A stretch of 64,000 bases of DNA from Ensifer adhaerens (GTDB lineage Bacteria; Pseudomonadota; Alphaproteobacteria; Rhizobiales; Rhizobiaceae): the NCBI RefSeq assembly GCF_001270265.1, contig NZ_LGAP01000020.1:1-64000 (forward strand). The letters are read 5' to 3'. The notes under the pieces are model-generated. The model had not been told where the DNA came from and did no database searches. It worked only from the letters and a program-made list of their open reading frames with translations. Shown here piece by piece: positions 1-64,000 of the stretch (position 1 is the first letter of the stretch; the number at the start of each line of letters is the position of its first letter). The position numbers were made by a program, and so were the translations under genes.

Positions 1-183
1 ACTCCAAACTGTCTAAAACCTGCCTGTTGACGACAACACCAGCCAAAGCAATCGCCTGCGTTCTCCAAGGCAACGCGGCCCGTACGCCGTCTATCTCGCA
101 AATACCCAGTCCGACAGGCTGCTAGGTCGTCCCTGTCGCCAGGTGGTCTACCAAGGTCGATCCTGTTTCGGTACTCCATCGCG

Positions 184-1050
184 TCACAAATCGACAAATG
201 CTTTGGCGGCGGGACCGATCGGGCGCGAAGGGAAAACACAATAGACACCCGTTTCTTTCCCGGTCCACCGAGGCAGGATCTGGACGAGTTTGCCCAGGCG
301 CATGGACTCGGCCATCGTCACGGCGGAGTGAAACGCTATGCCCTGACCATCGATCGCCAGTTGATGGACGGCGTCTCCGTTGTCCGCGCGCATCCTGCCC
401 TGGGGACGGAACGCGTGCTCCCCCTCCGGTCCAAACAACCTCCAAAGCTCGCCGTCATGGTTGGCCGTCGATACGACGCACTCATGTTGTTTAAGCGCCT
501 CGATACCGGCCGGCGCACCATGCTTCTCCAGATAGTGTGGCGCCGCCACAAGGATCCTGCGGTCGCTCGGGAGTTTGCGCGCGATCAAGGTCGAGTCTTG
601 GAGGTTGCCGATGCGGATCGCCACCGCCACGCCTTCGGCGACGATATCGACATATCGATCCGTCATCAGGAGGTCGAGCTGAAGGCGAGGATATGCGGCC
701 AGGAAGGCGGCTAGATGCGGCACGACGTGATATCGTCCGAAATACACCGATACGCTGAGCTTGAGTGTTCCGCTCGGCAAGTCCCGTTCATTGCGCGCCC
801 GCTGGTGTGCTTGGCGCAATTGCTCCAGAGCCGAGGCGCTGTCGCTGAAGTAGCGTTGTCCCGCATCCGTCAGTGACATTGCCCTCGTCGTCCGGTTGAT
901 CAACAGGACACCAATCTGTCTTTCCAGCGTCTTGACCAACCGGCTGACGGACGATGGCGTCATTTTGAGTTCCTGGGCCGCCTTGGCAAAACTGTGGTGT
1001 CTGACCACAGCAACGAAGGCCTGCACCAGGTGAAGGGCGGGTTCCTCCAT
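184..1050 (-). CDS. LysR-family transcriptional regulator
   Basis: A 288-residue protein with an N-terminal winged helix-turn-helix (about residues 5-65, containing FAKAAQELKMTPSSVSRLVK) and a LysR substrate-binding domain in the rest. The HTH reads like the subgroup that regulates a divergent neighbour, and the gene is divergent from the isocitrate lyase/PEP mutase-family gene starting near 1130, so it probably controls that gene. The C-terminus (ending AKAFVDL) is roughly ten residues shorter than usual LysR proteins, which may mean a small terminal truncation. The inducer cannot be read from sequence. Confidence 0.9.
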   Translation of the reverse strand: MEEPALHLVQAFVAVVRHHSFAKAAQELKMTPSSVSRLVKTLERQIGVLLINRTTRAMSLTDAGQRYFSDSASALEQLRQAHQRARNERDLPSGTLKLSVSVYFGRYHVVPHLAAFLAAYPRLQLDLLMTDRYVDIVAEGVAVAIRIGNLQDSTLIARKLPSDRRILVAAPHYLEKHGAPAGIEALKQHECVVSTANHDGELWRLFGPEGEHAFRPQGRMRADNGDAVHQLAIDGQGIAFHSAVTMAESMRLGKLVQILPRWTGKETGVYCVFPSRPIGPAAKAFVDL

Positions 1051-1102
1051 TGTGTCTCTCCAGGAATGATTGCCGAAAATTTTTAGCTATTATCTTCAGA
1101 GA

Positions 1103-1114
1103 TCGCAATTGCGA
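1103..1114. promoter_or_regulatory. Palindrome in LysR/PEP-mutase divergent region
   Basis: TCGCAATTGCGA is a perfect 12-bp palindrome just before the likely start of the enzyme gene at 1130, in the region divergent from the LysR gene. It could be part of a regulator site. It overlaps any 5' extension of the enzyme reading frame, which argues for the later start. Confidence 0.3.
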
Positions 1115-1129
1115 GAGATGGGCTTTCCA

Positions 1130-1945
1130 ATGGAGGCCATCTTGTCCAGCAACAGCAAAGCCGAAATCTTCAGCGCTCTTCATCGTCAGCCGGAACCGTT
1201 GCGGTTGCCCAACGCCTGGGATGCCGGCAGCGCCCTTCTGATCGAGCGGCTCGGCGCTCGCGCGATCGCGACGACAAGCGCAGGTGTCGCGTGGTCGCAC
1301 GGCTATCGCGATGGCGATGCCCTTCCGCTGGATCGTCATCTCTCAACGATCGCGGCGATCGCCAGGGTCATCACGGTGCCGTTGAGCGTCGATATCGAAG
1401 CCGGTTACACGGAAGAAAGCGACAGAATTGCCGAAACGGCGGCCCGGTTTATCGGGGCCGGCGCGGTCGGGTTCAATATTCAGGATGGCGGCGCTTCGCC
1501 GCACGTCCTCTGCCGGAAGATTGAGCAGGTCCGGGAGGCCGCAGAGCGACTTGGTGTCGGGCTTTATGTCAATGCGCGCACTGACGTTTATGCGCGAAAC
1601 CTTGTCCCTGAAGACTTACGCGTGAACGAGGTCCTGACACGCGCAAGGCAATATCAGGAGGCAGGTGCCAACGGCTTGTTCGTGCTCGGCGCTACCAACC
1701 GAGACGACATTGCGCAGATTGCAGCCGGCACCGAGCTGTTGCTGAATGTCGTAGCCTGGCCCGGTCTGCCGCCAGCGAGCGAACTCGCCACGCTCGGCGT
1801 TCGTCGGGTCAGCGTCGGCTCATGGATCTCCCAAACGCTTTGGGAACACGCATCCGCATTGGCAGCTAACTTCCTCGCCGATGGTCGATCCGAACCGCTC
1901 TTTGAATTCGCCACGCCCTATTCAGAGGTCAATGCCTGCTTTTGA
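1130..1945 (+). CDS. Isocitrate lyase/PEP mutase-family enzyme
   Basis: A 271-residue TIM-barrel protein of the isocitrate lyase/phosphoenolpyruvate mutase superfamily. Visible family motifs are LPNAWDAGSA (residues about 27-35), the metal-binding segment SVDIEAGY (86-93), GFNIQDG and YVNARTD. Members cleave or form C-C or C-P bonds of 2-oxo acids (oxaloacetate decarboxylase, methylisocitrate lyase-like, phosphonopyruvate enzymes); the exact substrate is not readable. The frame is open back to a TTG at 1070, and 1118 is another ATG, but homologues begin near the FSALH region, so 1130 was chosen. It is divergent from the LysR gene, its likely regulator. Confidence 0.8.
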   Translation: MEAILSSNSKAEIFSALHRQPEPLRLPNAWDAGSALLIERLGARAIATTSAGVAWSHGYRDGDALPLDRHLSTIAAIARVITVPLSVDIEAGYTEESDRIAETAARFIGAGAVGFNIQDGGASPHVLCRKIEQVREAAERLGVGLYVNARTDVYARNLVPEDLRVNEVLTRARQYQEAGANGLFVLGATNRDDIAQIAAGTELLLNVVAWPGLPPASELATLGVRRVSVGSWISQTLWEHASALAANFLADGRSEPLFEFATPYSEVNACF

Positions 1946-1977
1946 TCGTGGCTGCCTGGCAGGCGTGCCGCTGATGC

Positions 1978-3861
1978 TCACGCGCGGGGCATGCCGGCCG
2001 GTTCCAGAGACTTGCGAAGCGCGGCGATCCGGAAGATCGCGTTTGCCGCGCCATAGCCGCGATATCCGCGCCGCTCGACGATCTCGAAAAAGAAGCCGCC
2101 AGAGAAGGTTGGACTGTAGAGCTGGAAATACTCGCCGTGCTCGTCCTTGTCATAGAGGATGTTCTTCGCTTTCAGCTGTTCGGTGAAATGCGGATCGAGG
2201 CCGAAGCGAGCTTCCAGATCGTCGTAGTAATTGGGTGAGATCGCCAGCGAGACAAAGCCGCCCGCCGCAAGCGCGTCTGCAGTCCTGAAGATATCGTCCG
2301 TCTTGAAGGCAAGATGCTGGATGCCGGAGCCGAAGGTCTCGGCGATGAAACGCCCGGCAAGCGTGTTGCGGTTCTCGGCGCCGTTCATCGTGATGCGCAG
2401 GGATCCGGAAGCGTTTTCCACCACCTGGCTGCGCACGATGCCCGAGGGGTCGATGATGTCGACCAGCGGGGTCTTATGGGCTTCCAGCAATGAGGTGTAG
2501 AACAGCAGCCACGTCAGAAGTTCGTCGTAGGGCATCGTCTGGGCGATGTGGTCGATCGATGACAGTCCGGCCGACGTCGCCGGGTCGTCCACAGAGTCGA
2601 ACTCCACATTCCATATGGTCCCAAGGTCGCTGTTGCGATCGAGGAAGTAGACGATGCCGCCGCCGACGCCGTGGACCGCAGGCATTTCGATTTCGCCCTC
2701 GTCCACCGGCTGCGCGAATGTCTCCGCGCCGCGTGCCAGCGCCCGCCGGTGCGCGGCCCGGGCATCGTCGACCAGAAGGCCCATCGCATAGGCCGAGGTG
2801 CCGTGCACGAGGTAGGAGGAGTTGGCAAAGCCGCGGCTTTCCGTGTTGACCACCAGCCTGATATCGCCCTGTTGGAAAACGGTGACGCTTTTCGTTTTGT
2901 GCCGCGCGGCCATGCGGAAGCCGAGCGTGCGGATCAGCGCCTCGAGCTGCGGTGCTTCGTCGGTGTCAATGGTGAATTCGATAAAGGCGATGCCTTCGAC
3001 GGCTGATCGAGCCGGCATTTCGGGAACGGGCAGGGCGATTTCCGGCCCAGCCCGCCGCACCTGATCGCCGAGATAGAGCAGCGAGCGCTGGCCGTCGACG
3101 GAGATCGCCGTCACCGAGCCGCCGCGAAACTGGTCGTTGAAGATTTCGAGCGACAGATAGTCGTCATAGCCGGTGGCTGCCACGGCCTTCATAAACTCGA
3201 GGACGGGCAGGTCGCCTTCGCCCGGCATGTTGCGGAAATGCCGGCTCCAATAAAGCAGATCCATGTCGATCAGCGGTGCGTCCGCCAGTTGGATGATGAA
3301 GATCTTCTCCTTCGGTATGGAGCGGATGGAGTTGACGTCGATCTTGCGCGCGAGCGTGTGAAAGCTATCGAGAATGAGGCCGACATTGGCATGGTCGGCG
3401 CGGCGTACCACCTCCCAGGCGTCGCGGTGATCGTTGATGTGACGTCCCCAGGCGAGCGCTTCGTATCCGACGCGCAAGGCCCGTCTGGCCGCCCGTTCGC
3501 CAAGCTCGCGAAAATCAGCGGCGGCCCGATCGAGACCGCCGATTGCGGCGGGAGAGACGTTGGAGCAGACGAGCACCAGATCGGTCCCCATCTCCTGCAT
3601 CAGGTCGAACTTGCGTTCCGCCCGATCGAATGTCCGGCTTCTGAGCGGCTCCGGCATGCCCTCGAAATCGCGGAATGGCTGGAAGAGTGAAATCTCCAGT
3701 CCATAGTCGCGCACCATCTGGCCGACCTGGCGCGGGCTTTCGTCGAAAACGAGAAAATCGTTCTCGAAGATCTCAACGCCGTCGAAGCCGGCTTTTGCTA
3801 TGGCCGCCAGCTTGCTGCGCAGGTCACCGCTCAGCGAGACGGTTGCGATCGAGGTCTTCAT
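1978..3861 (-). CDS. quiC: 3-dehydroshikimate dehydratase with HPPD-like C-terminal domain
   Basis: A 627-residue two-domain protein. The N-terminal xylose-isomerase-like TIM barrel (about 1-270) keeps the four metal ligands expected for bacterial 3-dehydroshikimate dehydratase: E134 (YEALAWG), D165 (LILDSFH), Q191 (IIQLADA) and E239 (LSLEIFND). The C-terminal half is a VOC-type 4-hydroxyphenylpyruvate-dioxygenase-like domain that still shows a complete His-His-Glu set (IDHIAQ, IQHLAFKTDDI, FFFEIVERR). The barrel makes protocatechuate from 3-dehydroshikimate. The ATG at 3861 begins MKTSIATVSL; the frame is open further upstream only because it runs antisense-like through the dehydrogenase gene. 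It is the last gene of the TRAP-shikimate operon, 17 nt after the dehydrogenase. Confidence 0.92.
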   Translation of the reverse strand: MKTSIATVSLSGDLRSKLAAIAKAGFDGVEIFENDFLVFDESPRQVGQMVRDYGLEISLFQPFRDFEGMPEPLRSRTFDRAERKFDLMQEMGTDLVLVCSNVSPAAIGGLDRAAADFRELGERAARRALRVGYEALAWGRHINDHRDAWEVVRRADHANVGLILDSFHTLARKIDVNSIRSIPKEKIFIIQLADAPLIDMDLLYWSRHFRNMPGEGDLPVLEFMKAVAATGYDDYLSLEIFNDQFRGGSVTAISVDGQRSLLYLGDQVRRAGPEIALPVPEMPARSAVEGIAFIEFTIDTDEAPQLEALIRTLGFRMAARHKTKSVTVFQQGDIRLVVNTESRGFANSSYLVHGTSAYAMGLLVDDARAAHRRALARGAETFAQPVDEGEIEMPAVHGVGGGIVYFLDRNSDLGTIWNVEFDSVDDPATSAGLSSIDHIAQTMPYDELLTWLLFYTSLLEAHKTPLVDIIDPSGIVRSQVVENASGSLRITMNGAENRNTLAGRFIAETFGSGIQHLAFKTDDIFRTADALAAGGFVSLAISPNYYDDLEARFGLDPHFTEQLKAKNILYDKDEHGEYFQLYSPTFSGGFFFEIVERRGYRGYGAANAIFRIAALRKSLEPAGMPRA

Positions 3862-3878
3862 CCGGGGTTCCTCCGTTG

Positions 3879-4757
3879 TCAGGCGGTCAGCGCCTTGAAG
3901 TGGCGGAGCATGCGCGCCGCATCCGGTTCTCGGCCGGTAAACAGGCGAAATGCGCCGACGGCCTGAAACACCGCCATGCCGCCGCCGTCGAGCGTGTTGC
4001 AGCCGCGCCGTCTGGCTTCGGCCAAAAGTTCGGTCTCCAGCGGGAAATAGACGACTTCGGCCACCCAGTGGCGCGGTGCGAGCAACGCGGCCGGAAGCGG
4101 CATTCCGGGGTATTTCGCCATGCCGGTCGGCGTTGCGTGGATGAGGCCGTCCGCCGATTTCATCGCCGATGGAAGGTCGGTGCCGGCAACAATGCTCGCC
4201 CGCGGAAACAGCGCCGACATGCTGGATGCCAGGGCTTCCGCGCGCTCCCTTTCCCGGTCGAAAACCGTGAGTGAGGTTAGCCCCATCGAAAGGATCGCAT
4301 AGGCCGTCGCAACGCCGGCGCCGCCAGCGCCGAGCTGCACCGCGTTCGACAGCGCCACATCGGGCAGGCCGCGGCGAAAGCTTTCGGCAAATCCCCACCA
4401 GTCGGTGTTGTGGCCGATGCGGCGCCCTGCCTTAAGCACCACCGTGTTGACTGCGCCGAGATCCCGGGCTTCATCCGACAACTCGTCGAGGAACGGGATG
4501 ACCAGTTGCTTGCACGGATGCGTGACGTTCAATCCGCAAAGGCCCCGCTGTTCGGCCTCCCGCAGCAACTGCGGCAGGTCGTCCGGGCTGGCACCGCGCT
4601 GGCTCAGGTCGATCAGCTCGTATTCATAGGCCAGGCCCTGTGCCGCACCTTCGCGCATGTGCATGGCCGGTGTCAGCGAGGCTTGAATGCCGGCGCCGAT
4701 CAATCCGGCTTTCAACGGCTTGAGAAGGGTCTCGGTCATCTCGACGGCTTTCATCAT
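3879..4757 (-). CDS. Catabolic-type shikimate/quinate dehydrogenase
   Basis: A 292-residue shikimate dehydrogenase. It shows the substrate-binding segment SLTPAMH (28-33), NVTHPCKQ with catalytic K83, GAVNT, GHNTDW with catalytic D119, the Rossmann glycine motif LGAGGAG, and ATPTGM. The TPAMH..EG style segment near the N-terminus is closer to catabolic quinate/shikimate dehydrogenases than to housekeeping AroE (from memory). It lies between the TRAP substrate-binding gene and the dehydroshikimate dehydratase, so it most likely oxidises imported shikimate to 3-dehydroshikimate. Met2 and Met7 are alternative starts. Confidence 0.88.
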   Translation of the reverse strand: MMKAVEMTETLLKPLKAGLIGAGIQASLTPAMHMREGAAQGLAYEYELIDLSQRGASPDDLPQLLREAEQRGLCGLNVTHPCKQLVIPFLDELSDEARDLGAVNTVVLKAGRRIGHNTDWWGFAESFRRGLPDVALSNAVQLGAGGAGVATAYAILSMGLTSLTVFDRERERAEALASSMSALFPRASIVAGTDLPSAMKSADGLIHATPTGMAKYPGMPLPAALLAPRHWVAEVVYFPLETELLAEARRRGCNTLDGGGMAVFQAVGAFRLFTGREPDAARMLRHFKALTA

Positions 4758-4801
4758 TGGGGTGGTTGCCGGCCCGCAGCCATTGCGAGCCGGCGGCAGG
4801 C

Positions 4802-5818
4802 TTACTGGCCGCGAAGCGTTTGAAGCTCCTTGAAGAGTGCTGCGACGGTATCGGCACCGATTTCGACGCTGAACTTCTCGATCATCGGCTTGACGGCATC
4901 GCGCAGCTTCTGCGTTTCCTCCGGCGACAGTTCGTTGACTTCCATGCCGGTCGCCTTGATGTCGGCGATCGCCTTGGCGTCGAACTCGCGCGAGGCCTGG
5001 CGCTGATAGTCGCGGGCTTCGGTGGCCGAGGCCTGCAGCACCGCCTTCTCTTCATCGTTGAGGCCGTCCCAGAACTTCTTGCTGACGAGCACGATCTGCG
5101 GGTTGTACTGATGACGGGTCACCGTCATGTACTTCTGCACCTCATAGAACTTGGCGTTGAGAATGTTGGCCGCCGGGTTTTCCTGGCCGTCGACCGTGCC
5201 GGTTTCGAGCGCGGTATAGAGCTCGGTATAGGGCAGCGGCACCGCATTGGCGCCGAGATTGTTGAACAGCTCGATCGGGATCGGCGACTGGATCGTGCGG
5301 ATCTTCAGGCCCTTGATGTCCTCGAGCTTGGTGACCGGGTGGCGGTTGTTCGTGAGATTGCGGAAACCCAGCTCCCAATAGCCGAGCCCAACGAGCCCGG
5401 TGTCGGGCAACAGGTTGGCAAGGCTGGTGCCGAAGGCGCCGTCCATCACCTGGTCGGCTTCTTCGCCATTGTTGAAAAGGAAGGGCAGGTCGACGGCGCC
5501 AAATTGCTTGACGTTGCCGGCGAGAATGCCGGCGTTCAAGACCGTCATTTCGATCACGCCGCCCTGCAGCGCCGATACGGTCTGCACGTCGCCGCCGAGC
5601 ACGCCGCCCGGAAACAGCTTGACCTCGATCTTGCCGCCACTCTTCTCCTTCACCAGCTCGGCGAATTTCTCCATGCCCATGACCTGGGGATGGCCCTTGT
5701 TGTTGGCGGCGGCGAACTTGAGCTGCTGTTCGCGGATCTCGGCGAGCGCCGGGCTTGCCGCCATCAGCGCCACAGGCACGGCAAGCCCGAGCGCCATTTT
5801 CATCAGTCTGTTGAACAT
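4802..5818 (-). CDS. TRAP transporter substrate-binding protein (DctP family)
   Basis: A 338-residue periplasmic solute receptor with a clear signal peptide (residues 1-26, cleavage after SPALA). Typical DctP features are the N-terminal LKFAAANNKGHP region, the central LKIRTIQSPI segment with the conserved arginine that binds substrate carboxylate, and the GQENP motif. It captures a carboxylate in the periplasm for the DctQM membrane unit. Operon context with shikimate dehydrogenase and 3-dehydroshikimate dehydratase suggests shikimate, or a related hydroaromatic acid, as ligand. Confidence 0.92.
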   Translation of the reverse strand: MFNRLMKMALGLAVPVALMAASPALAEIREQQLKFAAANNKGHPQVMGMEKFAELVKEKSGGKIEVKLFPGGVLGGDVQTVSALQGGVIEMTVLNAGILAGNVKQFGAVDLPFLFNNGEEADQVMDGAFGTSLANLLPDTGLVGLGYWELGFRNLTNNRHPVTKLEDIKGLKIRTIQSPIPIELFNNLGANAVPLPYTELYTALETGTVDGQENPAANILNAKFYEVQKYMTVTRHQYNPQIVLVSKKFWDGLNDEEKAVLQASATEARDYQRQASREFDAKAIADIKATGMEVNELSPEETQKLRDAVKPMIEKFSVEIGADTVAALFKELQTLRGQ

Positions 5819-5883
5819 GTTTTCCTCCCAGAATTGGCCGGGTTCTCCCGCCGGCCGGTTAAACTTTGCAGGCGTTGCCGGGC

Positions 5884-7164
5884 CTATCGCCCGAACCAGG
5901 AGACCGGCACGGTCACCAGTTGCGGGAACAGCACGAGCAGGAACAGGACGATCAGTTCGGCGATCAGGAACGGCATGACGCCCTTCATGAGGTCTTCCAT
6001 CGTCAATTTAGAAACGCCGCAGATGACGTTGAGCACCGTGCCGACCGGTGGGGTGATCAGGCCGATCGAGTTGTTGATGATGAACAGCACGCCGAAATAG
6101 ACCGGGTCGATGCCCGCCTGCTTGATGATCGGCATCAGCACCGGCGTCATGATCAGAATGGTCGGCGTCATGTCCATGGCGGTGCCGACGACGACGACGA
6201 GCGCCATGATCGCCAGCAGCAAGAGCGTCTGGTTGTCCATCAGCGGCTCGACGAGGGCGGCGAGGTCGCCGGGCACGTCGGCCACCGTGATCAGCCAGGC
6301 CGACACGGCCGAGCAGGCGACGAGGAACATGACGATCGACGTGATCTTCGCCGCGGCCACGAAGACCTGGAACAGCTTGGCCGGTGGCAGCTCGCGATAG
6401 ATCACCATCGACACGAACAGCGAATAGACGGCCGCCACCACGCCGGCTTCCGTCGGGGTGAACACGCCGAACTTCAACCCGACGATGATGATGACCGGTA
6501 GGAACAGCGCCCAAAGGCTGTCGATGAAGGTCTTCATCCTGACGGCGCCGCTCTGGCGCGGCGGCAGTTGATGCTGCTCCTTCCTCGAGACGGTCATCCA
6601 GGTGATGCAGAGCGCGGCGGCGATCATCAGGCCGGGAAAAATCCCGGCGAGGAACAGCTTGGTGATCGAGACGCCACCGACGACGCCATAGAGGATGAAG
6701 CCGATCGATGGCGGAATGATCGGACCGATGACCGAGGCGGAGGCGAGTAACCCGCCGGCGCGCGCCGGGTCGTGGCCGGACTTCAGCATCATCGGCAGCA
6801 GAAGGGCGCCGAGCGCTGCCGCGTCGGCTACGGCCGAGCCTGAGAGGCTCGCCAGGACGCAGGCGGCGAAAATGGCGACGAAACCGAGCCCGCCGCGGAT
6901 ATGGCCGACCATAGCCATCGCCAGGTCGACGATGCGCCGCGACAGGCCGCCGGTGTTCATCACTTCGCCGGCGAGCATGAAGAACGGAACCGCCATAAGC
7001 GGGAAGCTGTCGGCGCCGTTCAGTACGTTCTGGGCAACGATCTGGGCGTCGTAGAGGCCGAGATACATCATCAGCGCGACGCCGGTGATGATCAGCGCGA
7101 AGGCAATCGGCACGCCAAGCGCCATCGGACCAAGCAGGGCGCCGAGGAAAATTGTAACGGTCAT
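5884..7164 (-). CDS. TRAP transporter large permease (DctM family)
   Basis: A 426-residue polytopic membrane protein with about twelve hydrophobic segments and DctM family signatures such as PLMAVPFFMLAGEVMN and the GSAVADAAALG loop. It is the ion-coupled transport subunit working with the DctQ and DctP proteins encoded on either side. It starts 10 nt downstream of the dctQ stop codon and 65 nt before the receptor gene, in line with a single transcript. Confidence 0.93.
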   Translation of the reverse strand: MTVTIFLGALLGPMALGVPIAFALIITGVALMMYLGLYDAQIVAQNVLNGADSFPLMAVPFFMLAGEVMNTGGLSRRIVDLAMAMVGHIRGGLGFVAIFAACVLASLSGSAVADAAALGALLLPMMLKSGHDPARAGGLLASASVIGPIIPPSIGFILYGVVGGVSITKLFLAGIFPGLMIAAALCITWMTVSRKEQHQLPPRQSGAVRMKTFIDSLWALFLPVIIIVGLKFGVFTPTEAGVVAAVYSLFVSMVIYRELPPAKLFQVFVAAAKITSIVMFLVACSAVSAWLITVADVPGDLAALVEPLMDNQTLLLLAIMALVVVVGTAMDMTPTILIMTPVLMPIIKQAGIDPVYFGVLFIINNSIGLITPPVGTVLNVICGVSKLTMEDLMKGVMPFLIAELIVLFLLVLFPQLVTVPVSWFGR

Positions 7165-7174
7165 CGTCGTCTCC

Positions 7175-7738
7175 TCAGGGCTTTACGGTCGGATGGGCGA
7201 GCGAAGGTGCGGGATGGTCGTCGAGGACGGCCTGATCCTCGCTATCGCGTACGAACTCGGTCGTCGTCACATCGATGCGGCCGGTGAGAACGCCAAACGC
7301 GTCCCACAGGATGATCAGAAAGGCGGGAATGCCGAAGGCGAGGCCGGCGCCGTAGAAAAAGCCCATGGAAATGCCGGTTGCGGGTGCTGCGACATGCAGG
7401 TTGATCACCGTTTGCGTCCAGCTGCCGCTGATCATCAACCACGTTGCGCCCAGCATCAGTGTTTGACCGCTCAGGATGGCGACTTTTGCGCCGAGCGGCG
7501 GCAATCGGCGCAGCAGCGAGTCGACACCGAGATGCGCATGTTCCCGCATGGCGATGACCGCGCCGAGAAAGGTCAGCCAGATGAAGAAGATGCGCGACAG
7601 TTCTTCGGAATAGGTGATGCCGGCATTGAAGGCATAGCGCAGCACGACATTGCCGAAGACCAGCACGACCATGCCCGCAAGCAGAAGCGCGATGGCGACC
7701 TTCAGCATCAGGAAGCAGAATTCGATTATCCTGTTCAT
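7175..7738 (-). CDS. TRAP transporter small permease (DctQ family)
   Basis: A 187-residue protein with four predicted membrane segments and the DctQ signature around YSEELSRIFFIWLTFLGA. It is the first gene of the TRAP-shikimate operon, so its upstream region holds the operon promoter. A long charged cytoplasmic tail follows the last membrane helix. Confidence 0.92.
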   Translation of the reverse strand: MNRIIEFCFLMLKVAIALLLAGMVVLVFGNVVLRYAFNAGITYSEELSRIFFIWLTFLGAVIAMREHAHLGVDSLLRRLPPLGAKVAILSGQTLMLGATWLMISGSWTQTVINLHVAAPATGISMGFFYGAGLAFGIPAFLIILWDAFGVLTGRIDVTTTEFVRDSEDQAVLDDHPAPSLAHPTVKP

Positions 7739-7858
7739 TTCGCTCCTCCCAGGCGATCAACCGCGTCTTGCGGTCTTTGACGTCCGTCTTCGATCAGGAC
7801 GTCGCTGCTCGCAAGGCTGGCATGCCGACCTCTCCTCCAAGCGACCGGAATGCCGTTT

Positions 7859-7887
7859 CAAAATGTACTAACTAGTTCGAATGTCAA
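7859..7887 (-). promoter_or_regulatory. Promoter of TRAP operon with embedded TetR operator candidate
   Basis: Reading the minus strand, a consensus -35 TTGACA (7887-7882) is followed by a 16-17-nt spacer and a weak -10 (about 7865-7859). The spacer contains AACTAGTT (7877-7870), a perfect 8-bp palindrome with further dyad matches outside. An operator between -35 and -10 is the classic repressor position, and the tetR gene is immediately divergent. Confidence 0.5.
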
Positions 7888-8017
7888 GCGGCATGTCTTG
7901 AAAGAAGCGAGCAAGCCCAATAAGACTTGGGGCAGGTCGCGGAGTGGAGCCGCGGCCGAAGCGCGACGGCTGCGGCCGTTTCGCATTGAAAATCAAGGGC
8001 GGAGGAAGCGACGGGGC

Positions 8018-8656
8018 ATGGCGGCGCGAGCAGAGAACGGACGCAAGAACGATCCACAGCGCACGAAGGAGGACATCCTCATCGTCGCGACGGACGAGTT
8101 CGCGACCCATGGTCTCGCCGGGGCCCGTGTCGACGCGATCGCCGAAAAGACCAGAACCTCCAAGCGGATGATCTACTATTATTTCGAGAGCAAGGAGGGG
8201 CTCTATCTCTCCGTACTCGAACGGTCGTACCGCAAAATCCGGACGCTCGAGGCCGATCTGCAGCTGTCGAGCCTCGCGCCCGAAGAGGCGCTGCGCACCC
8301 TGATCTCAACGACCTTCGACCACGATCAGGCCAACCCGGAATTTGTGCGCCTGGTCAGCATCGAAAACATCCATCACGCCGCCCACATGATGCGCTCGGA
8401 GGCAATCCGCGATCTCAATGTCTCGGTCATCGAAACCATCGCCGGCATTCTGGAGCGCGGCGTCGCCGAGGGCGTGTTCCAACGCAGGGCCGATCCGATC
8501 GACGTGCACATGCTGATCAGCGCGTTCTGCTTCTTTCGTGTCTCGAACCGCTATACGTTCGGCACGATCTTTCGGCGCGACCTTTCGGAGCCGGAGACGA
8601 TGCAACGGCACAAGGGGCTCATCGCTGATGCTGTGCTCAGCTACCTCAAGAGTTAG
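8018..8656 (+). CDS. TetR/AcrR-family regulator of the TRAP-shikimate operon
   Basis: A 212-residue TetR-type repressor with N-terminal HTH (ATDEFATHGLAGARVDAIAEKTRTSKRMIYYYF) and an all-helical ligand domain. The ATG at 8018 was chosen because GGAGGAA lies 10 nt upstream; the open frame extends 5' to 7850 but that part is arginine-rich and unlike the family. The gene is divergent from the TRAP-shikimate operon, so it probably represses that operon until shikimate or a product binds. Confidence 0.88.
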   Translation: MAARAENGRKNDPQRTKEDILIVATDEFATHGLAGARVDAIAEKTRTSKRMIYYYFESKEGLYLSVLERSYRKIRTLEADLQLSSLAPEEALRTLISTTFDHDQANPEFVRLVSIENIHHAAHMMRSEAIRDLNVSVIETIAGILERGVAEGVFQRRADPIDVHMLISAFCFFRVSNRYTFGTIFRRDLSEPETMQRHKGLIADAVLSYLKS

Positions 8657-8677
8657 GAGCAGCCTGGCCGGGAGCGC

Positions 8678-9169
8678 TCAAGCGTGGCGCAAATGCTCGG
8701 TCGGCAGCGCGGTCGTATATTTGATCTGGCTGAGTGCGAAGCTCGAGCGGATGCTGGAGACGCCGGGGATCGTCGTCAGGAAGTCGACGACGAGCGCCTG
8801 ATATTTCATCAGGTCCTCAACAACGACGCGCAGCATGTAGTCCGATTCTCCCGTCATCAGGTAACATTCGACGATCTCCGGTTTCGTCTTGATGGCGGCG
8901 CTGAAAACATCGAGCGAGGCGCGGTCCTGCTGCTTGAGCGACACGTGTACGAACACGTTGACGGCGAGGCCAAGGGCGAAGGCATCGACGAGTGCGACCG
9001 AGCCCTTGATGACCCCACTCTCCTTGAGTTCGTTGACGCGTCGCCAGCAGGGAGAGGCTGAAAGCCCGGTTGCATCGGCAAGCTCCGCTGTGCTGATTTC
9101 GGCGTTCTGCTGCAGAAGGTCGAGGATGCGGATCGTCGCGGCGTCAAAGCTCGGCTGTTTCTTCGGCAT
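8678..9169 (-). CDS. Lrp/AsnC-family transcriptional regulator
   Basis: A 163-residue regulator: N-terminal AsnC-type HTH (ILDLLQQNAEISTAELADATGLSASPCWRRV) and a C-terminal RAM ligand-binding domain ending in SSFALSQIKYTTALP. Start at 9169 (MPKKQPSFD); an in-frame extension upstream looks non-coding. The gene is divergent from the AceE-like E1 at 9293. The same arrangement is known for Pseudomonas putida mdeR (an Lrp-type regulator) and mdeB (alpha-ketobutyrate E1), so it probably activates its neighbour in response to an amino acid. Confidence 0.9.
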   Translation of the reverse strand: MPKKQPSFDAATIRILDLLQQNAEISTAELADATGLSASPCWRRVNELKESGVIKGSVALVDAFALGLAVNVFVHVSLKQQDRASLDVFSAAIKTKPEIVECYLMTGESDYMLRVVVEDLMKYQALVVDFLTTIPGVSSIRSSFALSQIKYTTALPTEHLRHA

Positions 9170-9292
9170 GAAATTTCCCAAAATGGCGTCTCGGCGGTCA
9201 GTATTGCCGGTAATGGCAAAATTTCCAATAAAGATAGATCGGATATTTCGTGCCGCCGGGTGTAGCGTTTCCTCGTTCTGGGAGGAGCCGAC
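9170..9292. promoter_or_regulatory. Divergent Lrp/E1 control region
   Basis: The 123-bp AT-rich space between the Lrp-type gene and the E1 gene contains the dyad TTGCC-6 nt-GGCAA (9204-9219) and two copies of AAATTTCC (about 9171-9178 and 9220-9227), one near each gene. This fits an autoregulated Lrp binding region, but no consensus was tested. Confidence 0.35.
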
Positions 9293-11692
9293 ATGGAAGA
9301 GCAGATTCTTTCGACCGCTACGCTGAAATGCCTGAAGGATCTGGAGAGACAGGTTCTCTGGCATGCATGCTGGATGATCCACAACGCCAACCACATCCGG
9401 GAAAAAGGCGAGGTGAAAGTCGGCGGGCATCAGGCGTCCTCTGCCTCGATCACGTCAATCATGACGGCGCTGTACTTCCACATCCTTCGGCCGGAGGATC
9501 GGGTGGCCGTGAAGCCACATGCCGCACCGGTCTTCCATGCCATCCAATACCTGATGGGCAATCAGACGCGCGAGAAGCTTCAGAATTTCCGCGGTTTCGG
9601 TGGCGCGCAATCCTACCCGAGCCGCACCAAGGATATCGACGACGTCGATTTTTCGACCGGCTCCGTCGGTCTGGGCGTCGGCATCACCGCCTTCGCCTCG
9701 ATTATTCAGGACTACATCGCGTCGAAGCCTTGGGCGCAAAAGCGCAGCGACGGGCGCATGATCGCGCTCGTCGGTGATGCGGAGCTCGACGAAGGCAATA
9801 TCTACGAGTGCCTGCAGGAGGGCTGGAAACACGATCTGCGCAACACCTGGTGGGTGATCGACTACAACCGTCAGAGCCTCGACGGTGTCGTTCGCGAAGG
9901 CCTGTGGCAGCGGATCGAGGCCATCTTCACCGCTTTCGGCTGGGACGTGAAGGTCGTCAAATATGGTGCCTTGCAGGAAGCGGCATTCAAGGAGCCGGGC
10001 GGCGAGACGCTGCGCGCCTGGATCGACCGCTGCCCGAACCAGCTCTATTCGGCCCTGACCTTCCAGGGCGGCAGTGCCTGGCGCAAGCGGCTGCAGGACG
10101 AGATCGGCGACCAGGGCAATGTCAGCAAGCTGCTCGCATCGCGCAGCGACGACGAACTGTCCGAACTGATGAGCAATCTCGGTGGCCACTGCATCCAGAC
10201 GCTTGCCGAGACCTTTGCCAGCGTCGACCATGATCGCCCGACGGTCTTTCTCGCCTATACGATCAAGGGCTGGGGAACGCCGCTTGCCGGCCATAAGGAC
10301 AACCATGCCGGCCTGATGACCAAGGCGCAGATGCAGGATTTCCAGCAGCAGGTTGGGGTTCGGGCCGGAGAGGAGTGGGAGGAGTTTGCGGCGGTACCCG
10401 ATGCCAACGCCGCGAAGACCTTCCTGAAGAGCGTGCCGTTCTTTGCCAAGGGCACCCGGCGATACAAGTCTGAACCGGTGCAATCTGCTGGGCCGGTTCT
10501 CCTCGATGATCGTGAGCTTTCAACCCAGGCGGGCTTCGGCAAGATCCTCGATGCCCTGGCTCAGCGCGACGATGCGCTTGCCGCGCGCATCGTGACAATG
10601 GCGCCTGACGTGACCGTCTCGACGAATCTCGGCCCCTGGGTCAACAGGCGCGGCCTTTTCGCCCGCGACATTGAGGCCGATACGTTTCGCGACGAGAAAG
10701 TTCCCTCGGCGCAGAAGTGGGCCTTCGGTCCCGGTGGTCAGCATATCGAGCTCGGGATTGCCGAGATGAACCTCTTCCTGCTTCTGGGCGCAGCCGGTCT
10801 TTCCCATTCAGTGTTCGGCGAACGCCTGCTGCCGATCGGGACTGTCTACGATCCGTTCGTGGCGCGCGGACTCGATGCCTTGAATTATGCCTGCTATCAG
10901 GATGCGCGGTTCATGATCGTCGGCACCCCGTCGGGTGTCACATTGGCGCCGGAAGGCGGTGCCCACCAGTCGATCGGATCGCAGCTGATCGGCATGAGTC
11001 AGGACGGCCTTGCCAGTTTCGAGCCCGCCTATCTCGACGAACTCTCGGTGATCATGGATTGGTCCTTCGACTATATGCAGCGCGACGGCGATGCCGTTCA
11101 CGACGAACGGACGTGGCTGCGCGATACGACCGGGGGCTCCGTCTATCTCCGGTTGACGACCCGCCCGCTGGAACAGATGCAGCGCCGCGAGGATGCCGCC
11201 TTCCGCCAGGGGGTGATCGACGGCGCCTACTGGCTGCGCGAGCCGCGACCGAACACCCAGCTGGTGCTGGCCTATCAGGGTTGCGTCGCGCCTGAAGTGT
11301 TGGTGGCGGCCGGGCGGCTTGCGGAGCGTCATCGCGATGTCGCGGTGCTGGCGGTGACGTCTGCCGACCGGCTCAATGCCGGGTGGACTGCGGCCCAGCG
11401 GGCCCGCCGTCACGGCCATCACGGCGCCGAAAGCCACATCGAAGCGCTGCTGGCGCCGCTGTCCAATGGTTGCGAGATCATTACCGTGACGGATGGTCAT
11501 CCCGCCACCCTCGGCTGGTTCGGATCGGTGCATGGCCACCGGACGGTCTCACTCGGCGTCGAGCATTTCGGGCAGACGGGCACGATCGCCGACCTCTACG
11601 CGCATTTCGGCATCGATACCGACTCCATCCTCGATGCGGCCGAGTCGATCGCTCTTGGCCGCAATCGCCGTGCGTTCCGGCAGGCAGGATAG
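9293..11692 (+). CDS. AceE/MdeB-like thiamine-diphosphate 2-oxoacid dehydrogenase E1
   Basis: A 799-residue protein resembling homodimeric pyruvate dehydrogenase E1 (AceE, about 885 residues). It has a transketolase-type N-terminal half with the ThDP/Mg motif GDAELDEGN (about 161-169) and DYNRQ, then KGWGTPLAGHKDNHAG, a central pyrimidine-binding domain (LGIAEMNLFLLLGAAGLS) and a C-terminal transketolase domain. It should decarboxylate a 2-oxo acid and pass the acyl group to an E2. No E2 or E3 gene is nearby, so it probably borrows those of the pyruvate complex. With a divergent Lrp-type regulator it most resembles mdeB, suggesting 2-oxobutyrate or another amino acid-derived oxo acid. No methionine gamma-lyase gene (mdeA) is adjacent. 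Confidence 0.8.
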   Translation: MEEQILSTATLKCLKDLERQVLWHACWMIHNANHIREKGEVKVGGHQASSASITSIMTALYFHILRPEDRVAVKPHAAPVFHAIQYLMGNQTREKLQNFRGFGGAQSYPSRTKDIDDVDFSTGSVGLGVGITAFASIIQDYIASKPWAQKRSDGRMIALVGDAELDEGNIYECLQEGWKHDLRNTWWVIDYNRQSLDGVVREGLWQRIEAIFTAFGWDVKVVKYGALQEAAFKEPGGETLRAWIDRCPNQLYSALTFQGGSAWRKRLQDEIGDQGNVSKLLASRSDDELSELMSNLGGHCIQTLAETFASVDHDRPTVFLAYTIKGWGTPLAGHKDNHAGLMTKAQMQDFQQQVGVRAGEEWEEFAAVPDANAAKTFLKSVPFFAKGTRRYKSEPVQSAGPVLLDDRELSTQAGFGKILDALAQRDDALAARIVTMAPDVTVSTNLGPWVNRRGLFARDIEADTFRDEKVPSAQKWAFGPGGQHIELGIAEMNLFLLLGAAGLSHSVFGERLLPIGTVYDPFVARGLDALNYACYQDARFMIVGTPSGVTLAPEGGAHQSIGSQLIGMSQDGLASFEPAYLDELSVIMDWSFDYMQRDGDAVHDERTWLRDTTGGSVYLRLTTRPLEQMQRREDAAFRQGVIDGAYWLREPRPNTQLVLAYQGCVAPEVLVAAGRLAERHRDVAVLAVTSADRLNAGWTAAQRARRHGHHGAESHIEALLAPLSNGCEIITVTDGHPATLGWFGSVHGHRTVSLGVEHFGQTGTIADLYAHFGIDTDSILDAAESIALGRNRRAFRQAG

Positions 11693-11818
11693 AGGGCGAG
11701 TGCGGGATGCCGGTGCTGTGGTGAGAGCGCCTCGCCATGCCAAGGCTTCCTCATCCTGCACTATCGGCCGGTTCTGGGGTGAGAGACGTTGCAGCCGTCT
11801 CATGGTTGCCGACAAGGT

Positions 11819-13780
11819 TCAGCCGATGAAGGCGCGTCGCAACAGGCCGGTCATCGACGCGCGCAGGCTGCCTCGGTTGGCAACTTGGGCGCGGGAGACG
11901 CCGAACAACAGGCGCAGGATGCCGTTGCGCTGTTCGAGTGTTGGCAGGATCGTCAATCCGTCGCCGGCTTCATGGATTTCCGCAACGCGGATCCAGCCGA
12001 CCTGAGGCAGATAGACCGCTGCATCATTTGTCCTCGCCAGCTCGAGACCAGGTATGCGCACACGGTCCGCCGACAGGCCGCGTATGGCGACGTCGACAGT
12101 CTGCCCCGCCTGTCTGTATTGGCCGTCCAGTGACACGTCGATAACCTCTTCCTGCCCGTATCGCGGCAGCTCGATGCAGACGAGCAGGCTGACGAAGGCG
12201 ATGGTCATCGAAACGAGCGACCAGACCAGATTGAGGATTTCGCGCTCGGAAAAATCCGTGGGCGCGCTCCAGGCGAGCACCGTCTGCAGGACTGAGAGAC
12301 AGGAGAGCACCGTCACCAGCCCGAAGAAGAAGGCCGTCGGCATGTGTACGCGCATGCGCGCACGGTCGCCGCCTTTCTCCGTGACCTTGAACGGCCGGCC
12401 GAACGGACGACGGATCGCCTGCAGCAGGGTGAGCGTGACCGGCAGCGCCGTCAGCGCATGGGTCACCTCGGTAAACAGCGGCAACGTGCGCTTTCCCGAG
12501 ACCCAGGATGCGTAGATCCAGAACACCAATAGCGACGAGATGCCGTACTTCATGAACAGAAGCTCGTCGGCCTGAAGCGCTGAGATACCGAAGAGCCAGT
12601 AAATCGACGGTGCGAAAAGCAGGCAGAGAATGAAGGGTTTCGACAGCCAGCAGAGCAAGCCGTGCAGATAGTGAAAGCGCTGCCGCAGGGTGAAACGTCC
12701 CCGCCACAGGGGGCCATCCTTCAGAAGGCCGATCTGGATCGTGCCGAGGCACCAACGGGTTCGTTGGGTAATGTATTCGGGAATGCCCTCGGCGGAAAGG
12801 CCGACGCTGAGCTTTTCGTTCAACCATCTCGTGATGTAGCCGCGCTCCATCAGACGATAGGTAAGCAGCATGTCCTCCGACAGGGCATCGTGCGGGAAGC
12901 CGCCGATTTCGTTGACGAGCGCCCTGCGCACCACGAAGCTTGTTCCCACGCAAAAGGCGCATTCGACCGCATCCTTGGCCGGTTGGAACGTGTCGAAGAA
13001 AACCCGCTGATCGTCGACGAAGCTCGACGCGATGTGCAGGTTGTGTTGGATCGGGTCGGCGTTGAAGTAGAATTGCGGCGTCTGGACGACGCCGATGCGC
13101 TGGTTTCGGAACAGGCCGACGACGCGCTTGAGAAAGCTGGCCTGAGGGGCGAAGTCCGCGTCGAGGACCATGATCAGTTCGGATGGTCGCGCCGTGTTCG
13201 TCGCCTGCAGCGCGTTGTTCAGATTGCCGGCCTTGGCATGCCGGTTGTCCGATCGCGTGATGTAATTGACGCCGATGGTTTCGCAGTATTCCCGGACTTC
13301 GGGGCGGCGGGTGTCGTCGCAGACGTAGACCTTGAAATCGGGATAATTCATTGCCTTAGCGCAGACGGCCGATTTTTCCAGAATATGGATCGGCTCGTTG
13401 TAGGTGCAGATGAAGACCGCAACCGATGGGTAACGGCCGATTGCGGCAAGTTCGCTCTCTGCGGCGTCCGCCTCGGCCGTCCAGTCCGTGGTGCGGCAAA
13501 GGATGAGGACGGAGGCGACCGCGTAGACGATCGATACCGCCTCGAACGAAAAGTAAACATAGGGCCAGAGACTTTCCGCCGTTGGCTCCAGATCGGGCAG
13601 GGTGTCGAGCAGCCGCCAGCATAGATAGAGCGTCAGCGAGGCTGCCGTCACAATGCTGAAGGCGACCCTTTCCAGCCGGTTGCGCGGATCCCCCAGGGCG
13701 GCAAGCGCCAGGAACGCAAGCGCGACACCGAGATCAAACAGAAGCACGCTCGTGAGGTCGGAATCGAAATGGAAGAACAT
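11819..13780 (-). CDS. BgsA/cellulose synthase-like GT2 glycosyltransferase
   Basis: A 653-residue processive glycosyltransferase. Two or three N-terminal membrane helices precede a GT2 catalytic domain with CTYNEP (about 125), VCDDTRRPE (about 153), LDADFAPQ (about 205), SEDMLLTY (about 300) and the Q-R-x-R-W motif QRTRWCLG (about 341). Several membrane segments and a 130-residue soluble tail follow. The tail has no clear RxxxR PilZ signature. This architecture matches Sinorhizobium BgsA, the mixed-linkage beta-glucan synthase controlled by cyclic di-GMP through a non-PilZ tail (from memory). The start at 13780, 8 nt after the upstream stop, was preferred over an arginine-rich extension. Confidence 0.8.
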   Translation of the reverse strand: MFFHFDSDLTSVLLFDLGVALAFLALAALGDPRNRLERVAFSIVTAASLTLYLCWRLLDTLPDLEPTAESLWPYVYFSFEAVSIVYAVASVLILCRTTDWTAEADAAESELAAIGRYPSVAVFICTYNEPIHILEKSAVCAKAMNYPDFKVYVCDDTRRPEVREYCETIGVNYITRSDNRHAKAGNLNNALQATNTARPSELIMVLDADFAPQASFLKRVVGLFRNQRIGVVQTPQFYFNADPIQHNLHIASSFVDDQRVFFDTFQPAKDAVECAFCVGTSFVVRRALVNEIGGFPHDALSEDMLLTYRLMERGYITRWLNEKLSVGLSAEGIPEYITQRTRWCLGTIQIGLLKDGPLWRGRFTLRQRFHYLHGLLCWLSKPFILCLLFAPSIYWLFGISALQADELLFMKYGISSLLVFWIYASWVSGKRTLPLFTEVTHALTALPVTLTLLQAIRRPFGRPFKVTEKGGDRARMRVHMPTAFFFGLVTVLSCLSVLQTVLAWSAPTDFSEREILNLVWSLVSMTIAFVSLLVCIELPRYGQEEVIDVSLDGQYRQAGQTVDVAIRGLSADRVRIPGLELARTNDAAVYLPQVGWIRVAEIHEAGDGLTILPTLEQRNGILRLLFGVSRAQVANRGSLRASMTGLLRRAFIG

Positions 13781-13788
13781 GGCAGCGC

Positions 13789-15048
13789 TCAGTTGGGTTG
13801 GAAGGGATTGAAGCCCGTCGCCGCGAGAACGGCCCAGGCAGTGGCGCCCAAATGCGGCCGCCGGTAATAGCGAAATTCCCCCCCGACACCCGCGGCGTCG
13901 ATCGCAAGGCCGGTTGATATGTCCTTCTCGCGCGTGGCCAACAGCCAACCCGACGCCGCGTCGCGATTGTCCAGTGCGCTTGCTATCAGGCTTTCGGCAC
14001 GCGCGTCGTCGCCTTCCAGGCGAAACATCAATGCGGCCTGCGCTGTCCCCTCCACCCACATTCCGTCGCGATCATCATTGAAGTCATAACCACCGGGGAC
14101 TGCGAGCTTGCTATCGATGCGTGCAGTTGTACCATTCCACTCCGCAGGCCGTTCATCTGCAGGCACGGCCATCAGCGGCCAGATCTGCGCGTCGAGAACG
14201 GTGATGCCGGTGCGCACCGGTTCCCCGCTGGGATCGGTGCCGATCAGGAAGCCTTGCGTCTCGTCAAACATGCTGTCGAGGAAAAGCATCGTGGAGCGGG
14301 CAAGGGGATCCCAATGCGGGTCCGCTGTTTGGGATTTGAGCCAGCGGGCGACCGCGAGCGCATCGATATTGTGTTCGGTCGATTTCCAGGGGATGGGTTT
14401 TGATACCGGGTCGAAGCCGAAATATCCACCGGTCAGGCCGACGCTGTCTTCACGAAATCCGCTCTTCAGCCATGTGCCGAGATCGACGGCACCCTTGAGA
14501 TAGGCGGGCTCCTGCGTGCGCGTATGAAGCTGGAGCAGGGCAAGTGCCGCCCAGGCGACATTCCCAAGGGCGGTGCTGACCTGATATTCGTCTTCGGCCC
14601 AATGGCCGCCATCGGCGTCCCACCAACCGGGAAGGGCGGCCGGCTCGGCGATTGCACCGGCCCGGTAGGCGTTGCGCAGGCGGCCATCGCGAAACTGCCG
14701 ATCCGTCTTCGATGCGGCCAGCAATGCGTCGCCGATCGATCTGGCTGCAGCAATCCTGCCGCAGGCAAGGAAAGCCATGGCTGCAAGCGCATTGTCATAG
14801 GTGAACGCCGCCGTGGTCAGCGGCTGCGGCAAGGCCGTTTCGTCCGACCCCGGCCGATAACTTGGGATGAAACCGGCGGTCGGAGGCTGCCCGACCGTGT
14901 CGCGTTGAACGGCTGCCATGGCATCGCAAAGCTCTTGCGCCTCGCCGTCAATGGCTGCGGCGGGTGAGGCGAAAGAAGCGAGGCACGCGAGCGCCATGGC
15001 CCGTGACGCCAGGATAAGGGGTGAGCGAGACACCAGCGAAAACCTCAC
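13789..15048 (-). CDS. Secreted six-hairpin glycosidase-like protein
   Basis: A 419-residue protein with a signal peptide (about 1-33, cleavage near SPAAA). The mature part has repeated aromatic/helical segments (AFTYDNALAAMAFLACG, STEHNIDALAVARWL, WVEGTAQAALMF) typical of alpha/alpha six-hairpin glycosidase folds. It sits between the membrane-fusion gene (6-nt gap) and the glycosyltransferase (8-nt gap), so it likely trims, binds or helps release the polysaccharide in the periplasm, much as BcsZ does for cellulose. Catalytic residues could not be assigned. Confidence 0.65.
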   Translation of the reverse strand: MRFSLVSRSPLILASRAMALACLASFASPAAAIDGEAQELCDAMAAVQRDTVGQPPTAGFIPSYRPGSDETALPQPLTTAAFTYDNALAAMAFLACGRIAAARSIGDALLAASKTDRQFRDGRLRNAYRAGAIAEPAALPGWWDADGGHWAEDEYQVSTALGNVAWAALALLQLHTRTQEPAYLKGAVDLGTWLKSGFREDSVGLTGGYFGFDPVSKPIPWKSTEHNIDALAVARWLKSQTADPHWDPLARSTMLFLDSMFDETQGFLIGTDPSGEPVRTGITVLDAQIWPLMAVPADERPAEWNGTTARIDSKLAVPGGYDFNDDRDGMWVEGTAQAALMFRLEGDDARAESLIASALDNRDAASGWLLATREKDISTGLAIDAAGVGGEFRYYRRPHLGATAWAVLAATGFNPFQPN

Positions 15049-15054
15049 AAAGGG

Positions 15055-16488
15055 TCAGAGCGCTTTCTCGTTGATGCGAACGCTGTCGGGCTTCATCGCC
15101 ACTGCCAACGTGGTGGCGGCGGCCAGGCGGGCACTGCGGGGCGAAACACGCGTGATCTTCGCCTGCTCGCCTGGGTCCGCGGCGGGAGCGCCCGTAAGCG
15201 CCGCCAGTTGCTGCCGGAGCTGGCCGGCATAGCCGGCGAGCGCGCTCGACGTGTTGTCGAACTGTCGGCGGGTCCAGACGACCCAGGTTTTCGGCATGCT
15301 GACGGTAACCCAAGTGCCGACGCTGCAGAATTTGTCGACGGCCCCATTGTCCGAACGCGCTGTATCGGGCGCTATGAACGCGTAGAGTTCGCGCCGTTCC
15401 GTCGGCGGGAATGGCACGGCGTAGTCGAGATCGACCCGTTCCGTCGTCTTTGGCACCAGCCGCTCGACGCGGCCAGGAACCGGACCGTCCCAGCCGTCGG
15501 CCACCACCGTCACGCTCGACCCTAAAGACAGGCTTTGCGCCTGCCGCTCGGAGAAGATGGCAACGACGAAGGCGTCGGCACAGTTGACGGATTCCGCCAG
15601 CGTATCGCCGCCGCTCACCTGTTTGCCCACCTGTGCCACGGTCTTGAAGAGCTTGGCCTGCCCGGAGATCGCCACATCGGCGCGAACGAGCTTGGCGATG
15701 CGTTCTTCTTCTACTTTCGCTAGAGCCTTCAACTGATCGATGCGGACCTTGATGGTCGCAGCCTGGATGCCGATCTGAGTGCGGTCGGCCCTCACATTGC
15801 GGATTTCGCGCTGCAGATCCTGCAGAGACTGTTGTTCGCCGCCGACGAAGATGCCCGAGCGGGCGTTGCCGAGATCCGCACTCAACATCTCGACCCTCAA
15901 TCTGGCCGCCACGATCTTCGTGTCCTGAAGTTTCAGCGTATTGGCAAGCTCATCCTTGTTGCCGGCGAGAACGCCCTTTTTCACGAGGCCGAGCTTGCGT
16001 TCCGCGGCTTTCTTTTCGTTTGCGGACGACAGGCTGACGATTTCGAGGTGGGCCTCTGCATTGCGCAGCTCGTTGTCGGACTTGATGACGATCGCCGCCT
16101 GCTGCCGGCTCAAGTCCTGCTCCAGATCGGCGATGCGGCGGAAATAGTCCTCAAGAATGGATTGCTTGAGCGCCAGATCGTTCTGCAGCGAGGTCAGCTC
16201 GATCGTCAGTCCAATCAAGGTCGAGCGGTCGACGCGGTCGTTTTCGATCGTCGCAAGCCGGCCGTCGCCGTCTGCACCACCATTGACCTCGACCACGCGC
16301 CCGCCGATCGGCGAGGTGATCGAAACGACCGGGGCATTGGTGACGGCGCGCGTTGTCGATGACGAGAAGACCGGCGGCGCAATCGTTGTCATGAATGTCG
16401 ATCCGACAACGCCGAGCACGCCTAAAGATAAAATTCTTACGGATTTAGTATGAGCTGCAGAAATGTCTTTGTTAGTATTGGAAGCCAT
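15055..16488 (-). CDS. HlyD-type membrane-fusion protein of the polysaccharide operon
   Basis: A 477-residue protein with one N-terminal membrane anchor (ILSLGVLGVVGSTFMTTIAPP), a lipoyl-like half (SPIGGRVVEVNG), a long coiled-coil stretch (about 90-260), and a second barrel part (VTVVADGWDGPVPGRVERLVP). This is the membrane-fusion arrangement of BgsB- or HlyD-type proteins that carry polymer across the periplasm. The ATG at 16488 has GGAG about 10 nt upstream; an in-frame TTG at 16503 is less likely. It is the first gene of the three-gene operon. Confidence 0.75.
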   Translation of the reverse strand: MASNTNKDISAAHTKSVRILSLGVLGVVGSTFMTTIAPPVFSSSTTRAVTNAPVVSITSPIGGRVVEVNGGADGDGRLATIENDRVDRSTLIGLTIELTSLQNDLALKQSILEDYFRRIADLEQDLSRQQAAIVIKSDNELRNAEAHLEIVSLSSANEKKAAERKLGLVKKGVLAGNKDELANTLKLQDTKIVAARLRVEMLSADLGNARSGIFVGGEQQSLQDLQREIRNVRADRTQIGIQAATIKVRIDQLKALAKVEEERIAKLVRADVAISGQAKLFKTVAQVGKQVSGGDTLAESVNCADAFVVAIFSERQAQSLSLGSSVTVVADGWDGPVPGRVERLVPKTTERVDLDYAVPFPPTERRELYAFIAPDTARSDNGAVDKFCSVGTWVTVSMPKTWVVWTRRQFDNTSSALAGYAGQLRQQLAALTGAPAADPGEQAKITRVSPRSARLAAATTLAVAMKPDSVRINEKAL

Positions 16489-16754
16489 AGCTTTAATCTC
16501 CAAAGGTGATTTTTATGCTACGCGTCCTCCCATAGTTTTTAAGGGTTACATGCAGTTTGTATCCCGTCAAGACGAAATATTAGCGAATTGTTGATCATTA
16601 TATACGCATTCGCTGCGCCGTTTAACGGCATCTGATCTTGCGTTGATCAGTTGCACAAGAAATAGGCGACACACAAATCGGCCATTCGCGTTGCCGCAAA
16701 TGACAAGGAGCGCCAGTTGCGCTCCCACTTCAAGTCGGTCCTGAGCGGCCGGCG
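16489..16754 (-). promoter_or_regulatory. AT-rich leader of the polysaccharide operon
   Basis: About 266 bp without a gene, clearly richer in A+T than its surroundings, upstream of the membrane-fusion gene and downstream of the DmpA-like gene. It should contain the promoter and regulator sites of the glucan operon. No convincing -35/-10 pair or known regulator box was identified by eye. Confidence 0.35.
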
Positions 16755-17885
16755 TCAGCGCCTGTATCGGCGCATGACCTCAACAAGCGGACCATGCTTG
16801 ATGGCTTCGATCTTGAAGCGGTCATGGGCGGTGCCGCCAGAATCTTCGGCCGCAAGCATGGCGTTGACCACCGCCTCTTCGACGCTGTCGACCGCTGCCA
16901 GATAGACCGGGTCGAGCAATTCGTCATTGACGATCTCAAGCGCGAGGCGCGGCGGGGCGCGATGTGCCATCGGCTGCGGGTTGGCGGTGGAGAAGGCCAG
17001 GAAGATGTCGCCGGAGTTGTTGCCGCCGGGCGTGCCGTTGCGGCCGATGCCGATCGCGGCTCGACGGGCGAGGCGTTGCAGCTGATGCGGGGCCATGGGC
17101 AGATCGGTGGCGATCACGACGATGATAGAGCCGCGCTCCTGCATCTGGCTCTGTGGCGTGCCGTCGCGCATGTGTTCGCCAACGGGGACGCCGCAAATCG
17201 TCAGCCAGTCCCGCTGGCCGTGATTTGCCTGCACGAGCGTGCCGATCGTGTAGTCCCTCCCGCCGAACGCGACGATCCGCGAGGCGGTGCCGGTGCCGCC
17301 CTTGAAGCCATAGGCGATCATGCCGGTGCCGCCGCCGCAATTGCCTTCCTGGACAGGTCCGCCAACGGCGGCATCGAGCGCTGCGCGGACCTCCGCTTCA
17401 CCGATCGGCTGGCCGTTGATGTCGTTCAATACGCCGTCATAGGTTTCGGCGACCACCGGCATGATCCAGAGAAAATCGTCGCTGTCATAGGTGGAGGCAT
17501 AGCGCTCCAGCATCCACTTGATCGTGGCGTGATGGGTCATGCCGACCGCATGGGTATTGGTGATCATCACGGGCCCGAGGAAGAAGCCGCCATCCTCGAT
17601 CCAGTGGGTTCCGGTCATCTCGCCATTGCCGTTGAAGCGATGCACGCCCGCATAGACCGGAACGGGCACGGCTGAGCCCGCATGCGGCAGGATGGCGGTG
17701 ACCCCAGTTCTGACCGGGCGCTTGCGGCCAGGGCGCGGCACGTCTTCAGAGATCGTGTGGAAGCCGACGGCGACCCCCTCGATATCGGTGATGGCGTTGA
17801 AGGGGCCGGTGCGGCCCTTGAACGGCAGGCCGAGGTCCCGGGCGCGTGCTTGAGGGGCGGGTTTGCGTTTGTTGTCCATGATCAT
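16755..17885 (-). CDS. P1-family (S58) aminopeptidase, DmpA/BapA-like
   Basis: A 376-residue N-terminal nucleophile hydrolase of the DmpA/BapA family, which self-cleave before a serine and then release N-terminal D- or beta-amino acids from small peptides, amides or esters. The expected junction is visible as GGNNSGDIFLAFS, with S291 as nucleophile; other conserved pieces are THAVGMTH and GNCGGGTGM. It has no signal peptide, so it acts in the cytoplasm. Its ATG overlaps the permease stop (ATGA), so it is co-translated with a polyamine-type ABC transporter and probably hydrolyses what that transporter imports. Confidence 0.88.
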   Translation of the reverse strand: MIMDNKRKPAPQARARDLGLPFKGRTGPFNAITDIEGVAVGFHTISEDVPRPGRKRPVRTGVTAILPHAGSAVPVPVYAGVHRFNGNGEMTGTHWIEDGGFFLGPVMITNTHAVGMTHHATIKWMLERYASTYDSDDFLWIMPVVAETYDGVLNDINGQPIGEAEVRAALDAAVGGPVQEGNCGGGTGMIAYGFKGGTGTASRIVAFGGRDYTIGTLVQANHGQRDWLTICGVPVGEHMRDGTPQSQMQERGSIIVVIATDLPMAPHQLQRLARRAAIGIGRNGTPGGNNSGDIFLAFSTANPQPMAHRAPPRLALEIVNDELLDPVYLAAVDSVEEAVVNAMLAAEDSGGTAHDRFKIEAIKHGPLVEVMRRYRR

Positions 17886-18712
17886 TTCTGCCGGAAGCGG
17901 AGGTAGAGGCCAAGGGAGGCGACGACGAAGGAGAAAGTCAGCATCATCACGGCGATCGCATTGATCTCCGGCTTGATGCCGCGCCGAAGCATGGCGAAGA
18001 TGAACATCGGCAGCGTCGTCACGTCGACGCCGGCGATGAAGTAGGTGATCACCAGATCGTCCATCGAGATGATAAAGGCGAGCAGCGCGCCGCCGACGAT
18101 GCCGGGCAGAAGCTGCGGCAGCACCACGCGCCGAAAGGTCGTCCATTCGTCGGCGCCAAGGTCGGCCGAAGCGTTTTCGAGCGTACGGTCCATGCCGGCC
18201 AGCCGCGCCGAGACGACGATGAAGACATAGGAAATCAGGAAGGTGCATTGCCCGATGATGATCGTCGTCAGGCCGAGGCTGATGCCCGAATTGACGAAGA
18301 AGATCAGCAGCGCGATGCCGAGCACGATGTCGGGCATCAACATCGGCATGAACATGATCACCCGGTAGAAGCGCTGGCCGAGAAAATTGAAGCGATAGAG
18401 GCCGATCGCGATCGCCGTGCCGAAGACGGTGGCGATCAGTGTCGTGGAGGTGGCGATGACGAGGCTGTTCCACACGGCCTGGATGAGTTGGCCGGTCGAT
18501 TCGATATAGAGCGCGTTTTCGGAAACCGTCGTCTTGAAGCCGAGGACCTGAGCGTACCATTCGGTGGTGAATCCGGTCCAGGTCATCATGTTGACCGGGT
18601 TCGAATTGAATGAATAGACGGCGATCACCACCAGCGGGATGTAGATGAAGGCGAAGAAGAGGGCGGTGTAGGCCAGGAGGCTGCCGCGGAAGAGGGAGCG
18701 AGCGATCTTCAT
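17882..18712 (-). CDS. ABC transporter permease, PotC-like
   Basis: A 276-residue inner membrane permease with six predicted helices and the binding-protein-dependent transport loop (SADLGADEWTTFRRVVLPQLLPGI), which contacts the ATPase. It resembles PotC of spermidine/putrescine transporters. It follows the PotB-like gene by 9 nt and overlaps the DmpA-like gene by 4 nt. Confidence 0.9.
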   Translation of the reverse strand: MKIARSLFRGSLLAYTALFFAFIYIPLVVIAVYSFNSNPVNMMTWTGFTTEWYAQVLGFKTTVSENALYIESTGQLIQAVWNSLVIATSTTLIATVFGTAIAIGLYRFNFLGQRFYRVIMFMPMLMPDIVLGIALLIFFVNSGISLGLTTIIIGQCTFLISYVFIVVSARLAGMDRTLENASADLGADEWTTFRRVVLPQLLPGIVGGALLAFIISMDDLVITYFIAGVDVTTLPMFIFAMLRRGIKPEINAIAVMMLTFSFVVASLGLYLRFRQK

Positions 18713-18721
18713 TGGGCGACC

Positions 18722-19621
18722 TCAGCGATTAAGCGTGGCGTCGGCGCCGCGGCGGCCCGATGCGAGCACATAGACGAGCAGCAGCACCAGCATCACGCTC
18801 ATGACCATCATCGCCAGCGCAGAGCCGAACGGCCAGTTGCGGGCGGCCAGGAACTGCTGCTCGATGAGATTGCCGAGCATCATCACCTTGGCGCCGCCGA
18901 GAATGGCCGGAACGACGAAGTTGCCGAGTGCCGGAATGAAAACGATGATCGCGCCGCCAACAATGCCGGGGGCTGTCAGCGGCAGGATGATGCGCCAGAA
19001 GGTGCGGATCGGCCCGGCGCCGAGATCGAGCGAGGCGCGCACCAGCGTCCAGTCCAGCTTCTCGACGCTGGCATAGACCGGCATGAACATGAACGGAATG
19101 AAGACATAGACCATGCCGAGAATGATTGCGCCGTCCGTATAGATCAGGTCCAGCGGCCGGGCGATCAGTCCGCTCGACAGCAGCATCTCGTTGACGAGCC
19201 CGGTCTGGCGCAGGATCAGCACCCAGACGAACAGGCGAACGATCAGGCTGGTGAAGAAGGGCAGAGTGATCAGGAACAGGCAGAAGTTCTTCCAGCGCTC
19301 CGAAAGGCGGGCGATGCAGAAGGCTGCGGGATAGCAGACCAGCAGCGCGGCAAAAACGGTGAGTGCCGCGATTTTCACCGAGCGGATGAAGATGGCGATA
19401 TAGACGGGATCGAAATCCTCGAACATCGGATCGGCAAAGCCGAGGATGCGGCCGAAGTTGTGGGGGTAGAAGGTCCACTCCACGCCGCCGTAGAGGCCGG
19501 GCGCCAGAAAGCTCGTGACCATCATGATGGCGAGCGGACCGAGGAAGAAGACGGCAAGGAACAGGGAAACGGGACCGAGCAGAACGGCGAGCTGGACACG
19601 GCGACGACTGGCGATCGACAT
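18722..19621 (-). CDS. ABC transporter permease, PotB-like
   Basis: A 299-residue permease with six membrane segments and the EAA-type loop (ASLDLGAGPIRTFWRIILPLTAPGI). It pairs with the PotC-like subunit downstream and starts 1 nt after the ATPase gene stop. It belongs to the polyamine/opine/peptide type permease class. Confidence 0.9.
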   Translation of the reverse strand: MSIASRRRVQLAVLLGPVSLFLAVFFLGPLAIMMVTSFLAPGLYGGVEWTFYPHNFGRILGFADPMFEDFDPVYIAIFIRSVKIAALTVFAALLVCYPAAFCIARLSERWKNFCLFLITLPFFTSLIVRLFVWVLILRQTGLVNEMLLSSGLIARPLDLIYTDGAIILGMVYVFIPFMFMPVYASVEKLDWTLVRASLDLGAGPIRTFWRIILPLTAPGIVGGAIIVFIPALGNFVVPAILGGAKVMMLGNLIEQQFLAARNWPFGSALAMMVMSVMLVLLLVYVLASGRRGADATLNR

Positions 19622-19622
19622 G

Positions 19623-20714
19623 TCACGCCTCCGCGCATGGTTGAATGAGGTGAACGGCTGCCGGATCGTAGGCCAGCCTGGCGCGGCGCGTCCGCTCGAT
19701 GTCGCCGATCAAGTTGCGTCGGCCGGCCGGGATCTCGGCGATAATCTTTCTCCCCGCCCGCGTGCGGCCGAAAAGCTCGAACGTCGAGCCGACGAACACG
19801 ATCGCCTCGAGGTCGACGTCGAGCGTGGGAAACCGCTCATCTCCATCTTCGAGAAAGAACTGCTCGGGCCGGATCAGCGCCGTCGCTGCGCCCGACGCCG
19901 CTGATGGCGTCCGCCGATGGCGGATCTCCGTGCCGTCGCTCGTCATCAACCGGTCGCCATCGATCCGGCCGTCGAAGAGATTACTCGCACCGATGAAGGT
20001 TGCGACGAAGCTGTTGACCGGATGGTCGTAGATCGCCCGCGGCGTATCGAGCTGCTGGATGCGCCCACCGGAGAGAACCGCAACGCGATCCGACATGGTC
20101 AGCGCCTCCTGCTGGTCGTGCGTCACGAAGATGAAGGAGATGCCGAGCTCGTGCTGCAGCGTCTTCAGTTCGATCTGCATGGCCTGGCGCAGGTTCTTGT
20201 CGAGGGCTGAAAGCGGCTCGTCGAGCAAAAGCAGTTTCGGACGCGCGATGATGGCACGGGCAAGGGCTACCCGTTGCTGCTGGCCGCCGGAGAGCTGGCG
20301 CGGACGTCGGCCCTCCATGCCCTCGAGACCCACCATCTTCAGTGCCGCTGCCACCTGTTCGCGCCGCTTGGCCTTGGCGACGCCGGCGACCTCCAGCGCA
20401 TAGGCGGTGTTTTCGCCGACGGTCATATGCGGAAAGAGCGCGTAGTTCTGAAACACGGTGTTGACGGGTCGGCGGTAGGGCGGCCTGTCGGTCATGTCCT
20501 CCCCGTCGATCAGGATACGCCCGCCGCCGAGTTCGACGAAGCCGCTGATCACCTGCAACAGCGTGGTCTTGCCGCAACCGGATGGCCCGAGAAGCGTCAG
20601 GAACTCGTTGCGCCGCACCTGAAGATCGATGGCGTCAAGCGCGGTCACGCTCCCGCCTTCCGGGGTGGCGAAGGTTTTGCTCGCCCCCTCCAGCCGGACA
20701 ATGGAATCCTGCAT
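19623..20714 (-). CDS. ABC transporter ATPase, PotA-like
   Basis: A 363-residue ATPase with Walker A GPSGCGKTT (about 43-51), Q-loop FQNYALFPHM, signature LSGGQQQRV, Walker B LLLLDEP and the H-loop VTHDQQEA, followed by a TOBE domain. It powers the PotB/PotC-like permeases downstream. First gene of the minus-strand unit and divergent from the receptor gene at 20881. Confidence 0.93.
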   Translation of the reverse strand: MQDSIVRLEGASKTFATPEGGSVTALDAIDLQVRRNEFLTLLGPSGCGKTTLLQVISGFVELGGGRILIDGEDMTDRPPYRRPVNTVFQNYALFPHMTVGENTAYALEVAGVAKAKRREQVAAALKMVGLEGMEGRRPRQLSGGQQQRVALARAIIARPKLLLLDEPLSALDKNLRQAMQIELKTLQHELGISFIFVTHDQQEALTMSDRVAVLSGGRIQQLDTPRAIYDHPVNSFVATFIGASNLFDGRIDGDRLMTSDGTEIRHRRTPSAASGAATALIRPEQFFLEDGDERFPTLDVDLEAIVFVGSTFELFGRTRAGRKIIAEIPAGRRNLIGDIERTRRARLAYDPAAVHLIQPCAEA

Positions 20715-20731
20715 CTGTCATTCCCCAAAAT

Positions 20732-20745
20732 GTTATTTAAATAAC
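20732..20745. promoter_or_regulatory. 14-bp perfect palindrome between potA-like and potD-like genes
   Basis: GTTATTTAAATAAC is a perfect palindrome in the 166-bp region that separates the divergent ATPase and receptor genes. Its position suits an operator controlling both directions. The RpiR-type regulator encoded after the receptor gene is the obvious candidate ligand. Confidence 0.5.
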
Positions 20746-20880
20746 GCTTGTGCGTTTTGGATATATGGATACCATTTGTTCATCGGTGTCAACGGCCGCA
20801 GAAGCCGGAGCCGGGCAAGGACCAGGGAACGGTCCGATCCAGGGGTGCCAAGCCCTATGAACCATCAGAGGAGACTATCT

Positions 20881-21960
20881 ATGACAAAAGCAAGCCGCGT
20901 CGTCCGGGCAACCAGGGCCAAACTCTTCGGCTCCGCGCGGGCCGCTGCATTCACGCTGTCCGCACTGATCGCCACGACGGGTCTCGGCCATGCAGCCGAG
21001 CTCAACATCTACAACTGGGGCGAATACATCAACCCGGCGGTCCTGAAGAAGTTCGAGGAAGAGACGCAGATCAAGGTCAATCTTTCCACCTATTCCTCCA
21101 ACGAGGAGATGTTGGCGAAGATCCAGGGCGGCGCGACCGGCTATGACGTCGTCTTTCCGTCGGTGCACATGCAGGACATCATGTCCAAGCTCGACCTGCT
21201 GGAGAAGACCGACATCAATGCCTATGAAGGTTTCAAGAACATCGACCCGGCGTTCCTGAGGGCAAAGAGCGACCCCAAGGGAGAGTATTGCCTGCCCTAC
21301 GCCTTCGGAACGGTCGGCATCGTCTACAACCGCAGGGTCCTCGGCAAGGACGTCATCGGCTGGAAGGACCTGATCGCCACCGTCAAGGAGAAGGGTCTGA
21401 AATTCACCCTGCTCGACGACATGCGCGAGGTTCTGGCCGTCGGGCTGATCCTCAATGGCCACAAGGTCAACTCGACCGACCCCGCTGAGCTGCAGCAGGC
21501 CGCTGACACCATCATCGCGATGAAGCCGGACGTCGCGGCCTTCACCTACGATACCCGGCCGATGGTGCAGTCCGGAGACGTGGCGGCCGGGCATTTCTTC
21601 GTCGGCGCGATGGTCGACGTCTTCTCCAACCAGAAGGATCTCGGCTACGTGATCCCTGAGGAAGGCGCGACCATGTATCAGGAGGATATCTGCGTGCTGA
21701 AGACGGCGCCGAACAAGGAAAACGCCATCAAGTTCCTACAGTTCTACACCCGCCCTGAAGTGGCGGCGCTCAACGTCTCCCAGCAGACCAACGGCACCGC
21801 CAACGTGCCGGCGCGGCAATTGACCCCCGACCAGATCAAGAATAGCAAGGAGATCAATCCGACGCCCGAAACGATGCAACGGCTCCAGATCTTCGAGGAC
21901 CTGGGCTCCGGCGTGCGCCAGCTCGATCGCGTCTGGACGAAGGTGAAGACGGCGCAGTAA
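20881..21960 (+). CDS. ABC transporter substrate-binding protein, PotD-like
   Basis: A 359-residue periplasmic receptor with a signal peptide (about 1-39, ending GLGHA|A). The mature start ELNIYNWGEYINPAVLKKFEEE is characteristic of PotD/PotF polyamine receptors. The ATG at 20881 has AGAGGAG 7 nt upstream. It is divergent from the ATPase-permease genes and presumably serves them. The ligand may be a polyamine, a modified peptide or an amide, given the linked DmpA-like hydrolase. Confidence 0.9.
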   Translation: MTKASRVVRATRAKLFGSARAAAFTLSALIATTGLGHAAELNIYNWGEYINPAVLKKFEEETQIKVNLSTYSSNEEMLAKIQGGATGYDVVFPSVHMQDIMSKLDLLEKTDINAYEGFKNIDPAFLRAKSDPKGEYCLPYAFGTVGIVYNRRVLGKDVIGWKDLIATVKEKGLKFTLLDDMREVLAVGLILNGHKVNSTDPAELQQAADTIIAMKPDVAAFTYDTRPMVQSGDVAAGHFFVGAMVDVFSNQKDLGYVIPEEGATMYQEDICVLKTAPNKENAIKFLQFYTRPEVAALNVSQQTNGTANVPARQLTPDQIKNSKEINPTPETMQRLQIFEDLGSGVRQLDRVWTKVKTAQ

Positions 21961-21990
21961 AGGCGGTTCAGATCGGCAATTCCGCCCGCC

Positions 21991-22097
21991 TACTGCATAA
22001 TTCCGTAAATCGGATCCGATTTACGGATAAAATTATGCAGCAAGTTAAAAGCGTTACAGCGTCCTTTGCGCGTCATATTTGACGCGCGGCGCTGTAA
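21991..22097. repeat. RIME1-like intergenic element, copy 1
   Basis: About 107 bp with two large dyads. The first spans the TGCATAATTCC / AATTATGCA arms; the second spans TTACAGCG / CGCTGTAA with nested GCGCGTC / GACGCGC arms. A second copy at 39664-39766 matches it closely along its length except for a 4-nt indel and scattered changes. Size and two-palindrome structure fit the rhizobial RIME1 family (from memory). It sits between the potD-like and rpiR genes and could act as a processing or attenuation site. Confidence 0.7.
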
Positions 22098-22126
22098 GCG
22101 GGCGGAAATACCTCCGGGGAGGGGAC

Positions 22127-22981
22127 GTGGCACAACGAATCCTGAAGCTCGTGCAGAGCGAGGAACTCAGGCGGTCGAAATCCGACAAGCTCATCGCCCA
22201 TTACATCGAGCGCAACCTAGCCGAGATCCCGTTCGAAACAGCGAAATCGATCGCGAGCCGTCTCGAGCTGTCGCCGATGACCGTCGGGCGCTACCTCCGG
22301 CGCATGGGTTTCGACGGGCTCGACCAACTGAAGCATGAGCTGCGGCGCGGCAATTCCAACCCTGCCTGGCAGGTGAAGGGACCGGTCGACCGGCTGCGCG
22401 AAGACATTCGCGAGGGCAAGCTGCTCGCCGGGCTGATCCAGGAGCAGATCAACAATCTCGGTATGGTCTACGAGCTGACGACCTCGCCGGAATGGCAGCA
22501 GGCGATCGACGCGCTGATTGGTGCCAGCGAGGTCTATGTCGCCGCCTATCAGAATGTGCGCGGCATTGCCCAGTATTTCGCAAGCCAGCTCTCCTACACC
22601 CGATCGCGGGTGCAGTTCGTCGATGGCCTGAACGGCACCTATTCGGAACTGCTCGATGGGTCGGTGGAAGGGCGCGTGCTCTTCCTGCACGATGTGCGGC
22701 GCTTTGCGGCGAAGGCAAAGCCGCTCGCCATGGAGGCGCGCCGAGCGGGCGTCAAGGTCATCCTCTACACCGACGAATATTGCCCCTGGGCAGCGGAAGT
22801 GTCGGACATCTGCCTCGTTGTCCCGGGTTCGCACGGCCCCCTATGGGACGGCGCGGCCACGACGATTGCGGTCATGGACCTGATGCTCAGCAATATCATC
22901 GTCGTTCTCGGCGACGAGGTCAGCGAACGCGTCGGTATGCTGACGCGGCTGCAGGACGTGTTCGGCGATTTCGAGGCTTGA
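22127..22981 (+). CDS. MurR/RpiR-family regulator 1
   Basis: A 284-residue regulator with an N-terminal HTH (IASRLELSPMTVGRYLRRMGFDG, about residues 40-62) and a C-terminal SIS domain that usually binds a phosphosugar or similar ligand. The GTG at 22127 was chosen because GGGGAGGGG lies just upstream; the open frame upstream runs into the RIME-like repeat and is not coding. It lies downstream of the potD-like gene and probably controls the divergent transporter/DmpA units. Confidence 0.87.
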   Translation: MAQRILKLVQSEELRRSKSDKLIAHYIERNLAEIPFETAKSIASRLELSPMTVGRYLRRMGFDGLDQLKHELRRGNSNPAWQVKGPVDRLREDIREGKLLAGLIQEQINNLGMVYELTTSPEWQQAIDALIGASEVYVAAYQNVRGIAQYFASQLSYTRSRVQFVDGLNGTYSELLDGSVEGRVLFLHDVRRFAAKAKPLAMEARRAGVKVILYTDEYCPWAAEVSDICLVVPGSHGPLWDGAATTIAVMDLMLSNIIVVLGDEVSERVGMLTRLQDVFGDFEA

Positions 22982-23309
22982 GCGGTGCGAAGCGCTTTGT
23001 TGACGCCGCCCCCATCCGGCGGCGTCAGCGATGTCCAAGCCGCCTTTGCGAGAAGCTATCCCCGCTGACCGCCATTGCATCTTGAAGGCGGCCAGCTGGG
23101 AACATGTTCGCTAGGCAGACGTCTCGGTGCTGGCGGCCTTCACAAGTGCGCCGGATCTTGAACGGCCGTCCCGCGACGAGCGGCAGCACTGCCATTGCGA
23201 TCGCGAGGACCCAGAGGATGATGGAGATCTTGCTCTAAAACAGGATGGCGATGTCGCCGCCGCCGAGCACCATCGCGGACGCTGTGGCAACGGCAATTCC
23301 CTTGCGGAC

Positions 23310-23525
23310 CTTTGCAAAGATTTTTCGTTGTTATCTCCGGCACTGCCGGAAGCTGCAGTTCGGTGCCGCTTTTGGTCCGAAATCCGCCCGATATTTCCGG
23401 GAAACCCCCGAAAATCCTCTGTTTTTCAAGTGCCAGTCTTTGCATTGCAGGCCTTTGCAAAGATTCTTGCGAACGTTGCCTTGACTGCAAATTGGTTTGC
23501 TTGAACGATGTGTCATGCAAAGAAA
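23310..23525 (+). promoter_or_regulatory. Array of CTTTGCAAAG-type sites and promoter before rpiR 2
   Basis: The 557-bp non-coding stretch 22982-23538 ends in a motif-rich segment. The perfect palindrome CTTTGCAAAG occurs at 23310-23319 and 23453-23462. Related half or degenerate sites are at 23438-23447 (CTTTGCATTG), 23487-23500 (GCAAA-4 nt-TTTGC) and 23515-23525 (GCAAAG). The 23487-23500 site lies inside the spacer of a possible promoter, TTGACT (23481-23486), 17 nt, AACGAT (23504-23509). The array probably binds the RpiR protein encoded immediately downstream. Nothing coding is seen in the rest. Confidence 0.5.
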
Positions 23526-23538
23526 CCTGTAGAGCGCC

Positions 23539-24375
23539 ATGACACTGATCGACCGCATAAAGGCACAATCCAAAAGGCTGACCGAGGCGGATCAGAAGCT
23601 GATCGCGACGATGCTCGAGAACCGGGCGGAGGCTGCCTTCCTGTCCGGCCCGCAGCTGTCGCAGCGCGCCAGCGTTCATGAGGCGACGGTCACCCGTCTG
23701 GCGCAGAAGCTGGGATACCGGGGCTTTCCCGATCTGCGCGCGCAGTTGCAGCGCGAGGTGCTGGACGATCAGGATGCCGCGACCCGCATGCGCCGCTCGG
23801 TCGCCAAGGTCGAGCACGGCGACTATCTGACCGACCTGATTGCCGCCGAAATTTCCGCTCTGGAGACGCTCGCCCGCTCGGTGCCGCAAAGCGATGTGGA
23901 CAGGGCCGCAGACATCATCTTCGAGGGGCGCCGGGTGTTCGTGTTCGGCCAGGGACATGCGCAGTCCGTCGCCGGGTTTCTGCAGCGGCGGCTCGATCGG
24001 TTCGGCATGACGACGATCGCGCTGACCGGGCGCGGCCGGGACATCGCCGAGCGCATGGTCAGCATGGACAAGAGCGACATCATCATCGCTCTCGCCTTTC
24101 GCAAGCAGCCGCAAAGCTACGCGCCGCTGGTGCAGCATGCCCGGCGCGTCGGCGCGCGAACGATTTTGATTTCGGACCTTGCAGGACCGCTGATGGAGCC
24201 GGTTGCGGACCTGATGCTCGCAGCGCCGCGGGGGCGCTCGGGAAGCGAGTTTCAGACCCCGACCATCCCCTTTGCCATCGTCAACGGCATCGTTCTGACG
24301 ATCGCCGGGCGGCATGAGCGCGAGGTGATCGGCAGGCTGGAGAAACTATCGGAGCTGTTCAACGACTTCGATTGA
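23539..24375 (+). CDS. MurR/RpiR-family regulator 2
   Basis: A 278-residue RpiR regulator with HTH (GPQLSQRASVHEATVTRLAQKLGYRGF, about 38-64) and a SIS domain (VFVFGQGHAQSVAGFLQRRL, about 133-152). It is the first gene before the ABC transporter starting at 24401 and is preceded by the CTTTGCAAAG site array. SIS ligands are often phosphorylated sugars, which fits the downstream phosphatase and phosphate transporter. Confidence 0.9.
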   Translation: MTLIDRIKAQSKRLTEADQKLIATMLENRAEAAFLSGPQLSQRASVHEATVTRLAQKLGYRGFPDLRAQLQREVLDDQDAATRMRRSVAKVEHGDYLTDLIAAEISALETLARSVPQSDVDRAADIIFEGRRVFVFGQGHAQSVAGFLQRRLDRFGMTTIALTGRGRDIAERMVSMDKSDIIIALAFRKQPQSYAPLVQHARRVGARTILISDLAGPLMEPVADLMLAAPRGRSGSEFQTPTIPFAIVNGIVLTIAGRHEREVIGRLEKLSELFNDFD

Positions 24376-24400
24376 CTGGGGAAAAATGGAGGAGGAAACC

Positions 24401-25522
24401 ATGTTGAAGCGACTAATGAAGTCCGCACTCGCGGCCTGCGTCGTGTTGCCTACGGCAGCAATGGCGGCAGATCTGGATAGCATGACGCCCGAACAGCTGC
24501 TGCCGCTCGCGCAGAAGGAAGGCAGCGTTACCGTCTTTTCGTTGTCGAGCCGGATCGCCAAGATCGAGAAAGCTTTCGAGGAAGCCTATCCGGGCGTCGA
24601 CCTGATCGGTCTCGACATGAGCTCGACAAAACAGATCGCCCGTCTGGAAGCCGAGCAGCAGGCGGGCGTACATGCCGTCGACGTGCTCTACATTGCCGAC
24701 ACGCCCGTGGTCTTCAGGAAACTTCTCGAAGCCAAGCGCATCGTCAATTATGTGCCGCCGCGCGTCGCGGCGCAGATCGACGATCGCTACAAGGGACCGC
24801 TGCTCACCCAGCGTCTCTCGACCAAGGTCCTGATGTACAACGAGAAGGCCTTTCCCGGCGGTTCACCCGTCACCAACCTGTGGCAGCTGACCCAGCCGGA
24901 GTGGCAGGGCAAGGTGCTGATGGTCGATCCGAGCCAGCGCGGCGAACTGCTCGACCTCCTGACCGAGATCGCCCTGCATCCGGATGAGATGGCCGCCGCC
25001 TACAAGGCGCAGTTCGGCAAGGACATCGTTGTCGATGCCGAACTTCAGGGGGCCGGCGAGCAGTTCATCAAGGACCTCTTTGCCAACGACCTGATCCTCG
25101 TTCCCAACAGCGACGTGCTCAACAAGTCCGTCGGCGACGCCAATGCCAAGAACCCGCCCGTCGGCTTCGGCACCTATTCGGACCGCCGTGACAACGGGAA
25201 GGAGGGCTGGGCGCTGCAGGTCGCCAACAATGTCGAGCCGGCCAACGGCATTCTGTTTCCCGCGGTGCTGACGATTGCCGACAAGGCGCCGCATCCGGCC
25301 GCCGCCAGATTGCTGATCGACTTCATGTTCGGCGACGACACGCCGACGGGAGGCGCCGGTTTCGAACCCTTCAACGTTCCTGGCGACTATGCCACGCGCA
25401 CGACCATCGCCCACCATCCGGACTCGGTGAAACTTGATGAGCTGAAGGCCTGGACCATCGATCCGGCCAAGACCGCTGCTGCCCGTGGGCGCGTCTCCGA
25501 TCTCATCATCACGCTCCAATAA
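24401..25522 (+). CDS. ABC substrate-binding protein, AfuA/ferric type
   Basis: A 373-residue periplasmic receptor with a signal peptide (about 1-22, cleavage after AAMA). The mature start (LLPLAQKEGSVTVFSLSS) and the segment EWQGKVLMVDPS place it in the Fe(3+)/thiamine/phosphonate/AfuA receptor family. AfuA-type members can bind hexose phosphates rather than iron. The ATG at 24401 has GGAGGA about 6 nt upstream. No tyrosine pair typical of ferric binding was recognised with confidence. Confidence 0.85.
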   Translation: MLKRLMKSALAACVVLPTAAMAADLDSMTPEQLLPLAQKEGSVTVFSLSSRIAKIEKAFEEAYPGVDLIGLDMSSTKQIARLEAEQQAGVHAVDVLYIADTPVVFRKLLEAKRIVNYVPPRVAAQIDDRYKGPLLTQRLSTKVLMYNEKAFPGGSPVTNLWQLTQPEWQGKVLMVDPSQRGELLDLLTEIALHPDEMAAAYKAQFGKDIVVDAELQGAGEQFIKDLFANDLILVPNSDVLNKSVGDANAKNPPVGFGTYSDRRDNGKEGWALQVANNVEPANGILFPAVLTIADKAPHPAAARLLIDFMFGDDTPTGGAGFEPFNVPGDYATRTTIAHHPDSVKLDELKAWTIDPAKTAAARGRVSDLIITLQ

Positions 25523-25576
25523 CGGGCTGCTTGCCGGCGCTGCTATGCATGCGCTGGCAAGCGCCGAGGTTCGCAA

Positions 25577-27325
25577 ATGACATCCACATCGACCTTCGCG
25601 CCATCGGGCGGTAGCCGGCTGCTCCGATCAGGCTTCATCATGCCGGCAATCCTCGTTGCCATAGTCGCCGTTCTGGTGGTGGCGCCTCTTGTCCGCATTC
25701 TTCTATCGACGCTCACCCCAGCCGGGATCGAGGCCTGGCAGGCGGTCCTCGTCAGCCCGCTGTCCTTCAATCTTTGGTGGCGGCCGCTCTTCAACACCAT
25801 GGTTCTCGGCTTCGGCGTTGCCAGCGGCTGTCTCATCCTTGGCGGGTTCCTGGCCTGGCTGGTGGTGCTCACTGACGTGCCCGGGCGCCGCCTGCTTGGG
25901 CTGATGGCGACCTTGCCCTATATGATCCCGAGCTTCGCGGCGGCGCTCGCCTGGGGAACGCTGTTTCGAAACTCCCGGCTCGGCGGTTCCGCCGGCTTCT
26001 TCGAGACCAATGGCCTGGCCATTCCCGATTGGCTCGCCTGGGGGCTGGTGCCGACCGCGATCGTGCTCATCGCCCACTATTATTCGCTGGCCTATACGAT
26101 CATCGCCGCTGCCTTGAGTTCGGTTGGGGCCGACCTCGTTGAAGCGGGTCAGATGGCCGGCGCCAGGCGTCCTCGCATCTTCTTCGGCATCATCCTGCCT
26201 GTCGTCACGCCGGCCCTGATCGCAGCAGCCTCGCTCACCTTCGCCGGTGCCGTTGCCAACTTTGCAGCACCTGCGCTCCTTGGACTGCCGGTGCGCATGC
26301 AGACGCTTTCGACCCGCCTCTTCGGCATGATCGAGACCGGCCAGAACGAGCGCGGCTTCGTGCTTGCGCTGCTGCTGATCACCGTCTCGGCCTTGTTCCT
26401 GTGGATGTCGGATCGCATCGTCTCGGGCCGCAAGGCCTTCATTACGGTCACAGGTAAGGGCGGTCGCACGAAACGTTTTCCCCTTGGCGTCTGGCGCTGG
26501 CCGCTCTTTGCGATCGCCGTTGCCATCGGCCTTCTAGCCACCGTGACGCCGGTTCTGGTGCTCGCGGCGTCCAGCCTTGCGCCTCAAAGCGGTGCCCTGT
26601 TCTCGAACTGGACGTTGCATTTCTGGATCGGTGAAGGCGGTGGCGAAATTGCACAGGGGCAGGCGGGAATCTTCCGCAATCCTGTTCTTATCGATGCCAT
26701 CTGGAACACCATCCGCCTCGGGCTTGTCGTCGCGCTGACGACGATGCTGCTCGGGCTGGCGCTCGCCTATACGATCGTCCAGCGAAGGGGCAGCCTGCTT
26801 GCCACGATCCTCAGCCAGCTTGCCTTCGTCCCGCTTCTGGTGCCGAGCATCGCCTTTGCAGCTGCCTATATCGCTCTCTTCGGTGCGCCGATCGGTCCGC
26901 TGCCTTCGCTTTACGGCACCTTTGCGCTGCTGGTGATCGCGGCGTCCGCGCACAATCTCCCCTTTGCCGTGCAGTCCGGCCGATCGGTTCTCGGCCAGAT
27001 CTCCGCGGACATCGAGGAAAGCGCGCGGCTGACCGGGGCGGGCCCGCTTCGCCGGTTGTTTGCGATCATCTTCCCGCTGGCGATCCGTGGACTGTTCGCC
27101 GGAGCAATGCTCGTCTTCGTCAAGATGGTGCGCGATCTCTCGCTGGTCGTGCTCTTGTTCACGGCGACCTCGCCGGTTCTCAGCATGGTCGCCTATCGTT
27201 ATGCCGCCGAGGGCTTCATGCAGTTTGCCAACGCCATCACCCTCGTCATCCTTATCGTCTGCCTTGCGGCCTCGTTTCTGGCCCATAGCCTCCAGAACCG
27301 CGTCCAGAAATGGAAAGAGTCATGA
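25577..27325 (+). CDS. ABC transporter fused permease, AfuB/FbpB-like
   Basis: A 582-residue permease made of two tandem binding-protein-dependent transport domains with about twelve membrane helices. The two EAA loops are AGQMAGARRPRIFFGIILPVV and ESARLTGAGPLRRLFAIIFPL. This duplicated form is typical of ferric/AfuB-type importers. Its stop overlaps the ATPase start (ATGA at 27322-27325). Confidence 0.9.
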   Translation: MTSTSTFAPSGGSRLLRSGFIMPAILVAIVAVLVVAPLVRILLSTLTPAGIEAWQAVLVSPLSFNLWWRPLFNTMVLGFGVASGCLILGGFLAWLVVLTDVPGRRLLGLMATLPYMIPSFAAALAWGTLFRNSRLGGSAGFFETNGLAIPDWLAWGLVPTAIVLIAHYYSLAYTIIAAALSSVGADLVEAGQMAGARRPRIFFGIILPVVTPALIAAASLTFAGAVANFAAPALLGLPVRMQTLSTRLFGMIETGQNERGFVLALLLITVSALFLWMSDRIVSGRKAFITVTGKGGRTKRFPLGVWRWPLFAIAVAIGLLATVTPVLVLAASSLAPQSGALFSNWTLHFWIGEGGGEIAQGQAGIFRNPVLIDAIWNTIRLGLVVALTTMLLGLALAYTIVQRRGSLLATILSQLAFVPLLVPSIAFAAAYIALFGAPIGPLPSLYGTFALLVIAASAHNLPFAVQSGRSVLGQISADIEESARLTGAGPLRRLFAIIFPLAIRGLFAGAMLVFVKMVRDLSLVVLLFTATSPVLSMVAYRYAAEGFMQFANAITLVILIVCLAASFLAHSLQNRVQKWKES

Positions 27326-28422
27326 ACGCACTTGCAACCGGTGCTGCGGACGCCATCGAGATCCGCAACCTCGTCAAACGATTTGGCGCCTTCACGGCGG
27401 TCAAGGATGTCAACATTTCGGTTCCGGCAGGATCGTTCCTGGTGCTCGTCGGCCCGTCTGGCTGCGGCAAGTCGACATTGCTGCGCATGCTGGCGGGGCT
27501 GGAAGGCCCGAGCGAAGGCGAGATCGCCTTTGTCGGCCAGACGGTGTCGAGTGGTGCCGGCGGCGTCATCGCCGATGCCGGCCGCCGCAACGCCGGCCTC
27601 GTCTTCCAGAGCTACGCCCTTTGGCCGCATATGACGGTCGCCGGCAACATCGCCTGGCCGCTCAAGGTTGCGAGATGGCCTCGTGAAAGACGCGATCGCC
27701 GCGTCAAGGAGGTTCTGGCCCTGCTCGGGATCGGTGCGCTCGCCGAACGTTATCCGGCGGAAATTTCCGGCGGCCAGCAGCAGCGTGTGGCGATCGCCCG
27801 CACGATCGCTCCGGAGCCGAGCATTCTTCTGTTCGACGAACCGCTGTCGAACCTCGATGCCAAGCTGCGCATCGAGATGCGCAGCGAATTGATGCGCATC
27901 CACAGGGCCACGGGCGCCACGTCAGTCTATGTAACCCACGATCAGGTGGAAGCCATGACGATGGCGACGCATGTTGCCGTGCTCAACAATGGTCGTGTCG
28001 AGCAGTTCGGCAAGCCGATCGATCTGCTGCGCAATCCGGCAACGACCTTCGTCGCCACTTTTCTCGGGACACCGCCGGCGAACCTGCTGCCGGCGCAGCG
28101 GGTAGGGGAAATGTTCGCTTTCGGCGATACGCCACTGGTCTCGGGCTCGATCGCTCCGGGCCATGCGGAGGTGCAGCTTCTCTATCGCGCCGAAGACGTT
28201 TGTGTCGGTGCGGTGGCGGACAAACCATCGGTCACCGCGCGTTTTGCCGAAGCCGCACCGATTGCCGGACGCACGATGGTCACGGCCATGCTCGGCGAGC
28301 TTCGCATCACCGGCATGGCGGAAGGCTACTTCAGTGCGATGCCTGGCGACCCCGTCACACTGTCATTCATACGGACCCCTGACGCAGTCTTTGCCGTCAG
28401 CGGAGAAAGGATAACTCAATGA
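27322..28422 (+). CDS. ABC transporter ATPase, AfuC/FbpC-like
   Basis: A 366-residue ATPase with Walker A GPSGCGKST, Q-loop FQSYALWPHM, signature ISGGQQQRV, Walker B ILLFDEP and H-loop VTHDQVEA, then a TOBE-like C-terminus. The internal ATG at 27322 (MNALATG), overlapping the permease stop, is preferred to the ATG at 27310. It overlaps the phosphatase gene by 4 nt. Confidence 0.92.
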   Translation: MNALATGAADAIEIRNLVKRFGAFTAVKDVNISVPAGSFLVLVGPSGCGKSTLLRMLAGLEGPSEGEIAFVGQTVSSGAGGVIADAGRRNAGLVFQSYALWPHMTVAGNIAWPLKVARWPRERRDRRVKEVLALLGIGALAERYPAEISGGQQQRVAIARTIAPEPSILLFDEPLSNLDAKLRIEMRSELMRIHRATGATSVYVTHDQVEAMTMATHVAVLNNGRVEQFGKPIDLLRNPATTFVATFLGTPPANLLPAQRVGEMFAFGDTPLVSGSIAPGHAEVQLLYRAEDVCVGAVADKPSVTARFAEAAPIAGRTMVTAMLGELRITGMAEGYFSAMPGDPVTLSFIRTPDAVFAVSGERITQ

Positions 28423-29024
28423 GGCTGATCCTCATGCGCCATGGCGAAACCGAGTGGAACGCCGAGCAACGCCTCCAGGGCCAGGACAACTCGCTGCTGT
28501 CCGAACGCGGCGTGGCCCAGGTCCGGCGTTTCCGCCCCTATGCCAAGGCGCTGCGACCTGCCCGCATCATCGCATCGGACCTCGGCCGGACGCGCCAGAC
28601 CGTTGCGCTTATCGGACATCCGGATGCGCCGTCCGACGAGCGGTTTCGCGAGCTCGACATGGGCGAGTGGACGGGGCGGCGCAAACCGGAGCTGATCGCC
28701 GAGCGCCCGGAAGACTACACCGCCTGGCGCGCCGGCACCTTCACGCCCGCCAATGCCGAAACCTGGATGGCCTTTCGCCACCGTGTCGCCGACGGGGTTC
28801 GCGACTGGATGTCGCGGACGGAAGGCGACCTCTTGGTGGTCGCCCATGGTGGGGTCATTCGGGCAGCCTGCCACGAGTTTCTGGACCTGCCGCCCTCCCG
28901 CGTCGTTCCCGTCACGCCCGGCACGGCAACCATCCTGAACTTTCCCGTCGCGGACCGATCTGCAGCGCAGCTCGAAGGCTACAACATCGGATCTGTCGCT
29001 CCCGATATTTCCGTCGCCGATTGA
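28419..29024 (+). CDS. Histidine phosphatase (phosphoglycerate mutase-like)
   Basis: A 201-residue histidine phosphatase. The phosphohistidine motif is LMRHGETEWN (R7, H8), with ELDMGEWTG carrying the acid residue and VVAHGGVIRA the second histidine. It is cytoplasmic, lacking a signal peptide. It is translationally coupled to the ABC ATPase (ATGA) and followed by a Na/Pi cotransporter-type gene. It therefore probably removes phosphate from an imported phospho-compound. Confidence 0.88.
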   Translation: MRLILMRHGETEWNAEQRLQGQDNSLLSERGVAQVRRFRPYAKALRPARIIASDLGRTRQTVALIGHPDAPSDERFRELDMGEWTGRRKPELIAERPEDYTAWRAGTFTPANAETWMAFRHRVADGVRDWMSRTEGDLLVVAHGGVIRAACHEFLDLPPSRVVPVTPGTATILNFPVADRSAAQLEGYNIGSVAPDISVAD

Positions 29025-29053
29025 ACGCTACGAGCGGAAGGGCCACGCTGAAC

Positions 29054-30741
29054 ATGAATTCTGGAACGTTTGTCATTGTGGAACTGCTCGGCGGCGTGGC
29101 GCTCCTGCTCTGGGGCGTGCGGATGGTTCGAACCGGCGTCATGCGCGGATGGGGCGATCGGCTGCAGCGGTTCGTCGAGCAGCGCCTGTCCAACCGGCTG
29201 ACCGCATTCGGTGGCGGCATCGCCGCCACCGCCGTTCTCGGCAGCGCCACGGCCCTGGCCTTCATCATCGCGGGCCTGGCCGGTGCCGGCGCCATCGGGG
29301 CGGCGACGGGCCTTGCGGTGCTGCTCGGCGCCGATATCGGCTCGGCGCTCGTCTCCGGCCTCTTTGCATCGGGTTCGTCGCTGGCGCAACGACCATGGCG
29401 CCGCTTTTTCTGTTTGCGGGCTATCTCACCTTCGGTGCGTCGAGCGAGTTTCGCCCGCGAAACGCCGGCCGCATCATGATGGGGCTCGGCCTCATGCTCC
29501 TGGCGTTGAAGGTCATCGTTTCGGCCACCGCTCCCCTGCGCGAGGCCACGCTGTTTCACGATGTTCTCGGGGCGATCGCCAACGAACCGGTTCTCGGTTT
29601 GCTCGTCGGCGCGGTCCTCGCCTGGTTCTGTCATTCAACGCTCGCGGTCATTCTGTTGATCGCTTCGCTGCTGACCAACGGCAGTCTGGAGGTGGCCGGC
29701 GCCGTGCCCTTGATCCTCGGCGTCAATTTCGGTGGCGGCTTGCCGGCCGTCAGCGCGACCCTCGACCAGCCGTCCGTCGCCCGCAAGCTTCCGGCCGCCA
29801 ATCTGCTCTGCCGCGGGCTTCTTGCAATCGCGCTGCTGCCGCTGGCGCGGCATATCATCGATCTCGCCGCGCGCCTGCCGATGGATCCCCTGCATGTTGC
29901 AGTCGGGCTGCACGCCGCATTCAACCTGGCGGTGGCAGCCGTGTTCCTGCCGATCTCCCCAGTCGTCGTGCGCCTCGTCGATCGGCTGATCCCGAATGCC
30001 CAAGCCGCCGATGATCCCTTAGCGTCCCCACGCTATCTCGACAGCGTTTCGTTGGCGACGCCGGCCATCGCGCTTTCCAATGCGACGATGGAAACCGTAC
30101 GGATGAGTGAGCTCTTGGAGCGCATGTTCCTGACGTCGCTGACGGCGCTGTCCTCCAACCGACTGGAGGCATTGAAGGAGGTCAACGCCATTGATCTCAA
30201 GCTCGGTACCTACATGGGCTCGGTCCATGCCTATCTCGGCCGGCTGGCTCAGGGCGAGCTGTCGGGCGGCGATAGCCGCCGCGCCTTCGAGATCATGCTT
30301 TTCGCCAGCAATCTCGAGCATGCAGGCGATGTGATCAAGCTCAATCTGGCCGACCGCATCCGGGCAAAGATCAAGCAGGACATCCAGCTCGCGCCGAGCC
30401 AGCGCCAGGCCCTTGACGTCCTTTGCGAGGAGATCGCGACCTCGCTGCGGCTGGTGCCGGCGGCGCTTTCGTCACGCGACATCGGCGCGGCCGCCCGTCT
30501 GGCATCCCAGAAAGATCGCTTCCGCGTCCTCGAGGAGCGCGCGATCAACGAGCACCTCGGCCGAGAAGGCATGGAAAAGGGCGTCAATCTGCGAAGCAAT
30601 GCCCTGTTCATCGATGTCATTGGCGACCTGCACCGGATCAATTCGCACATAGCGGCTGCCGCTTACCCGCTGATCCAGGCGGCCGGCCTGTTGAACACGA
30701 CCCGCCTTCGCACGTCTGCCTTGAGCGAGCGGCTGGCGTGA
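29054..30741 (+). pseudogene. Na/Pi cotransporter with PhoU domain, frameshifted
   Basis: Two adjacent frames together make a NptA/YjbB-type Na/Pi cotransporter of about 562 residues. The first starts at ATG 29054 (MNSGTFVIVELLGGVALLLWG) and reads to about 29385. The second frame then continues with GATTMAPLFLFAGYLTF to the stop at 30741. One missing base in 29370-29395 would restore a single frame, and the total length plus one base is divisible by three. The C-terminal 220 residues are a helical PhoU-like domain. Such proteins move phosphate, often outward. This is either a real disruption or a sequencing error. Confidence 0.75.
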
Positions 30742-30829
30742 GAGAGCTGCAAGGCGGGATGAGCCGAATGAACATAGCACTCGCGGATGAGGCGGCCTTC
30801 CTGAAATCCTGGAATTATACTGAGACCTG

Positions 30830-31081
30830 TCAGTGCAGCGCCGAGGGCATCACGAACACGGACATGCCGTCTTGCTCGACGGCGCTGAGAAATTCGGCGA
30901 GCGCGGCGGCATCCGTCGGGAACAGGTCCTCCCAGCGCGTCGACATGCCCTGGGTATCGATGACTTCGAGCGCCCATTCGCTACCGTCCTCGATCCGGGA
31001 GATTTCGACGGTGACAGTGATGCCGTCGCGGGAGAATTCCTGCGAGAGCGGGGACAGGACGATTTTCGGTTCTTCGTTCAT
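30830..31081 (-). CDS. Conserved-looking small protein of unknown function
   Basis: An 83-residue protein beginning MNEEPKIVLSPLSQEFSRD. The sequence alternates polar and hydrophobic residues (GITVTVEISRI, WALEVID) and contains an acidic/aromatic segment (WEDLFPTDAAALAEFL); there is no membrane segment or signal peptide. AAGGTG precedes the ATG at 31081; upstream residues in the same frame are arginine-rich and probably untranslated. It is convergent with the Na/Pi gene. I do not recognise the family. Confidence 0.65.
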   Translation of the reverse strand: MNEEPKIVLSPLSQEFSRDGITVTVEISRIEDGSEWALEVIDTQGMSTRWEDLFPTDAAALAEFLSAVEQDGMSVFVMPSALH

Positions 31082-31298
31082 GGGGCACCTTTTGCCGTGA
31101 TGCGGAGACGGTTGGACCGATATGTCGAACCGACGGCCTCTAGCTACGCCATTGCCGCTACGGCAATCAAGGCCGCCGGCTTGGCGTTTCCGGCAAGCGA
31201 CCCCGCTTGCGCGCCAAACCGCCAACGCTGGCGCTCAAAATAAATCCGCTGACCGCGTCACGGGATGCGTTGCCGTATCGTCAAAGAGATATGGAGCC

Positions 31299-31358
31299 GG
31301 AAAGCGCCATGCAGCACGTCGACCTTCTACGTTAACGATCCTGCAAATGGCGCTTTCC
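31299..31358. repeat. 12-bp inverted repeat upstream of ridA-like gene
   Basis: GGAAAGCGCCAT (31299-31310) and its exact reverse complement ATGGCGCTTTCC (31347-31358) enclose 36 nt. They lie in the 312-bp gene-free stretch 31082-31393, about 35 nt before the RidA-like start. In RNA this forms a long stem that could act as a leader structure. No other feature is seen in the stretch apart from a small ATTGCCG/CGGCAAT hairpin near 31150-31166. Confidence 0.45.
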
Positions 31359-31393
31359 ACGGCTTCTTCACGTAACAAACGGAAAGCAAAACA

Positions 31394-31816
31394 ATGTCGT
31401 CTACATCCTCGAAGTCGCCTGTTCGCCTCTTTAATCCTGCCGGGCTCTATGACGCATCGGCCAATGGCTATTCCCATGTCGGCCTGGTTGAGGCCGGTGT
31501 GCGGCTGGTGTTTATCGCCGGCCAGGGAGGCGAGAACGAGCACGGGACCCTCGATCCGGATTTCCGGCTGCAAGTCAGGCAGGCGCTCGGCAATCTGCGT
31601 ACTGCACTTGCCGCGGCCGGCGCTGATGCGAGCGACGTTGTCAAGCTGACGGTGTTGATCGTCGATCACTCCGAAGAACGGTTGCATGTCTTCGGCGCAG
31701 AGTTGGAGGCGGCGCTGGGTCAAGGTGCGAAGCCCACATGCACGCTGATCCCGGTGCCACGGCTGGCGCTCGATGGCATGCTGTTTGAGATCGAGGCTGT
31801 TGCGGCGCTAGGCTAA
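31394..31816 (+). CDS. RidA/YjgF-family protein
   Basis: A 140-residue RidA-like protein. Family members hydrolyse reactive enamines/imines released by PLP enzymes. The conserved arginine is R123 (PVPRLALDGMLFEIEAVA) with glutamates 132/134 behind it, and the N-terminal FNPAGLYD and VFIAGQGG segments fit. The central KLTVLIVD strand is typical. It stands alone between a small hypothetical gene and an exonuclease gene. Confidence 0.88.
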   Translation: MSSTSSKSPVRLFNPAGLYDASANGYSHVGLVEAGVRLVFIAGQGGENEHGTLDPDFRLQVRQALGNLRTALAAAGADASDVVKLTVLIVDHSEERLHVFGAELEAALGQGAKPTCTLIPVPRLALDGMLFEIEAVAALG

Positions 31817-32008
31817 CTGAGACCATCCCGGGCGCCGCAGATGGCGCCCGTCCCACGTCGATCGTCGCTTGCGGCGTGATCGCCCGATGACAGGTTTTCC
31901 CGGGTTAAATCCGGCCCTCTCGCCAGAGGTCTGTTGACAGAGCGGGAAAGTGATGGCGCGATGGGCGCTCGGTCTTCCCTTTCACCAAAAGTTCCGGGAG
32001 AAGGGCTG

Positions 32009-32980
32009 ATGGCATTGCAATACGACATGTTTGTTTCGTCCGATCCGGACGAGAAGGGTACACGCTCCAAGCGCACGTCCCAACGCGCGGCTGTCGGCAT
32101 GAGCGCCGGGGCCATGGTCGATCATCTGGAGGCGACGGGTCGCTACCGCGTTCTGCAAAAGCTCGAGGCGCGTCCCGTCGTGGCCGAGCCGCGAGCGGAG
32201 TTTCCGCTCGTCGGCGTCATCCTCGACACCGAGACCACGGGCCTCAACCATCGCAAGGACGAGATCATCGAGATCGGCGTCATCGCGTTCACCTTCGACG
32301 CGCATGGGGCCATCGGCGACGTGATCGACGTGTATGGCGGTCTGCGGCAGCCGAGCGGACCCATTCCTGCCGAAATCACGCGCATCACCGGCATTACCGA
32401 CGAAATGGTCGCCGGCGAGACGATCGACCTCGTCCGGCTTCAGACAATCATCGAACGCGCCGATCTGATCATCGCCCACAATGCCGGGTTCGACCGGCCG
32501 TTTTGCGAGGTCTTCTCGCCGATTTTCGAGAAGAAGGCCTGGGCCTGCTCGGTCTCGGAGATCGGCTGGAGCGACCGTGGTTTCGAGGGCACGAAGCTCG
32601 GCTACCTCATCGGTCAGGCGGGATATTTCCATGACGGCCATCGCGCCGTCGACGATTGCTTTGCTCTGCTTGAGGTGATCGCCGGCCCCGCCGATCAGCC
32701 GCATCAGACACCCTTTGCCGAACTCTATGCGGCAAGCCAGCGGTCACGCGTCCGCCTTTACGCGGAAAACAGCCCCTTCGAGATGAAGGATCACCTGAAG
32801 GGCCGCGGCTACCGCTGGTCCGACGGCAGCGACGGGCGCCCCAAATCCTGGTGGATCGAGATCGCTGAAGACGGGCTGGACGAGGAGCTTCGCTACCTCA
32901 GAACCGAAATCTACCGCTGGAGCGAGGCCGATCCGCCCATGGTGCGGCTGACGGCTTTCGAACGCTTCAAGGCCCGATGA
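32009..32980 (+). CDS. DEDDh 3'-5' exonuclease (DnaQ-like)
   Basis: A 323-residue exonuclease domain protein. The DEDDh set is complete: DTETTG (D73, E75), HNAGFD (D162) and HRAVDD (H211, D216). About 65 residues precede the nuclease domain, and the C-terminal 90 residues contain MKDHLKGRGYRWSDG, a segment often seen in proteins annotated as DNA polymerase III epsilon-like exonucleases. The ATG at 32009 follows GGGAGAAGGG. It probably trims DNA or RNA ends in repair rather than being the replicative proofreader. Confidence 0.85.
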   Translation: MALQYDMFVSSDPDEKGTRSKRTSQRAAVGMSAGAMVDHLEATGRYRVLQKLEARPVVAEPRAEFPLVGVILDTETTGLNHRKDEIIEIGVIAFTFDAHGAIGDVIDVYGGLRQPSGPIPAEITRITGITDEMVAGETIDLVRLQTIIERADLIIAHNAGFDRPFCEVFSPIFEKKAWACSVSEIGWSDRGFEGTKLGYLIGQAGYFHDGHRAVDDCFALLEVIAGPADQPHQTPFAELYAASQRSRVRLYAENSPFEMKDHLKGRGYRWSDGSDGRPKSWWIEIAEDGLDEELRYLRTEIYRWSEADPPMVRLTAFERFKAR

Positions 32981-33050
32981 GCCCGTCCGACCGGCGCTGA
33001 GCGCATGGCTGGTCTGCGAACTTCGATCTACGAAATCGGGCGGTTTCTTG

Positions 33051-33056
33051 TATAGT
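33051..33056 (+). promoter_or_regulatory. -10 box for the CTCCTCCC small RNA
   Basis: TATAGT sits 7 nt before the first stem base of the small RNA at 33063, the expected -10 spacing. A matching -35 is not obvious. Confidence 0.45.
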
Positions 33057-33062
33057 CAACTC

Positions 33063-33224
33063 ATCGAAGCGATGCATCTCCTCCCGCAGAACTTCGATAG
33101 TGCAGGCGCTTTCTCCTCCTCCCAACGAGCGCTTGCCGGAATGGCGACACTCCTCCTCCCGGTTGCCATTCAGTCTATTTAGAAAGCCTGCCGCACCTCC
33201 TCCCGCGGCAGGCTTTTTTCTTTT
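33063..33224 (+). ncRNA. Cuckoo-type small RNA with four CTCCTCCC hairpin loops
   Basis: About 160 nt forming four consecutive hairpins, each presenting CTCCTCCC in or beside its loop. H1 has arms ATCGAAG/CTTCGAT (33063-33069, 33092-33098), motif at 33078-33085. H2 has arms GCAGGCGCT/AGCGCTTGC (33102-33110, 33128-33136), motif 33113-33123. H3 has arms GAATGGC/GCCATTC (33139-33145, 33165-33171), motif 33150-33160. H4 is the terminator stem 33186-33213. The motif is anti-Shine-Dalgarno. Repeated CCUCCUCCC loops define the alphaproteobacterial cuckoo RNAs (from memory). It likely blocks translation of several mRNAs. Confidence 0.82.
33186..33224 (+). terminator. Rho-independent terminator of the small RNA
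   Basis: GCCTGCCGC (33186-33194) pairs perfectly with GCGGCAGGC (33205-33213) around a loop containing CCTCCTCCC, followed by a run of T residues from 33214. A textbook intrinsic terminator for the plus strand. Confidence 0.9.
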
Positions 33225-33426
33225 GGCGCGGCCTTTATGCAAGGCAGGGAGCGATCACTGAGAATTTGGAGTTGGGCCCGGTCGGCGTCGAGCCACCCCG
33301 CACATGGCGGGACGGGTGAAGCGCATAGGTGCGCCATCTCGCAGGCTTCGGCTCGCGGCTAACGCAATCGTGAAACAGACATCAGTCGACCCGGGCGCAC
33401 TCCAGGCGCGCCCGATCCGTCACAAT

Positions 33427-33466
33427 GGTCTAGCTCGCGCGTCTGGGGTCTAGCTCGCGCGTCTGG
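33427..33466. repeat. Perfect 20-bp tandem duplication at the GH25 stop codon
   Basis: GGTCTAGCTCGCGCGTCTGG occurs twice head to tail (33427-33446 and 33447-33466). The right copy contains the last codons and stop of the GH25 gene, the left copy lies just beyond it. The duplication leaves the protein end unchanged. The rest of 33225-33426 shows short GC-rich hairpins but no gene. Confidence 0.9.
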
Positions 33467-34481
33467 CAAGCCAGTTCTGCCATTCGTTCTCGTTGCCGTG
33501 GAAGACATTGAGGTCGATCTTGCCTTCGACGCCATGCGAGAGGCCGGAGCCCGAATACTGCCAGAAGACCCATTTCCGGCCCGGATATCTCTTGGAGGGA
33601 TGGGCTGCCACCGAGCGCAGCCAGAACGGATAGTCGAGCAATTCGCCCGTCAGGTTATCGCGATAGAAATCCGGGGCGGTGTAGATGATCGGGCGCTGGC
33701 CGTAATGCGCCTCGAGTTTGTCCATGAAGACCTGCATCTTTTCCAGCACGCGGGCGCGCGACAGGCGCCTCTTGCAGCTCGACTCGCCATTATATTCGAC
33801 GTCGATCACCGGCGGCAGCGCGCCGGCTTCTCTCGGAACATTTCGGATGAACCAGTCGGCCTGCTCGCCGGCAGTCCGGCACCAGTAGAAGAAGTGATAG
33901 GCACCGCGCTTCAGCCCGGCTTCCTTTGCCTTGCGCCAGTTCTTCTTAAACATCGGATCGAGGTGATCGCCGCCGTCAGTCGCCTTGATATAGGCGAAGT
34001 TGGCACCCTGCGTGCGCAGCTTGGCCCAGTCGATATCGCCCTGCCAGCGCGACACGTCGACGCCATGGACGGCAAGTTTGCGCGGCGATGCGCGCCCGAA
34101 ATTGATCGGCTTGGCGTCGCGGAAGCGGCGCCCGTAGATCTGCGTGCGCGTTCCCGGCGTGGTCAGGACCGCCGGTGTTGCCGGCGGGATCACGGCGACG
34201 GGCCGCTCCAGCGGCAAGGGCGTGTCGGCCGTCCTTGCCTCCGGCCGGAAGGCTTCGGGTTCCGGCACTGGTCCGGCCCAGGCGAGCATCTCCTGCGGCG
34301 GGGCTGTTTGCGCCGCCGCGACGCCGACATTGGCCGAAGGCACGGGAGATGAGGGCACGACAGAGCTCGTCGTTTCGCGCGACGGCTGCTGCGGCACGAT
34401 GGTGTCCAGCGTCGAACTGGACGTGCAGCCTGCCAAAGCCAGGCAGGCAAGGAACATTGCTGGCACAGCTGATAAACGCAT
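33450..34481 (-). CDS. GH25 lysozyme-like lipoprotein
   Basis: A 343-residue protein whose start at 34481 gives a lipoprotein signal peptide (MRLSAVPAMFLACLALAGC), so the cysteine at residue 19 would be lipid-modified. A proline/serine/threonine-rich linker (about 20-130) leads to a glycoside hydrolase 25 domain: GVDVSRWQGDIDW, IKATDGG, the catalytic DVEYNG and IIYTAPDFY. GH25 enzymes cut the muramic acid-GlcNAc bond of peptidoglycan. An ATG at 34502 is possible but places the signal peptide later. The 20-bp tandem duplication overlaps its stop. Confidence 0.85.
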   Translation of the reverse strand: MRLSAVPAMFLACLALAGCTSSSTLDTIVPQQPSRETTSSVVPSSPVPSANVGVAAAQTAPPQEMLAWAGPVPEPEAFRPEARTADTPLPLERPVAVIPPATPAVLTTPGTRTQIYGRRFRDAKPINFGRASPRKLAVHGVDVSRWQGDIDWAKLRTQGANFAYIKATDGGDHLDPMFKKNWRKAKEAGLKRGAYHFFYWCRTAGEQADWFIRNVPREAGALPPVIDVEYNGESSCKRRLSRARVLEKMQVFMDKLEAHYGQRPIIYTAPDFYRDNLTGELLDYPFWLRSVAAHPSKRYPGRKWVFWQYSGSGLSHGVEGKIDLNVFHGNENEWQNWLARRAS

Positions 34482-34720
34482 GAGCACCCGTACGCAAAAC
34501 ATTGTCGACGGCGAGGAACAGTGCCGCCGGGACCCCGTTGATGTGAAATTGCTAACGGAAACTTACCGGAAAAGATTGAATACAATCTTTACGATCGACC
34601 CCTTGCTGAAGGTCTGGCAAGGCGGATTCCCTATATCGCATCCGGCGCGACCGGCTGCGACGCGCAGCGAACCTAGCGCACGCTCATCTTACCAGGACAA
34701 CCGGCGTGGCGGTGTCGCTC

Positions 34721-35230
34721 TCAGTCCGATTTAACCGGGTGGTTTGCACATGACGGCAACTTGCCGCTCATGACAGCGCCATAGCGCCTCTCGAATTCGG
34801 CGGCGATATCAGAAATGGCAATCTCACCGAGGCGTGCAAGCAGCAGGGTCTCGGCCTCATTGAGCGTTCGCTCCAGCGCCGAATTGACGGCCTGTTCGAC
34901 CAGGCATTGCGGCTCGTCGGTTGCGACACCCATGGCGAAGAAGCCGGGACTGCCGATGGTTCGATAGACGTCAAGGAGGGTGATATCGGAAAGTGGGCGC
35001 GACAACGTCCAACCGCCGCCATGGCCCTTCTCGGACGACACGTAACCGGCGTCGCGAAGTCCGGCCATCGTCCGGCGCACGACCGCGGAGTTCGTGCCGA
35101 GCATCCTGGCGATCGTCTCGGATGTCATCGGGTCGGCGTGCTTCTCCATGTGCAGCAACACATGCAGCAGTCGTGAGAGTCGTCCGTCCTGTCGCAATTG
35201 CAACCTTCCCTGTTTTGCATCTGATATCAT
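34721..35230 (-). CDS. Rrf2-family transcriptional regulator
   Basis: A 169-residue Rrf2 regulator with an N-terminal winged HTH (SRLLHVLLHM, TSETIARMLGTNSAVVRRTMAGL, KGHGGGWTLSRP) and cysteines in QCLVEQ and SCANH. Family members usually start right before the LSRLLHVLLHM helix, so a TTG at 35197, preceded by GGAAGG at 6 nt, may be the true start rather than the ATG at 35230. It lies 71 nt downstream of the thioredoxin-reductase-like gene on the same strand and probably regulates it. Confidence 0.88.
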   Translation of the reverse strand: MISDAKQGRLQLRQDGRLSRLLHVLLHMEKHADPMTSETIARMLGTNSAVVRRTMAGLRDAGYVSSEKGHGGGWTLSRPLSDITLLDVYRTIGSPGFFAMGVATDEPQCLVEQAVNSALERTLNEAETLLLARLGEIAISDIAAEFERRYGAVMSGKLPSCANHPVKSD

Positions 35231-35301
35231 GGAAAGTGCGGGCCAGGGGAGCCCGCGGTTCGATTGTCCAGTGCGTGATGTCGGGGCCTGCGCCCGGCCC
35301 G

Positions 35302-36189
35302 TCAGTCAAACATCAGCGACGGGTGGGTGGCGGCCCCGGCCATGGCGCCGTCTCCGACCGCCAATGCGACCGACCCCGTCGGCCTTGCCGCATCTCCGCA
35401 GGCGAAGACGCCGGGAACCGTCGTTGCCTTCATGGCGTCGGTTCGGATGTAGCGTCCGAGCGGGCCGTCGTCGAATCCGCAGCCGAGCTGTTCGGCAAAT
35501 GGCGCCGAGACCACCGTCCTGGTGGTGGTGAATATGCCGTCCATCGGCAGTATCCGCTCATCCCGCAGGACAACGTCGACGCGCTCGCCGTCGAGCCTGT
35601 CGATCAACCCTCGCTCCACCGCGACATTGCGCCGTGCAAGCTGCTGCAGTTGGTCTGCATCGGGTTCGAATGCACCGTTGAGAAAGAAGGTGGTCGGACC
35701 CCAGTCCGGCAGCATCAGCGCCTGATGCATCGAAAGGGGCGATGTCGCAAGCACGCCGATCCTGCCCTCGTCGAGTTCGTAGCCATGGCAATAGGGGCAG
35801 TGGAAGACGCTGCTGCCCCAGCGTTCGGCAAGGCCCGCAAGCTCCGGCAGGACATCGGTGACGCCGGTGGCGAGGACAAGCCGTTTCCCAATGGCTTCGG
35901 AGCCATGCCGCAGGGCGACCTTGAAGCCATCCTGCACGAGTTCGGCATTTGTGGCCTCCGTCTGCAGCCATTCGACCGTCTGGTATTCCATCAATTGTGA
36001 GCGGGCGTCGGCGGCGATCTGCGCCGGAGTGCTGCCATCCTGGGTCAGGAAGCCGTGCGATGTCCGGGTGAAACGGTTTCTGCGCAAGCCGGTGTCGACA
36101 ACCAGCACCTTGCGGCGCGCGCGGGCGAGTTGAAGACCGGCGGAAAGCCCGGCGTAGCTGCCGCCAAGGATGATTGCGTCGTAGGTCAT
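35302..36189 (-). CDS. FAD-dependent thioredoxin reductase-like oxidoreductase
   Basis: A 295-residue flavoprotein with an N-terminal FAD dinucleotide fold (IILGGSYAGLSAGLQLA), a redox-active CxxC in HCPYCHGYE (about residues 130-140), and the C-terminal FAD motif TTVPGVFACGDA. This is the small thioredoxin-reductase-like type that may reduce disulfides or act on other small substrates. Its pairing with an Rrf2 regulator suggests redox or nitrosative stress response. Confidence 0.87.
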   Translation of the reverse strand: MTYDAIILGGSYAGLSAGLQLARARRKVLVVDTGLRRNRFTRTSHGFLTQDGSTPAQIAADARSQLMEYQTVEWLQTEATNAELVQDGFKVALRHGSEAIGKRLVLATGVTDVLPELAGLAERWGSSVFHCPYCHGYELDEGRIGVLATSPLSMHQALMLPDWGPTTFFLNGAFEPDADQLQQLARRNVAVERGLIDRLDGERVDVVLRDERILPMDGIFTTTRTVVSAPFAEQLGCGFDDGPLGRYIRTDAMKATTVPGVFACGDAARPTGSVALAVGDGAMAGAATHPSLMFD

Positions 36190-36248
36190 ATCGAGCCTCT
36201 TTGTGTGCGTATCGTATCTTCATATGTTGCATGAATGAGGTTGGCAAT

Positions 36249-36275
36249 ATCATGAAACAATAAAAGTTTCATGAT
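36249..36275. promoter_or_regulatory. 10-bp inverted repeat upstream of the flavoprotein-Rrf2 unit
   Basis: ATCATGAAAC and its exact complement GTTTCATGAT are separated by 7 nt of A/T. The site is 60 nt upstream of the flavoprotein start, in the 347-bp gene-free stretch 36190-36536. It is a plausible operator, for example for the Rrf2 protein. The rest of the stretch shows no gene. Confidence 0.5.
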
Positions 36276-36536
36276 GGAAATTGAAGGCGATAATGCCGAC
36301 GCCGCCGATTGGCCCCGGGCATGGGCACCAGTAACGGAAAGGCTTGTCAGCGGTCGGGCCAATGGACCCGCACCTGAAGTTGCTCCGGTGCTATTTCCCG
36401 GCAGACAAAAATCCGCCCGTTTGGTAGTCGAAGCATCACATCGATGCGTGCTCAGCCTCTGTCCTCGGCCCCGGGGATTGGCACGCTTCCCGCCAAGGTC
36501 CCACGCGGGACGCCCCGATGAACGCCCGGATTTTCC

Positions 36537-37124
36537 ATGCTTCGCAGTTTGTACAATTGGACGATGGACCTCGCTGGCCGGAAGTCGGCGACCTGGTGGC
36601 TGGCCCTTGTCGCCTTCGTCGAAAGCTCCGTCTTCGTCGTTCCTGCCGACGTCCTGTTTCTGCCGATGGCGTTGGCAAAGCCGCATAGAGCCTATCGCTA
36701 TGCTTTCCTGGCCACCCTTTTCTCGGTGCTTGGCGGCATCGCGGGCTGGTTCCTCGGACGTTATGTCTTCGATGCGATCGCCCGTCCGATCCTGCAGTTC
36801 TACGGCAAGATCGATGCGTTCGAAGCGATGCGCTCGTCGGTCGATATGGAGGCGCTCGTGCTCTTGCTGGTGACGTCAGGGCTGGCGCATGTTCCGCCGA
36901 TGAAGGTCGTCACCATCCTGTCTGGGGCCGCCAATGTCAGCCTTGGCATGTTCATCGCATCGGCGGTGATCACACGTGGCGCGCGATTCTTCATCCTGGC
37001 CGCGGTGCTTCGCCGGCACGGCGAATCCGTCCGCCATTTCATCGAGAAGCGCGTGGGTTTGATTGCCGCCGTCGGCGCCGCAGCGCTCATCCTGCTCTAT
37101 GGCGTTTACGTTCTCGCGAAGTAA
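36537..37124 (+). CDS. DedA/YqaA-family membrane protein
   Basis: A 195-residue integral membrane protein with four or five hydrophobic segments and the family pieces FVESSVFVVPADVLFLPMAL and GGIAGWFLGRYVFD. DedA/VTT-type proteins move lipids across membranes or sustain the proton motive force; the YqaA subgroup lacks an assigned substrate. It is a single gene; the 283-bp space up to 37407 shows nothing clear. Confidence 0.85.
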   Translation: MLRSLYNWTMDLAGRKSATWWLALVAFVESSVFVVPADVLFLPMALAKPHRAYRYAFLATLFSVLGGIAGWFLGRYVFDAIARPILQFYGKIDAFEAMRSSVDMEALVLLLVTSGLAHVPPMKVVTILSGAANVSLGMFIASAVITRGARFFILAAVLRRHGESVRHFIEKRVGLIAAVGAAALILLYGVYVLAK

Positions 37125-37407
37125 GAGCAGCAAGCCGGAGCGCGGCCGGAAATCTGCGCACGGCAGGACAATCGCCATGACTGCAACAAGCGTCGGAGTC
37201 CCTTCCTCAGCTGCATGAGCAGTTGTATCGGGGAACGGGGACGTGCCGTCGACGCCGGTTGCCGTCGTTTGATGTTTCCCGCAGTCTCGACCCACTCGTT
37301 GGCGCCCAGCGTCTACCACAAATTGATATCTTGCAAACCGGCGATGACAGGTGGCCAAATGGCGGAAACCCAGGTCGCGCAGTTAAAGTCTCCGAGAGGC
37401 GAGTATC

Positions 37408-38679
37408 ATGCGGCTTATCGTTGTCAACGACGTGTCGGAGGCCCTGGGCGGTGCGACCAAGGTTGCGCTCCAATGCGTTGAGGCTGGTGTTGCGGCGGGG
37501 CTCGACTGTGCCGTTCTGGTCGGTGACGACGGCGCAGGCATTCGCTCCCGATTCCCGGGCGTGCAGGTGGAAGCGCTTGGCGAGCGCCCTTTGCGCGACG
37601 GCGTCCATTTCACAAACCTGTTCGACAGGAATTTCAACGGTCGGGCCTATCGTGCCTTGCGCCGCTTGCTCAAGAGCGGGAACGACACGGTCGTTCATGT
37701 TCACGGCTGGTCGCAGATCCTGTCGCCCTCGATCTTTCACGCGCTGGCACGCAGTGAAGCCCAGGTCATCGTCACCGCGCATGATTTTTTCCTGACCTGT
37801 CCGAACGGCGCCTATGTTCACTATGGCAGGGGCGATATCTGCGCTGAAAAACCGCTGTCTGCCGGTTGCCTTGCCAGCGCCTGCGACAAGCGCAACTACC
37901 TTCACAAGCTGTGGCGCTTTGCCCGGTCGATGACCCAGAGTACTGCGGGCGCGGCCTTCTGGGCGCGCGTCGGCGTCATTCTGGCCCATGAGGGCATGGA
38001 GCCATACCTAAGCGAGGGGCCCCTTCGAAACTTCCTGACATTGCGCACCCCGTCGACGCCGCTCACGCAATCCCCGGTCGAGGCCTGGAAAAACGAACGC
38101 GCCATGTTTCTTGGTCGCATGTCGGTGGAAAAGGGTGTTCGGACCCTCGCCGAGGCGCTCAACGCTACGGGCAAGGCGGCGACCTTGATCGGCCGAGGGC
38201 CTTTGCTCCAGGAGATACAGCGGGCTCTTCCGCACTGCCATGTTCCAGGCTGGCTTGATGACGATGAGGTTTCCGCCGTCGCATCGAGGGCGCGCTATTT
38301 CTTCATGCCGTCAAGGATGCCCGAACCCTATGGTCTGGTGGCTGCCGAGGCGCTGATGTCCGGGATACCGGTGATCGCCAGCAGCAATGCGCTAATTGCC
38401 ACGGAGATCGAGGAGCACCAGGCCGGGCTGGTGTTCGAGAGCGGCAATGCGCGGTCTCTCGCCGAGACAATGGCGCTGATGGAGAGCGACAGTCTGGTGC
38501 GGCACCTGAGCAGGGGGGCTTTCGCCTATGGCAAGAGGGTCGCGCCCTCGAGGGACGAATGGCGCCAGCGGATAATCGACATCTACTCCGGCAAGCTCAA
38601 ATTCGTGACGCATGACAAGCTGAAAGAGGCAATAGGGCGGCCCGCCCGACAAGAGTTCGAAATGGCCGGTCGGATCTGA
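37408..38679 (+). CDS. GT4-family glycosyltransferase
   Basis: A 423-residue retaining glycosyltransferase of GT-B fold. The N-terminal domain carries the early loop NDVSEALGGATKVAL and HVHGWSQILSP. The C-terminal domain has FLGRMSVEKGVRTLAEAL and the E-x7-E motif in EPYGLVAAEALM. It is followed 11 nt later by an NDP-sugar epimerase gene, so the pair probably adds a special sugar to a surface glycan. Confidence 0.85.
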   Translation: MRLIVVNDVSEALGGATKVALQCVEAGVAAGLDCAVLVGDDGAGIRSRFPGVQVEALGERPLRDGVHFTNLFDRNFNGRAYRALRRLLKSGNDTVVHVHGWSQILSPSIFHALARSEAQVIVTAHDFFLTCPNGAYVHYGRGDICAEKPLSAGCLASACDKRNYLHKLWRFARSMTQSTAGAAFWARVGVILAHEGMEPYLSEGPLRNFLTLRTPSTPLTQSPVEAWKNERAMFLGRMSVEKGVRTLAEALNATGKAATLIGRGPLLQEIQRALPHCHVPGWLDDDEVSAVASRARYFFMPSRMPEPYGLVAAEALMSGIPVIASSNALIATEIEEHQAGLVFESGNARSLAETMALMESDSLVRHLSRGAFAYGKRVAPSRDEWRQRIIDIYSGKLKFVTHDKLKEAIGRPARQEFEMAGRI

Positions 38680-38690
38680 AAGGGAGCGGG

Positions 38691-39662
38691 ATGGCGCGCG
38701 CATTGGTGACCGGCGGAGCCGGATTTGTAGGACGCCATCTCTGTGGCCGATTGATATCGGAGGGCGTCGATGTCGTCTGCGTCGATTCTCTTGCGCGCGG
38801 AACCGGGGCAATGCGCCCCGCCGATTGGCCGAACCCGCCAAAGGGCGGCTTCTCCCTCATCGAGGAGGACTGCCGCCGGTATTTCGATCGCACTGATGAT
38901 CGTTTCGACATGGTGTTTCACCTGGCGGCAATGGTCGGCGGCCGCGTCATGCTGGAAACCCAGACGCTTCTCGTCGCCGAGGATCTCGCGGTGGATACCG
39001 ATATGTGGCGCTGGGCTGCGCGCACGCGCCCGGGAGTTGTCATATATTTCAGCTCCAGCGCCGCTTATCCCGTGAGTCTGCAGCGCCCGGAAGGGTATCG
39101 CAAACTCAGCGAGGACATGATCGATTTCGAACATACGATCGGCGTTCCAGATCTGAGCTATGGCTGGGCGAAGCTCAGCGGCGAATATCTGATGAAGCTT
39201 TATGTCGAAAACTATGGTGGACGGGCGGTCGCCTATCGCCCGTTCAGCGGGTACGGCGAGGATCAGGACTTGAGCTACCCGTTTCCGGCGATCTGCAGAC
39301 GTCTCATCGAAGAGCGCGGAGCGGAAGAGGTTTTCGTCTGGGGCTCCGGCCGGCAAAGCCGTGACTTCATCCATATCTCGGACTGCGTCGACTTCGTCTG
39401 GAAGACCTTTTCCCGGCTGCAGAACGGTGCATGTCTCAACATCTCCACCGGCATCGCCACTTCTTTCATCGAACTCGCCCGGCTGGTTAGCCGAGGCATC
39501 GGTTGGGAACCGAAAATAAGCGGCCGGTCGGACAAACCCGAGGGCGTGTTCTTCCGCTGCGGCGACACGGCGCTTCAGACATCCTACGGCCTTGCGCCGC
39601 ACATCGATCTTGAAGCGGGCGTGGCGCGGACGCTCGACCATCTGCGATCGAAGGCGCATTGA
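38691..39662 (+). CDS. NAD-dependent nucleotide-sugar epimerase/dehydratase
   Basis: A 323-residue extended short-chain dehydrogenase with GGAGFVGRH (7-15), FHLAAMVGG, the catalytic SSSAAYP and YGWAKLSGE (Y-x3-K), and a C-terminal sugar-binding part (SRDFIHISDCVDFVW). It converts an NDP-sugar by epimerisation or dehydration. It is paired with the preceding glycosyltransferase gene and followed 1 nt later by a RIME1-like repeat. Confidence 0.87.
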   Translation: MARALVTGGAGFVGRHLCGRLISEGVDVVCVDSLARGTGAMRPADWPNPPKGGFSLIEEDCRRYFDRTDDRFDMVFHLAAMVGGRVMLETQTLLVAEDLAVDTDMWRWAARTRPGVVIYFSSSAAYPVSLQRPEGYRKLSEDMIDFEHTIGVPDLSYGWAKLSGEYLMKLYVENYGGRAVAYRPFSGYGEDQDLSYPFPAICRRLIEERGAEEVFVWGSGRQSRDFIHISDCVDFVWKTFSRLQNGACLNISTGIATSFIELARLVSRGIGWEPKISGRSDKPEGVFFRCGDTALQTSYGLAPHIDLEAGVARTLDHLRSKAH

Positions 39663-39663
39663 T

Positions 39664-39766
39664 TGCTGCATAATTCCTTAAATCGGAATTGATTTAAGGA
39701 ATTATGCAGCAAATTTATAGTGTTACAGCGTCCTTAGCGCGCCGTATTTGGCGCGCGGCGCTGTAA
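39664..39766. repeat. RIME1-like intergenic element, copy 2
   Basis: About 103 bp matching copy 1 at 21991-22097. The first dyad here is nearly perfect (TGCTGCATAATTCC ... GGAATTATGCAGCA) and the second pairs TTACAGCG with CGCTGTAA around GCGCGCC/GGCGCGC. It sits between convergent genes, where it could also end transcription from both sides. Confidence 0.72.
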
Positions 39767-39782
39767 TGGGCGTCGTTGCCTC

Positions 39783-40598
39783 TCAATAGCCGACTTCGGA
39801 TGCACTCGCTCCCGCAGTCGGCACTGCTACGTGCTCGGAAAAGCTCGCACGCAGGCGGCTGGTCGCTCCTACGAGCAGACTGACATCGTTGCCGACTGCA
39901 ACGAAGAGCGCGCCGAGTTCGAGGTAGCGTTTGGCGAGCGCGGTGTCTGAGGTCAGGATACCGGCAGCCTTGCCGTGCGACTGGATGCGCGCGAGCGCGG
40001 CCTCGACCGCCTGCTGCACGTCCGGCGCGCCCGGCCGGCCGAGAAAGCCCATGTCGGCGGCCAGGTCCGCCGGGCCGATAAAGACGCCATCGACGCCTTC
40101 GGTCGAAGCAATGTCGTCAAGCGCCGCCAGTCCCGCACGGCTTTCCACCTGCAGCAGCAGGCAGATCTCGGCGTTGGCGGTCGGGAGATAATCCGCAATG
40201 CGGTTGAAGGCGGACGCACGCGCCAGTGCTGCACCGACGCCGCGCATGCCGTGGGGCGGATAACGCACGGCCCGGACCAAAGCGCGGGCCTGTTCACCGG
40301 TCTCGACCATCGGCACCAGCAGCGTTTGCGCGCCGATATCGAGGAGCTGCTTGATCAGCCAGGCCTCGCCCATCGGCGGCCGGATGATCGCATGGCTGTT
40401 CGAACCGGAGAGCGCCTGCAACTGTGCCATCATCAGCGGCACGTCATTCGGGGCATGTTCGCCGTCGATCAGCAGCCAGTCGAAGCCGGCGCCACCGCAG
40501 ATTTCGGCCGTGTAGGGATTGGCGAGTGCCAGCCAAAGACCGATCTGCGGCCGTCCTTCGGCAAGCGCAAGCTTGAACATATTGCGTGGAGCAGGCAT
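39783..40598 (-). CDS. hpaI: 2,4-dihydroxyhept-2-ene-1,7-dioate aldolase
   Basis: A 271-residue HpcH/HpaI class II aldolase: [39 protein letters not shown] and [13 protein letters not shown], with the metal-binding glutamate and aspartate in the last two. It splits the C7 hydroxy-oxo acid into pyruvate and succinate semialdehyde, the last step of homoprotocatechuate breakdown. It is the final gene of the hpa operon, 9 nt after hpaH. Confidence 0.93.
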
Positions 40599-40607
40599 GG
40601 GCGCACC

Positions 40608-41411
40608 CTATTCGAAGAAGCAGCTGACGGTTCCCTGAGGTCCGAAATCGGCGACGATGGTGTCGCCATGGCGGGCCTCGACGGGGCGGATGAACGAGCC
40701 GGCAAGTACGATCTGCCCGGCATCGATACGGTCGCCGTAGCTGGCAAGCCGGTTGGCAAGCCAGGCGATGCCGCGTGCCGGATGGTTGAGGACGCCTGCG
40801 CCAAGCCCGGTCTCCTCAACCTCGGCATTGCGTGAGACGATGGCGCCCATCCAGCGCATGTCGACATCCTGCGGCCGCATGGCACGGCCGCCAATGACGA
40901 TGCCGGCATTGGCGGCGTTGTCGGAGATGGTATCGACGATGGTTCGGGCCCACTTCGTTTCCGGATCGACACGCAATATGCGGGTGTCGAGGATCTCAAG
41001 CGCCGGGGTGACGTAGTCCGTGGCGTTGAGGACATCGAAGACGCTGACATTGGGGCCGGCGAGCGGCGCCTTCATGACGAAGGCGATCTCGGCCTCGATG
41101 CGCGGCTGAATGAAACGATCCCCAGGGATCGTCGCGCCGTCCTCGAACATCATGTCGTCGAACAGCACGCCGGAATCGGGAATATCGATGTTCAGCGCAT
41201 ATTGCATTGCCTTTGACGTGAGCCCGATCTTCCAGCCGATGACCCTGCGGCCACGGGCGATCTTCTGCTTCACCCAGGCCGCTTGCACCGCATAGGCGTC
41301 GTCCATGGTCATGCCTGGATGCTTCAGGGAGAAGAGGCCGGTCTGGAGGCGGCTCGCTTCCGCCTCGTCGAGTGTCCTTGCGGCAGCGGCAACTTCGTTG
41401 GCGTTCAGCAT
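40608..41411 (-). CDS. hpaH: 2-oxo-hept-4-ene-1,7-dioate hydratase
   Basis: A 267-residue hydratase of the HpaH/MhpD family with GWKIGLTSKAMQ, RIEAEIAFV (metal-binding glutamates) and NHPARGIAWLANRL. It adds water to the diene-diol product before aldol cleavage by HpaI. Gap to hpaG is 3 nt and to hpaI 9 nt. Confidence 0.93.
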   Translation of the reverse strand: MLNANEVAAAARTLDEAEASRLQTGLFSLKHPGMTMDDAYAVQAAWVKQKIARGRRVIGWKIGLTSKAMQYALNIDIPDSGVLFDDMMFEDGATIPGDRFIQPRIEAEIAFVMKAPLAGPNVSVFDVLNATDYVTPALEILDTRILRVDPETKWARTIVDTISDNAANAGIVIGGRAMRPQDVDMRWMGAIVSRNAEVEETGLGAGVLNHPARGIAWLANRLASYGDRIDAGQIVLAGSFIRPVEARHGDTIVADFGPQGTVSCFFE

Positions 41412-41414
41412 GGT

Positions 41415-42284
41415 TCAGGCCTCATCGGCAATCGGGTTGCGAAGCAGGCCGATGCCATCGGCCTCGACCTCGACGACGTCCCCGGGTTTCAGCCAGATCG
41501 GCGGGTCGAAGCGGGCGCCGGCACCGGTCGGCGTTCCCGTCACGATCACGTCGCCGGGCACCAGCGTCGTGAAGGTCGAGACGTAGTTGATGATCTTGCG
41601 GAAGGAGAAGATCATCCGGCTGGTGCGGTCCTGCTGACGGAGTTCACCGTTGACGCGGGTCTCCAGCTTGATATCGGCCAGCTGCGCTTCGTCGGTGAAG
41701 GGAACCAGCCATGGCCCGATTGAGCCCGTGCGGTCGAAGTTCTTGCCCTGGGTGACGTTGAACTTGGCGTGTCGCACCCAGTCGCGGATCGTGCCTTCGT
41801 TAGAGAGCGACAGTGCCGCGATATGGTCGAGCGCCGAGGCTTCGGGAATGCGCCGGCCGCCCTTGCCGATGACGATGACGATCTCGCCCTCGTAGTCGAG
41901 CTGCGGGCTTTCGGGCGGGCGGATCAGCGGCTGATCGTGGCCGGTGAAAGAGCGCGGGAAACGAATGAACAGCGACGGGTTGGAGGGTGCTACCTGGCCA
42001 TCCCGGTACTCTTCGTTGCGGTCGGGAAAATTGACGCCGACGCAGATGATCTTTTCCGGTGCGGGAATCGGGATTTCGAAGCGGATATCGGCGAGTGACC
42101 AATCCGGGGCGAGGGCGGCGGCTTCGTCGGCAAGCCTGGTCAAGGCGCCGTCTGCGATGACTTCGCGCAGCGTCGGCCATTTCGAGCCGTAGCGCCGAGA
42201 TAGATCGACGATGCCGTGATCGGTAACAAGCCCATATCCCTGGCCGCCGGCCGCGGAAAAGGTCGCGAATTTCGCAAATGTCAT
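41415..42284 (-). CDS. hpaG: Fumarylacetoacetase-family decarboxylase/isomerase of the hpa pathway
   Basis: A 289-residue FAH-family enzyme with ICVGVNFPDRNEEY, LDYEGEIVIVIGKGG (metal-binding glutamates) and VIVTGTPTGAGARF. In this operon it should act as the 5-oxopent-3-ene-1,2,5-tricarboxylate decarboxylase/isomerase. It is a single-domain form, unlike the duplicated E. coli HpaG. GGAGG lies 6-8 nt before the ATG; the start overlaps the end of an alternative reading frame running from the decarboxylase gene. Confidence 0.85.
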   Translation of the reverse strand: MTFAKFATFSAAGGQGYGLVTDHGIVDLSRRYGSKWPTLREVIADGALTRLADEAAALAPDWSLADIRFEIPIPAPEKIICVGVNFPDRNEEYRDGQVAPSNPSLFIRFPRSFTGHDQPLIRPPESPQLDYEGEIVIVIGKGGRRIPEASALDHIAALSLSNEGTIRDWVRHAKFNVTQGKNFDRTGSIGPWLVPFTDEAQLADIKLETRVNGELRQQDRTSRMIFSFRKIINYVSTFTTLVPGDVIVTGTPTGAGARFDPPIWLKPGDVVEVEADGIGLLRNPIADEA

Positions 42285-42402
42285 TTCAATCCTCCGTCCC
42301 GTTCGGGTGATGCCGACGGGCAGACATGTTCGATCTCATTGAATGCTTCGGTGCTGTAATCCGGGATCGCAACCACGTGGCTTGCGTGCCGGATGCCGCC
42401 TA

Positions 42403-43815
42403 TCACCGGTTTGACCCCCCCGCCGCGACCTCGGTTATGACGTCGAAGGCGACATCGGCATCGTCCTCGGTCATGTCGAATTGGCCCGCCTGGAAGCGGA
42501 TGGCGACGCGGCCGTCGACCCGTGTCTGGGTCAGGTAGATCCGGCCATCGTCGTTGATCGCGTTGACGAGCGCGATGTTGTGGGCGTCGCTGTCGGCGCC
42601 GCCGCGATGGCGGAACGAAAACAGCGAGAAGCGCGGGGCCGTGACGATTTCGAAGTTTTCGTTTGCGCCAAGGCGCTCGGCAAGCCGGCTCGCCCAAGAG
42701 ACATGGTTGCGGATCATCGTCTTCAAACCATCCAGCCCGTGGAAGCGCAGCAGGAACCACAGCTTCAGGGCGCGGAAGCGCCTCCCGAGTGGGATGGTCC
42801 ATTCGGAATAATTGATGATGCCGTCGCGGCCGTGGGTCTTCAGATACTCCGGCTGGATCGCCAGCGTTCGGACGAGATCATCAGGATTGCGGATGAAATG
42901 GGCGGAGCAGTCGAACTGGGCGCCCAGCCATTTGTGCGGGTTGAAGACGACCGAATCCGCCGCTTCGACGCCAGCCCAGAGCGAGCGGAATTCTTCGCAG
43001 ATCATCGCCGATCCCGCCCATGCCGCATCGACATGGACGTAGAGGCCGTGCTTGTGGGCGACGCGCAGGACTTCGGCGATATCATCGCAGGCACCGGTGC
43101 TGGTGCCGCCGGTGCAGGCGATGACGCCGGCTGGCAGGAGGCCCGCGTTCTTGTCCCGCAGAATTGCCACTTCGAGTGCTTCGACGTCCATGCCCTGCAG
43201 CGACCCGGTCGCCGGTATGCGCACGAGGTTTTCCTCGCCGATGCCCGACACCCAGATCGCCCTGTCGATCGAGGTGTGGACCTGGTCCGAGGAGTAGATG
43301 CGCAAGGGAGCGTGCGCGCTCAGGCCCTGGCTGTTGCCTTTCCAGTTCAAGGCGCGCTCACGCATGACGAGCACGGCTGACAGTGTGGCGGAGGAGGCCG
43401 AGTCCTGGATGACGCCGGAAAATCCGCCGGGAAGGCCGATCGCCTGGCGCAACCAGTCGAGTACCTTGGTTTCAAGCTCGGTTGCAGCGGGGGAGGTCTG
43501 CCATAGCATGCATTGGGCAGCCATCGCCGTCACCAGATATTCAGCGATGACGGAGACGGGGGCGGCGTTGGCGGGGAAATAGGCAAAGAAGCGCGGGTGC
43601 TGCCAGTGGGTCATGCCCGGCAGGATGATGTTTTCGAAATCCTCGAAGATCGCCGCCATGTCCTCGCCGGTCTGGGGCGGTTTGCTCGGGATCTGGGCGG
43701 AGATTGCGCCGGGTGCCGTCTGGGCGCGAACGGGCCTGTCGCGCAACGACGCGCGATAGGCCGATCCCCATTCCGCCGCCTTCAGCGACCACTCCCCGAA
43801 AGTCTTCTCGTCCAT
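42403..43815 (-). CDS. PLP-dependent aromatic amino acid decarboxylase (group II)
   Basis: A 470-residue type II decarboxylase. The PLP lysine is K295 in FNPHKWLGA; H180 (QVHTSIDRA) stacks on PLP and D263 (VHVDAAWAGSA) binds its nitrogen. The N-terminal PGMTHWQHPRFFAYFPAN and LWQTSPAATELE segments are those of aromatic L-amino acid (tyrosine/DOPA/tryptophan) decarboxylases. It is placed inside the hpa operon, between hpaD and hpaG, so a tyrosine- or DOPA-like amino acid is the likely substrate. Its stop lies next to a run of seven G on the coding strand (see findings). Confidence 0.88.
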   Translation of the reverse strand: MDEKTFGEWSLKAAEWGSAYRASLRDRPVRAQTAPGAISAQIPSKPPQTGEDMAAIFEDFENIILPGMTHWQHPRFFAYFPANAAPVSVIAEYLVTAMAAQCMLWQTSPAATELETKVLDWLRQAIGLPGGFSGVIQDSASSATLSAVLVMRERALNWKGNSQGLSAHAPLRIYSSDQVHTSIDRAIWVSGIGEENLVRIPATGSLQGMDVEALEVAILRDKNAGLLPAGVIACTGGTSTGACDDIAEVLRVAHKHGLYVHVDAAWAGSAMICEEFRSLWAGVEAADSVVFNPHKWLGAQFDCSAHFIRNPDDLVRTLAIQPEYLKTHGRDGIINYSEWTIPLGRRFRALKLWFLLRFHGLDGLKTMIRNHVSWASRLAERLGANENFEIVTAPRFSLFSFRHRGGADSDAHNIALVNAINDDGRIYLTQTRVDGRVAIRFQAGQFDMTEDDADVAFDVITEVAAGGSNR

Positions 43816-43884
43816 TCCGTTCCTCCCCTCACACCATTGGGTGCCGGTCCTCTTGTGCCGGCGTCCGACCTTTCATGCCCCGAT

Positions 43885-44865
43885 TTACGGGGCGATGATA
43901 GGTTGCGCCTTCAACGCCGACTCTACCGTCTCGGCGCCGGCAAACTGGCTGCCTTCCTCGAACCAGGAGCGTGGCGCCGGGGCGCCCCAGAGCGTCTGGC
44001 GCTGCGGGTCCTTGAGATCCCATTTGATCGGCTCGAGATCCGGATCGACAGTCTGGTAGTCCGAGCAATAGATCTCGATGCGGTGGTTGTCGGGATCGCG
44101 GACATAGAGGAAGAAGGCATTGGAAATGCCGTGACGGCCGGGACCGCGCTCGATATTGGCGAGCCAGCCGGAGGTCGACATCAGGTCGAGCAGGTCGATG
44201 ATGTTGAGCGGCGTCGGCACCCAGAAGGCAGTATGATGCAGACGCGGGCCGCGACCATTGGTAAAGGCGATGTCGTGCACGCCGCCCTTGCGGTGGGTCC
44301 AGGCCGCCCAGAGACGGCCGGTCTCTTCGTCGGCCGTGTATTCGGTAACCCGGAAGCCGATCTCGTTGTAGAAGGCGACGGCGTCGTCGACATTGGGCGA
44401 GAAGCAGTTGAAGTGGTCGATGCGCAGCGGCTTCACGCCGCGATAGAGCGCGTATTTCTGATGGATCGGCGGCAGGCGGTCCATCTTCGAATAGAATTCG
44501 AGTGGAATGCCCTGCTGATCGCGGGTGCGGAAAGTGCGCGACTGATAAGGGCGCTCGATCCATTCGACCGGCAGCGCCTTCTGCCGGAAGAAATGCGCCG
44601 CCTTATCGAGGTCCTCATCGCCAAAGACCTTGAAGCCGAGGTCACGGGCCTCGGCGGTTGCCGCCTTCTTCAGCACGATGCAGTGATGCCCGCGCTCTTC
44701 CATGGCGCGCAGGTAGATCGTGTCGGCAGTCTCGTCGGTCACCTGCAGCCCCAGGACGTCGACATAGAAGGCGCGCGACTTGGCGAGATCGGTAACGGCG
44801 AGCTCGACATGGCTCAGCCGCACGATGTTGAAGGGCGGGTAGAGGTTCGGTTTCGGTATGGGCAT
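43885..44865 (-). CDS. hpaD: 3,4-dihydroxyphenylacetate 2,3-dioxygenase
   Basis: A 326-residue two-module VOC extradiol dioxygenase of the HpaD/MndD type. Metal ligands are H151 (IDHFNCF), a histidine in RLHHTAFW (210/211) and E264 (HRIEIYCSDY). It opens the ring of homoprotocatechuate beside the two hydroxyls. It lies between hpaE and the decarboxylase. Confidence 0.92.
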   Translation of the reverse strand: MPIPKPNLYPPFNIVRLSHVELAVTDLAKSRAFYVDVLGLQVTDETADTIYLRAMEERGHHCIVLKKAATAEARDLGFKVFGDEDLDKAAHFFRQKALPVEWIERPYQSRTFRTRDQQGIPLEFYSKMDRLPPIHQKYALYRGVKPLRIDHFNCFSPNVDDAVAFYNEIGFRVTEYTADEETGRLWAAWTHRKGGVHDIAFTNGRGPRLHHTAFWVPTPLNIIDLLDLMSTSGWLANIERGPGRHGISNAFFLYVRDPDNHRIEIYCSDYQTVDPDLEPIKWDLKDPQRQTLWGAPAPRSWFEEGSQFAGAETVESALKAQPIIAP

Positions 44866-44907
44866 GTTGTCTCCTCCAGGTTTGGGCGGCGCGGTTGTGT
44901 CTCGCGC

Positions 44908-46425
44908 TCAGCCGCCGAGCTTGGCGATCGCATGCGCCGAACTGGCAAACGCGATGTTCTTGGTTTCCATGTAAAAATCGAACGACCAGTCGCCGCCGTC
45001 GCGGCCGATGCCGGAGCTTTTGACGCCGCCGAAGGGCGTCAGCAGATGGCGGACATTCTCCGAATTGACCCAGATCATCCCGGCCTCGAGATGATCGGTG
45101 AAGCGGAAAGCGCGTGTGACGTCGGAGGTCCAGAGATAGCCGGTGAGCCCGTATTGAACGTCATTGGCGAGCGCCAGCGCCTCGGCCTCATCCCTAAACG
45201 GAATGGCGGTCAGGACCGGCCCGAAGATTTCCTCCTGCGCGATCCGCATGGAATTGTTAGCGCCGGTAAAGAGCGTCGGCTGGACGTAGCAGCCGCCACC
45301 AGGGCCTTCGAATTTCGCGCCGCCGGCGGCAATCGTCGCACCTTCCTTCTGGCCGATGCCGATATAGTCGAGCACCTTCTTTTCGTGCTCCGGGTGGATC
45401 AGCGGCCCGACGACGGTTTCCGGATCGAGCGGATGGCCGATCCTGATGCGCCTGGCTTTTTCGGCCACCAGAGCGGTAAAGCTGTTGTAGATGCTGTCCT
45501 CGACCAGCAGGCGGGAAGAGGAGGTGCAGCGTTCACCGTTCAGCGAATAGATCATGAAGACCGCAGCATCGGCGGCGCGCTCCAGATCGGCATCGGCAAA
45601 GACGACGACGGGGTTCTTGCCGCCGAGTTCGAAATGCACCCGCTTCAGCGTGTCGGCGCCCTGCTTCATGATCAGCGAGCCAGTGCGGCTTTCGCCGACG
45701 AAGCCGATGGCCTTGATGGCGGGATGCTCGGTGAGCGCCCTGCCGGCGTCCTCGCCGAAACCGTTGACGAGGTTCCAGACACCCTTGGGAAGGCCGGCTT
45801 CCTCGGCAATCTCGACAAGCAGGCGGGCGGTCAGCGGCGAGAACTCGGCCGGCTTGTGGACGATGGTGCAGCCGGCGGCGAGCGCCGGCGCGATCTTCCA
45901 CGTCGACAGCATGAACGGCGTGTTCCACGGCGTGATGATGCCGACCGGACCGATCGGCACGCGCGTGGTCATGTTGATCTGGTTATCGGCGCGAAGCACC
46001 TTGCCGTCGCGGGCCTCAGGTGCGCGATCGGCAAAGAAGCGAAAGTTCTCCGCGCCACGCAGCGCGGCCTTGGCCATGAACTTCAGCGACTGTCCCGTAT
46101 CCATGCATTCGACGAAGGCGATCTCTTCGGCGCGCGCGACGATGGCGTCGGCGATCTTGTGCAGAAGCTTCTTGCGGGCGTCGCCCGGCATGGCGGCCCA
46201 GGCCGGGAAAGCCTCCTTGGCGGCGCGGGCGGCGCGGTCGATGTCGGCGGCCTTGCCGCGCGAAACGGTGGCAAGCGTCTTCAGGTCGACGGGAGAAATC
46301 GTCTCGAAGCTGTCGCCATCCAGCGCCGGTACGGCTTGGCCATTGATGTGGTTCAAGACCCCGTGCGTGCGGAAGCGGGCGAGATAGGCTTCCGCCTTTG
46401 CGATGTTCTCGTCGAGTCTGGACAT
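44908..46425 (-). CDS. hpaE: 5-carboxymethyl-2-hydroxymuconate semialdehyde dehydrogenase
   Basis: A 505-residue aldehyde dehydrogenase with ITPWNTPFMLSTWK, the NAD-binding KPAEFSP, catalytic glutamate in FELGGKNP and catalytic cysteine in NGERCTSSSR. It oxidises the ring-cleavage semialdehyde. The ATG at 46425 has GGAG 6 nt upstream; an in-frame TTG four codons earlier is rejected. It lies between hpaF and hpaD. Confidence 0.92.
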   Translation of the reverse strand: MSRLDENIAKAEAYLARFRTHGVLNHINGQAVPALDGDSFETISPVDLKTLATVSRGKAADIDRAARAAKEAFPAWAAMPGDARKKLLHKIADAIVARAEEIAFVECMDTGQSLKFMAKAALRGAENFRFFADRAPEARDGKVLRADNQINMTTRVPIGPVGIITPWNTPFMLSTWKIAPALAAGCTIVHKPAEFSPLTARLLVEIAEEAGLPKGVWNLVNGFGEDAGRALTEHPAIKAIGFVGESRTGSLIMKQGADTLKRVHFELGGKNPVVVFADADLERAADAAVFMIYSLNGERCTSSSRLLVEDSIYNSFTALVAEKARRIRIGHPLDPETVVGPLIHPEHEKKVLDYIGIGQKEGATIAAGGAKFEGPGGGCYVQPTLFTGANNSMRIAQEEIFGPVLTAIPFRDEAEALALANDVQYGLTGYLWTSDVTRAFRFTDHLEAGMIWVNSENVRHLLTPFGGVKSSGIGRDGGDWSFDFYMETKNIAFASSAHAIAKLGG

Positions 46426-46494
46426 GTCATTCTCCAATCGTGGTGCGCTGCCGCTCGTGCGGGCGCAGAAATGTCGTGCCGTCTTTTGCCGGTG

Positions 46495-46887
46495 TCAGTT
46501 GCCCTTCTGGCGAAGGCGCGGGTGGATCGCGTTCTTCTTCCAGCTAAGGTCAGGATCGATCTCGCGGATCTCCAGGCTGAGGGCGAAATGGGGCGTGGCG
46601 AAAAGGTCGGCGAGTTCTTGTGTGACGGCGTCGAAGATGGCCTTGCCGGTCGCCTGCTTTTCGGAGTCAGAGCGACCAAGGCCGATGCGGAACGACATGT
46701 CGATGAAGCTGTTCTCTGGCATGAGATCGGCAATGGCATAATGGATGCTGCGGACGGTACGAACGCGGACGGCGCCGATTTCGAAAAGGCCGGTGTCGAG
46801 GATCGTCTTGTGGATCGTGCGGCACAGGCGATCGAAGTCGACGTGTTCGTCGAGATTGGCGGAATGTTCGATCGTGAAGTGCGGCAT
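46495..46887 (-). CDS. hpaF: 5-carboxymethyl-2-hydroxymuconate delta-isomerase
   Basis: A 130-residue tautomerase-fold protein. After removal of Met1 the N-terminal proline (PHFTIEHS) would be the catalytic base, as in HpaF/CHMI. The basic segment AVRVRTVRS and the late RIGLGRSD match the family. It is the first gene of the hpa operon, directly downstream of the hpaR operator region. Confidence 0.9.
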   Translation of the reverse strand: MPHFTIEHSANLDEHVDFDRLCRTIHKTILDTGLFEIGAVRVRTVRSIHYAIADLMPENSFIDMSFRIGLGRSDSEKQATGKAIFDAVTQELADLFATPHFALSLEIREIDPDLSWKKNAIHPRLRQKGN

Positions 46888-46917
46888 TTCCGTCCCCAGT
46901 GCCTTTCGATTTATTAA

Positions 46918-46929
46918 TTAACATGTTAA
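46918..46929. promoter_or_regulatory. Candidate HpaR (MarR) operator
   Basis: TTAACATGTTAA is a perfect 12-bp palindrome in an AT-rich patch of the 132-bp hpaF-hpaR intergenic region, 31 nt upstream of hpaF. MarR-type regulators favour such short TTAAC dyads, so it likely mediates HpaR control of the hpa operon and of hpaR. Confidence 0.6.
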
Positions 46930-47019
46930 CAATATGTCGTTCCGTGTCAAGCGACTTTCGCTGTCTCCGGACTTTCGCCAGCAATTGCGAAAAGGCGAAA
47001 AATCGCCCATAGATCGGGC

Positions 47020-47490
47020 ATGAGCCGTGCGAAAAACCCCACCGAACTTGGGCCGGACGCCCTTCTTCCCCACAATACGCGTCGGTCGCTGCCGATTGCG
47101 CTCCTGCGCGCGCGCGAGGCGGTGATGGGGCATTTTCGGCCGATGCTGGCACGTCACGAAATCACCGAGCAGCAATGGCGCGTCATTCGGATTCTTGCCG
47201 AATCCGGCAAGGTCGATGCCTCCGAAATGGCCGACAAGGCTTTCATCCTGGCGCCGAGCCTCACGCGCATCATCCGCTCGCTCGAGGAGCGTGGGCTGAT
47301 CACCAAGCACAAGGACGCCGATGACGGCCGTCGTGTGCTGCTCGAGATAGCGCCCGCCGGCATGCGGGTCATTGCCGATGTCAGCCCGGAAAGCCGGGCG
47401 ATCTATGATCAGCTCGAGGCGCGTTACGGCCACGAGCGCGTCGAAGTGCTGCTCGACATGCTGGACGAACTCGCAACGCTCGGCGACTGA
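47020..47490 (+). CDS. hpaR: MarR-family regulator of the hpa operon
   Basis: A 156-residue MarR protein with the HTH/wing region EQQWRVIRILAESGKVDASEMADKAFILAPSLTRIIRSLEERGLI and KDADDGRRVLLEI. It is divergent from hpaF and matches HpaR in length and start (RRSLPIALLRAREAVMGHFRPML). HpaR represses the meta-cleavage operon and is relieved by hydroxyphenylacetates. Confidence 0.92.
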   Translation: MSRAKNPTELGPDALLPHNTRRSLPIALLRAREAVMGHFRPMLARHEITEQQWRVIRILAESGKVDASEMADKAFILAPSLTRIIRSLEERGLITKHKDADDGRRVLLEIAPAGMRVIADVSPESRAIYDQLEARYGHERVEVLLDMLDELATLGD

Positions 47491-47507
47491 GCAGGTGTTT
47501 TCCGACC

Positions 47508-48521
47508 TCATGCGGGAACCGGTAGCGTTTGCGCCAGGCGCAAGCTCTCATCTGCGTAACGTTTGATGCGGGCTTTAGCGCCGGGAAGCTCGGGCCGCGC
47601 GGCAAACCAACCGATATAGGTCAGGCTCCGAAGCGTCATGAAAATCGGCAGGGTCGAAAGCGCCGCATCGCTCAGCGGCCGCTTGCTCCGATATCCCCCG
47701 ACCAATGATCTTTCGATCGCCTCATAGTTCGGTTCGGTGCGATTCTTCAAAAGCGCCGTCGCGATATCGAACAGCCGGAAGCCGAAACCCGCATCGTCGA
47801 AATCGATGAAGGCCACGCCGTCATCTCTCACCAGCACATTCTCGCGCACCAGGTCGGCATGGATCAGGCCGTAATCATGCCCGCCAGCGGACATTCGTTC
47901 GAGGATGGGTCGCAGCCGGTCGCGCAATCCAGCAAGGCCAAGCTTCTGTTCGTCTGACAGGCCCTGGCAATCCCAGAAGCGTCCCCAAACCGGTCTTTCG
48001 CCGAGCAGACCTTCGGCATCCCACGACGCACGTTTGAAGCCGGTTGGCACCGACCAGCGATCGGCAAGATTGTGCATGTCGGCCATCAAGGCACCAAGCG
48101 CATGAAAAATGACCGCCTGCCGCTCAGCGCCATACGCCAGCGGCACGCCGCTTTCACCAAGCGGAGCACCATGCATCCAGCTGACAATATCGGCATGCTG
48201 ACCGGCGGAATCGTCGGTCGGGGCGAGACGCACGAGAAGGCGGCCGTCCAGTGCCGCGATCGCGCTCGGCACCGCAAGGCCGCCGTCGCGCAGCGCCGTC
48301 ATCCATTGGAGCTCCGAGCGTAACGCGGACTCGTCGTGATAACCGGGACGGTGCAGTCTGAGCGCTGCCGGTTCGCCATCGGCAAGCGTAACGCGGAAGA
48401 CGGCGTTCTCGCGATATTTCAGCAACGTCGGCTTCGCGTTCTCAAGTCCCCAATGGGCGATAGCCTTCTGCGCCCGGGCCTCAAGTCCTTCCAGCAGACG
48501 TCGCGGCAGATGCTCGGCCAT
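47508..48521 (-). CDS. APH-fold kinase, candidate hydroxyamine kinase
   Basis: A 337-residue aminoglycoside phosphotransferase-fold protein. The catalytic loop is GLIHADLVRENVLV (H221, D223, N228) and the metal motif FIDFDDAG (D240). The N-terminal half shows LLKYRENAVFRV and AALRLHRPGY. The closest functional families recalled are hydroxylysine kinase and type II homoserine kinase, which phosphorylate small hydroxy-amines. It starts 7 nt after the phospho-lyase-like gene and ends the overlapping operon, so it probably supplies the phosphorylated substrate for that enzyme. Confidence 0.8.
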   Translation of the reverse strand: MAEHLPRRLLEGLEARAQKAIAHWGLENAKPTLLKYRENAVFRVTLADGEPAALRLHRPGYHDESALRSELQWMTALRDGGLAVPSAIAALDGRLLVRLAPTDDSAGQHADIVSWMHGAPLGESGVPLAYGAERQAVIFHALGALMADMHNLADRWSVPTGFKRASWDAEGLLGERPVWGRFWDCQGLSDEQKLGLAGLRDRLRPILERMSAGGHDYGLIHADLVRENVLVRDDGVAFIDFDDAGFGFRLFDIATALLKNRTEPNYEAIERSLVGGYRSKRPLSDAALSTLPIFMTLRSLTYIGWFAARPELPGAKARIKRYADESLRLAQTLPVPA

Positions 48522-48528
48522 GGTCCGC

Positions 48529-49812
48529 TCACAAGCCCGACAAAACGTCGTCGAGGGTGGACAGCATCAGATCGGCGTTCTCCTTCGAGAACGGCATGGG
48601 TGGGCGGATCTTCGTCGCGCATTGATGAATGCCGAGCTTGCCCATCAGCACGCCACGCTCGCGCATGTCGTTGATAACCTTGGTGGCGAGGTCGGCGGCC
48701 GGGGTCTTTTTGTCCCGATCGAGCACAAGCTCCGCTCCAAAAAACAATCCGCTGCCGCGCACGTCACCGATGATGTCGTGCTTGTGGCTGAGCCTGTCGA
48801 TGCCGGCCTTGGCATAGGCGCCGATCTCGCAGGCGTTGTCGATGAGCTTTTCGTCGTCGATGACGTCGAGCACCGCCATCGCCGCGGCGCAGGACACGGG
48901 ATTGCCGCCGAAGGTGTTGAAGTAGCGGAAGGCCTTGCGGAACGCATTCAACGTATCGCTGCCGGCAACGACGCCACCGATCGGGTGGCCGTTGCCCATC
49001 GGCTTGCCGAGCGTGACGATATCGGGAACGATGCCGGCCTTCTGGTGGCCCCACATATGCTCGCCCGTGCGGCCGAAGCCGGGTTGCACTTCGTCGGCAA
49101 TCACGACGCCACCGGCTTTCCGCACTGCAGCAACCGTCGCGTCAAGGAAGCCCGACGGCAGATCGGGAAAACCTTCATTGGCGAAGAACGGGTCGATGAT
49201 CAGGGCGGAAAAGCCAAACGGGCTTTCCTGCAGATCGGCGATCGCCTTTTCCACCTCGGCGGCAAACGCGATCGAAAAGGCTTCGCCGGAAACACCGCCG
49301 AGCGGCCGGTAGCTGTCGGGTGCCGGCACGTGGCGCACATGGCCGCCGAAGCCGCCGACCGGCGGCATCCGGGTGGAAAGCTGCGAAACGGCAGCGGTGT
49401 TGCCATGATAGGTGTGGTCGGTTGCGATGACCCCGGTCTTGCCGGTGACGGCCTGGGCCATGCGCAGTGCAATGTCGTTGGCCTCGCTGCCGGTGCAGGT
49501 GAGGATTGCCGTGTCGAGGCCGTCATCGAAGGTCGCCGTCAACCGCTCGACATAGTCGAGAATCCCCTCATGCAGGTAGCGCGTGTGGGTGTTCAGCGTC
49601 GATGCCTGCCGGGTAATCGCCTCGACCACGCGCGGATGGCAATGGCCGACATGCGGCACATTGTTGTAGCAGTCGAGATAGCGTCTGCCGTCGGCGTCAA
49701 AGAGCCAGACGCCTTCTCCCCTGATGATATGGACCGGGTCGCTGTAAAACAGCGACATGTTTTTGCCGAGCAGCCGTTCGCGGCGTGCCAGCAGGGCTGC
49801 CGTATCGCTCAT
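48529..49812 (-). CDS. Class III PLP enzyme, O-phosphoamine phospho-lyase-like
   Basis: A 427-residue class III aminotransferase-fold protein with PLP lysine K270 (TLGKPMGNGHP) and D240 (VIADEVQPGFGR). Several stretches match animal ethanolamine-phosphate/5-phosphohydroxylysine phospho-lyases as I remember them rather than ordinary transaminases: CYNNVPHVGHCHP, MGNGHP, YFNTFGGNPVSC and IRPPMPF. Those enzymes eliminate phosphate and ammonia from an O-phospho-amine to give an aldehyde. It lies directly before the APH-fold kinase and 1 nt after the omega-aminotransferase gene. An ordinary amine aminotransferase activity is the alternative. Confidence 0.78.
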   Translation of the reverse strand: MSDTAALLARRERLLGKNMSLFYSDPVHIIRGEGVWLFDADGRRYLDCYNNVPHVGHCHPRVVEAITRQASTLNTHTRYLHEGILDYVERLTATFDDGLDTAILTCTGSEANDIALRMAQAVTGKTGVIATDHTYHGNTAAVSQLSTRMPPVGGFGGHVRHVPAPDSYRPLGGVSGEAFSIAFAAEVEKAIADLQESPFGFSALIIDPFFANEGFPDLPSGFLDATVAAVRKAGGVVIADEVQPGFGRTGEHMWGHQKAGIVPDIVTLGKPMGNGHPIGGVVAGSDTLNAFRKAFRYFNTFGGNPVSCAAAMAVLDVIDDEKLIDNACEIGAYAKAGIDRLSHKHDIIGDVRGSGLFFGAELVLDRDKKTPAADLATKVINDMRERGVLMGKLGIHQCATKIRPPMPFSKENADLMLSTLDDVLSGL

Positions 49813-49813
49813 G

Positions 49814-51172
49814 TTACTTGCCCTCGGCAGCGCTCAGGCCTGCATCGAGAGCCGAAAGAATGCGCGTGACATCCGCGGCGGTGATCACGAGCGGCGGCGA
49901 CATGATCACGTTCGGGCCGGATGTGCGGACCATGACGCCGGCCTCATAGGCCACATCCTGGACCTTCTGCACCACGTCCTTGGCAGCCGGCGACTTTTTC
50001 TCGCGGTCCGACACCAGCTCGAGCGCGCACATCAGACCCTTGCCGCGCACATCGCCGATGATCTCGTGGCTGGCCTTCAATGCCAGCAGACCGGCGATCA
50101 GCTCATCGCCGCGCGCGCCGGCATTGGCCGCGACATCGAGGCGTTTCGTTTCTTTGAGCGTGGCAAGGGCTGCAGCCGCGCCGACCGGGTGACCGGAATA
50201 GGTGTAGCCATGGCCGATCGATCCGGCTGCTGTTTTATTGCTTTCGAAAGCCTCGGCAACCTTGTCCGAGATCATCACCGCACCGAAGGGGTAATAGCCG
50301 TTGGTGATCGCCTTGGCGGTCGACATCAGGTCCGGCTTGACGCCCCAGAGGCGCGAACCGGTCCAGGCGCCGGTGCGGCCGAAGGCGGTGATCACCTCGT
50401 CGGCGATCAACAGAATGCCGTGACGGTCGCAGATTTCTCGCATCAGCGGCATGAAGGTTTCGTGCGGAACGATCACGCCGCCGGCACCGAGCACCGGCTC
50501 CATGATCAGCGCGGCGATGGTGTCGGCGCCCTGGAAGGCGATCTCGTCCTCGAACAGGCGGGCAATGCCCTGGGCGATCTCGGCGCCGTCCGTGGTCGCG
50601 AACGGGTTGCGGTAGGTATAGGGCGCGGGAAGGTGATAGACGCCCGGCAGCAGCGGCTCGTAGTTGCGGCGGAAATTGGAATTGCCGTTGACCGAAGCGC
50701 CGCCGAAATGGGTGCCGTGATAGCCCTTCTTCAGCGCGACGAATTTTGTGCGTTCCGGCTGGCCGTTGAGCTTGTGGTACTGGCGGGCGAGACGAAGGCA
50801 GGTCTCGACCGAATCCGATCCGCCCGAGGTGAAGAACGAGCGGCTGAGGCCATCCTCCTTGAACCATTCGGCGAGTTCGTAGGAAAGCTCGATCAGCGGC
50901 GAATTGGTGGTACCGCGGAACGTCGAATAATAGGGCAGCTCGTCGAGCTGGTCGCGGATCGCCTTTTTCACCGGCTCGCAGGAATAGCCGAGATTGACGT
51001 TCCACAGGCCGCCGACCGCATCGAGTACCTTCTTGCCGTGGATGTCGACGATCTCCACGCCCTCGCCGGCATTGATGATGCGCGGCGGCGTTGCGTGCAT
51101 TTCGGCGGGGTGCGCCATCGGGTGCCAGAGGTGGCGGGCGTTGTTCTCGATGAGGAAGTTGGTTTCGCGCAT
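49814..51172 (-). CDS. Class III omega-aminotransferase
   Basis: A 452-residue omega-amino acid/amine aminotransferase. The PLP lysine is K287 (STAKAITNGYYPFGAVM) and D258 lies in LIADEVITAFGRTG. The start (LWHPMAHPAEM) and GYTYSGHPVGAAAAL are typical of amine:pyruvate or beta-alanine:pyruvate transaminases. It would convert a primary amine to an aldehyde. It is distinct from its operon neighbour, which has phospho-lyase-like motifs. Confidence 0.88.
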   Translation of the reverse strand: MRETNFLIENNARHLWHPMAHPAEMHATPPRIINAGEGVEIVDIHGKKVLDAVGGLWNVNLGYSCEPVKKAIRDQLDELPYYSTFRGTTNSPLIELSYELAEWFKEDGLSRSFFTSGGSDSVETCLRLARQYHKLNGQPERTKFVALKKGYHGTHFGGASVNGNSNFRRNYEPLLPGVYHLPAPYTYRNPFATTDGAEIAQGIARLFEDEIAFQGADTIAALIMEPVLGAGGVIVPHETFMPLMREICDRHGILLIADEVITAFGRTGAWTGSRLWGVKPDLMSTAKAITNGYYPFGAVMISDKVAEAFESNKTAAGSIGHGYTYSGHPVGAAAALATLKETKRLDVAANAGARGDELIAGLLALKASHEIIGDVRGKGLMCALELVSDREKKSPAAKDVVQKVQDVAYEAGVMVRTSGPNVIMSPPLVITAADVTRILSALDAGLSAAEGK

Positions 51173-51190
51173 GTCTTGCTCCTGGTCAGT

Positions 51191-51838
51191 TCAAATGCCG
51201 AGCATCCGGAGGGCTCTGGCGTAGCTTTCTGCGGGTCTGGTGACATCGAAATGCACATTGGGAAGAGACACTGCCTCGGCGCCCTCGATGTTCTTCTTCT
51301 GGTCGTCGACGAAGACACAGGCCTCTCGCGGCAGGCCGAGTTCGGAAAGCACGAGTTCGTAGGCCTGTGGATCCGGCTTCAATATTCCGGTGTAGGTGGC
51401 ATCGACGATGACGTCGAAAAGCTCGATCAGCGGGAAACGTTTGCGAAACTCCACGCCGTAGAAGAGGTCGAGTTCGTTGGAGAGAATGGCGAGCCTGATG
51501 CCGGCATTCTGCGCCCGCAGGATCGCATGGCGCGCTTCCGGGCGCAGCACCAGCTCCGGCTCGGCGCCGCGGGCGCGCTGGACGAAGGTCTTCATATCCC
51601 TCCAGTCTTCGCCGACGAGGAGCCCGACCTCACGTGTGCGCTCCATCCAGTAGTCGCGTTCGGTGATTTCGCGTTTTTGCATCGAGACCCAGAGCGGATC
51701 GGACGCCGTGTCGAACGGTCCCCGCCAGGTCAGGCTGCCTGGGGCAAGGCCGAGCGCGCGCTCGGTGACGTCGTGGGTTTCAAACAGGGTGCGGGTGACG
51801 ACGCCGCCGAAGTCGAGGATGAGGGCCCGGTCCGTCAC
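51191..51838 (-). CDS. HAD-family hydrolase
   Basis: A 215-residue HAD subfamily IA hydrolase. Motif I is LILDFGGVV, motif II LAILSNELD, motif III around the lysine of GILKPDPQAYE and motif IV VFVDDQKKN. Most such proteins dephosphorylate small metabolites. It starts with GTG overlapping the UPF0261 stop (GTGA) and lies 18 nt before the aminotransferase gene. Confidence 0.85.
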   Translation of the reverse strand: MTDRALILDFGGVVTRTLFETHDVTERALGLAPGSLTWRGPFDTASDPLWVSMQKREITERDYWMERTREVGLLVGEDWRDMKTFVQRARGAEPELVLRPEARHAILRAQNAGIRLAILSNELDLFYGVEFRKRFPLIELFDVIVDATYTGILKPDPQAYELVLSELGLPREACVFVDDQKKNIEGAEAVSLPNVHFDVTRPAESYARALRMLGI

Positions 51839-53088
51839 GGGCGGCCTCCGGGGATGACACCGCGGGCGATCCAGTCGTCGAAGATGGCGAGCGCCATCGC
51901 GGAGAACTCAGGTGCGTTGATGTGGCTGTCGATTTCGTGAAGGCTGACGGATGGCGGCACGGCGCGGCGCATCTCGTCGATAAAGGCGTCGAGTGCCTCC
52001 GGTTCGTGCAGCGGCTCTTCCGGCTTGTCCCATTCCTGAATGCCCTTGAGCGGCAGGATGAAAGCGACTTCGGCGCTCGTGTCGGCGAGTTTGCCGCCGA
52101 TGATGCGCGCGATCTCGCGCCGGCCTTCCGGAGATGTCGTCACCGAACCGAGCAGCCGGTTGTGGGCATGGTAAGGCCGATCCGCGAAAGCAGCGGGCAG
52201 CGCCTGCCAGGCGGGCAGGTCGACCATGTCGACTGCTCCCGGCGCAACGAGTTGCGGAATTCCGGCGCGTCCGGCATTTTCCAGGCGATCGGGACCGGAG
52301 GTGACGACGGTGCCATGGTGATGGTTGCTGACCTCCTGGATGCAGAAGTCGAAGACGGCGGTGAAGCCGTTTTGTGCGGCAATCGCCTCGAAGGCGCGGC
52401 CGCCCATGCCGGTCGCGTGAAACACCGCGACGTCATAGCCGCGTCGTTCCAGCTCGGGCTTCAGGTATTTCATGTATTTGAGGCAGCTTGACCCGAGCGA
52501 GGTCATGCCGATCAGCGGACGATCCTTGTCCGGCCTGGTGCCGAAACGCGCGGCCCCGACCACGGCGCCACAGGCCTGCGAAAGCACCGACCGGCAAATG
52601 CCGTTGAGCCCGTAAAGCCCCCCGGCCCACAGGATCATCATCAGATCAGGCGCGATGCGCTCGGGCGGCAGCAGATGCGAATAGGCGATTGTCGAGACGA
52701 CGAATTTCGGCACGCCGAGCGGCAGGGCTGCCGCAACATCGAGCGCCAGATCGGTGCCCATCGAACCGCCGAGGATGATGACGCCATCGGCCTGCCCCGC
52801 ATCGTGGAGAGTGCGGGCAAGGGTTGCGGCACCCTTGGCCATCAGCGCCATCGCGCTGTTTTCGTCGCCGCTCGCGGCAATCGCTGTAATCGACGTGCCG
52901 GCCGCCTCGGCGATATCGTGGCGCGAATATTCCGGTGCATAGGGTGGGTCACCGAGAATGCTGACGTCCATCATGACAGGCAGGCCGCCTGCCTCGCGGA
53001 TGACCGACGCCATGAATTGCAACTCTTCGCATTTCGTGTCTCCCGTTCCCACGACGAGGATATTGGGTAGACGGTTCATCGCATTCAT
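51835..53088 (-). CDS. UPF0261/Tm-1-like ATP-binding family protein
   Basis: A 417-residue protein of the UPF0261 (Tm-1-like) family, with the N-terminal ILVVGTGDTKCEELQFMASVI and the glycine-rich IILGGSMGTDLALDVAAALPLGVPK, then FGTRPDKDRPLIGMTSLG, VFHATGMGGRAFE and HINAPEFSAMA. The plant relative Tm-1 binds a viral replicase; bacterial function is not settled. The operon position between IclR and a HAD phosphatase suggests an enzymatic catabolic role. The start overlaps the IclR stop by one base. Confidence 0.85.
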   Translation of the reverse strand: MNAMNRLPNILVVGTGDTKCEELQFMASVIREAGGLPVMMDVSILGDPPYAPEYSRHDIAEAAGTSITAIAASGDENSAMALMAKGAATLARTLHDAGQADGVIILGGSMGTDLALDVAAALPLGVPKFVVSTIAYSHLLPPERIAPDLMMILWAGGLYGLNGICRSVLSQACGAVVGAARFGTRPDKDRPLIGMTSLGSSCLKYMKYLKPELERRGYDVAVFHATGMGGRAFEAIAAQNGFTAVFDFCIQEVSNHHHGTVVTSGPDRLENAGRAGIPQLVAPGAVDMVDLPAWQALPAAFADRPYHAHNRLLGSVTTSPEGRREIARIIGGKLADTSAEVAFILPLKGIQEWDKPEEPLHEPEALDAFIDEMRRAVPPSVSLHEIDSHINAPEFSAMALAIFDDWIARGVIPGGRP

Positions 53089-53870
53089 CAGCCGGCCCTC
53101 CTTGCCAGCGGATTGGCAGTCGCCTGCTCCAACCCAAAGAATTTCTCAGAGATGCGTTTGGCGATCGCTGCCGTTGCCGGCCCGAGTTCAGCGATCGTAT
53201 CGGCATTTGCGCGCACCTGCGGTGCCGCGACAGCGATCGCGCCGATCGGCATGCTGTTCGGCGCGCGGATGGGGGCGGCGACGCTGATGACCCCGCTCTC
53301 AAGCCCCTGCTGGCTGATGGAATAGCCGCGTTGGGCGGTCTCCGCGAGCAGACGGCGAAGCTCCGTTCTCGACGTGATCGTGTTGTCGGTGAAGGCTTCA
53401 AGCGGCCCCGACAAGATATCCTCGACCTGTTTTGGCGGGCAGAAGGCGAGGAAGGCGTGGCCGGAGGCGGTCGCATGGAAGGGCAGCGCGCTTCCGACAT
53501 CGACGATAACCCGGTGCGCCCGCGGCGAATCTTCCACGTGAACGGTCGACAGTCGGCCGGCGACGAATTCCGAGAGATGCACGGTCTCGCCTGATGCGTT
53601 GGCAAGCTCTTTTACAAACGGAATCGCGAGCTTGAGAAAGGGAAAGCGCGCTTCCCGAATGCGGGCAAGCCGGACCGGCGCGCCGCCGATGCGATAACGC
53701 TTGGTGTCCGGATCCTGTTCGACGAATCCATGTCTTTCAAGCTCGACGAGAAAGCGCCGCGCCGTCGCCTTGTCGAGCGCGCAATGCCTGGCGATGTCGC
53801 TCAAGCCCACTTCTTTGTCCAGCCGCGAGATCGCGTCCAAGAGGGTCAGTGCCTTACCGATGGTGCTCAT
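53088..53870 (-). CDS. IclR-family transcriptional regulator
   Basis: A 260-residue IclR regulator: winged HTH in the first 70 residues (VGLSDIARHCALDKATARRFLVELERHGFV) and an effector domain (SGHAFLAFCPP, GYSISQQGLESGVISVAAPI). The ATG at 53870 follows GGAGGA at 6 nt and is preferred over the ATG at 53900. First gene of the minus-strand operon with the phospho-lyase and kinase, and divergent from the permease/aldehyde dehydrogenase unit; it likely controls both. Confidence 0.92.
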   Translation of the reverse strand: MSTIGKALTLLDAISRLDKEVGLSDIARHCALDKATARRFLVELERHGFVEQDPDTKRYRIGGAPVRLARIREARFPFLKLAIPFVKELANASGETVHLSEFVAGRLSTVHVEDSPRAHRVIVDVGSALPFHATASGHAFLAFCPPKQVEDILSGPLEAFTDNTITSRTELRRLLAETAQRGYSISQQGLESGVISVAAPIRAPNSMPIGAIAVAAPQVRANADTIAELGPATAAIAKRISEKFFGLEQATANPLARRAG

Positions 53871-53930
53871 CCAGTCCTCCGTCGCCGAGCGCCGCCGCAA
53901 GTGATCCCGATGCCTGTTCCCCTGATTTCC

Positions 53931-53947
53931 GGGCGGTTTAACCGCCC
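53931..53947. promoter_or_regulatory. Candidate IclR operator
   Basis: GGGCGGTT-T-AACCGCCC forms perfect 8-bp arms around one base, 61 nt upstream of the iclR start, in the 307-bp divergent region 53871-54177. The region also holds two GAATATTG copies 12 nt apart (54042-54049 and 54054-54061) and TTGACA at 53993-53998. These are candidate control sites for the two divergent units. Confidence 0.4.
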
Positions 53948-54177
53948 GTATCGTGTCTTTATCCGGCAGAGATACTTAACATGCGAAATAACTTGACAGG
54001 TTGCCGTGCCATTTGCAAGTCTATATTTGAAGCAACGGTTTGAATATTGAACCGAATATTGCGCGCGGCCAAGAACAAAAAGCAACGCGGTCCGCAGCAG
54101 CTTCGCGGAGGATGCCTTTGGAGAGATGGACCTGAGGCAAAGGCAAATAGTGCAAAAAAAAGGGGAGCTAAGAAGCT

Positions 54178-55629
54178 ATGGACAATCAATCGTCGCCCGT
54201 AACCGGCGCGAACCAGCTGCGCAAGAATGCGCTCGGGGTCGGTGCCGTCACATTTCTCGTGGTATCGGCCGCAGCGCCGCTGACGGCGGTTGCCGGCGGC
54301 GTGCCGCTGGCAATGCTGCTCGGTAACGGCGCCGGCATTCCCGGCACGTTTCTGCTGGTCACGCTGATCCTTTTGATGTTTTCGATCGGCTACGTGGCCA
54401 TGGCGCGGCATATCCGCAACGCCGGCGCCTTCTACGCCTATACCGCGCAAGGGCTGGGTGGGTTGATGGGCGGTGCTGCGGCGATGATCGCGATCCTTGC
54501 CTACAACGCCATGCAGATCGGCGTCTTCGGCCTGTTCGGTGCCGCAACCGCAGGCCTCTTTGCCGGCCTCGGTATCGACCTGCCCTGGTGGGTCTGGACC
54601 TTTATCGGTATCGCCATCGTCGGCGTTCTCGGTTACCGCCGTGTCGACCTGTCGGCGAAGGTGCTGACCGTGCTGGTCATTCTCGAATATCTCGTCGTGC
54701 TGGCCATCGACGTGGCGATCATCGCCAAGGGCGGCGACAGCGGTCTGACGATGACGTCCTTCACGCCTTCGGCCCTCATGTCCGGGTCTCCCTCGATCGG
54801 CATCCTGTTCTGCTTTGCAGCCTTCATCGGCTTCGAAGCGACGACGATCTACAGCGAGGAAGCCCGCGATCCCCACAGAACCGTGCCGCGTGCGACCTAT
54901 ATCTCCGTGCTGATCATCGGCGTGTTCTACATGCTGACATCCTGGCTGATGGTGAATGCGGCCGGTGCCGACGAGCTGGTGCCGGAACTGCAGGGTTTGG
55001 CCGACCCGACGACCTTCCTCTTCGGCCTGGCGGAGCGCTATGCCGGCGGCTGGCTGCCGCCGATCATGAATGTACTCTTCGTCACCAGCCTGTTTGCCGG
55101 CGTGCTGGCGTTTCACAATGGTGTCGCCCGGTATCTCTATGTGGCCGGTCGTGAGCGCCTGCTGCCGGCGTCCGTTGGCGTCACCCATCCGGTCTATCAT
55201 AGCCCGCATGCCGGTTCGGTCATCCAGACGATCACTGCAGCGCTCGTCGTTGCGCTGTTTGCAGCAACGGGACAGGATCCGGTGCTGGCGCTGTTCTCGT
55301 GGCTCACCAATGTCGGCACGCTCGCCGTCATGGTGCTGATGGCCTTTACCGCCTTTGCCATCGTCGCCTTCTTCAACCGCAATCCGGGGCTGGAATCGAA
55401 TACGCTCGTGACCAAGATCATCCCGGTCGTGACAGGCGTCATCCTGATTGCGGTGATCATCGCCATAACAATCAACTTCGGTGATCTCGCCGGAGCGACG
55501 GGCTTGCTCGCCGTCTTCCTGCCCGGACTTGTCGTGATTGCCGGCGTCATCGGACTTGCGCTGGCGGCGATGCTCAAATCGGGCCGACCGCTCGAATTTG
55601 CCCGGCTTGGCGCCGGCCAGGAGATCTGA
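54178..55629 (+). CDS. APC-superfamily amine/amino acid permease
   Basis: A 483-residue membrane protein with twelve hydrophobic segments. APC-family pieces are VGAVTFLVVSAAAPLTAVAGGVPLAML at helix 1 and FIGFEATTIYSEEARDPHRTVPRATY around helix 6. AGGGGAG precedes the ATG. It imports an amino acid or amine; its neighbours (aldehyde dehydrogenase downstream, divergent aminotransferase/phospho-lyase operon) suggest an amine-type substrate. Confidence 0.9.
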   Translation: MDNQSSPVTGANQLRKNALGVGAVTFLVVSAAAPLTAVAGGVPLAMLLGNGAGIPGTFLLVTLILLMFSIGYVAMARHIRNAGAFYAYTAQGLGGLMGGAAAMIAILAYNAMQIGVFGLFGAATAGLFAGLGIDLPWWVWTFIGIAIVGVLGYRRVDLSAKVLTVLVILEYLVVLAIDVAIIAKGGDSGLTMTSFTPSALMSGSPSIGILFCFAAFIGFEATTIYSEEARDPHRTVPRATYISVLIIGVFYMLTSWLMVNAAGADELVPELQGLADPTTFLFGLAERYAGGWLPPIMNVLFVTSLFAGVLAFHNGVARYLYVAGRERLLPASVGVTHPVYHSPHAGSVIQTITAALVVALFAATGQDPVLALFSWLTNVGTLAVMVLMAFTAFAIVAFFNRNPGLESNTLVTKIIPVVTGVILIAVIIAITINFGDLAGATGLLAVFLPGLVVIAGVIGLALAAMLKSGRPLEFARLGAGQEI

Positions 55630-55688
55630 TCCGATAGGGGCGGCCGAGCAATCGGCCGCCCCTTCGCCTGACAAATGGAACGGGAAAC

Positions 55689-57167
55689 ATGCAGGAAAAA
55701 ATCGACCAGTTGCGCTACGATCTGGTGCCGCCGCAAAAGCTCTTCATTGGCGGCAATTGGCGCGAGGCCCGGTCCGGCAGGACGCTCGATGTCATCTCGC
55801 CGATCGACGGGACGCGGCTGACGACCATCGCCGATGCCGATGTCGACGACGTCGATGCCGCTGCGCTTGCCGCCCGGGCGGCCTTCGAAAAAGGCACGTG
55901 GTCGAGGGCCGCACCGGCGGAGCGCAAGAAAGTGCTTCTGCGCGTCGCCGAACTCATCGAGAAAAACGCGCTCGAGCTTGCCGTTCTCGGCGTGCGCGAC
56001 AATGGTACCGAGATTTCGATGGCGCTGAAAGCGGAGCCCGGCAGTGCCGCTGGCACCTTTCGCTACTATGCCGAGGCGATCGACAAGATCTATGGCGAGA
56101 TCGCGCCGACCGCTGGCAACGTGCTCGGCCTCATCCATCGCGAGCCGGTCGGCGTCGTCGCCGCCATCGTTCCCTGGAATTTTCCGCTGATGATCGGCGC
56201 CTGGAAGATCGCGCCAGCGCTTGCGGCCGGCAATTCGGTCATCCTGAAGCCGGCCGAGGGCGCGTCGCTGACCCTGCTGCGGCTGGCTGAACTCTGTGCC
56301 GAGGCCGGGCTACCCGAGGGCGTTCTGAACGTCGTGACGGGCAGGGGCGCCATGACCGGCGAGGCGATCGGTCTCCATGCCGAAATCGACGTGCTCGCTT
56401 TCACCGGTTCGGGCGGCGTCGGGCGTCGACTGCTGGAATATTCCGCACGCTCCAATCTCAAACGCGTCTACCTGGAACTGGGTGGCAAGTCGCCGAACAT
56501 CGTCTTTGCCGATACGCCGGATTTGGACCAGGCGGTCAAGGTGTCTGCCTATGGCATCTTCCGCAACTCCGGCCAGGTCTGTGTCGCCGGCTCGCGCCTG
56601 CTGGTGGAGCGGTCGATCCACGAAGCCTTCGCCGAGAAGGTTGCCGCGATCGCGGCAAACATAAAGGTGGGCGATCCTCTGATGCTGTCGACGGAAGCCG
56701 GCGCGATCGCCAGCCAAATCCAGCTCGAAAAAAACCTCGGTTTCGCCGAGCAGGCGATAAACGAAGGCGCGCGACTGAGGGTCGGCGGCAAGCGTATCCT
56801 TGAACAGACGGGCGGCTTCTACATGCAGCCGACGGTCTTCGACGTCGAGCCCGGCATGACACTCGCCAAAGAGGAGGTCTTCGGGCCGATCCTGTCGATC
56901 ATTCCCTTCGATGACGAGACTGACGCGCTCCGCATCGCCAACGGAACCGAATACGGGCTTGCGTCGGCCGTCTGGACGGCGAACCTGTCGCGGGCGCATC
57001 GCATGGTGCGCTCCATCCGGGCCGGCGTCGTCCACGTCAACACCTATGGTGGCGCCGACAATACGGTGCCGCTTGGCGGGGTGAAGCAATCGGGCAATGG
57101 CCACGACAAGTCGCTGCATGCGCTCGACAAATACACCGACCTCAAGACCGCCTGGATCCAGCTCTAA
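55689..57167 (+). CDS. PuuC-like NAD-dependent aldehyde dehydrogenase
   Basis: A 492-residue aldehyde dehydrogenase with VPWNFPLMIGAWK, KPAEGAS, catalytic glutamate in LELGGKSPNI (about 265) and catalytic cysteine in NSGQVCVAG (about 298). The C-terminus (HALDKYTDLKTAWI) resembles PuuC, a broad-range amine-derived aldehyde dehydrogenase. It follows the permease by 59 nt. In this cluster it could oxidise arylacetaldehydes to arylacetates, feeding HpaBC. Confidence 0.88.
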   Translation: MQEKIDQLRYDLVPPQKLFIGGNWREARSGRTLDVISPIDGTRLTTIADADVDDVDAAALAARAAFEKGTWSRAAPAERKKVLLRVAELIEKNALELAVLGVRDNGTEISMALKAEPGSAAGTFRYYAEAIDKIYGEIAPTAGNVLGLIHREPVGVVAAIVPWNFPLMIGAWKIAPALAAGNSVILKPAEGASLTLLRLAELCAEAGLPEGVLNVVTGRGAMTGEAIGLHAEIDVLAFTGSGGVGRRLLEYSARSNLKRVYLELGGKSPNIVFADTPDLDQAVKVSAYGIFRNSGQVCVAGSRLLVERSIHEAFAEKVAAIAANIKVGDPLMLSTEAGAIASQIQLEKNLGFAEQAINEGARLRVGGKRILEQTGGFYMQPTVFDVEPGMTLAKEEVFGPILSIIPFDDETDALRIANGTEYGLASAVWTANLSRAHRMVRSIRAGVVHVNTYGGADNTVPLGGVKQSGNGHDKSLHALDKYTDLKTAWIQL

Positions 57168-57196
57168 GCGCGACAGGCAAACGCCATCAAAACAAA

Positions 57197-57223
57197 ACGG
57201 GCCGGAGTTCAACTCCGGCCCGT
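57197..57223 (-). terminator. Hairpin terminator, best on the minus strand
   Basis: ACGGGCCGGAGTT and AACTCCGGCCCGT pair perfectly around one base. On the minus strand the stem is followed by a T-rich run (complement of AAAACAAAA), so it could end the hpaBC transcript; it may also slow transcription from the aldehyde dehydrogenase gene. Confidence 0.6.
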
Positions 57224-57276
57224 CAGACTGCTGACAGAGTCAATACCAGGAATTGCCTCAGCGTTAGCCGGGTTCG

Positions 57277-57388
57277 CCCTCATTCCTGTGCCTGTCACAG
57301 GAATCTAGCCAGTCCAAGTCCTTGGGCTGAAAGGTCTTTTGACCTGACGGATGTCAGTTCGGATTCCGGCACAAGGCCGGAATGAGGG
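57277..57388. repeat. Possible rhizobial palindromic repeat with 10-bp terminal inverted repeats
   Basis: CCCTCATTCC (57277-57286) and its complement GGAATGAGGG (57379-57388) bound 112 bp that contain further hairpins: TTCCTGTG/CACAGGAA near 57283-57303 and ATTCCGGC/GCCGGAAT near 57363-57383. The sequence resembles small palindromic intergenic repeats common in Sinorhizobium (from memory). It sits in the gene-free stretch 57168-57493. Confidence 0.45.
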
Positions 57389-57447
57389 AGAACTGGACGA
57401 GCCTCCCGGCAGACAGGCATTCTCAAGCTTTGTCATCATGCTTCACG

Positions 57448-57468
57448 GGCCGGAGTTGAACTCCGGCC
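57448..57468 (+). terminator. Second copy of the GGCCGGAGTT hairpin
   Basis: GGCCGGAGTT and AACTCCGGCC pair around one base, followed on the plus strand by GGTTTCGTTT. The stem sequence repeats that of 57197-57223, oriented to end plus-strand transcription from the permease-aldehyde dehydrogenase unit. Confidence 0.55.
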
Positions 57469-57493
57469 GGTTTCGTTTCTACCCTTCGGTATC

Positions 57494-58006
57494 CTATCCG
57501 CCGAAGCTTCCGAGCTGTGTTGGCACGTGCACGTAGTTGCGGTCGAAGTAGAGAAGCGCGTTGCCGTCGCTGCGCGACCTTATGCCGACGACCCGGCCGA
57601 CCAGGATGTGGTGGGTGCCGAGCAATCTCGCTTCCGCCAGCTCACAATCGAGCGAGACGATCGCATCCTTCACGGCGAGACTTCCCGATTTCATTTCCAC
57701 CCAGTCGGCGGCGGCGTAGCGCGCCGCCATGTCCTGGGTCGCGCCGGCGAAATGCCCGGCAAGCTCGGTGTGGTCGTGGCTGAGCACGTTGACGCAGAAG
57801 CGCCGGTTCTCGATGAACAGGCCGCATTGCGTCGAGTTGCGGTTCATGCAGACGAGCAGGCTCGGCGGATCGTCGGTGACCGAGCACATTGCCGTCGCCG
57901 TAAACCCGCCGCGCCCGGCGGGTCCGTTGGTGGTGACGACATTGACGGGTGCGCAGACGCGCGCCATCGCGTTGCGAAATTCGGTCTTGGAGACAACCGT
58001 TTCCAT
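57494..58006 (-). CDS. hpaC: 4-hydroxyphenylacetate 3-monooxygenase, flavin reductase component
   Basis: A 170-residue HpaC-type flavin reductase (FRNAMARVCAPVNVVTTNG, GFTATAMCSVTDDPPSLLVCMN, CVNVLSHDHTELAGHFAG, GTHHILVGRV). It supplies reduced FAD to HpaB. The ATG at 58006 follows GAGGCAG and lies 10 nt after the hpaB stop; an ATG at 58030 overlapping hpaB is also possible. Confidence 0.9.
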   Translation of the reverse strand: METVVSKTEFRNAMARVCAPVNVVTTNGPAGRGGFTATAMCSVTDDPPSLLVCMNRNSTQCGLFIENRRFCVNVLSHDHTELAGHFAGATQDMAARYAAADWVEMKSGSLAVKDAIVSLDCELAEARLLGTHHILVGRVVGIRSRSDGNALLYFDRNYVHVPTQLGSFGG

Positions 58007-58016
58007 GGTGACTGCC

Positions 58017-59579
58017 TCACTCGGCCGCATTGCGGATTGGCGCTTCGGCACAAAGCGGCGGCAGCCAGGTGTCGCCGGTCCAGCCATGCTGGTCGTAGTC
58101 GCTCATGCAGGTGTCGACGAGCGCTTCCATTTCCTTCAGCCGTCCGCCGCGTTCGGCGCCCTTCAGCACCTGTAGCCGGACTTCTTCAGGGGCGCCGGCA
58201 TAGTTGAGCTCATAAAGCGCATGGCGCCCGCCAAACTCGGTGCCGGTCGCATCCCAGAGTAGCTTCATGATCTTGATGCGCTCGACATGGCCCATGTCGT
58301 TGGAGCCGCGGACATATTGCGCGAGGTAACGGTCGATCTCGCCATTGCCGAAATCCCTGGCCGACGACGGCAGGTAGATGAGGCCAGAGGCGACGACCCG
58401 GCGAATGGTATCGACCACCCGCGGATAGGCCTCCGACATGAAGGTCCGATAGGAAAGTGCAGCCTCGAGATTGGGCAGAACGGCGCCATCCGCCCAGGGA
58501 ATCGGGTTGTAGGCCATGGCATTGGAAAAACTCCAGAACATGTGCCGGAGCGCGATGACCTCGCCAAGCGCTGCCTGGTTACCGCGGAAGGCGTCGCCGC
58601 CGGTTGCCCGAAGCGCCTTGGCAAGCAGGCCGGCAAGGAAGTCGAGCTTGACGGCAAAGCGAGTGCAACCCTGGAAGCAATAGCCGTGCATGAAACCCGA
58701 TGCCGGATGAAACGAAAGGATCTTGGCGGCATCGCGCAAAACAAGCACGTCTTCCCAGGGCACGAAGACGTTGTCGAGCACCAGGATGGCATCGTTTTCG
58801 TCGAACCGCGACGACAGGGGGTAGTCGAAGGGGTGCCCGACCGTGTTGGCCGTCTGCTCGTAGGAAACGCGGCAGAACATCTTGATGCCCGGCGCATTCA
58901 TCGGGACGATGAACATCACCGAGAGCGACGGATCCTCGGTCACCGTCGCCGAACTCTGGGCAAGGAAATTGTAGTGCGTCAGTGCCGACGAGGTCGCCAC
59001 CACCTTGGCGCCGGAGACATAGATGCCGGCATCCGTTTCCTTGGTGATATGAACGAAGACGTCCTTGACCGCATCGGCCGGTTTGTGCCGGTCGATGGGC
59101 GGGTTGACGATCGCATGGTTCATGAACAGCGCCGCTTCCTGGGCGCGGCTGTGCCAGGCGAGCGCATTGTCCTTGAAGGGGCCGTACCACGCGGCGTTGG
59201 CGCCAAGCGTGTTCATCAGCGCCGCCTTGTAATCGGCCGTGCGCCCCATCCAGCCATAGGACATGCGCGCCCATTCGGCGATGGCGCCCTGCTGGGCAAC
59301 GAGGTCGGTAGACGATCGGGCGACACGGAAATATTTGTGCGTGTAGCCACCGGAACCCGTGTCGGTTGGCGAGGTCAGGATATCCTTCTTCGTGGGGACG
59401 TGGAGGGCATCATAGAGCCTTGCCAGCGATCGCGCGGAATTGCGCATGGCCGGATGCGTGGTCACATCGGCGATGCGCTCGCCGTTGATATAGACCTCGC
59501 GACCGTCACGCAGGCTTTCGAGGTATTCGGCTCCGGTAAAAGGGCGCGCCTTGTCGGCGCGAAAGTCCTCAGCTCTCAT
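58017..59579 (-). CDS. hpaB: 4-hydroxyphenylacetate 3-monooxygenase, oxygenase component
   Basis: A 520-residue HpaB-family flavin-dependent hydroxylase: RDGREVYINGERI at the start, then DAGIYVSGAKVVATSSALTH, DNVFVPWEDVLVLRD and NDMGHVERIKIMKLLWD. It hydroxylates 4-hydroxyphenylacetate to 3,4-dihydroxyphenylacetate using FADH2 from HpaC. It is transcribed with hpaC and divergent from the AraC gene. GGAGGAG lies just upstream of the ATG. Confidence 0.93.
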   Translation of the reverse strand: MRAEDFRADKARPFTGAEYLESLRDGREVYINGERIADVTTHPAMRNSARSLARLYDALHVPTKKDILTSPTDTGSGGYTHKYFRVARSSTDLVAQQGAIAEWARMSYGWMGRTADYKAALMNTLGANAAWYGPFKDNALAWHSRAQEAALFMNHAIVNPPIDRHKPADAVKDVFVHITKETDAGIYVSGAKVVATSSALTHYNFLAQSSATVTEDPSLSVMFIVPMNAPGIKMFCRVSYEQTANTVGHPFDYPLSSRFDENDAILVLDNVFVPWEDVLVLRDAAKILSFHPASGFMHGYCFQGCTRFAVKLDFLAGLLAKALRATGGDAFRGNQAALGEVIALRHMFWSFSNAMAYNPIPWADGAVLPNLEAALSYRTFMSEAYPRVVDTIRRVVASGLIYLPSSARDFGNGEIDRYLAQYVRGSNDMGHVERIKIMKLLWDATGTEFGGRHALYELNYAGAPEEVRLQVLKGAERGGRLKEMEALVDTCMSDYDQHGWTGDTWLPPLCAEAPIRNAAE

Positions 59580-59633
59580 GGTTCTCCTCCTTGAGTTTCG
59601 TCAAGACTAGGCATTGATTGTCGAGGCCGCCAT

Positions 59634-59653
59634 GGACAGAATGACAAAATGAC
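59634..59653. promoter_or_regulatory. 8-bp direct repeats in hpaB/AraC divergent region
   Basis: GGACAG-AATGACAA-AATGAC shows two perfect AATGAC units plus a degenerate third, spaced 8 nt. AraC-type activators bind such direct repeats, and the array lies between the divergent hpaB and araC-type genes. Confidence 0.4.
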
Positions 59654-59674
59654 TTGTACTTTTTCGGGTGGTTC

Positions 59675-60556
59675 ATGGCCGACGGCATTCCAAGTTTCTT
59701 TGTCTACGGAGAACCGGAACAACAGCTCGAACCCGGGTTCTTTCACGTCGAAACGGTGATGGCCCGGCGTGGGCTTCATCAAGGGCAGGTCAAGGCCCAC
59801 AAGCATGATCAACTTGCCCAGGTGACCTATTGGTTCCGCGGCCGTGGAACATATTTCATCGAAGACAAGGTATTGGACTTTTCCGCGCCGGCCGTCAGCT
59901 CTGTTCCGAGCGGCATCGTGCATGGGTTCTCTGTCGAACCACTGGAAAGCGACGCCATCGTCATTTCGATTGCCGACGGCCTGATGCTGTCTGCCCGGGA
60001 GAGAACAGTCCTGGCGATCGATGCGCCGATCATGGTTGCTGGCACGAGGGACGACAGGCAATGGCAGCGCCTGTCGCAGCTGATGGACATGATTGCGGAA
60101 GAGTACGGGACAGGCGCTTTCGGCACCCAGTCGATGATGGCATCGCTCGCATCGGCGATCCTGACGCAGATCGCCCGCCTTGCCTCGTTGGCGCCGTCAC
60201 CATCGCAGTCGCCCGACGTGATGCTCGCGACGCAGTTGCGTCGTATGATCGACGCGCATTTCCGTGAGAACTGGAGTGTAGGGCGCTACACCGATGTGCT
60301 CGCGACCACCCCGCATCTGCTGGCCAAGGCCAGCAATGCGGCGTTCGGAATGCCGGTGAAGGAACTGATCAACGAGCGCCGGCTGCTTGAGGCCAAACGC
60401 CTGCTGCTCTTCACCGTGCGCTCGCTTGAGGATATCGCCTATGAGATCGGTCTGAGGGATGCCGCCTATTTCTCCCGATTCTTCCGTTTGCGCACCGGCA
60501 TGGCACCGAGCGACTGGCGTCGGCTCAAGCTGACAGAGGCGGTTGTGCCATCCTGA
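59675..60556 (+). CDS. AraC-family regulator of hpaBC
   Basis: A 293-residue AraC-type regulator: N-terminal cupin-like sensing domain with HKHDQLAQVTYWFRGRG, and a C-terminal double HTH (VGRYTDVLATTPHLLAKASNAAFG and SLEDIAYEIGLRDAAYFSRFFRLRTGMAPSDWR). Length and position match HpaA, the 4-hydroxyphenylacetate-responsive activator of hpaBC. The ATG at 59675 was chosen over an upstream TTG. Confidence 0.88.
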   Translation: MADGIPSFFVYGEPEQQLEPGFFHVETVMARRGLHQGQVKAHKHDQLAQVTYWFRGRGTYFIEDKVLDFSAPAVSSVPSGIVHGFSVEPLESDAIVISIADGLMLSARERTVLAIDAPIMVAGTRDDRQWQRLSQLMDMIAEEYGTGAFGTQSMMASLASAILTQIARLASLAPSPSQSPDVMLATQLRRMIDAHFRENWSVGRYTDVLATTPHLLAKASNAAFGMPVKELINERRLLEAKRLLLFTVRSLEDIAYEIGLRDAAYFSRFFRLRTGMAPSDWRRLKLTEAVVPS

Positions 60557-60689
60557 GTGGCCAGCGCAGTTGCGGCTCTGCAATGCGGTATGATGGGATG
60601 GCGAGAGGAAAGGTCTCTACGGGAACATGCCAGCAAACCCATGTTGACCAGGCGGACCAAACAATTTCCGGGATAACGACGATTGGATC

Positions 60690-60717
60690 TTGAAAAGCCG
60701 GGGGCCATGACTATTTA
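60690..60717 (+). promoter_or_regulatory. Possible promoter for an orphan small RNA
   Basis: TTGAAA (60690-60695), 16-nt spacer, TATTTA (60712-60717). Transcription would begin near 60724 and reach the terminator at 60789-60824. Confidence 0.35.
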
Positions 60718-60723
60718 GGTCAT

Positions 60724-60826
60724 CACTACCCGTATCGATGGCGTCCTGCAGCGGCTATGCCCGCGCGTTTGACGTTGTCCGGGTCAAGAAAGGGCGCTCC
60801 CCGTCAAGGGTCGAGCGCCTTTTCTA
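60724..60826 (+). ncRNA. Candidate orphan small RNA
   Basis: About 100 nt between a possible promoter and a strong terminator, in the 453-bp gene-free stretch 60557-61009. No reading frame with a ribosome-binding site is evident in it. The remaining part of the stretch (60827-61009) shows nothing but the ribosome-binding site of the next gene. Confidence 0.35.
60789..60824 (+). terminator. Rho-independent terminator
   Basis: GGCGCTC (60793-60799) pairs with GAGCGCC (60813-60819), flanked by AAAG on the 5' side and TTTTCT on the 3' side, so the stem extends with A-T pairs. It is 230 bp after the AraC stop, too far to be simply that gene's terminator. Confidence 0.65.
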
Positions 60827-61009
60827 TTTCAGGGCTCTCCCAGGAGATAGGGCGGTGGCGGCAGGTACTGCCGGTCGTCGGCCGATAATCAGTGCCGAGG
60901 TCTCGAGACGTTGGCCGCTCGGTGCGCTACCTTGCGTTTCCAAACACCGGTCTGAAGTGTGATGGAACAAACGCGCTTCCGGTGTATTGTTGTTACGGGA
61001 GGCCTCAAG

Positions 61010-61438
61010 ATGTCACTCCGTCATCCGAGAAGCAGACGCTCTTCCGCAATGCTGTTGCCAACCGCGCAATGGCCACGCCACGCGGCGGCATCCCAGGCGC
61101 GCCGTGCCTGGCTCGATGCGCTCTTGGGCCGGCCAGAGCCGGACGATCGGGTGTTGCGCGAAGCCCAGGTGGCCGATGCAGGCGATGGACAAATTGTCAG
61201 CGCCGGGATCTATGTTGATGAAGCGACAACGGTGAACCGCCAGCCGCGTCCTCACGATTACAGTGCGGCAAGATCGGAGCCCGCATTGGCATCAACCGCC
61301 GACGTCGATGCCACCGGCGGCTCGCTTTGGAACTCTATCCTTGGCGAGGACACGACCCACGGCATGCAGCGCTTCGCCAGGTTGATCGCCCTTTTCATCC
61401 TTCTTTGCGGAGTGGTGTTCTGGTTGCTGACACCGTGA
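61010..61438 (+). CDS. Small tail-anchored protein of unknown function
   Basis: A 142-residue protein starting MSLRHPRSRRSSA with GGGAGG 6 nt before the ATG. The N-terminal half is basic and polar, the middle acidic (EPDDRVLREAQVADAGDGQ), and the last 22 residues form one hydrophobic segment (RLIALFILLCGVVFWLLTP), suggesting a C-terminal membrane anchor. Family not recognised. Confidence 0.5.
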   Translation: MSLRHPRSRRSSAMLLPTAQWPRHAAASQARRAWLDALLGRPEPDDRVLREAQVADAGDGQIVSAGIYVDEATTVNRQPRPHDYSAARSEPALASTADVDATGGSLWNSILGEDTTHGMQRFARLIALFILLCGVVFWLLTP

Positions 61439-61565
61439 AGGCGTTTGCCGAAGGGGCGTAGCATCCAAGCAACCTTCGCTTGCTCCCGGCAAATCCCCGT
61501 GAGGGAACCATTCCATCCGCAGCCGGTTTTTCCTCCGGGCTCACAAACCGAGAAAGGACTTGGCC

Positions 61566-62126
61566 ATGCCATCGATCGACACCGCCAGAATTCTCATTCT
61601 CGCAACCGACGGCTACGAGCGTTCGGAGCTGCGTTTGCCGCGCGACGAACTGTCAAAACGCGGCGCCAAAGTGACGATCGCATCGCTGGAAAAACGTGCC
61701 ATCAAGAGTTGGGACAAAGGCGATTGGGGCGACACCGTCGATGTCGACCTGACGGCGAAGGACGTTTTCGTTCGCGACTTCGATGCTCTTGTGCTGCCCG
61801 GCGGGCAAATCAACCCTGACCTGTTGAGGAAGGACCCCGATGCGATGCGCGTCGTCACCGATTTCGTGCAGTCTGGCATGGTGGTGGCAGCCATCTGCCA
61901 TGCCCCGTGGCTCCTTGTCGAAGCCGACGCTTTGAAAGGGCGCAAGGCGACGTCCTATGCCTCGATCCGCAAGGACGTTGAAAATGCCGGCGCGCAGTGG
62001 GTCGATGCAAAGGTCGTCTGCGATCATGGCATCGTTACCTCCCGATCGCCCGATGATCTCGACGCCTTCGTCGCCAAGATCGTCGAGGAGATCGAAGAAG
62101 GGCGCCACGATCGGCGTGCCGCTTGA
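61566..62126 (+). CDS. PfpI/DJ-1-family protein
   Basis: A 186-residue class I glutamine amidotransferase-like protein of the PfpI/YhbO group. The nucleophile is C111 in AAICHAPWL with H112; E17/E21 lie in DGYERSELRLPRDEL. Members act as glyoxalase III/deglycase-type stress proteins or proteases. The ATG at 61566 follows AGAAAGGA; the same frame is open to a TTG at 61560. Confidence 0.87.
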   Translation: MPSIDTARILILATDGYERSELRLPRDELSKRGAKVTIASLEKRAIKSWDKGDWGDTVDVDLTAKDVFVRDFDALVLPGGQINPDLLRKDPDAMRVVTDFVQSGMVVAAICHAPWLLVEADALKGRKATSYASIRKDVENAGAQWVDAKVVCDHGIVTSRSPDDLDAFVAKIVEEIEEGRHDRRAA

Positions 62127-62187
62127 GGGTGAGAGAAACGGGGACGACCTCATCAGGCATCCCTGATCACAGCTTATCGAGGCACTA

Positions 62188-62214
62188 CGGCCGGCCTGAG
62201 TTTCCCGCCGGCCG
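62188..62214. terminator. GC-rich hairpin between convergent genes
   Basis: CGGCCGGC (62188-62195) pairs perfectly with GCCGGCCG (62207-62214). It lies between the convergent PfpI and esterase genes, but lacks a T run on either strand, so termination is only suggested. Confidence 0.4.
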
Positions 62215-62231
62215 GACCCCGTTGCTGCCGA

Positions 62232-63239
62232 CTACTGTAGCGCCTTGGCTAGGAACGGCAGGCTGACATCCATGCGGTAATCGACCGAGTTGTGATTGTC
62301 CTCGAACTCCTCATAGGTGTGTTCGATGCCGAGTTCCTTCAGCGTCCGGTGGATGCGGCGATTGCCGTAGAGCAGATTGTACTGATCCACTGTGCCGCAA
62401 TCCAGGTAGAAAGCCTTGAGCTTGCCGATGTTGTGTCCGTGGGTTTTTGCCAGTTGCACGGGATCGCACGCCATCCAGTTCTTCCAGCGGTCCTCGATCA
62501 ACTCGCAGGTTTCCAGATCGACCGGAAGCCGCAGCCCCTTGAAGACCTCGAGGTCGGGATCGGGGTCGTAGCTTGCCGCCTGGGCGAGGACAAGCAGGAC
62601 CGGGATGTCCTCGTCGGCATGTTTCTGCCGCGCCTCATAGGCTCGGAACCAGTTTTCGATCGACAGGCCATGCCGCGCAAGGGCGCGCAGAACCATGGGA
62701 AAGTCGGCGGCCATCAGGTCGAAGCCGGCGTCTCCCGAATGGCTTGCGGCCGCAGCCCAGATGTCGGGCCGCCGGAAGGCATGGGAAAACGCGCCGTAGC
62801 CGCCCGAGCTTTTTCCGAAAACGCCGCGCCGTCCCGTGCCACCGCAGCCAAAGCGGGTTTCGACCGCCGGAAGCATCTCGTCGATAAGGAAATCTTCCCA
62901 GCGTCCGACGACCGAGCTGTTGACATATTGGTTGCCTCCGAGCGAGGTGAAGCAATCGGGAAAGGCGACGGCCACCGGCGGCATCTGTCCGGTCGCAATC
63001 AACCGGTCCAGGCGCTCCGGGACGTTCTCGAAGAAGGCTTTCCAGGCGGTGTGCAGCGGGCCACCTGCGGTAAAGCCGACAAGATCGACGAGCAGCGGCA
63101 GGCCGGCGCCATCGTGGTTTGCCGGAATATAGACGTCGACGTCCCGTCGGCTTGGGTCCCCGAGCCTGTTGCTGCGCAGAACATCGCTGTCGATGCTGAG
63201 ACGGGACACCGAACCCTTCGGGTAATCTGACTTCTGCAT
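62232..63239 (-). CDS. Alpha/beta-hydrolase esterase (esterase D-like)
   Basis: A 335-residue esterase of the esterase D/enterochelin-esterase fold. VDVYIPANHDGAG and the nucleophile elbow GVFGKSSGGYGAF (catalytic serine) are visible, with a late histidine in FEDNHNSVDYR. GGAGG lies 8 nt before the ATG at 63239; the frame upstream is open but starts less plausibly. Cytoplasmic; substrate unknown. Confidence 0.85.
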   Translation of the reverse strand: MQKSDYPKGSVSRLSIDSDVLRSNRLGDPSRRDVDVYIPANHDGAGLPLLVDLVGFTAGGPLHTAWKAFFENVPERLDRLIATGQMPPVAVAFPDCFTSLGGNQYVNSSVVGRWEDFLIDEMLPAVETRFGCGGTGRRGVFGKSSGGYGAFSHAFRRPDIWAAAASHSGDAGFDLMAADFPMVLRALARHGLSIENWFRAYEARQKHADEDIPVLLVLAQAASYDPDPDLEVFKGLRLPVDLETCELIEDRWKNWMACDPVQLAKTHGHNIGKLKAFYLDCGTVDQYNLLYGNRRIHRTLKELGIEHTYEEFEDNHNSVDYRMDVSLPFLAKALQ

Positions 63240-63387
63240 TGTTTCCTCCTGGTCGCTCGCCGGTTGTACCGTTCGAAGTCGAAGTGGGCCACCGGTTTCG
63301 TCTGTGTAAAGCTCTCTCTTCGGCAAACGCCGTTTGGGAAATCGGCAAACTGTCTGCGATTCGAACTGTGGGGCAAGGAAGGTTGGG

Positions 63388-64000
63388 CTAGCGCAAGATA
63401 CCCTTCAGGAAGGTGAGCACGGCCTCATTGAAAACAGCGGGGCCCTGCAATGGCGCAAAGTGGCTGAGACCGGGAAGAACGTGAAGTGTTGCGTCAGGTA
63501 GCGTGTCGGCGAGATAGCCCATGTGCTCCCGCTTGATGAATTCGTCATGCTCCCCAAGAACGACGGCCACCGGGACAGAGATGCCGGCAAGTGCGGCCGC
63601 CGACAGGTTCGGCTGTGTGCGCTGCATCGCTTCGACAGCTTCGGAAAGCGCATCGAAATCGCCTGGCGTGGCCGAGAGTGCGGCATAGTCCTTCTGGTGT
63701 TGTTGCCAGATGCGGCCGATGATCGGCGTGAACTCGAACGGCTTGGTGCCCGTGTTGTCAACGTTGCAGGCGAAGAAGAAAATGCCGGCGACGCGCCCGG
63801 GTGCTTCCTGCGCAAGGATGAGGCCGGTATCGGCGCCATCGCTCCAGCCGACGATCGCGGCCTTGTTGACTTGCAGTCGATCCATGACGGCGCGGGTATC
63901 GGCGGCCATCAGCTGGTAGCTGTATTCACGCGCGTCTCGCGTGCTGCGGCCGTGGCCGCGGCTGTCGATGACGATGGCACGATAGCCGGCTTCGACGATC
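63388..64000 (-). CDS. Alpha/beta-hydrolase, 5' end cut by the window
   Basis: The C-terminal about 203 residues of an alpha/beta hydrolase. The frame is open to the right edge and reads YRAIVIDSRGHGRST before the nucleophile elbow IVGWSDGADTG (catalytic serine), with the aspartate in VVLGEHDEF and histidine in GLSHFAPLQ. The start codon is beyond position 64000. It is separated from the esterase gene by 148 nt and lies on the same strand. Confidence 0.88.
   Translation of the reverse strand, partial: IVEAGYRAIVIDSRGHGRSTRDAREYSYQLMAADTRAVMDRLQVNKAAIVGWSDGADTGLILAQEAPGRVAGIFFFACNVDNTGTKPFEFTPIIGRIWQQHQKDYAALSATPGDFDALSEAVEAMQRTQPNLSAAALAGISVPVAVVLGEHDEFIKREHMGYLADTLPDATLHVLPGLSHFAPLQGPAVFNEAVLTFLKGILR

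Follow-up and report, generated by a model that had tools for sequence, protein, structure and literature searches.

Within the 64,000-nucleotide stretch of Ensifer adhaerens DNA analysed here (the window), an APH-fold kinase and a PLP enzyme are predicted to open the catabolism of 2-amino-1-arylethanols by phosphorylation, followed by conversion to arylacetaldehydes. We regard this reading as probable, with octopamine and noradrenaline the likeliest substrates here. Both genes belong to an operon of six genes, next to a full hpa set. The initial annotation had described an APH-fold kinase gene that follows a class III PLP gene by 7 nt, surrounded by an aromatic amino acid decarboxylase, an amine-type permease, a PuuC-like aldehyde dehydrogenase, HpaB/C and the full hpa set; we found both ORFs in that arrangement on the minus strand, together with all of these neighbours. 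Further operon genes, absent from that annotation, encode a second class III enzyme, a HAD protein and a Tm-1-like UPF0261 protein, with an IclR regulator ahead of them. The genes hpaB, C, D, E, F, G, H and I are all present, the eight matching Rhizobium etli genes at 69-91% identity (names as annotated in R. etli, HpaC and HpaG being assigned by position). The features are as follows.

39783..40598, minus strand: HpaI aldolase (R. etli match)
40608..41411, minus strand: HpaH hydratase (R. etli match)
41415..42284, minus strand: HpaG-like fumarylacetoacetate hydrolase family enzyme (named by position against R. etli)
42403..43815, minus strand: aromatic amino acid (DOPA/tyrosine-type) decarboxylase, AADC (nearest PDB entry a DOPA decarboxylase, 383 bits)
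43885..44865, minus strand: HpaD homoprotocatechuate 2,3-dioxygenase (R. etli match)
44908..46437, minus strand: HpaE semialdehyde dehydrogenase (R. etli match)
46495..46887, minus strand: HpaF isomerase (R. etli match)
47020..47490, plus strand: HpaR-like MarR regulator, convergent with the kinase (62% to the annotated hpaR of Rhizobium sp. NZLR1)
47508..48521, minus strand: APH-fold kinase, a proposed aryl-amino-alcohol O-kinase (predicted; 337 aa)
48529..49812, minus strand: predicted PLP-dependent phospho-lyase of the class III aminotransferase fold (427 aa)
49814..51172, minus strand: second class III PLP enzyme, AT2, of the omega/amine transaminase type, 1 nt upstream of the lyase
51191..51838, minus strand: HAD-family hydrolase
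51835..53088, minus strand: Tm-1-like/UPF0261 protein
53088..53900, minus strand: IclR-type regulator, first gene of the operon
54178..55629, plus strand: APC amino acid/amine permease, divergent from the operon
55689..57167, plus strand: PuuC/StyD-like aldehyde dehydrogenase, a proposed (hydroxy)phenylacetaldehyde dehydrogenase
57494..58087, minus strand: HpaC-like flavin reductase (named by position against R. etli)
58017..59579, minus strand: HpaB-like 4-hydroxyphenylacetate 3-monooxygenase (91% to the R. etli gene so annotated)
59654..60556, plus strand: HpaA-like AraC regulator (52% to the R. etli helix-turn-helix gene at the same place)

The HAD and UPF0261 proteins are frequent partners in hpa-type clusters, yet are superfluous to the proposed route, which counts against it.

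The kinase scores 79.5 bits on Pfam APH and retains both the HADLVRENVL and IDFDDAGFG motifs. Residues H221, D223, N228, D240 and D242 are invariant among 26 aligned sequences, and the protein thus combines the APH fold with the HxD...N and DFD catalytic motifs. Its AlphaFold2 model (pLDDT 93.2) is best matched by 6ef6, the microcompartment (S)-1-amino-2-propanol kinase, which is also the nearest solved kinase by sequence. The substrate of that enzyme, CH3-CH(OH)-CH2-NH2, corresponds to Ar-CH(OH)-CH2-NH2 with methyl in place of the aryl group. The name homoserine kinase, given in some annotations, was rejected (46.6 bits on the NCBIfam model, whose cut-off is 271).

The aminopropanol kinase is a nearer model for the window kinase than the animal hydroxylysine kinase. 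A hydroxylysine route as in animals, with hydroxylysine kinase and phosphohydroxylysine phospho-lyase, would be identical in reaction type, and a 2012 paper reportedly describes these two enzymes. However, no gene for lysine or aminoadipate catabolism turned up in the scan of nine proteins near the pair or in the R. etli neighbourhood as annotated, and the neighbours are arylacetate genes. We therefore set this pathway aside for want of a supporting gene context, and consider it very improbable.

The pair might instead serve a small aliphatic amino alcohol (ethanolamine, 1-amino-2-propanol or alaninol), with the hpa genes as mere company. Besides the nearest solved kinase, the R. jostii RHA1 relative of the aminopropanol kinase speaks for this, as it sits in a microcompartment locus, and so does human ETNPPL, which acts on phosphoethanolamine. 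The kinase tree (from which L124, too short a sequence, was left out) did not group the window kinase with the 6ef6 and RHA1 aminopropanol kinases; it placed it in a separate 41-row clade with a support of 100 and both of them outside. A position analysis of the kinases, based on sequence rather than on a pocket model, showed clade-specific residues, on which no argument is built here. The aminoacetone utilisation microcompartment resembles our locus in having a 1,2-amino alcohol kinase (6ef6), a class III enzyme, presumably a phospholyase, and an aldehyde dehydrogenase, and differs in its shell proteins (RHA1), its aliphatic substrate and its kinase, which falls in the outgroup. BMC shell genes lie at the RHA1 locus, and none was found among the nine proteins scanned here; the microcompartment pathway was set aside. 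The four other phospholyase-like paralogues in the window's genome could moreover take other substrates. Taken with the gene linkage described below, we consider the aliphatic reading unlikely.

The PLP enzyme matches Pfam Aminotran_3, and its top NCBIfam match is PRK06148 (521 bits, below the cut-off of 1128 of a model that describes a 1015-position fusion). All four motifs quoted for it in the initial annotation are present in the translation. K270 in GKPMGNGHP, which family knowledge leads us to take as the PLP lysine, is invariant among 20 sequences. The nearest solved relatives by sequence and fold are the phospholyase A1RDF1 (PDB 5g4i) of Paenarthrobacter (Arthrobacter) aurescens TC1 and human ETNPPL (PDB 6tor), and the bit scores to known phospho-lyases are 412 and 361, whereas the next family reaches 206. 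The AlphaFold2 model (pLDDT 89.1) gave a Foldseek TM of 0.93 to 5g4i, with 6tor next. In a tree of 51 rows the enzyme falls in a 30-row clade with A1RDF1 (SH-aLRT 99), grouping with the known phospho-lyases and apart from the class III transaminase-type enzymes, a side made up of AT2 and three more distant class III paralogues with predicted functions. Tree and fold agree with the earlier proposal that the enzyme resembles phospho-lyases, and not with a placement among transaminases, the outcome named as counting against it. They support the prediction that 48529-49812 encodes a phospho-lyase rather than a transaminase, the latter function being set aside on account of the position in the tree.

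ETNPPL belongs to this phospho-lyase branch of the class III enzymes, as we take PHYKPL to do, but in the tree it sits with two fusion-type paralogues from the window's genome and outside the aromatic-linked clade. A1RDF1 is closer (45% identity, same clade). The pTC2 surroundings of its gene include an APH kinase, an APC permease, two FeaB-like aldehyde dehydrogenases and hpa genes; unlike the window genes, this gene forms no contiguous operon with its kinase, from which it is separated by a TetR gene and which lies on the opposite strand. A1RDF1 is reportedly active on O-phosphoethanolamine, a non-aromatic compound, which counts against the aryl reading. PbfA, the (R)-1-hydroxy-2-aminoethylphosphonate ammonia-lyase, is a further class III lyase whose gene context links it to a single degradation pathway (PMC8154272); it expels water, in contrast to the predicted reaction of the window lyase. 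On the PbfA NCBIfam model, whose cut-off is 525, the window lyase scores 212 bits.

Of the 136 fetched loci with both genes, 123 have lyase and kinase next to each other on one strand, less than 300 nt apart, and the operon is found again alongside the hpa genes of Rhizobium, Agrobacterium and Mesorhizobium; the arrangement is therefore not due to chance. We counted hpa, paa, FeaB-like phenylacetaldehyde dehydrogenase and aromatic amine dehydrogenase (AADH) genes as arylacetate-type markers. At least one lay near the kinase in 40/126 ingroup loci and in 0/49 outgroup loci (p=4e-7; L112 and L215, the same place in one genome, are counted twice in the former). Since a lyase adjoins 104 of the 126 ingroup kinases and only 19 of the 49 outgroup kinases, the comparison was repeated on adjacent pairs, where it was weaker and still significant (39/104 against 0/19, p=7e-4); with random-genome loci alone it gave 15/34 against 0/19 (p=3e-4). 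These Fisher tests, like those on genome content below, ignore genome kinship, and ten plasmid loci (L039-L048) were hand-picked from match lists. By marker, the 126 ingroup loci comprise 22 with hpa, 6 with paa (L048, L118, L147, L142, L149 and L172), 9 with AADH and 10 with FeaB-like genes. FeaB and AADH stand directly behind the pair in L164, L172 and L250, the L164 heavy chain scoring 183 bits to AADH against 126 to MADH. In Phyllobacterium an annotated tyramine oxidase and an aldehyde dehydrogenase, outside the marker counts, lie near the pair. Such linkage recurs in separate parts of the tree, which argues against an aliphatic substrate, as does the lack of aromatic neighbours around all outgroup kinases. 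For an aliphatic substrate speak the 86 of 126 ingroup loci with no marker in the available sequence. Some of these contigs are short, but a marker is also missing from 38 of the 52 named loci longer than 18 kb. Markers occur in 18 of the 80 named loci, which are the best matches to the Mesorhizobium kinase and not a random sample, and in 14 of the 52 longer than 18 kb.

The kinase is uncommon across the sampled genomes. Matches were found in 41/199 genomes of the order (E<=1e-40; most at 31-37% identity and outside the clade), in 23/398 genomes of the phylum (E<=1e-35) and, for the Mesorhizobium kinase, in 5/369 genomes of the class of G327 (E<=1e-55). Klebsiella and Rahnella plasmids carry matches of 48-49% identity among the matches listed.

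Genome content points the same way as gene linkage. Among 199 genomes of the window's family, hpaD occurs in 19 of the 20 that carry the kinase and in 32 of the 179 others (p=5e-12). The counts of 20 (kinase) and 51 (hpaD) come from two draws with the same settings, taken as the same genomes because the listed handles agree. Nine of the ten carriers without hpaD nearby have it elsewhere in the genome (p=4e-6), although in several of these cases the genes count as unlinked because they sit on separate contigs of a draft genome. This persistence where the genes are far apart also argues against an aliphatic substrate. The control gene hmgA was found in 15/20 carriers and 99/179 others (p=0.10). 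Five genomes, namely G972 and four of family f60 in the window's class (G256, G409, G412 and G452), have the kinase and lack both hpaD and linked paa, which counts against the aryl reading. PaaA occurs in 20/29 named and 5/35 outgroup genomes (p=1e-5), a difference confounded by taxonomy that gives weak support for aryl substrates. Because arylacetate neighbours accompany the clade kinases and hpaD co-occurs with them, the aryl amine substrate class of the initial annotation (octopamine/noradrenaline-like) gains support.

On the aryl reading, the permease would import the amine and the kinase, with the fold and motifs described, would phosphorylate the benzylic hydroxyl with ATP. The PLP enzyme, a member of the phospho-lyase clade, would form an aldimine with the primary amine, remove the proton next to the nitrogen and expel phosphate; the released enamine would become an imine and be hydrolysed to (hydroxy)phenylacetaldehyde and ammonia. 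The divergent aldehyde dehydrogenase would then yield (di)hydroxyphenylacetate, and HpaBC and HpaD-I would complete the degradation. AT2 may produce the same aldehyde from tyramine or dopamine, and in paa-bearing relatives the substrate would be phenylethanolamine. Synephrine and adrenaline are secondary amines, and the Schiff base of a PLP lyase requires a primary amine, so neither is likely to be a direct substrate. Another aromatic amino alcohol might be used instead: an O-methylated amine (normetanephrine type), a decarboxylated beta-hydroxy aromatic amino acid, or an amine from plant hydroxycinnamoyl-octopamine amides. Plants are a source of octopamine amides, and AADC occurs in the window and several relatives. 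The aldehyde dehydrogenase gene is followed by a P450 gene in two Rhizobium loci and has one close by in L113 and in two named Mesorhizobium loci. Both P450 and AADC are inconstant partners of the pair, however, and we think such a substrate quite improbable.

Tyramine and dopamine are degraded via amine oxidase or AADH plus FeaB into hpa or paa, and a 1988 paper reportedly describes the degradation of aromatic biogenic amines through homoprotocatechuate. That route shares the aldehyde and lower pathway with the octopamine/noradrenaline route proposed here, and such genes adjoin the pair in several relatives; it would, however, leave the beta-hydroxyl group in place. Beyond the window, we find it reasonably likely that a phosphorylate-then-eliminate route for aryl amino alcohols (octopamine, noradrenaline, phenylethanolamine) is widely scattered in Proteobacteria and present in at least one Actinobacterium, joined repeatedly both to hpa or paa and to alternative ways of making the same aldehyde (amine transaminase, AADH, tyramine oxidase), with A1RDF1 as a member whose physiological substrate has gone unrecognised. 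The chemistry is already known; the substrate class and pathway appear to be undescribed among open-licence papers.

Growth of Pseudomonas on aromatic biogenic amines was reportedly described in the 1980s. We know of no bacterial genes assigned to the removal of the beta-hydroxyl from octopamine or noradrenaline en route to (hydroxy)phenylacetate, and our result names two genes, one chemistry and assayable substrates for this step. If true, it would give the solved phospholyase A1RDF1 a physiological role, correct annotations, among them 'homoserine kinase' and 'aspartate aminotransferase family protein', and be relevant to how bacteria in soil, on roots and in the sea feed on signalling amines from animals and plants.

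The kinase and PLP enzyme genes lie where the initial annotation had placed them, as the last two genes of a compact minus-strand operon that runs from an IclR regulator gene through UPF0261/Tm-1-like, HAD, and class III aminotransferase (AT2) genes to the lyase and kinase (intergenic gaps of -1, -4, 18, 1, and 7 nt in that order):

47508-48521, minus strand, APH-fold kinase
48529-49812, minus strand, class III PLP enzyme (the lyase)
49814-51172, minus strand, AT2, a second class III PLP enzyme of the omega/amine transaminase type
51191-53088, minus strand, HAD and Tm-1-like UPF0261 genes

The permease and aldehyde dehydrogenase genes are transcribed divergently from this operon. One flank carries hpaR followed by hpaF-E-D-[AADC]-hpaG-H-I, and the opposite flank carries hpaC, hpaB, and an AraC regulator gene. 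The host, with a genome of 7.46 Mb, is Ensifer-like, the DNA of the pair being 86% identical to an Ensifer canadensis plasmid.

The PDB sequences closest to the PLP enzyme are 5g4i (412 bits), human ETNPPL 6tor (361 bits), and dialkylglycine decarboxylase (206 bits), and its AlphaFold2 model (pLDDT 89.1) matches 5g4i at TM 0.93 and 45% identity. A1RDF1, a phospholyase of solved structure, is the product of pTC2 gene ABM10818, which 5g4i matches exactly over 103 residues. In the vicinity of this gene are hpaI-H-D-E, two genes for FeaB-like dehydrogenases, and one each for an APH kinase and a permease. In a 51-row tree the PLP enzyme and A1RDF1 share a 30-row clade (SH-aLRT 99), outside which fall ETNPPL and two fusion-type paralogues from the window's genome; a branch with support 95, on which we rooted the tree, separates four class III enzymes, AT2 and three remoter paralogues, which are transaminase-type by family only. 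Because the PLP enzyme groups with A1RDF1, apart from AT2 and the three paralogues, it is a phospho-lyase by descent, which bears out the earlier reading of a phospho-lyase and not a transaminase; its phospho-lyase activity is predicted. The same genome holds four further phospholyase-like paralogues (contigs C23, C4, and C89; loci L134-L137) with 53, 48, 44, and 40% identity, three of them open frames of fusion size (~1000 aa), which suggests several kinase-lyase routes within one rhizobium.

The kinase has an APH fold (AlphaFold2 model, pLDDT 93.2) with intact catalytic motifs. Its top fold match, 6ef6 (35% identity, TM 0.81), is titled 'Structure of the microcompartment-associated aminopropanol kinase', an enzyme whose substrate, going by the record names, is CH3-CH(OH)-CH2-NH2. 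A FastTree phylogeny of 176 rows sets a 126-row clade containing the window kinase (ingroup) apart, with support 100, from 49 random-genome kinases (outgroup) and 6ef6.

By analogy, an aryl group in place of the methyl group of this substrate would make octopamine, noradrenaline, or phenylethanolamine the substrates. Phosphorylation and PLP-dependent elimination would then give an arylacetaldehyde, to be consumed by the dehydrogenases nearby and by hpa or paa catabolism; we infer every one of these steps as well as the exact substrate. In relatives the pair adjoins other routes to the same aldehyde (AADH, tyramine oxidase), and AT2 is a candidate for such a role in the window. Since PLP lyases require primary amines, synephrine and adrenaline would first need N-demethylation. 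DAO-type FAD oxidoreductase genes, whose products may N-demethylate secondary amines, occur <9 kb from the pair in L155, L165, L170, and L179. Some hpa-type clusters have a cytochrome P450 gene by the aldehyde dehydrogenase gene (L039:23653-24834, L040, L113, L210, and L217), which might serve demethylation of N- or O-methylated amines.

Linkage of the kinase clade to aromatic catabolism was established by counting loci with an aromatic marker, defined as at least two of hpaB and hpaD-I (each at least 42%), two paa genes or PaaK (at least 45%), AADH, or FeaB (at least 45%). Markers were present in 40/126 ingroup and 0/49 outgroup loci (p=4e-7), and in 15/35 versus 0/49 when ingroup loci came from random genomes alone (p=2e-7); these p values, like those for co-occurrence, ignore the relatedness of the genomes. 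A lyase adjoins only 19 of the 49 outgroup kinases, so the comparison of adjacent pairs is the stricter one; it gave 39/104 versus 0/19 (p=7e-4), or 15/34 versus 0/19 for random genomes alone (p=3e-4).

The same operon runs directly into hpaF-E-D in Rhizobium etli and Rhizobium sp. NZLR1, while hpaR and one other gene intervene before the hpa genes in Agrobacterium CFBP7129; in Pseudosulfitobacter the pair is near hpaR, with hpaF-E-D at a distance of 10-12 kb. Elsewhere the partner is paa: permease-lyase-kinase precedes paaX and paa genes in Mesorhizobium AR07, several paa genes adjoin the pair in Pseudomonas insulae (L147) and L118, and paaK is near it in the MAGs L142 and L149. AADH-like genes are present in nine loci. 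Woeseia/Woeseiaceae MAGs L164 and L172 share the order SDR-lyase-kinase-FeaB-AADH heavy-AADH light, and the L164 heavy chain, the sole chain so compared, scores 183 bits to aromatic amine dehydrogenase versus 126 to methylamine dehydrogenase. In Phyllobacterium zundukense, genes annotated as tyramine oxidase and aldehyde dehydrogenase lie near permease-lyase-kinase-SDR. Among picked loci, Shinella L042 has AADC and lacks hpa, and no aromatic marker was found in the stretch examined of Gemmobacter L041 or Pseudomonas MPC6 L046.

In L142, L149, L164, L172, L175, and L190 the gene immediately before the lyase is SDR-like, reminiscent of the microcompartment pathway's aminopropanol dehydrogenase. 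The Ruegeria pomeroyi DSS-3 megaplasmid (L255:7716-14144) groups an AT2-type aminotransferase, ALDH, lyase, a kinase annotated 'homoserine kinase', and a Tm-1-like gene, and Sphingobium TomTYG74 (L257:1-13826) has protocatechuate 4,5-dioxygenase and vanA-like genes near the pair.

Co-occurrence across genomes was likewise established. Within the window's family, 20/199 genomes carry the kinase (E<=1e-55) and 51/199 HpaD (E<=1e-80), 19 having both. Ten kinase carriers lack hpaD within the ~20 kb examined, and nine of these (9/10) have it elsewhere, versus 32/179 other genomes (p=4e-6); these distant copies are mostly on other contigs of draft genomes, with same-contig cases at 290 kb (one) and 3.5 Mb (one). 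The control gene hmgA showed no clear link to the kinase (15/20 carriers versus 99/179 others, p=0.10). Among 13 genomes of our choosing, searched at E<=1e-40, hpaD is present in five (G037, G474, G851, G619, and G297, in the last ~14 kb from the kinase) and absent from G256, G409, G412, and G452, all of one subclade of family f60 in the window's class, and from G972, G327, G684, and G803; G327 has linked paa genes (L118) and G803 linked AADH (L250).

Several points stand against an aryl route. In 86/126 ingroup loci the DNA examined shows no aromatic marker; some of the contigs are short, but a marker is missing as well from 38/52 named loci of >18 kb. The pair also occurs in a subclade of one alphaproteobacterial family (L115, L116, L117, and L119) with no hpaD in the genome; the recurring neighbors there, judged from their first residues, look like NAD-salvage genes. 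A1RDF1 reportedly acts on phosphoethanolamine. The HAD and Tm-1-like UPF0261 genes, which commonly accompany AT2-lyase-kinase in hpa-type clusters, have no obvious role in the proposed route.

Searches of the open-licence literature found no paper on octopamine with a phospho-lyase, on an octopamine, noradrenaline, or phenylethanolamine kinase, or on octopamine phosphate or octopamine catabolism, and no title among the matches listed describes such a kinase-lyase route. Passages in papers on 4-hydroxyphenylacetate enzymes (PMC10816480, PMC12718150) have an engineered HpaB acting on octopamine and cite a 1988 study of the homoprotocatechuate route for aromatic biogenic amines. Because subscription journals were mostly outside the search scope, we call the route undescribed only provisionally. 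The reaction type is already known; the substrate class, the pathway links, and the breadth appear to be new.
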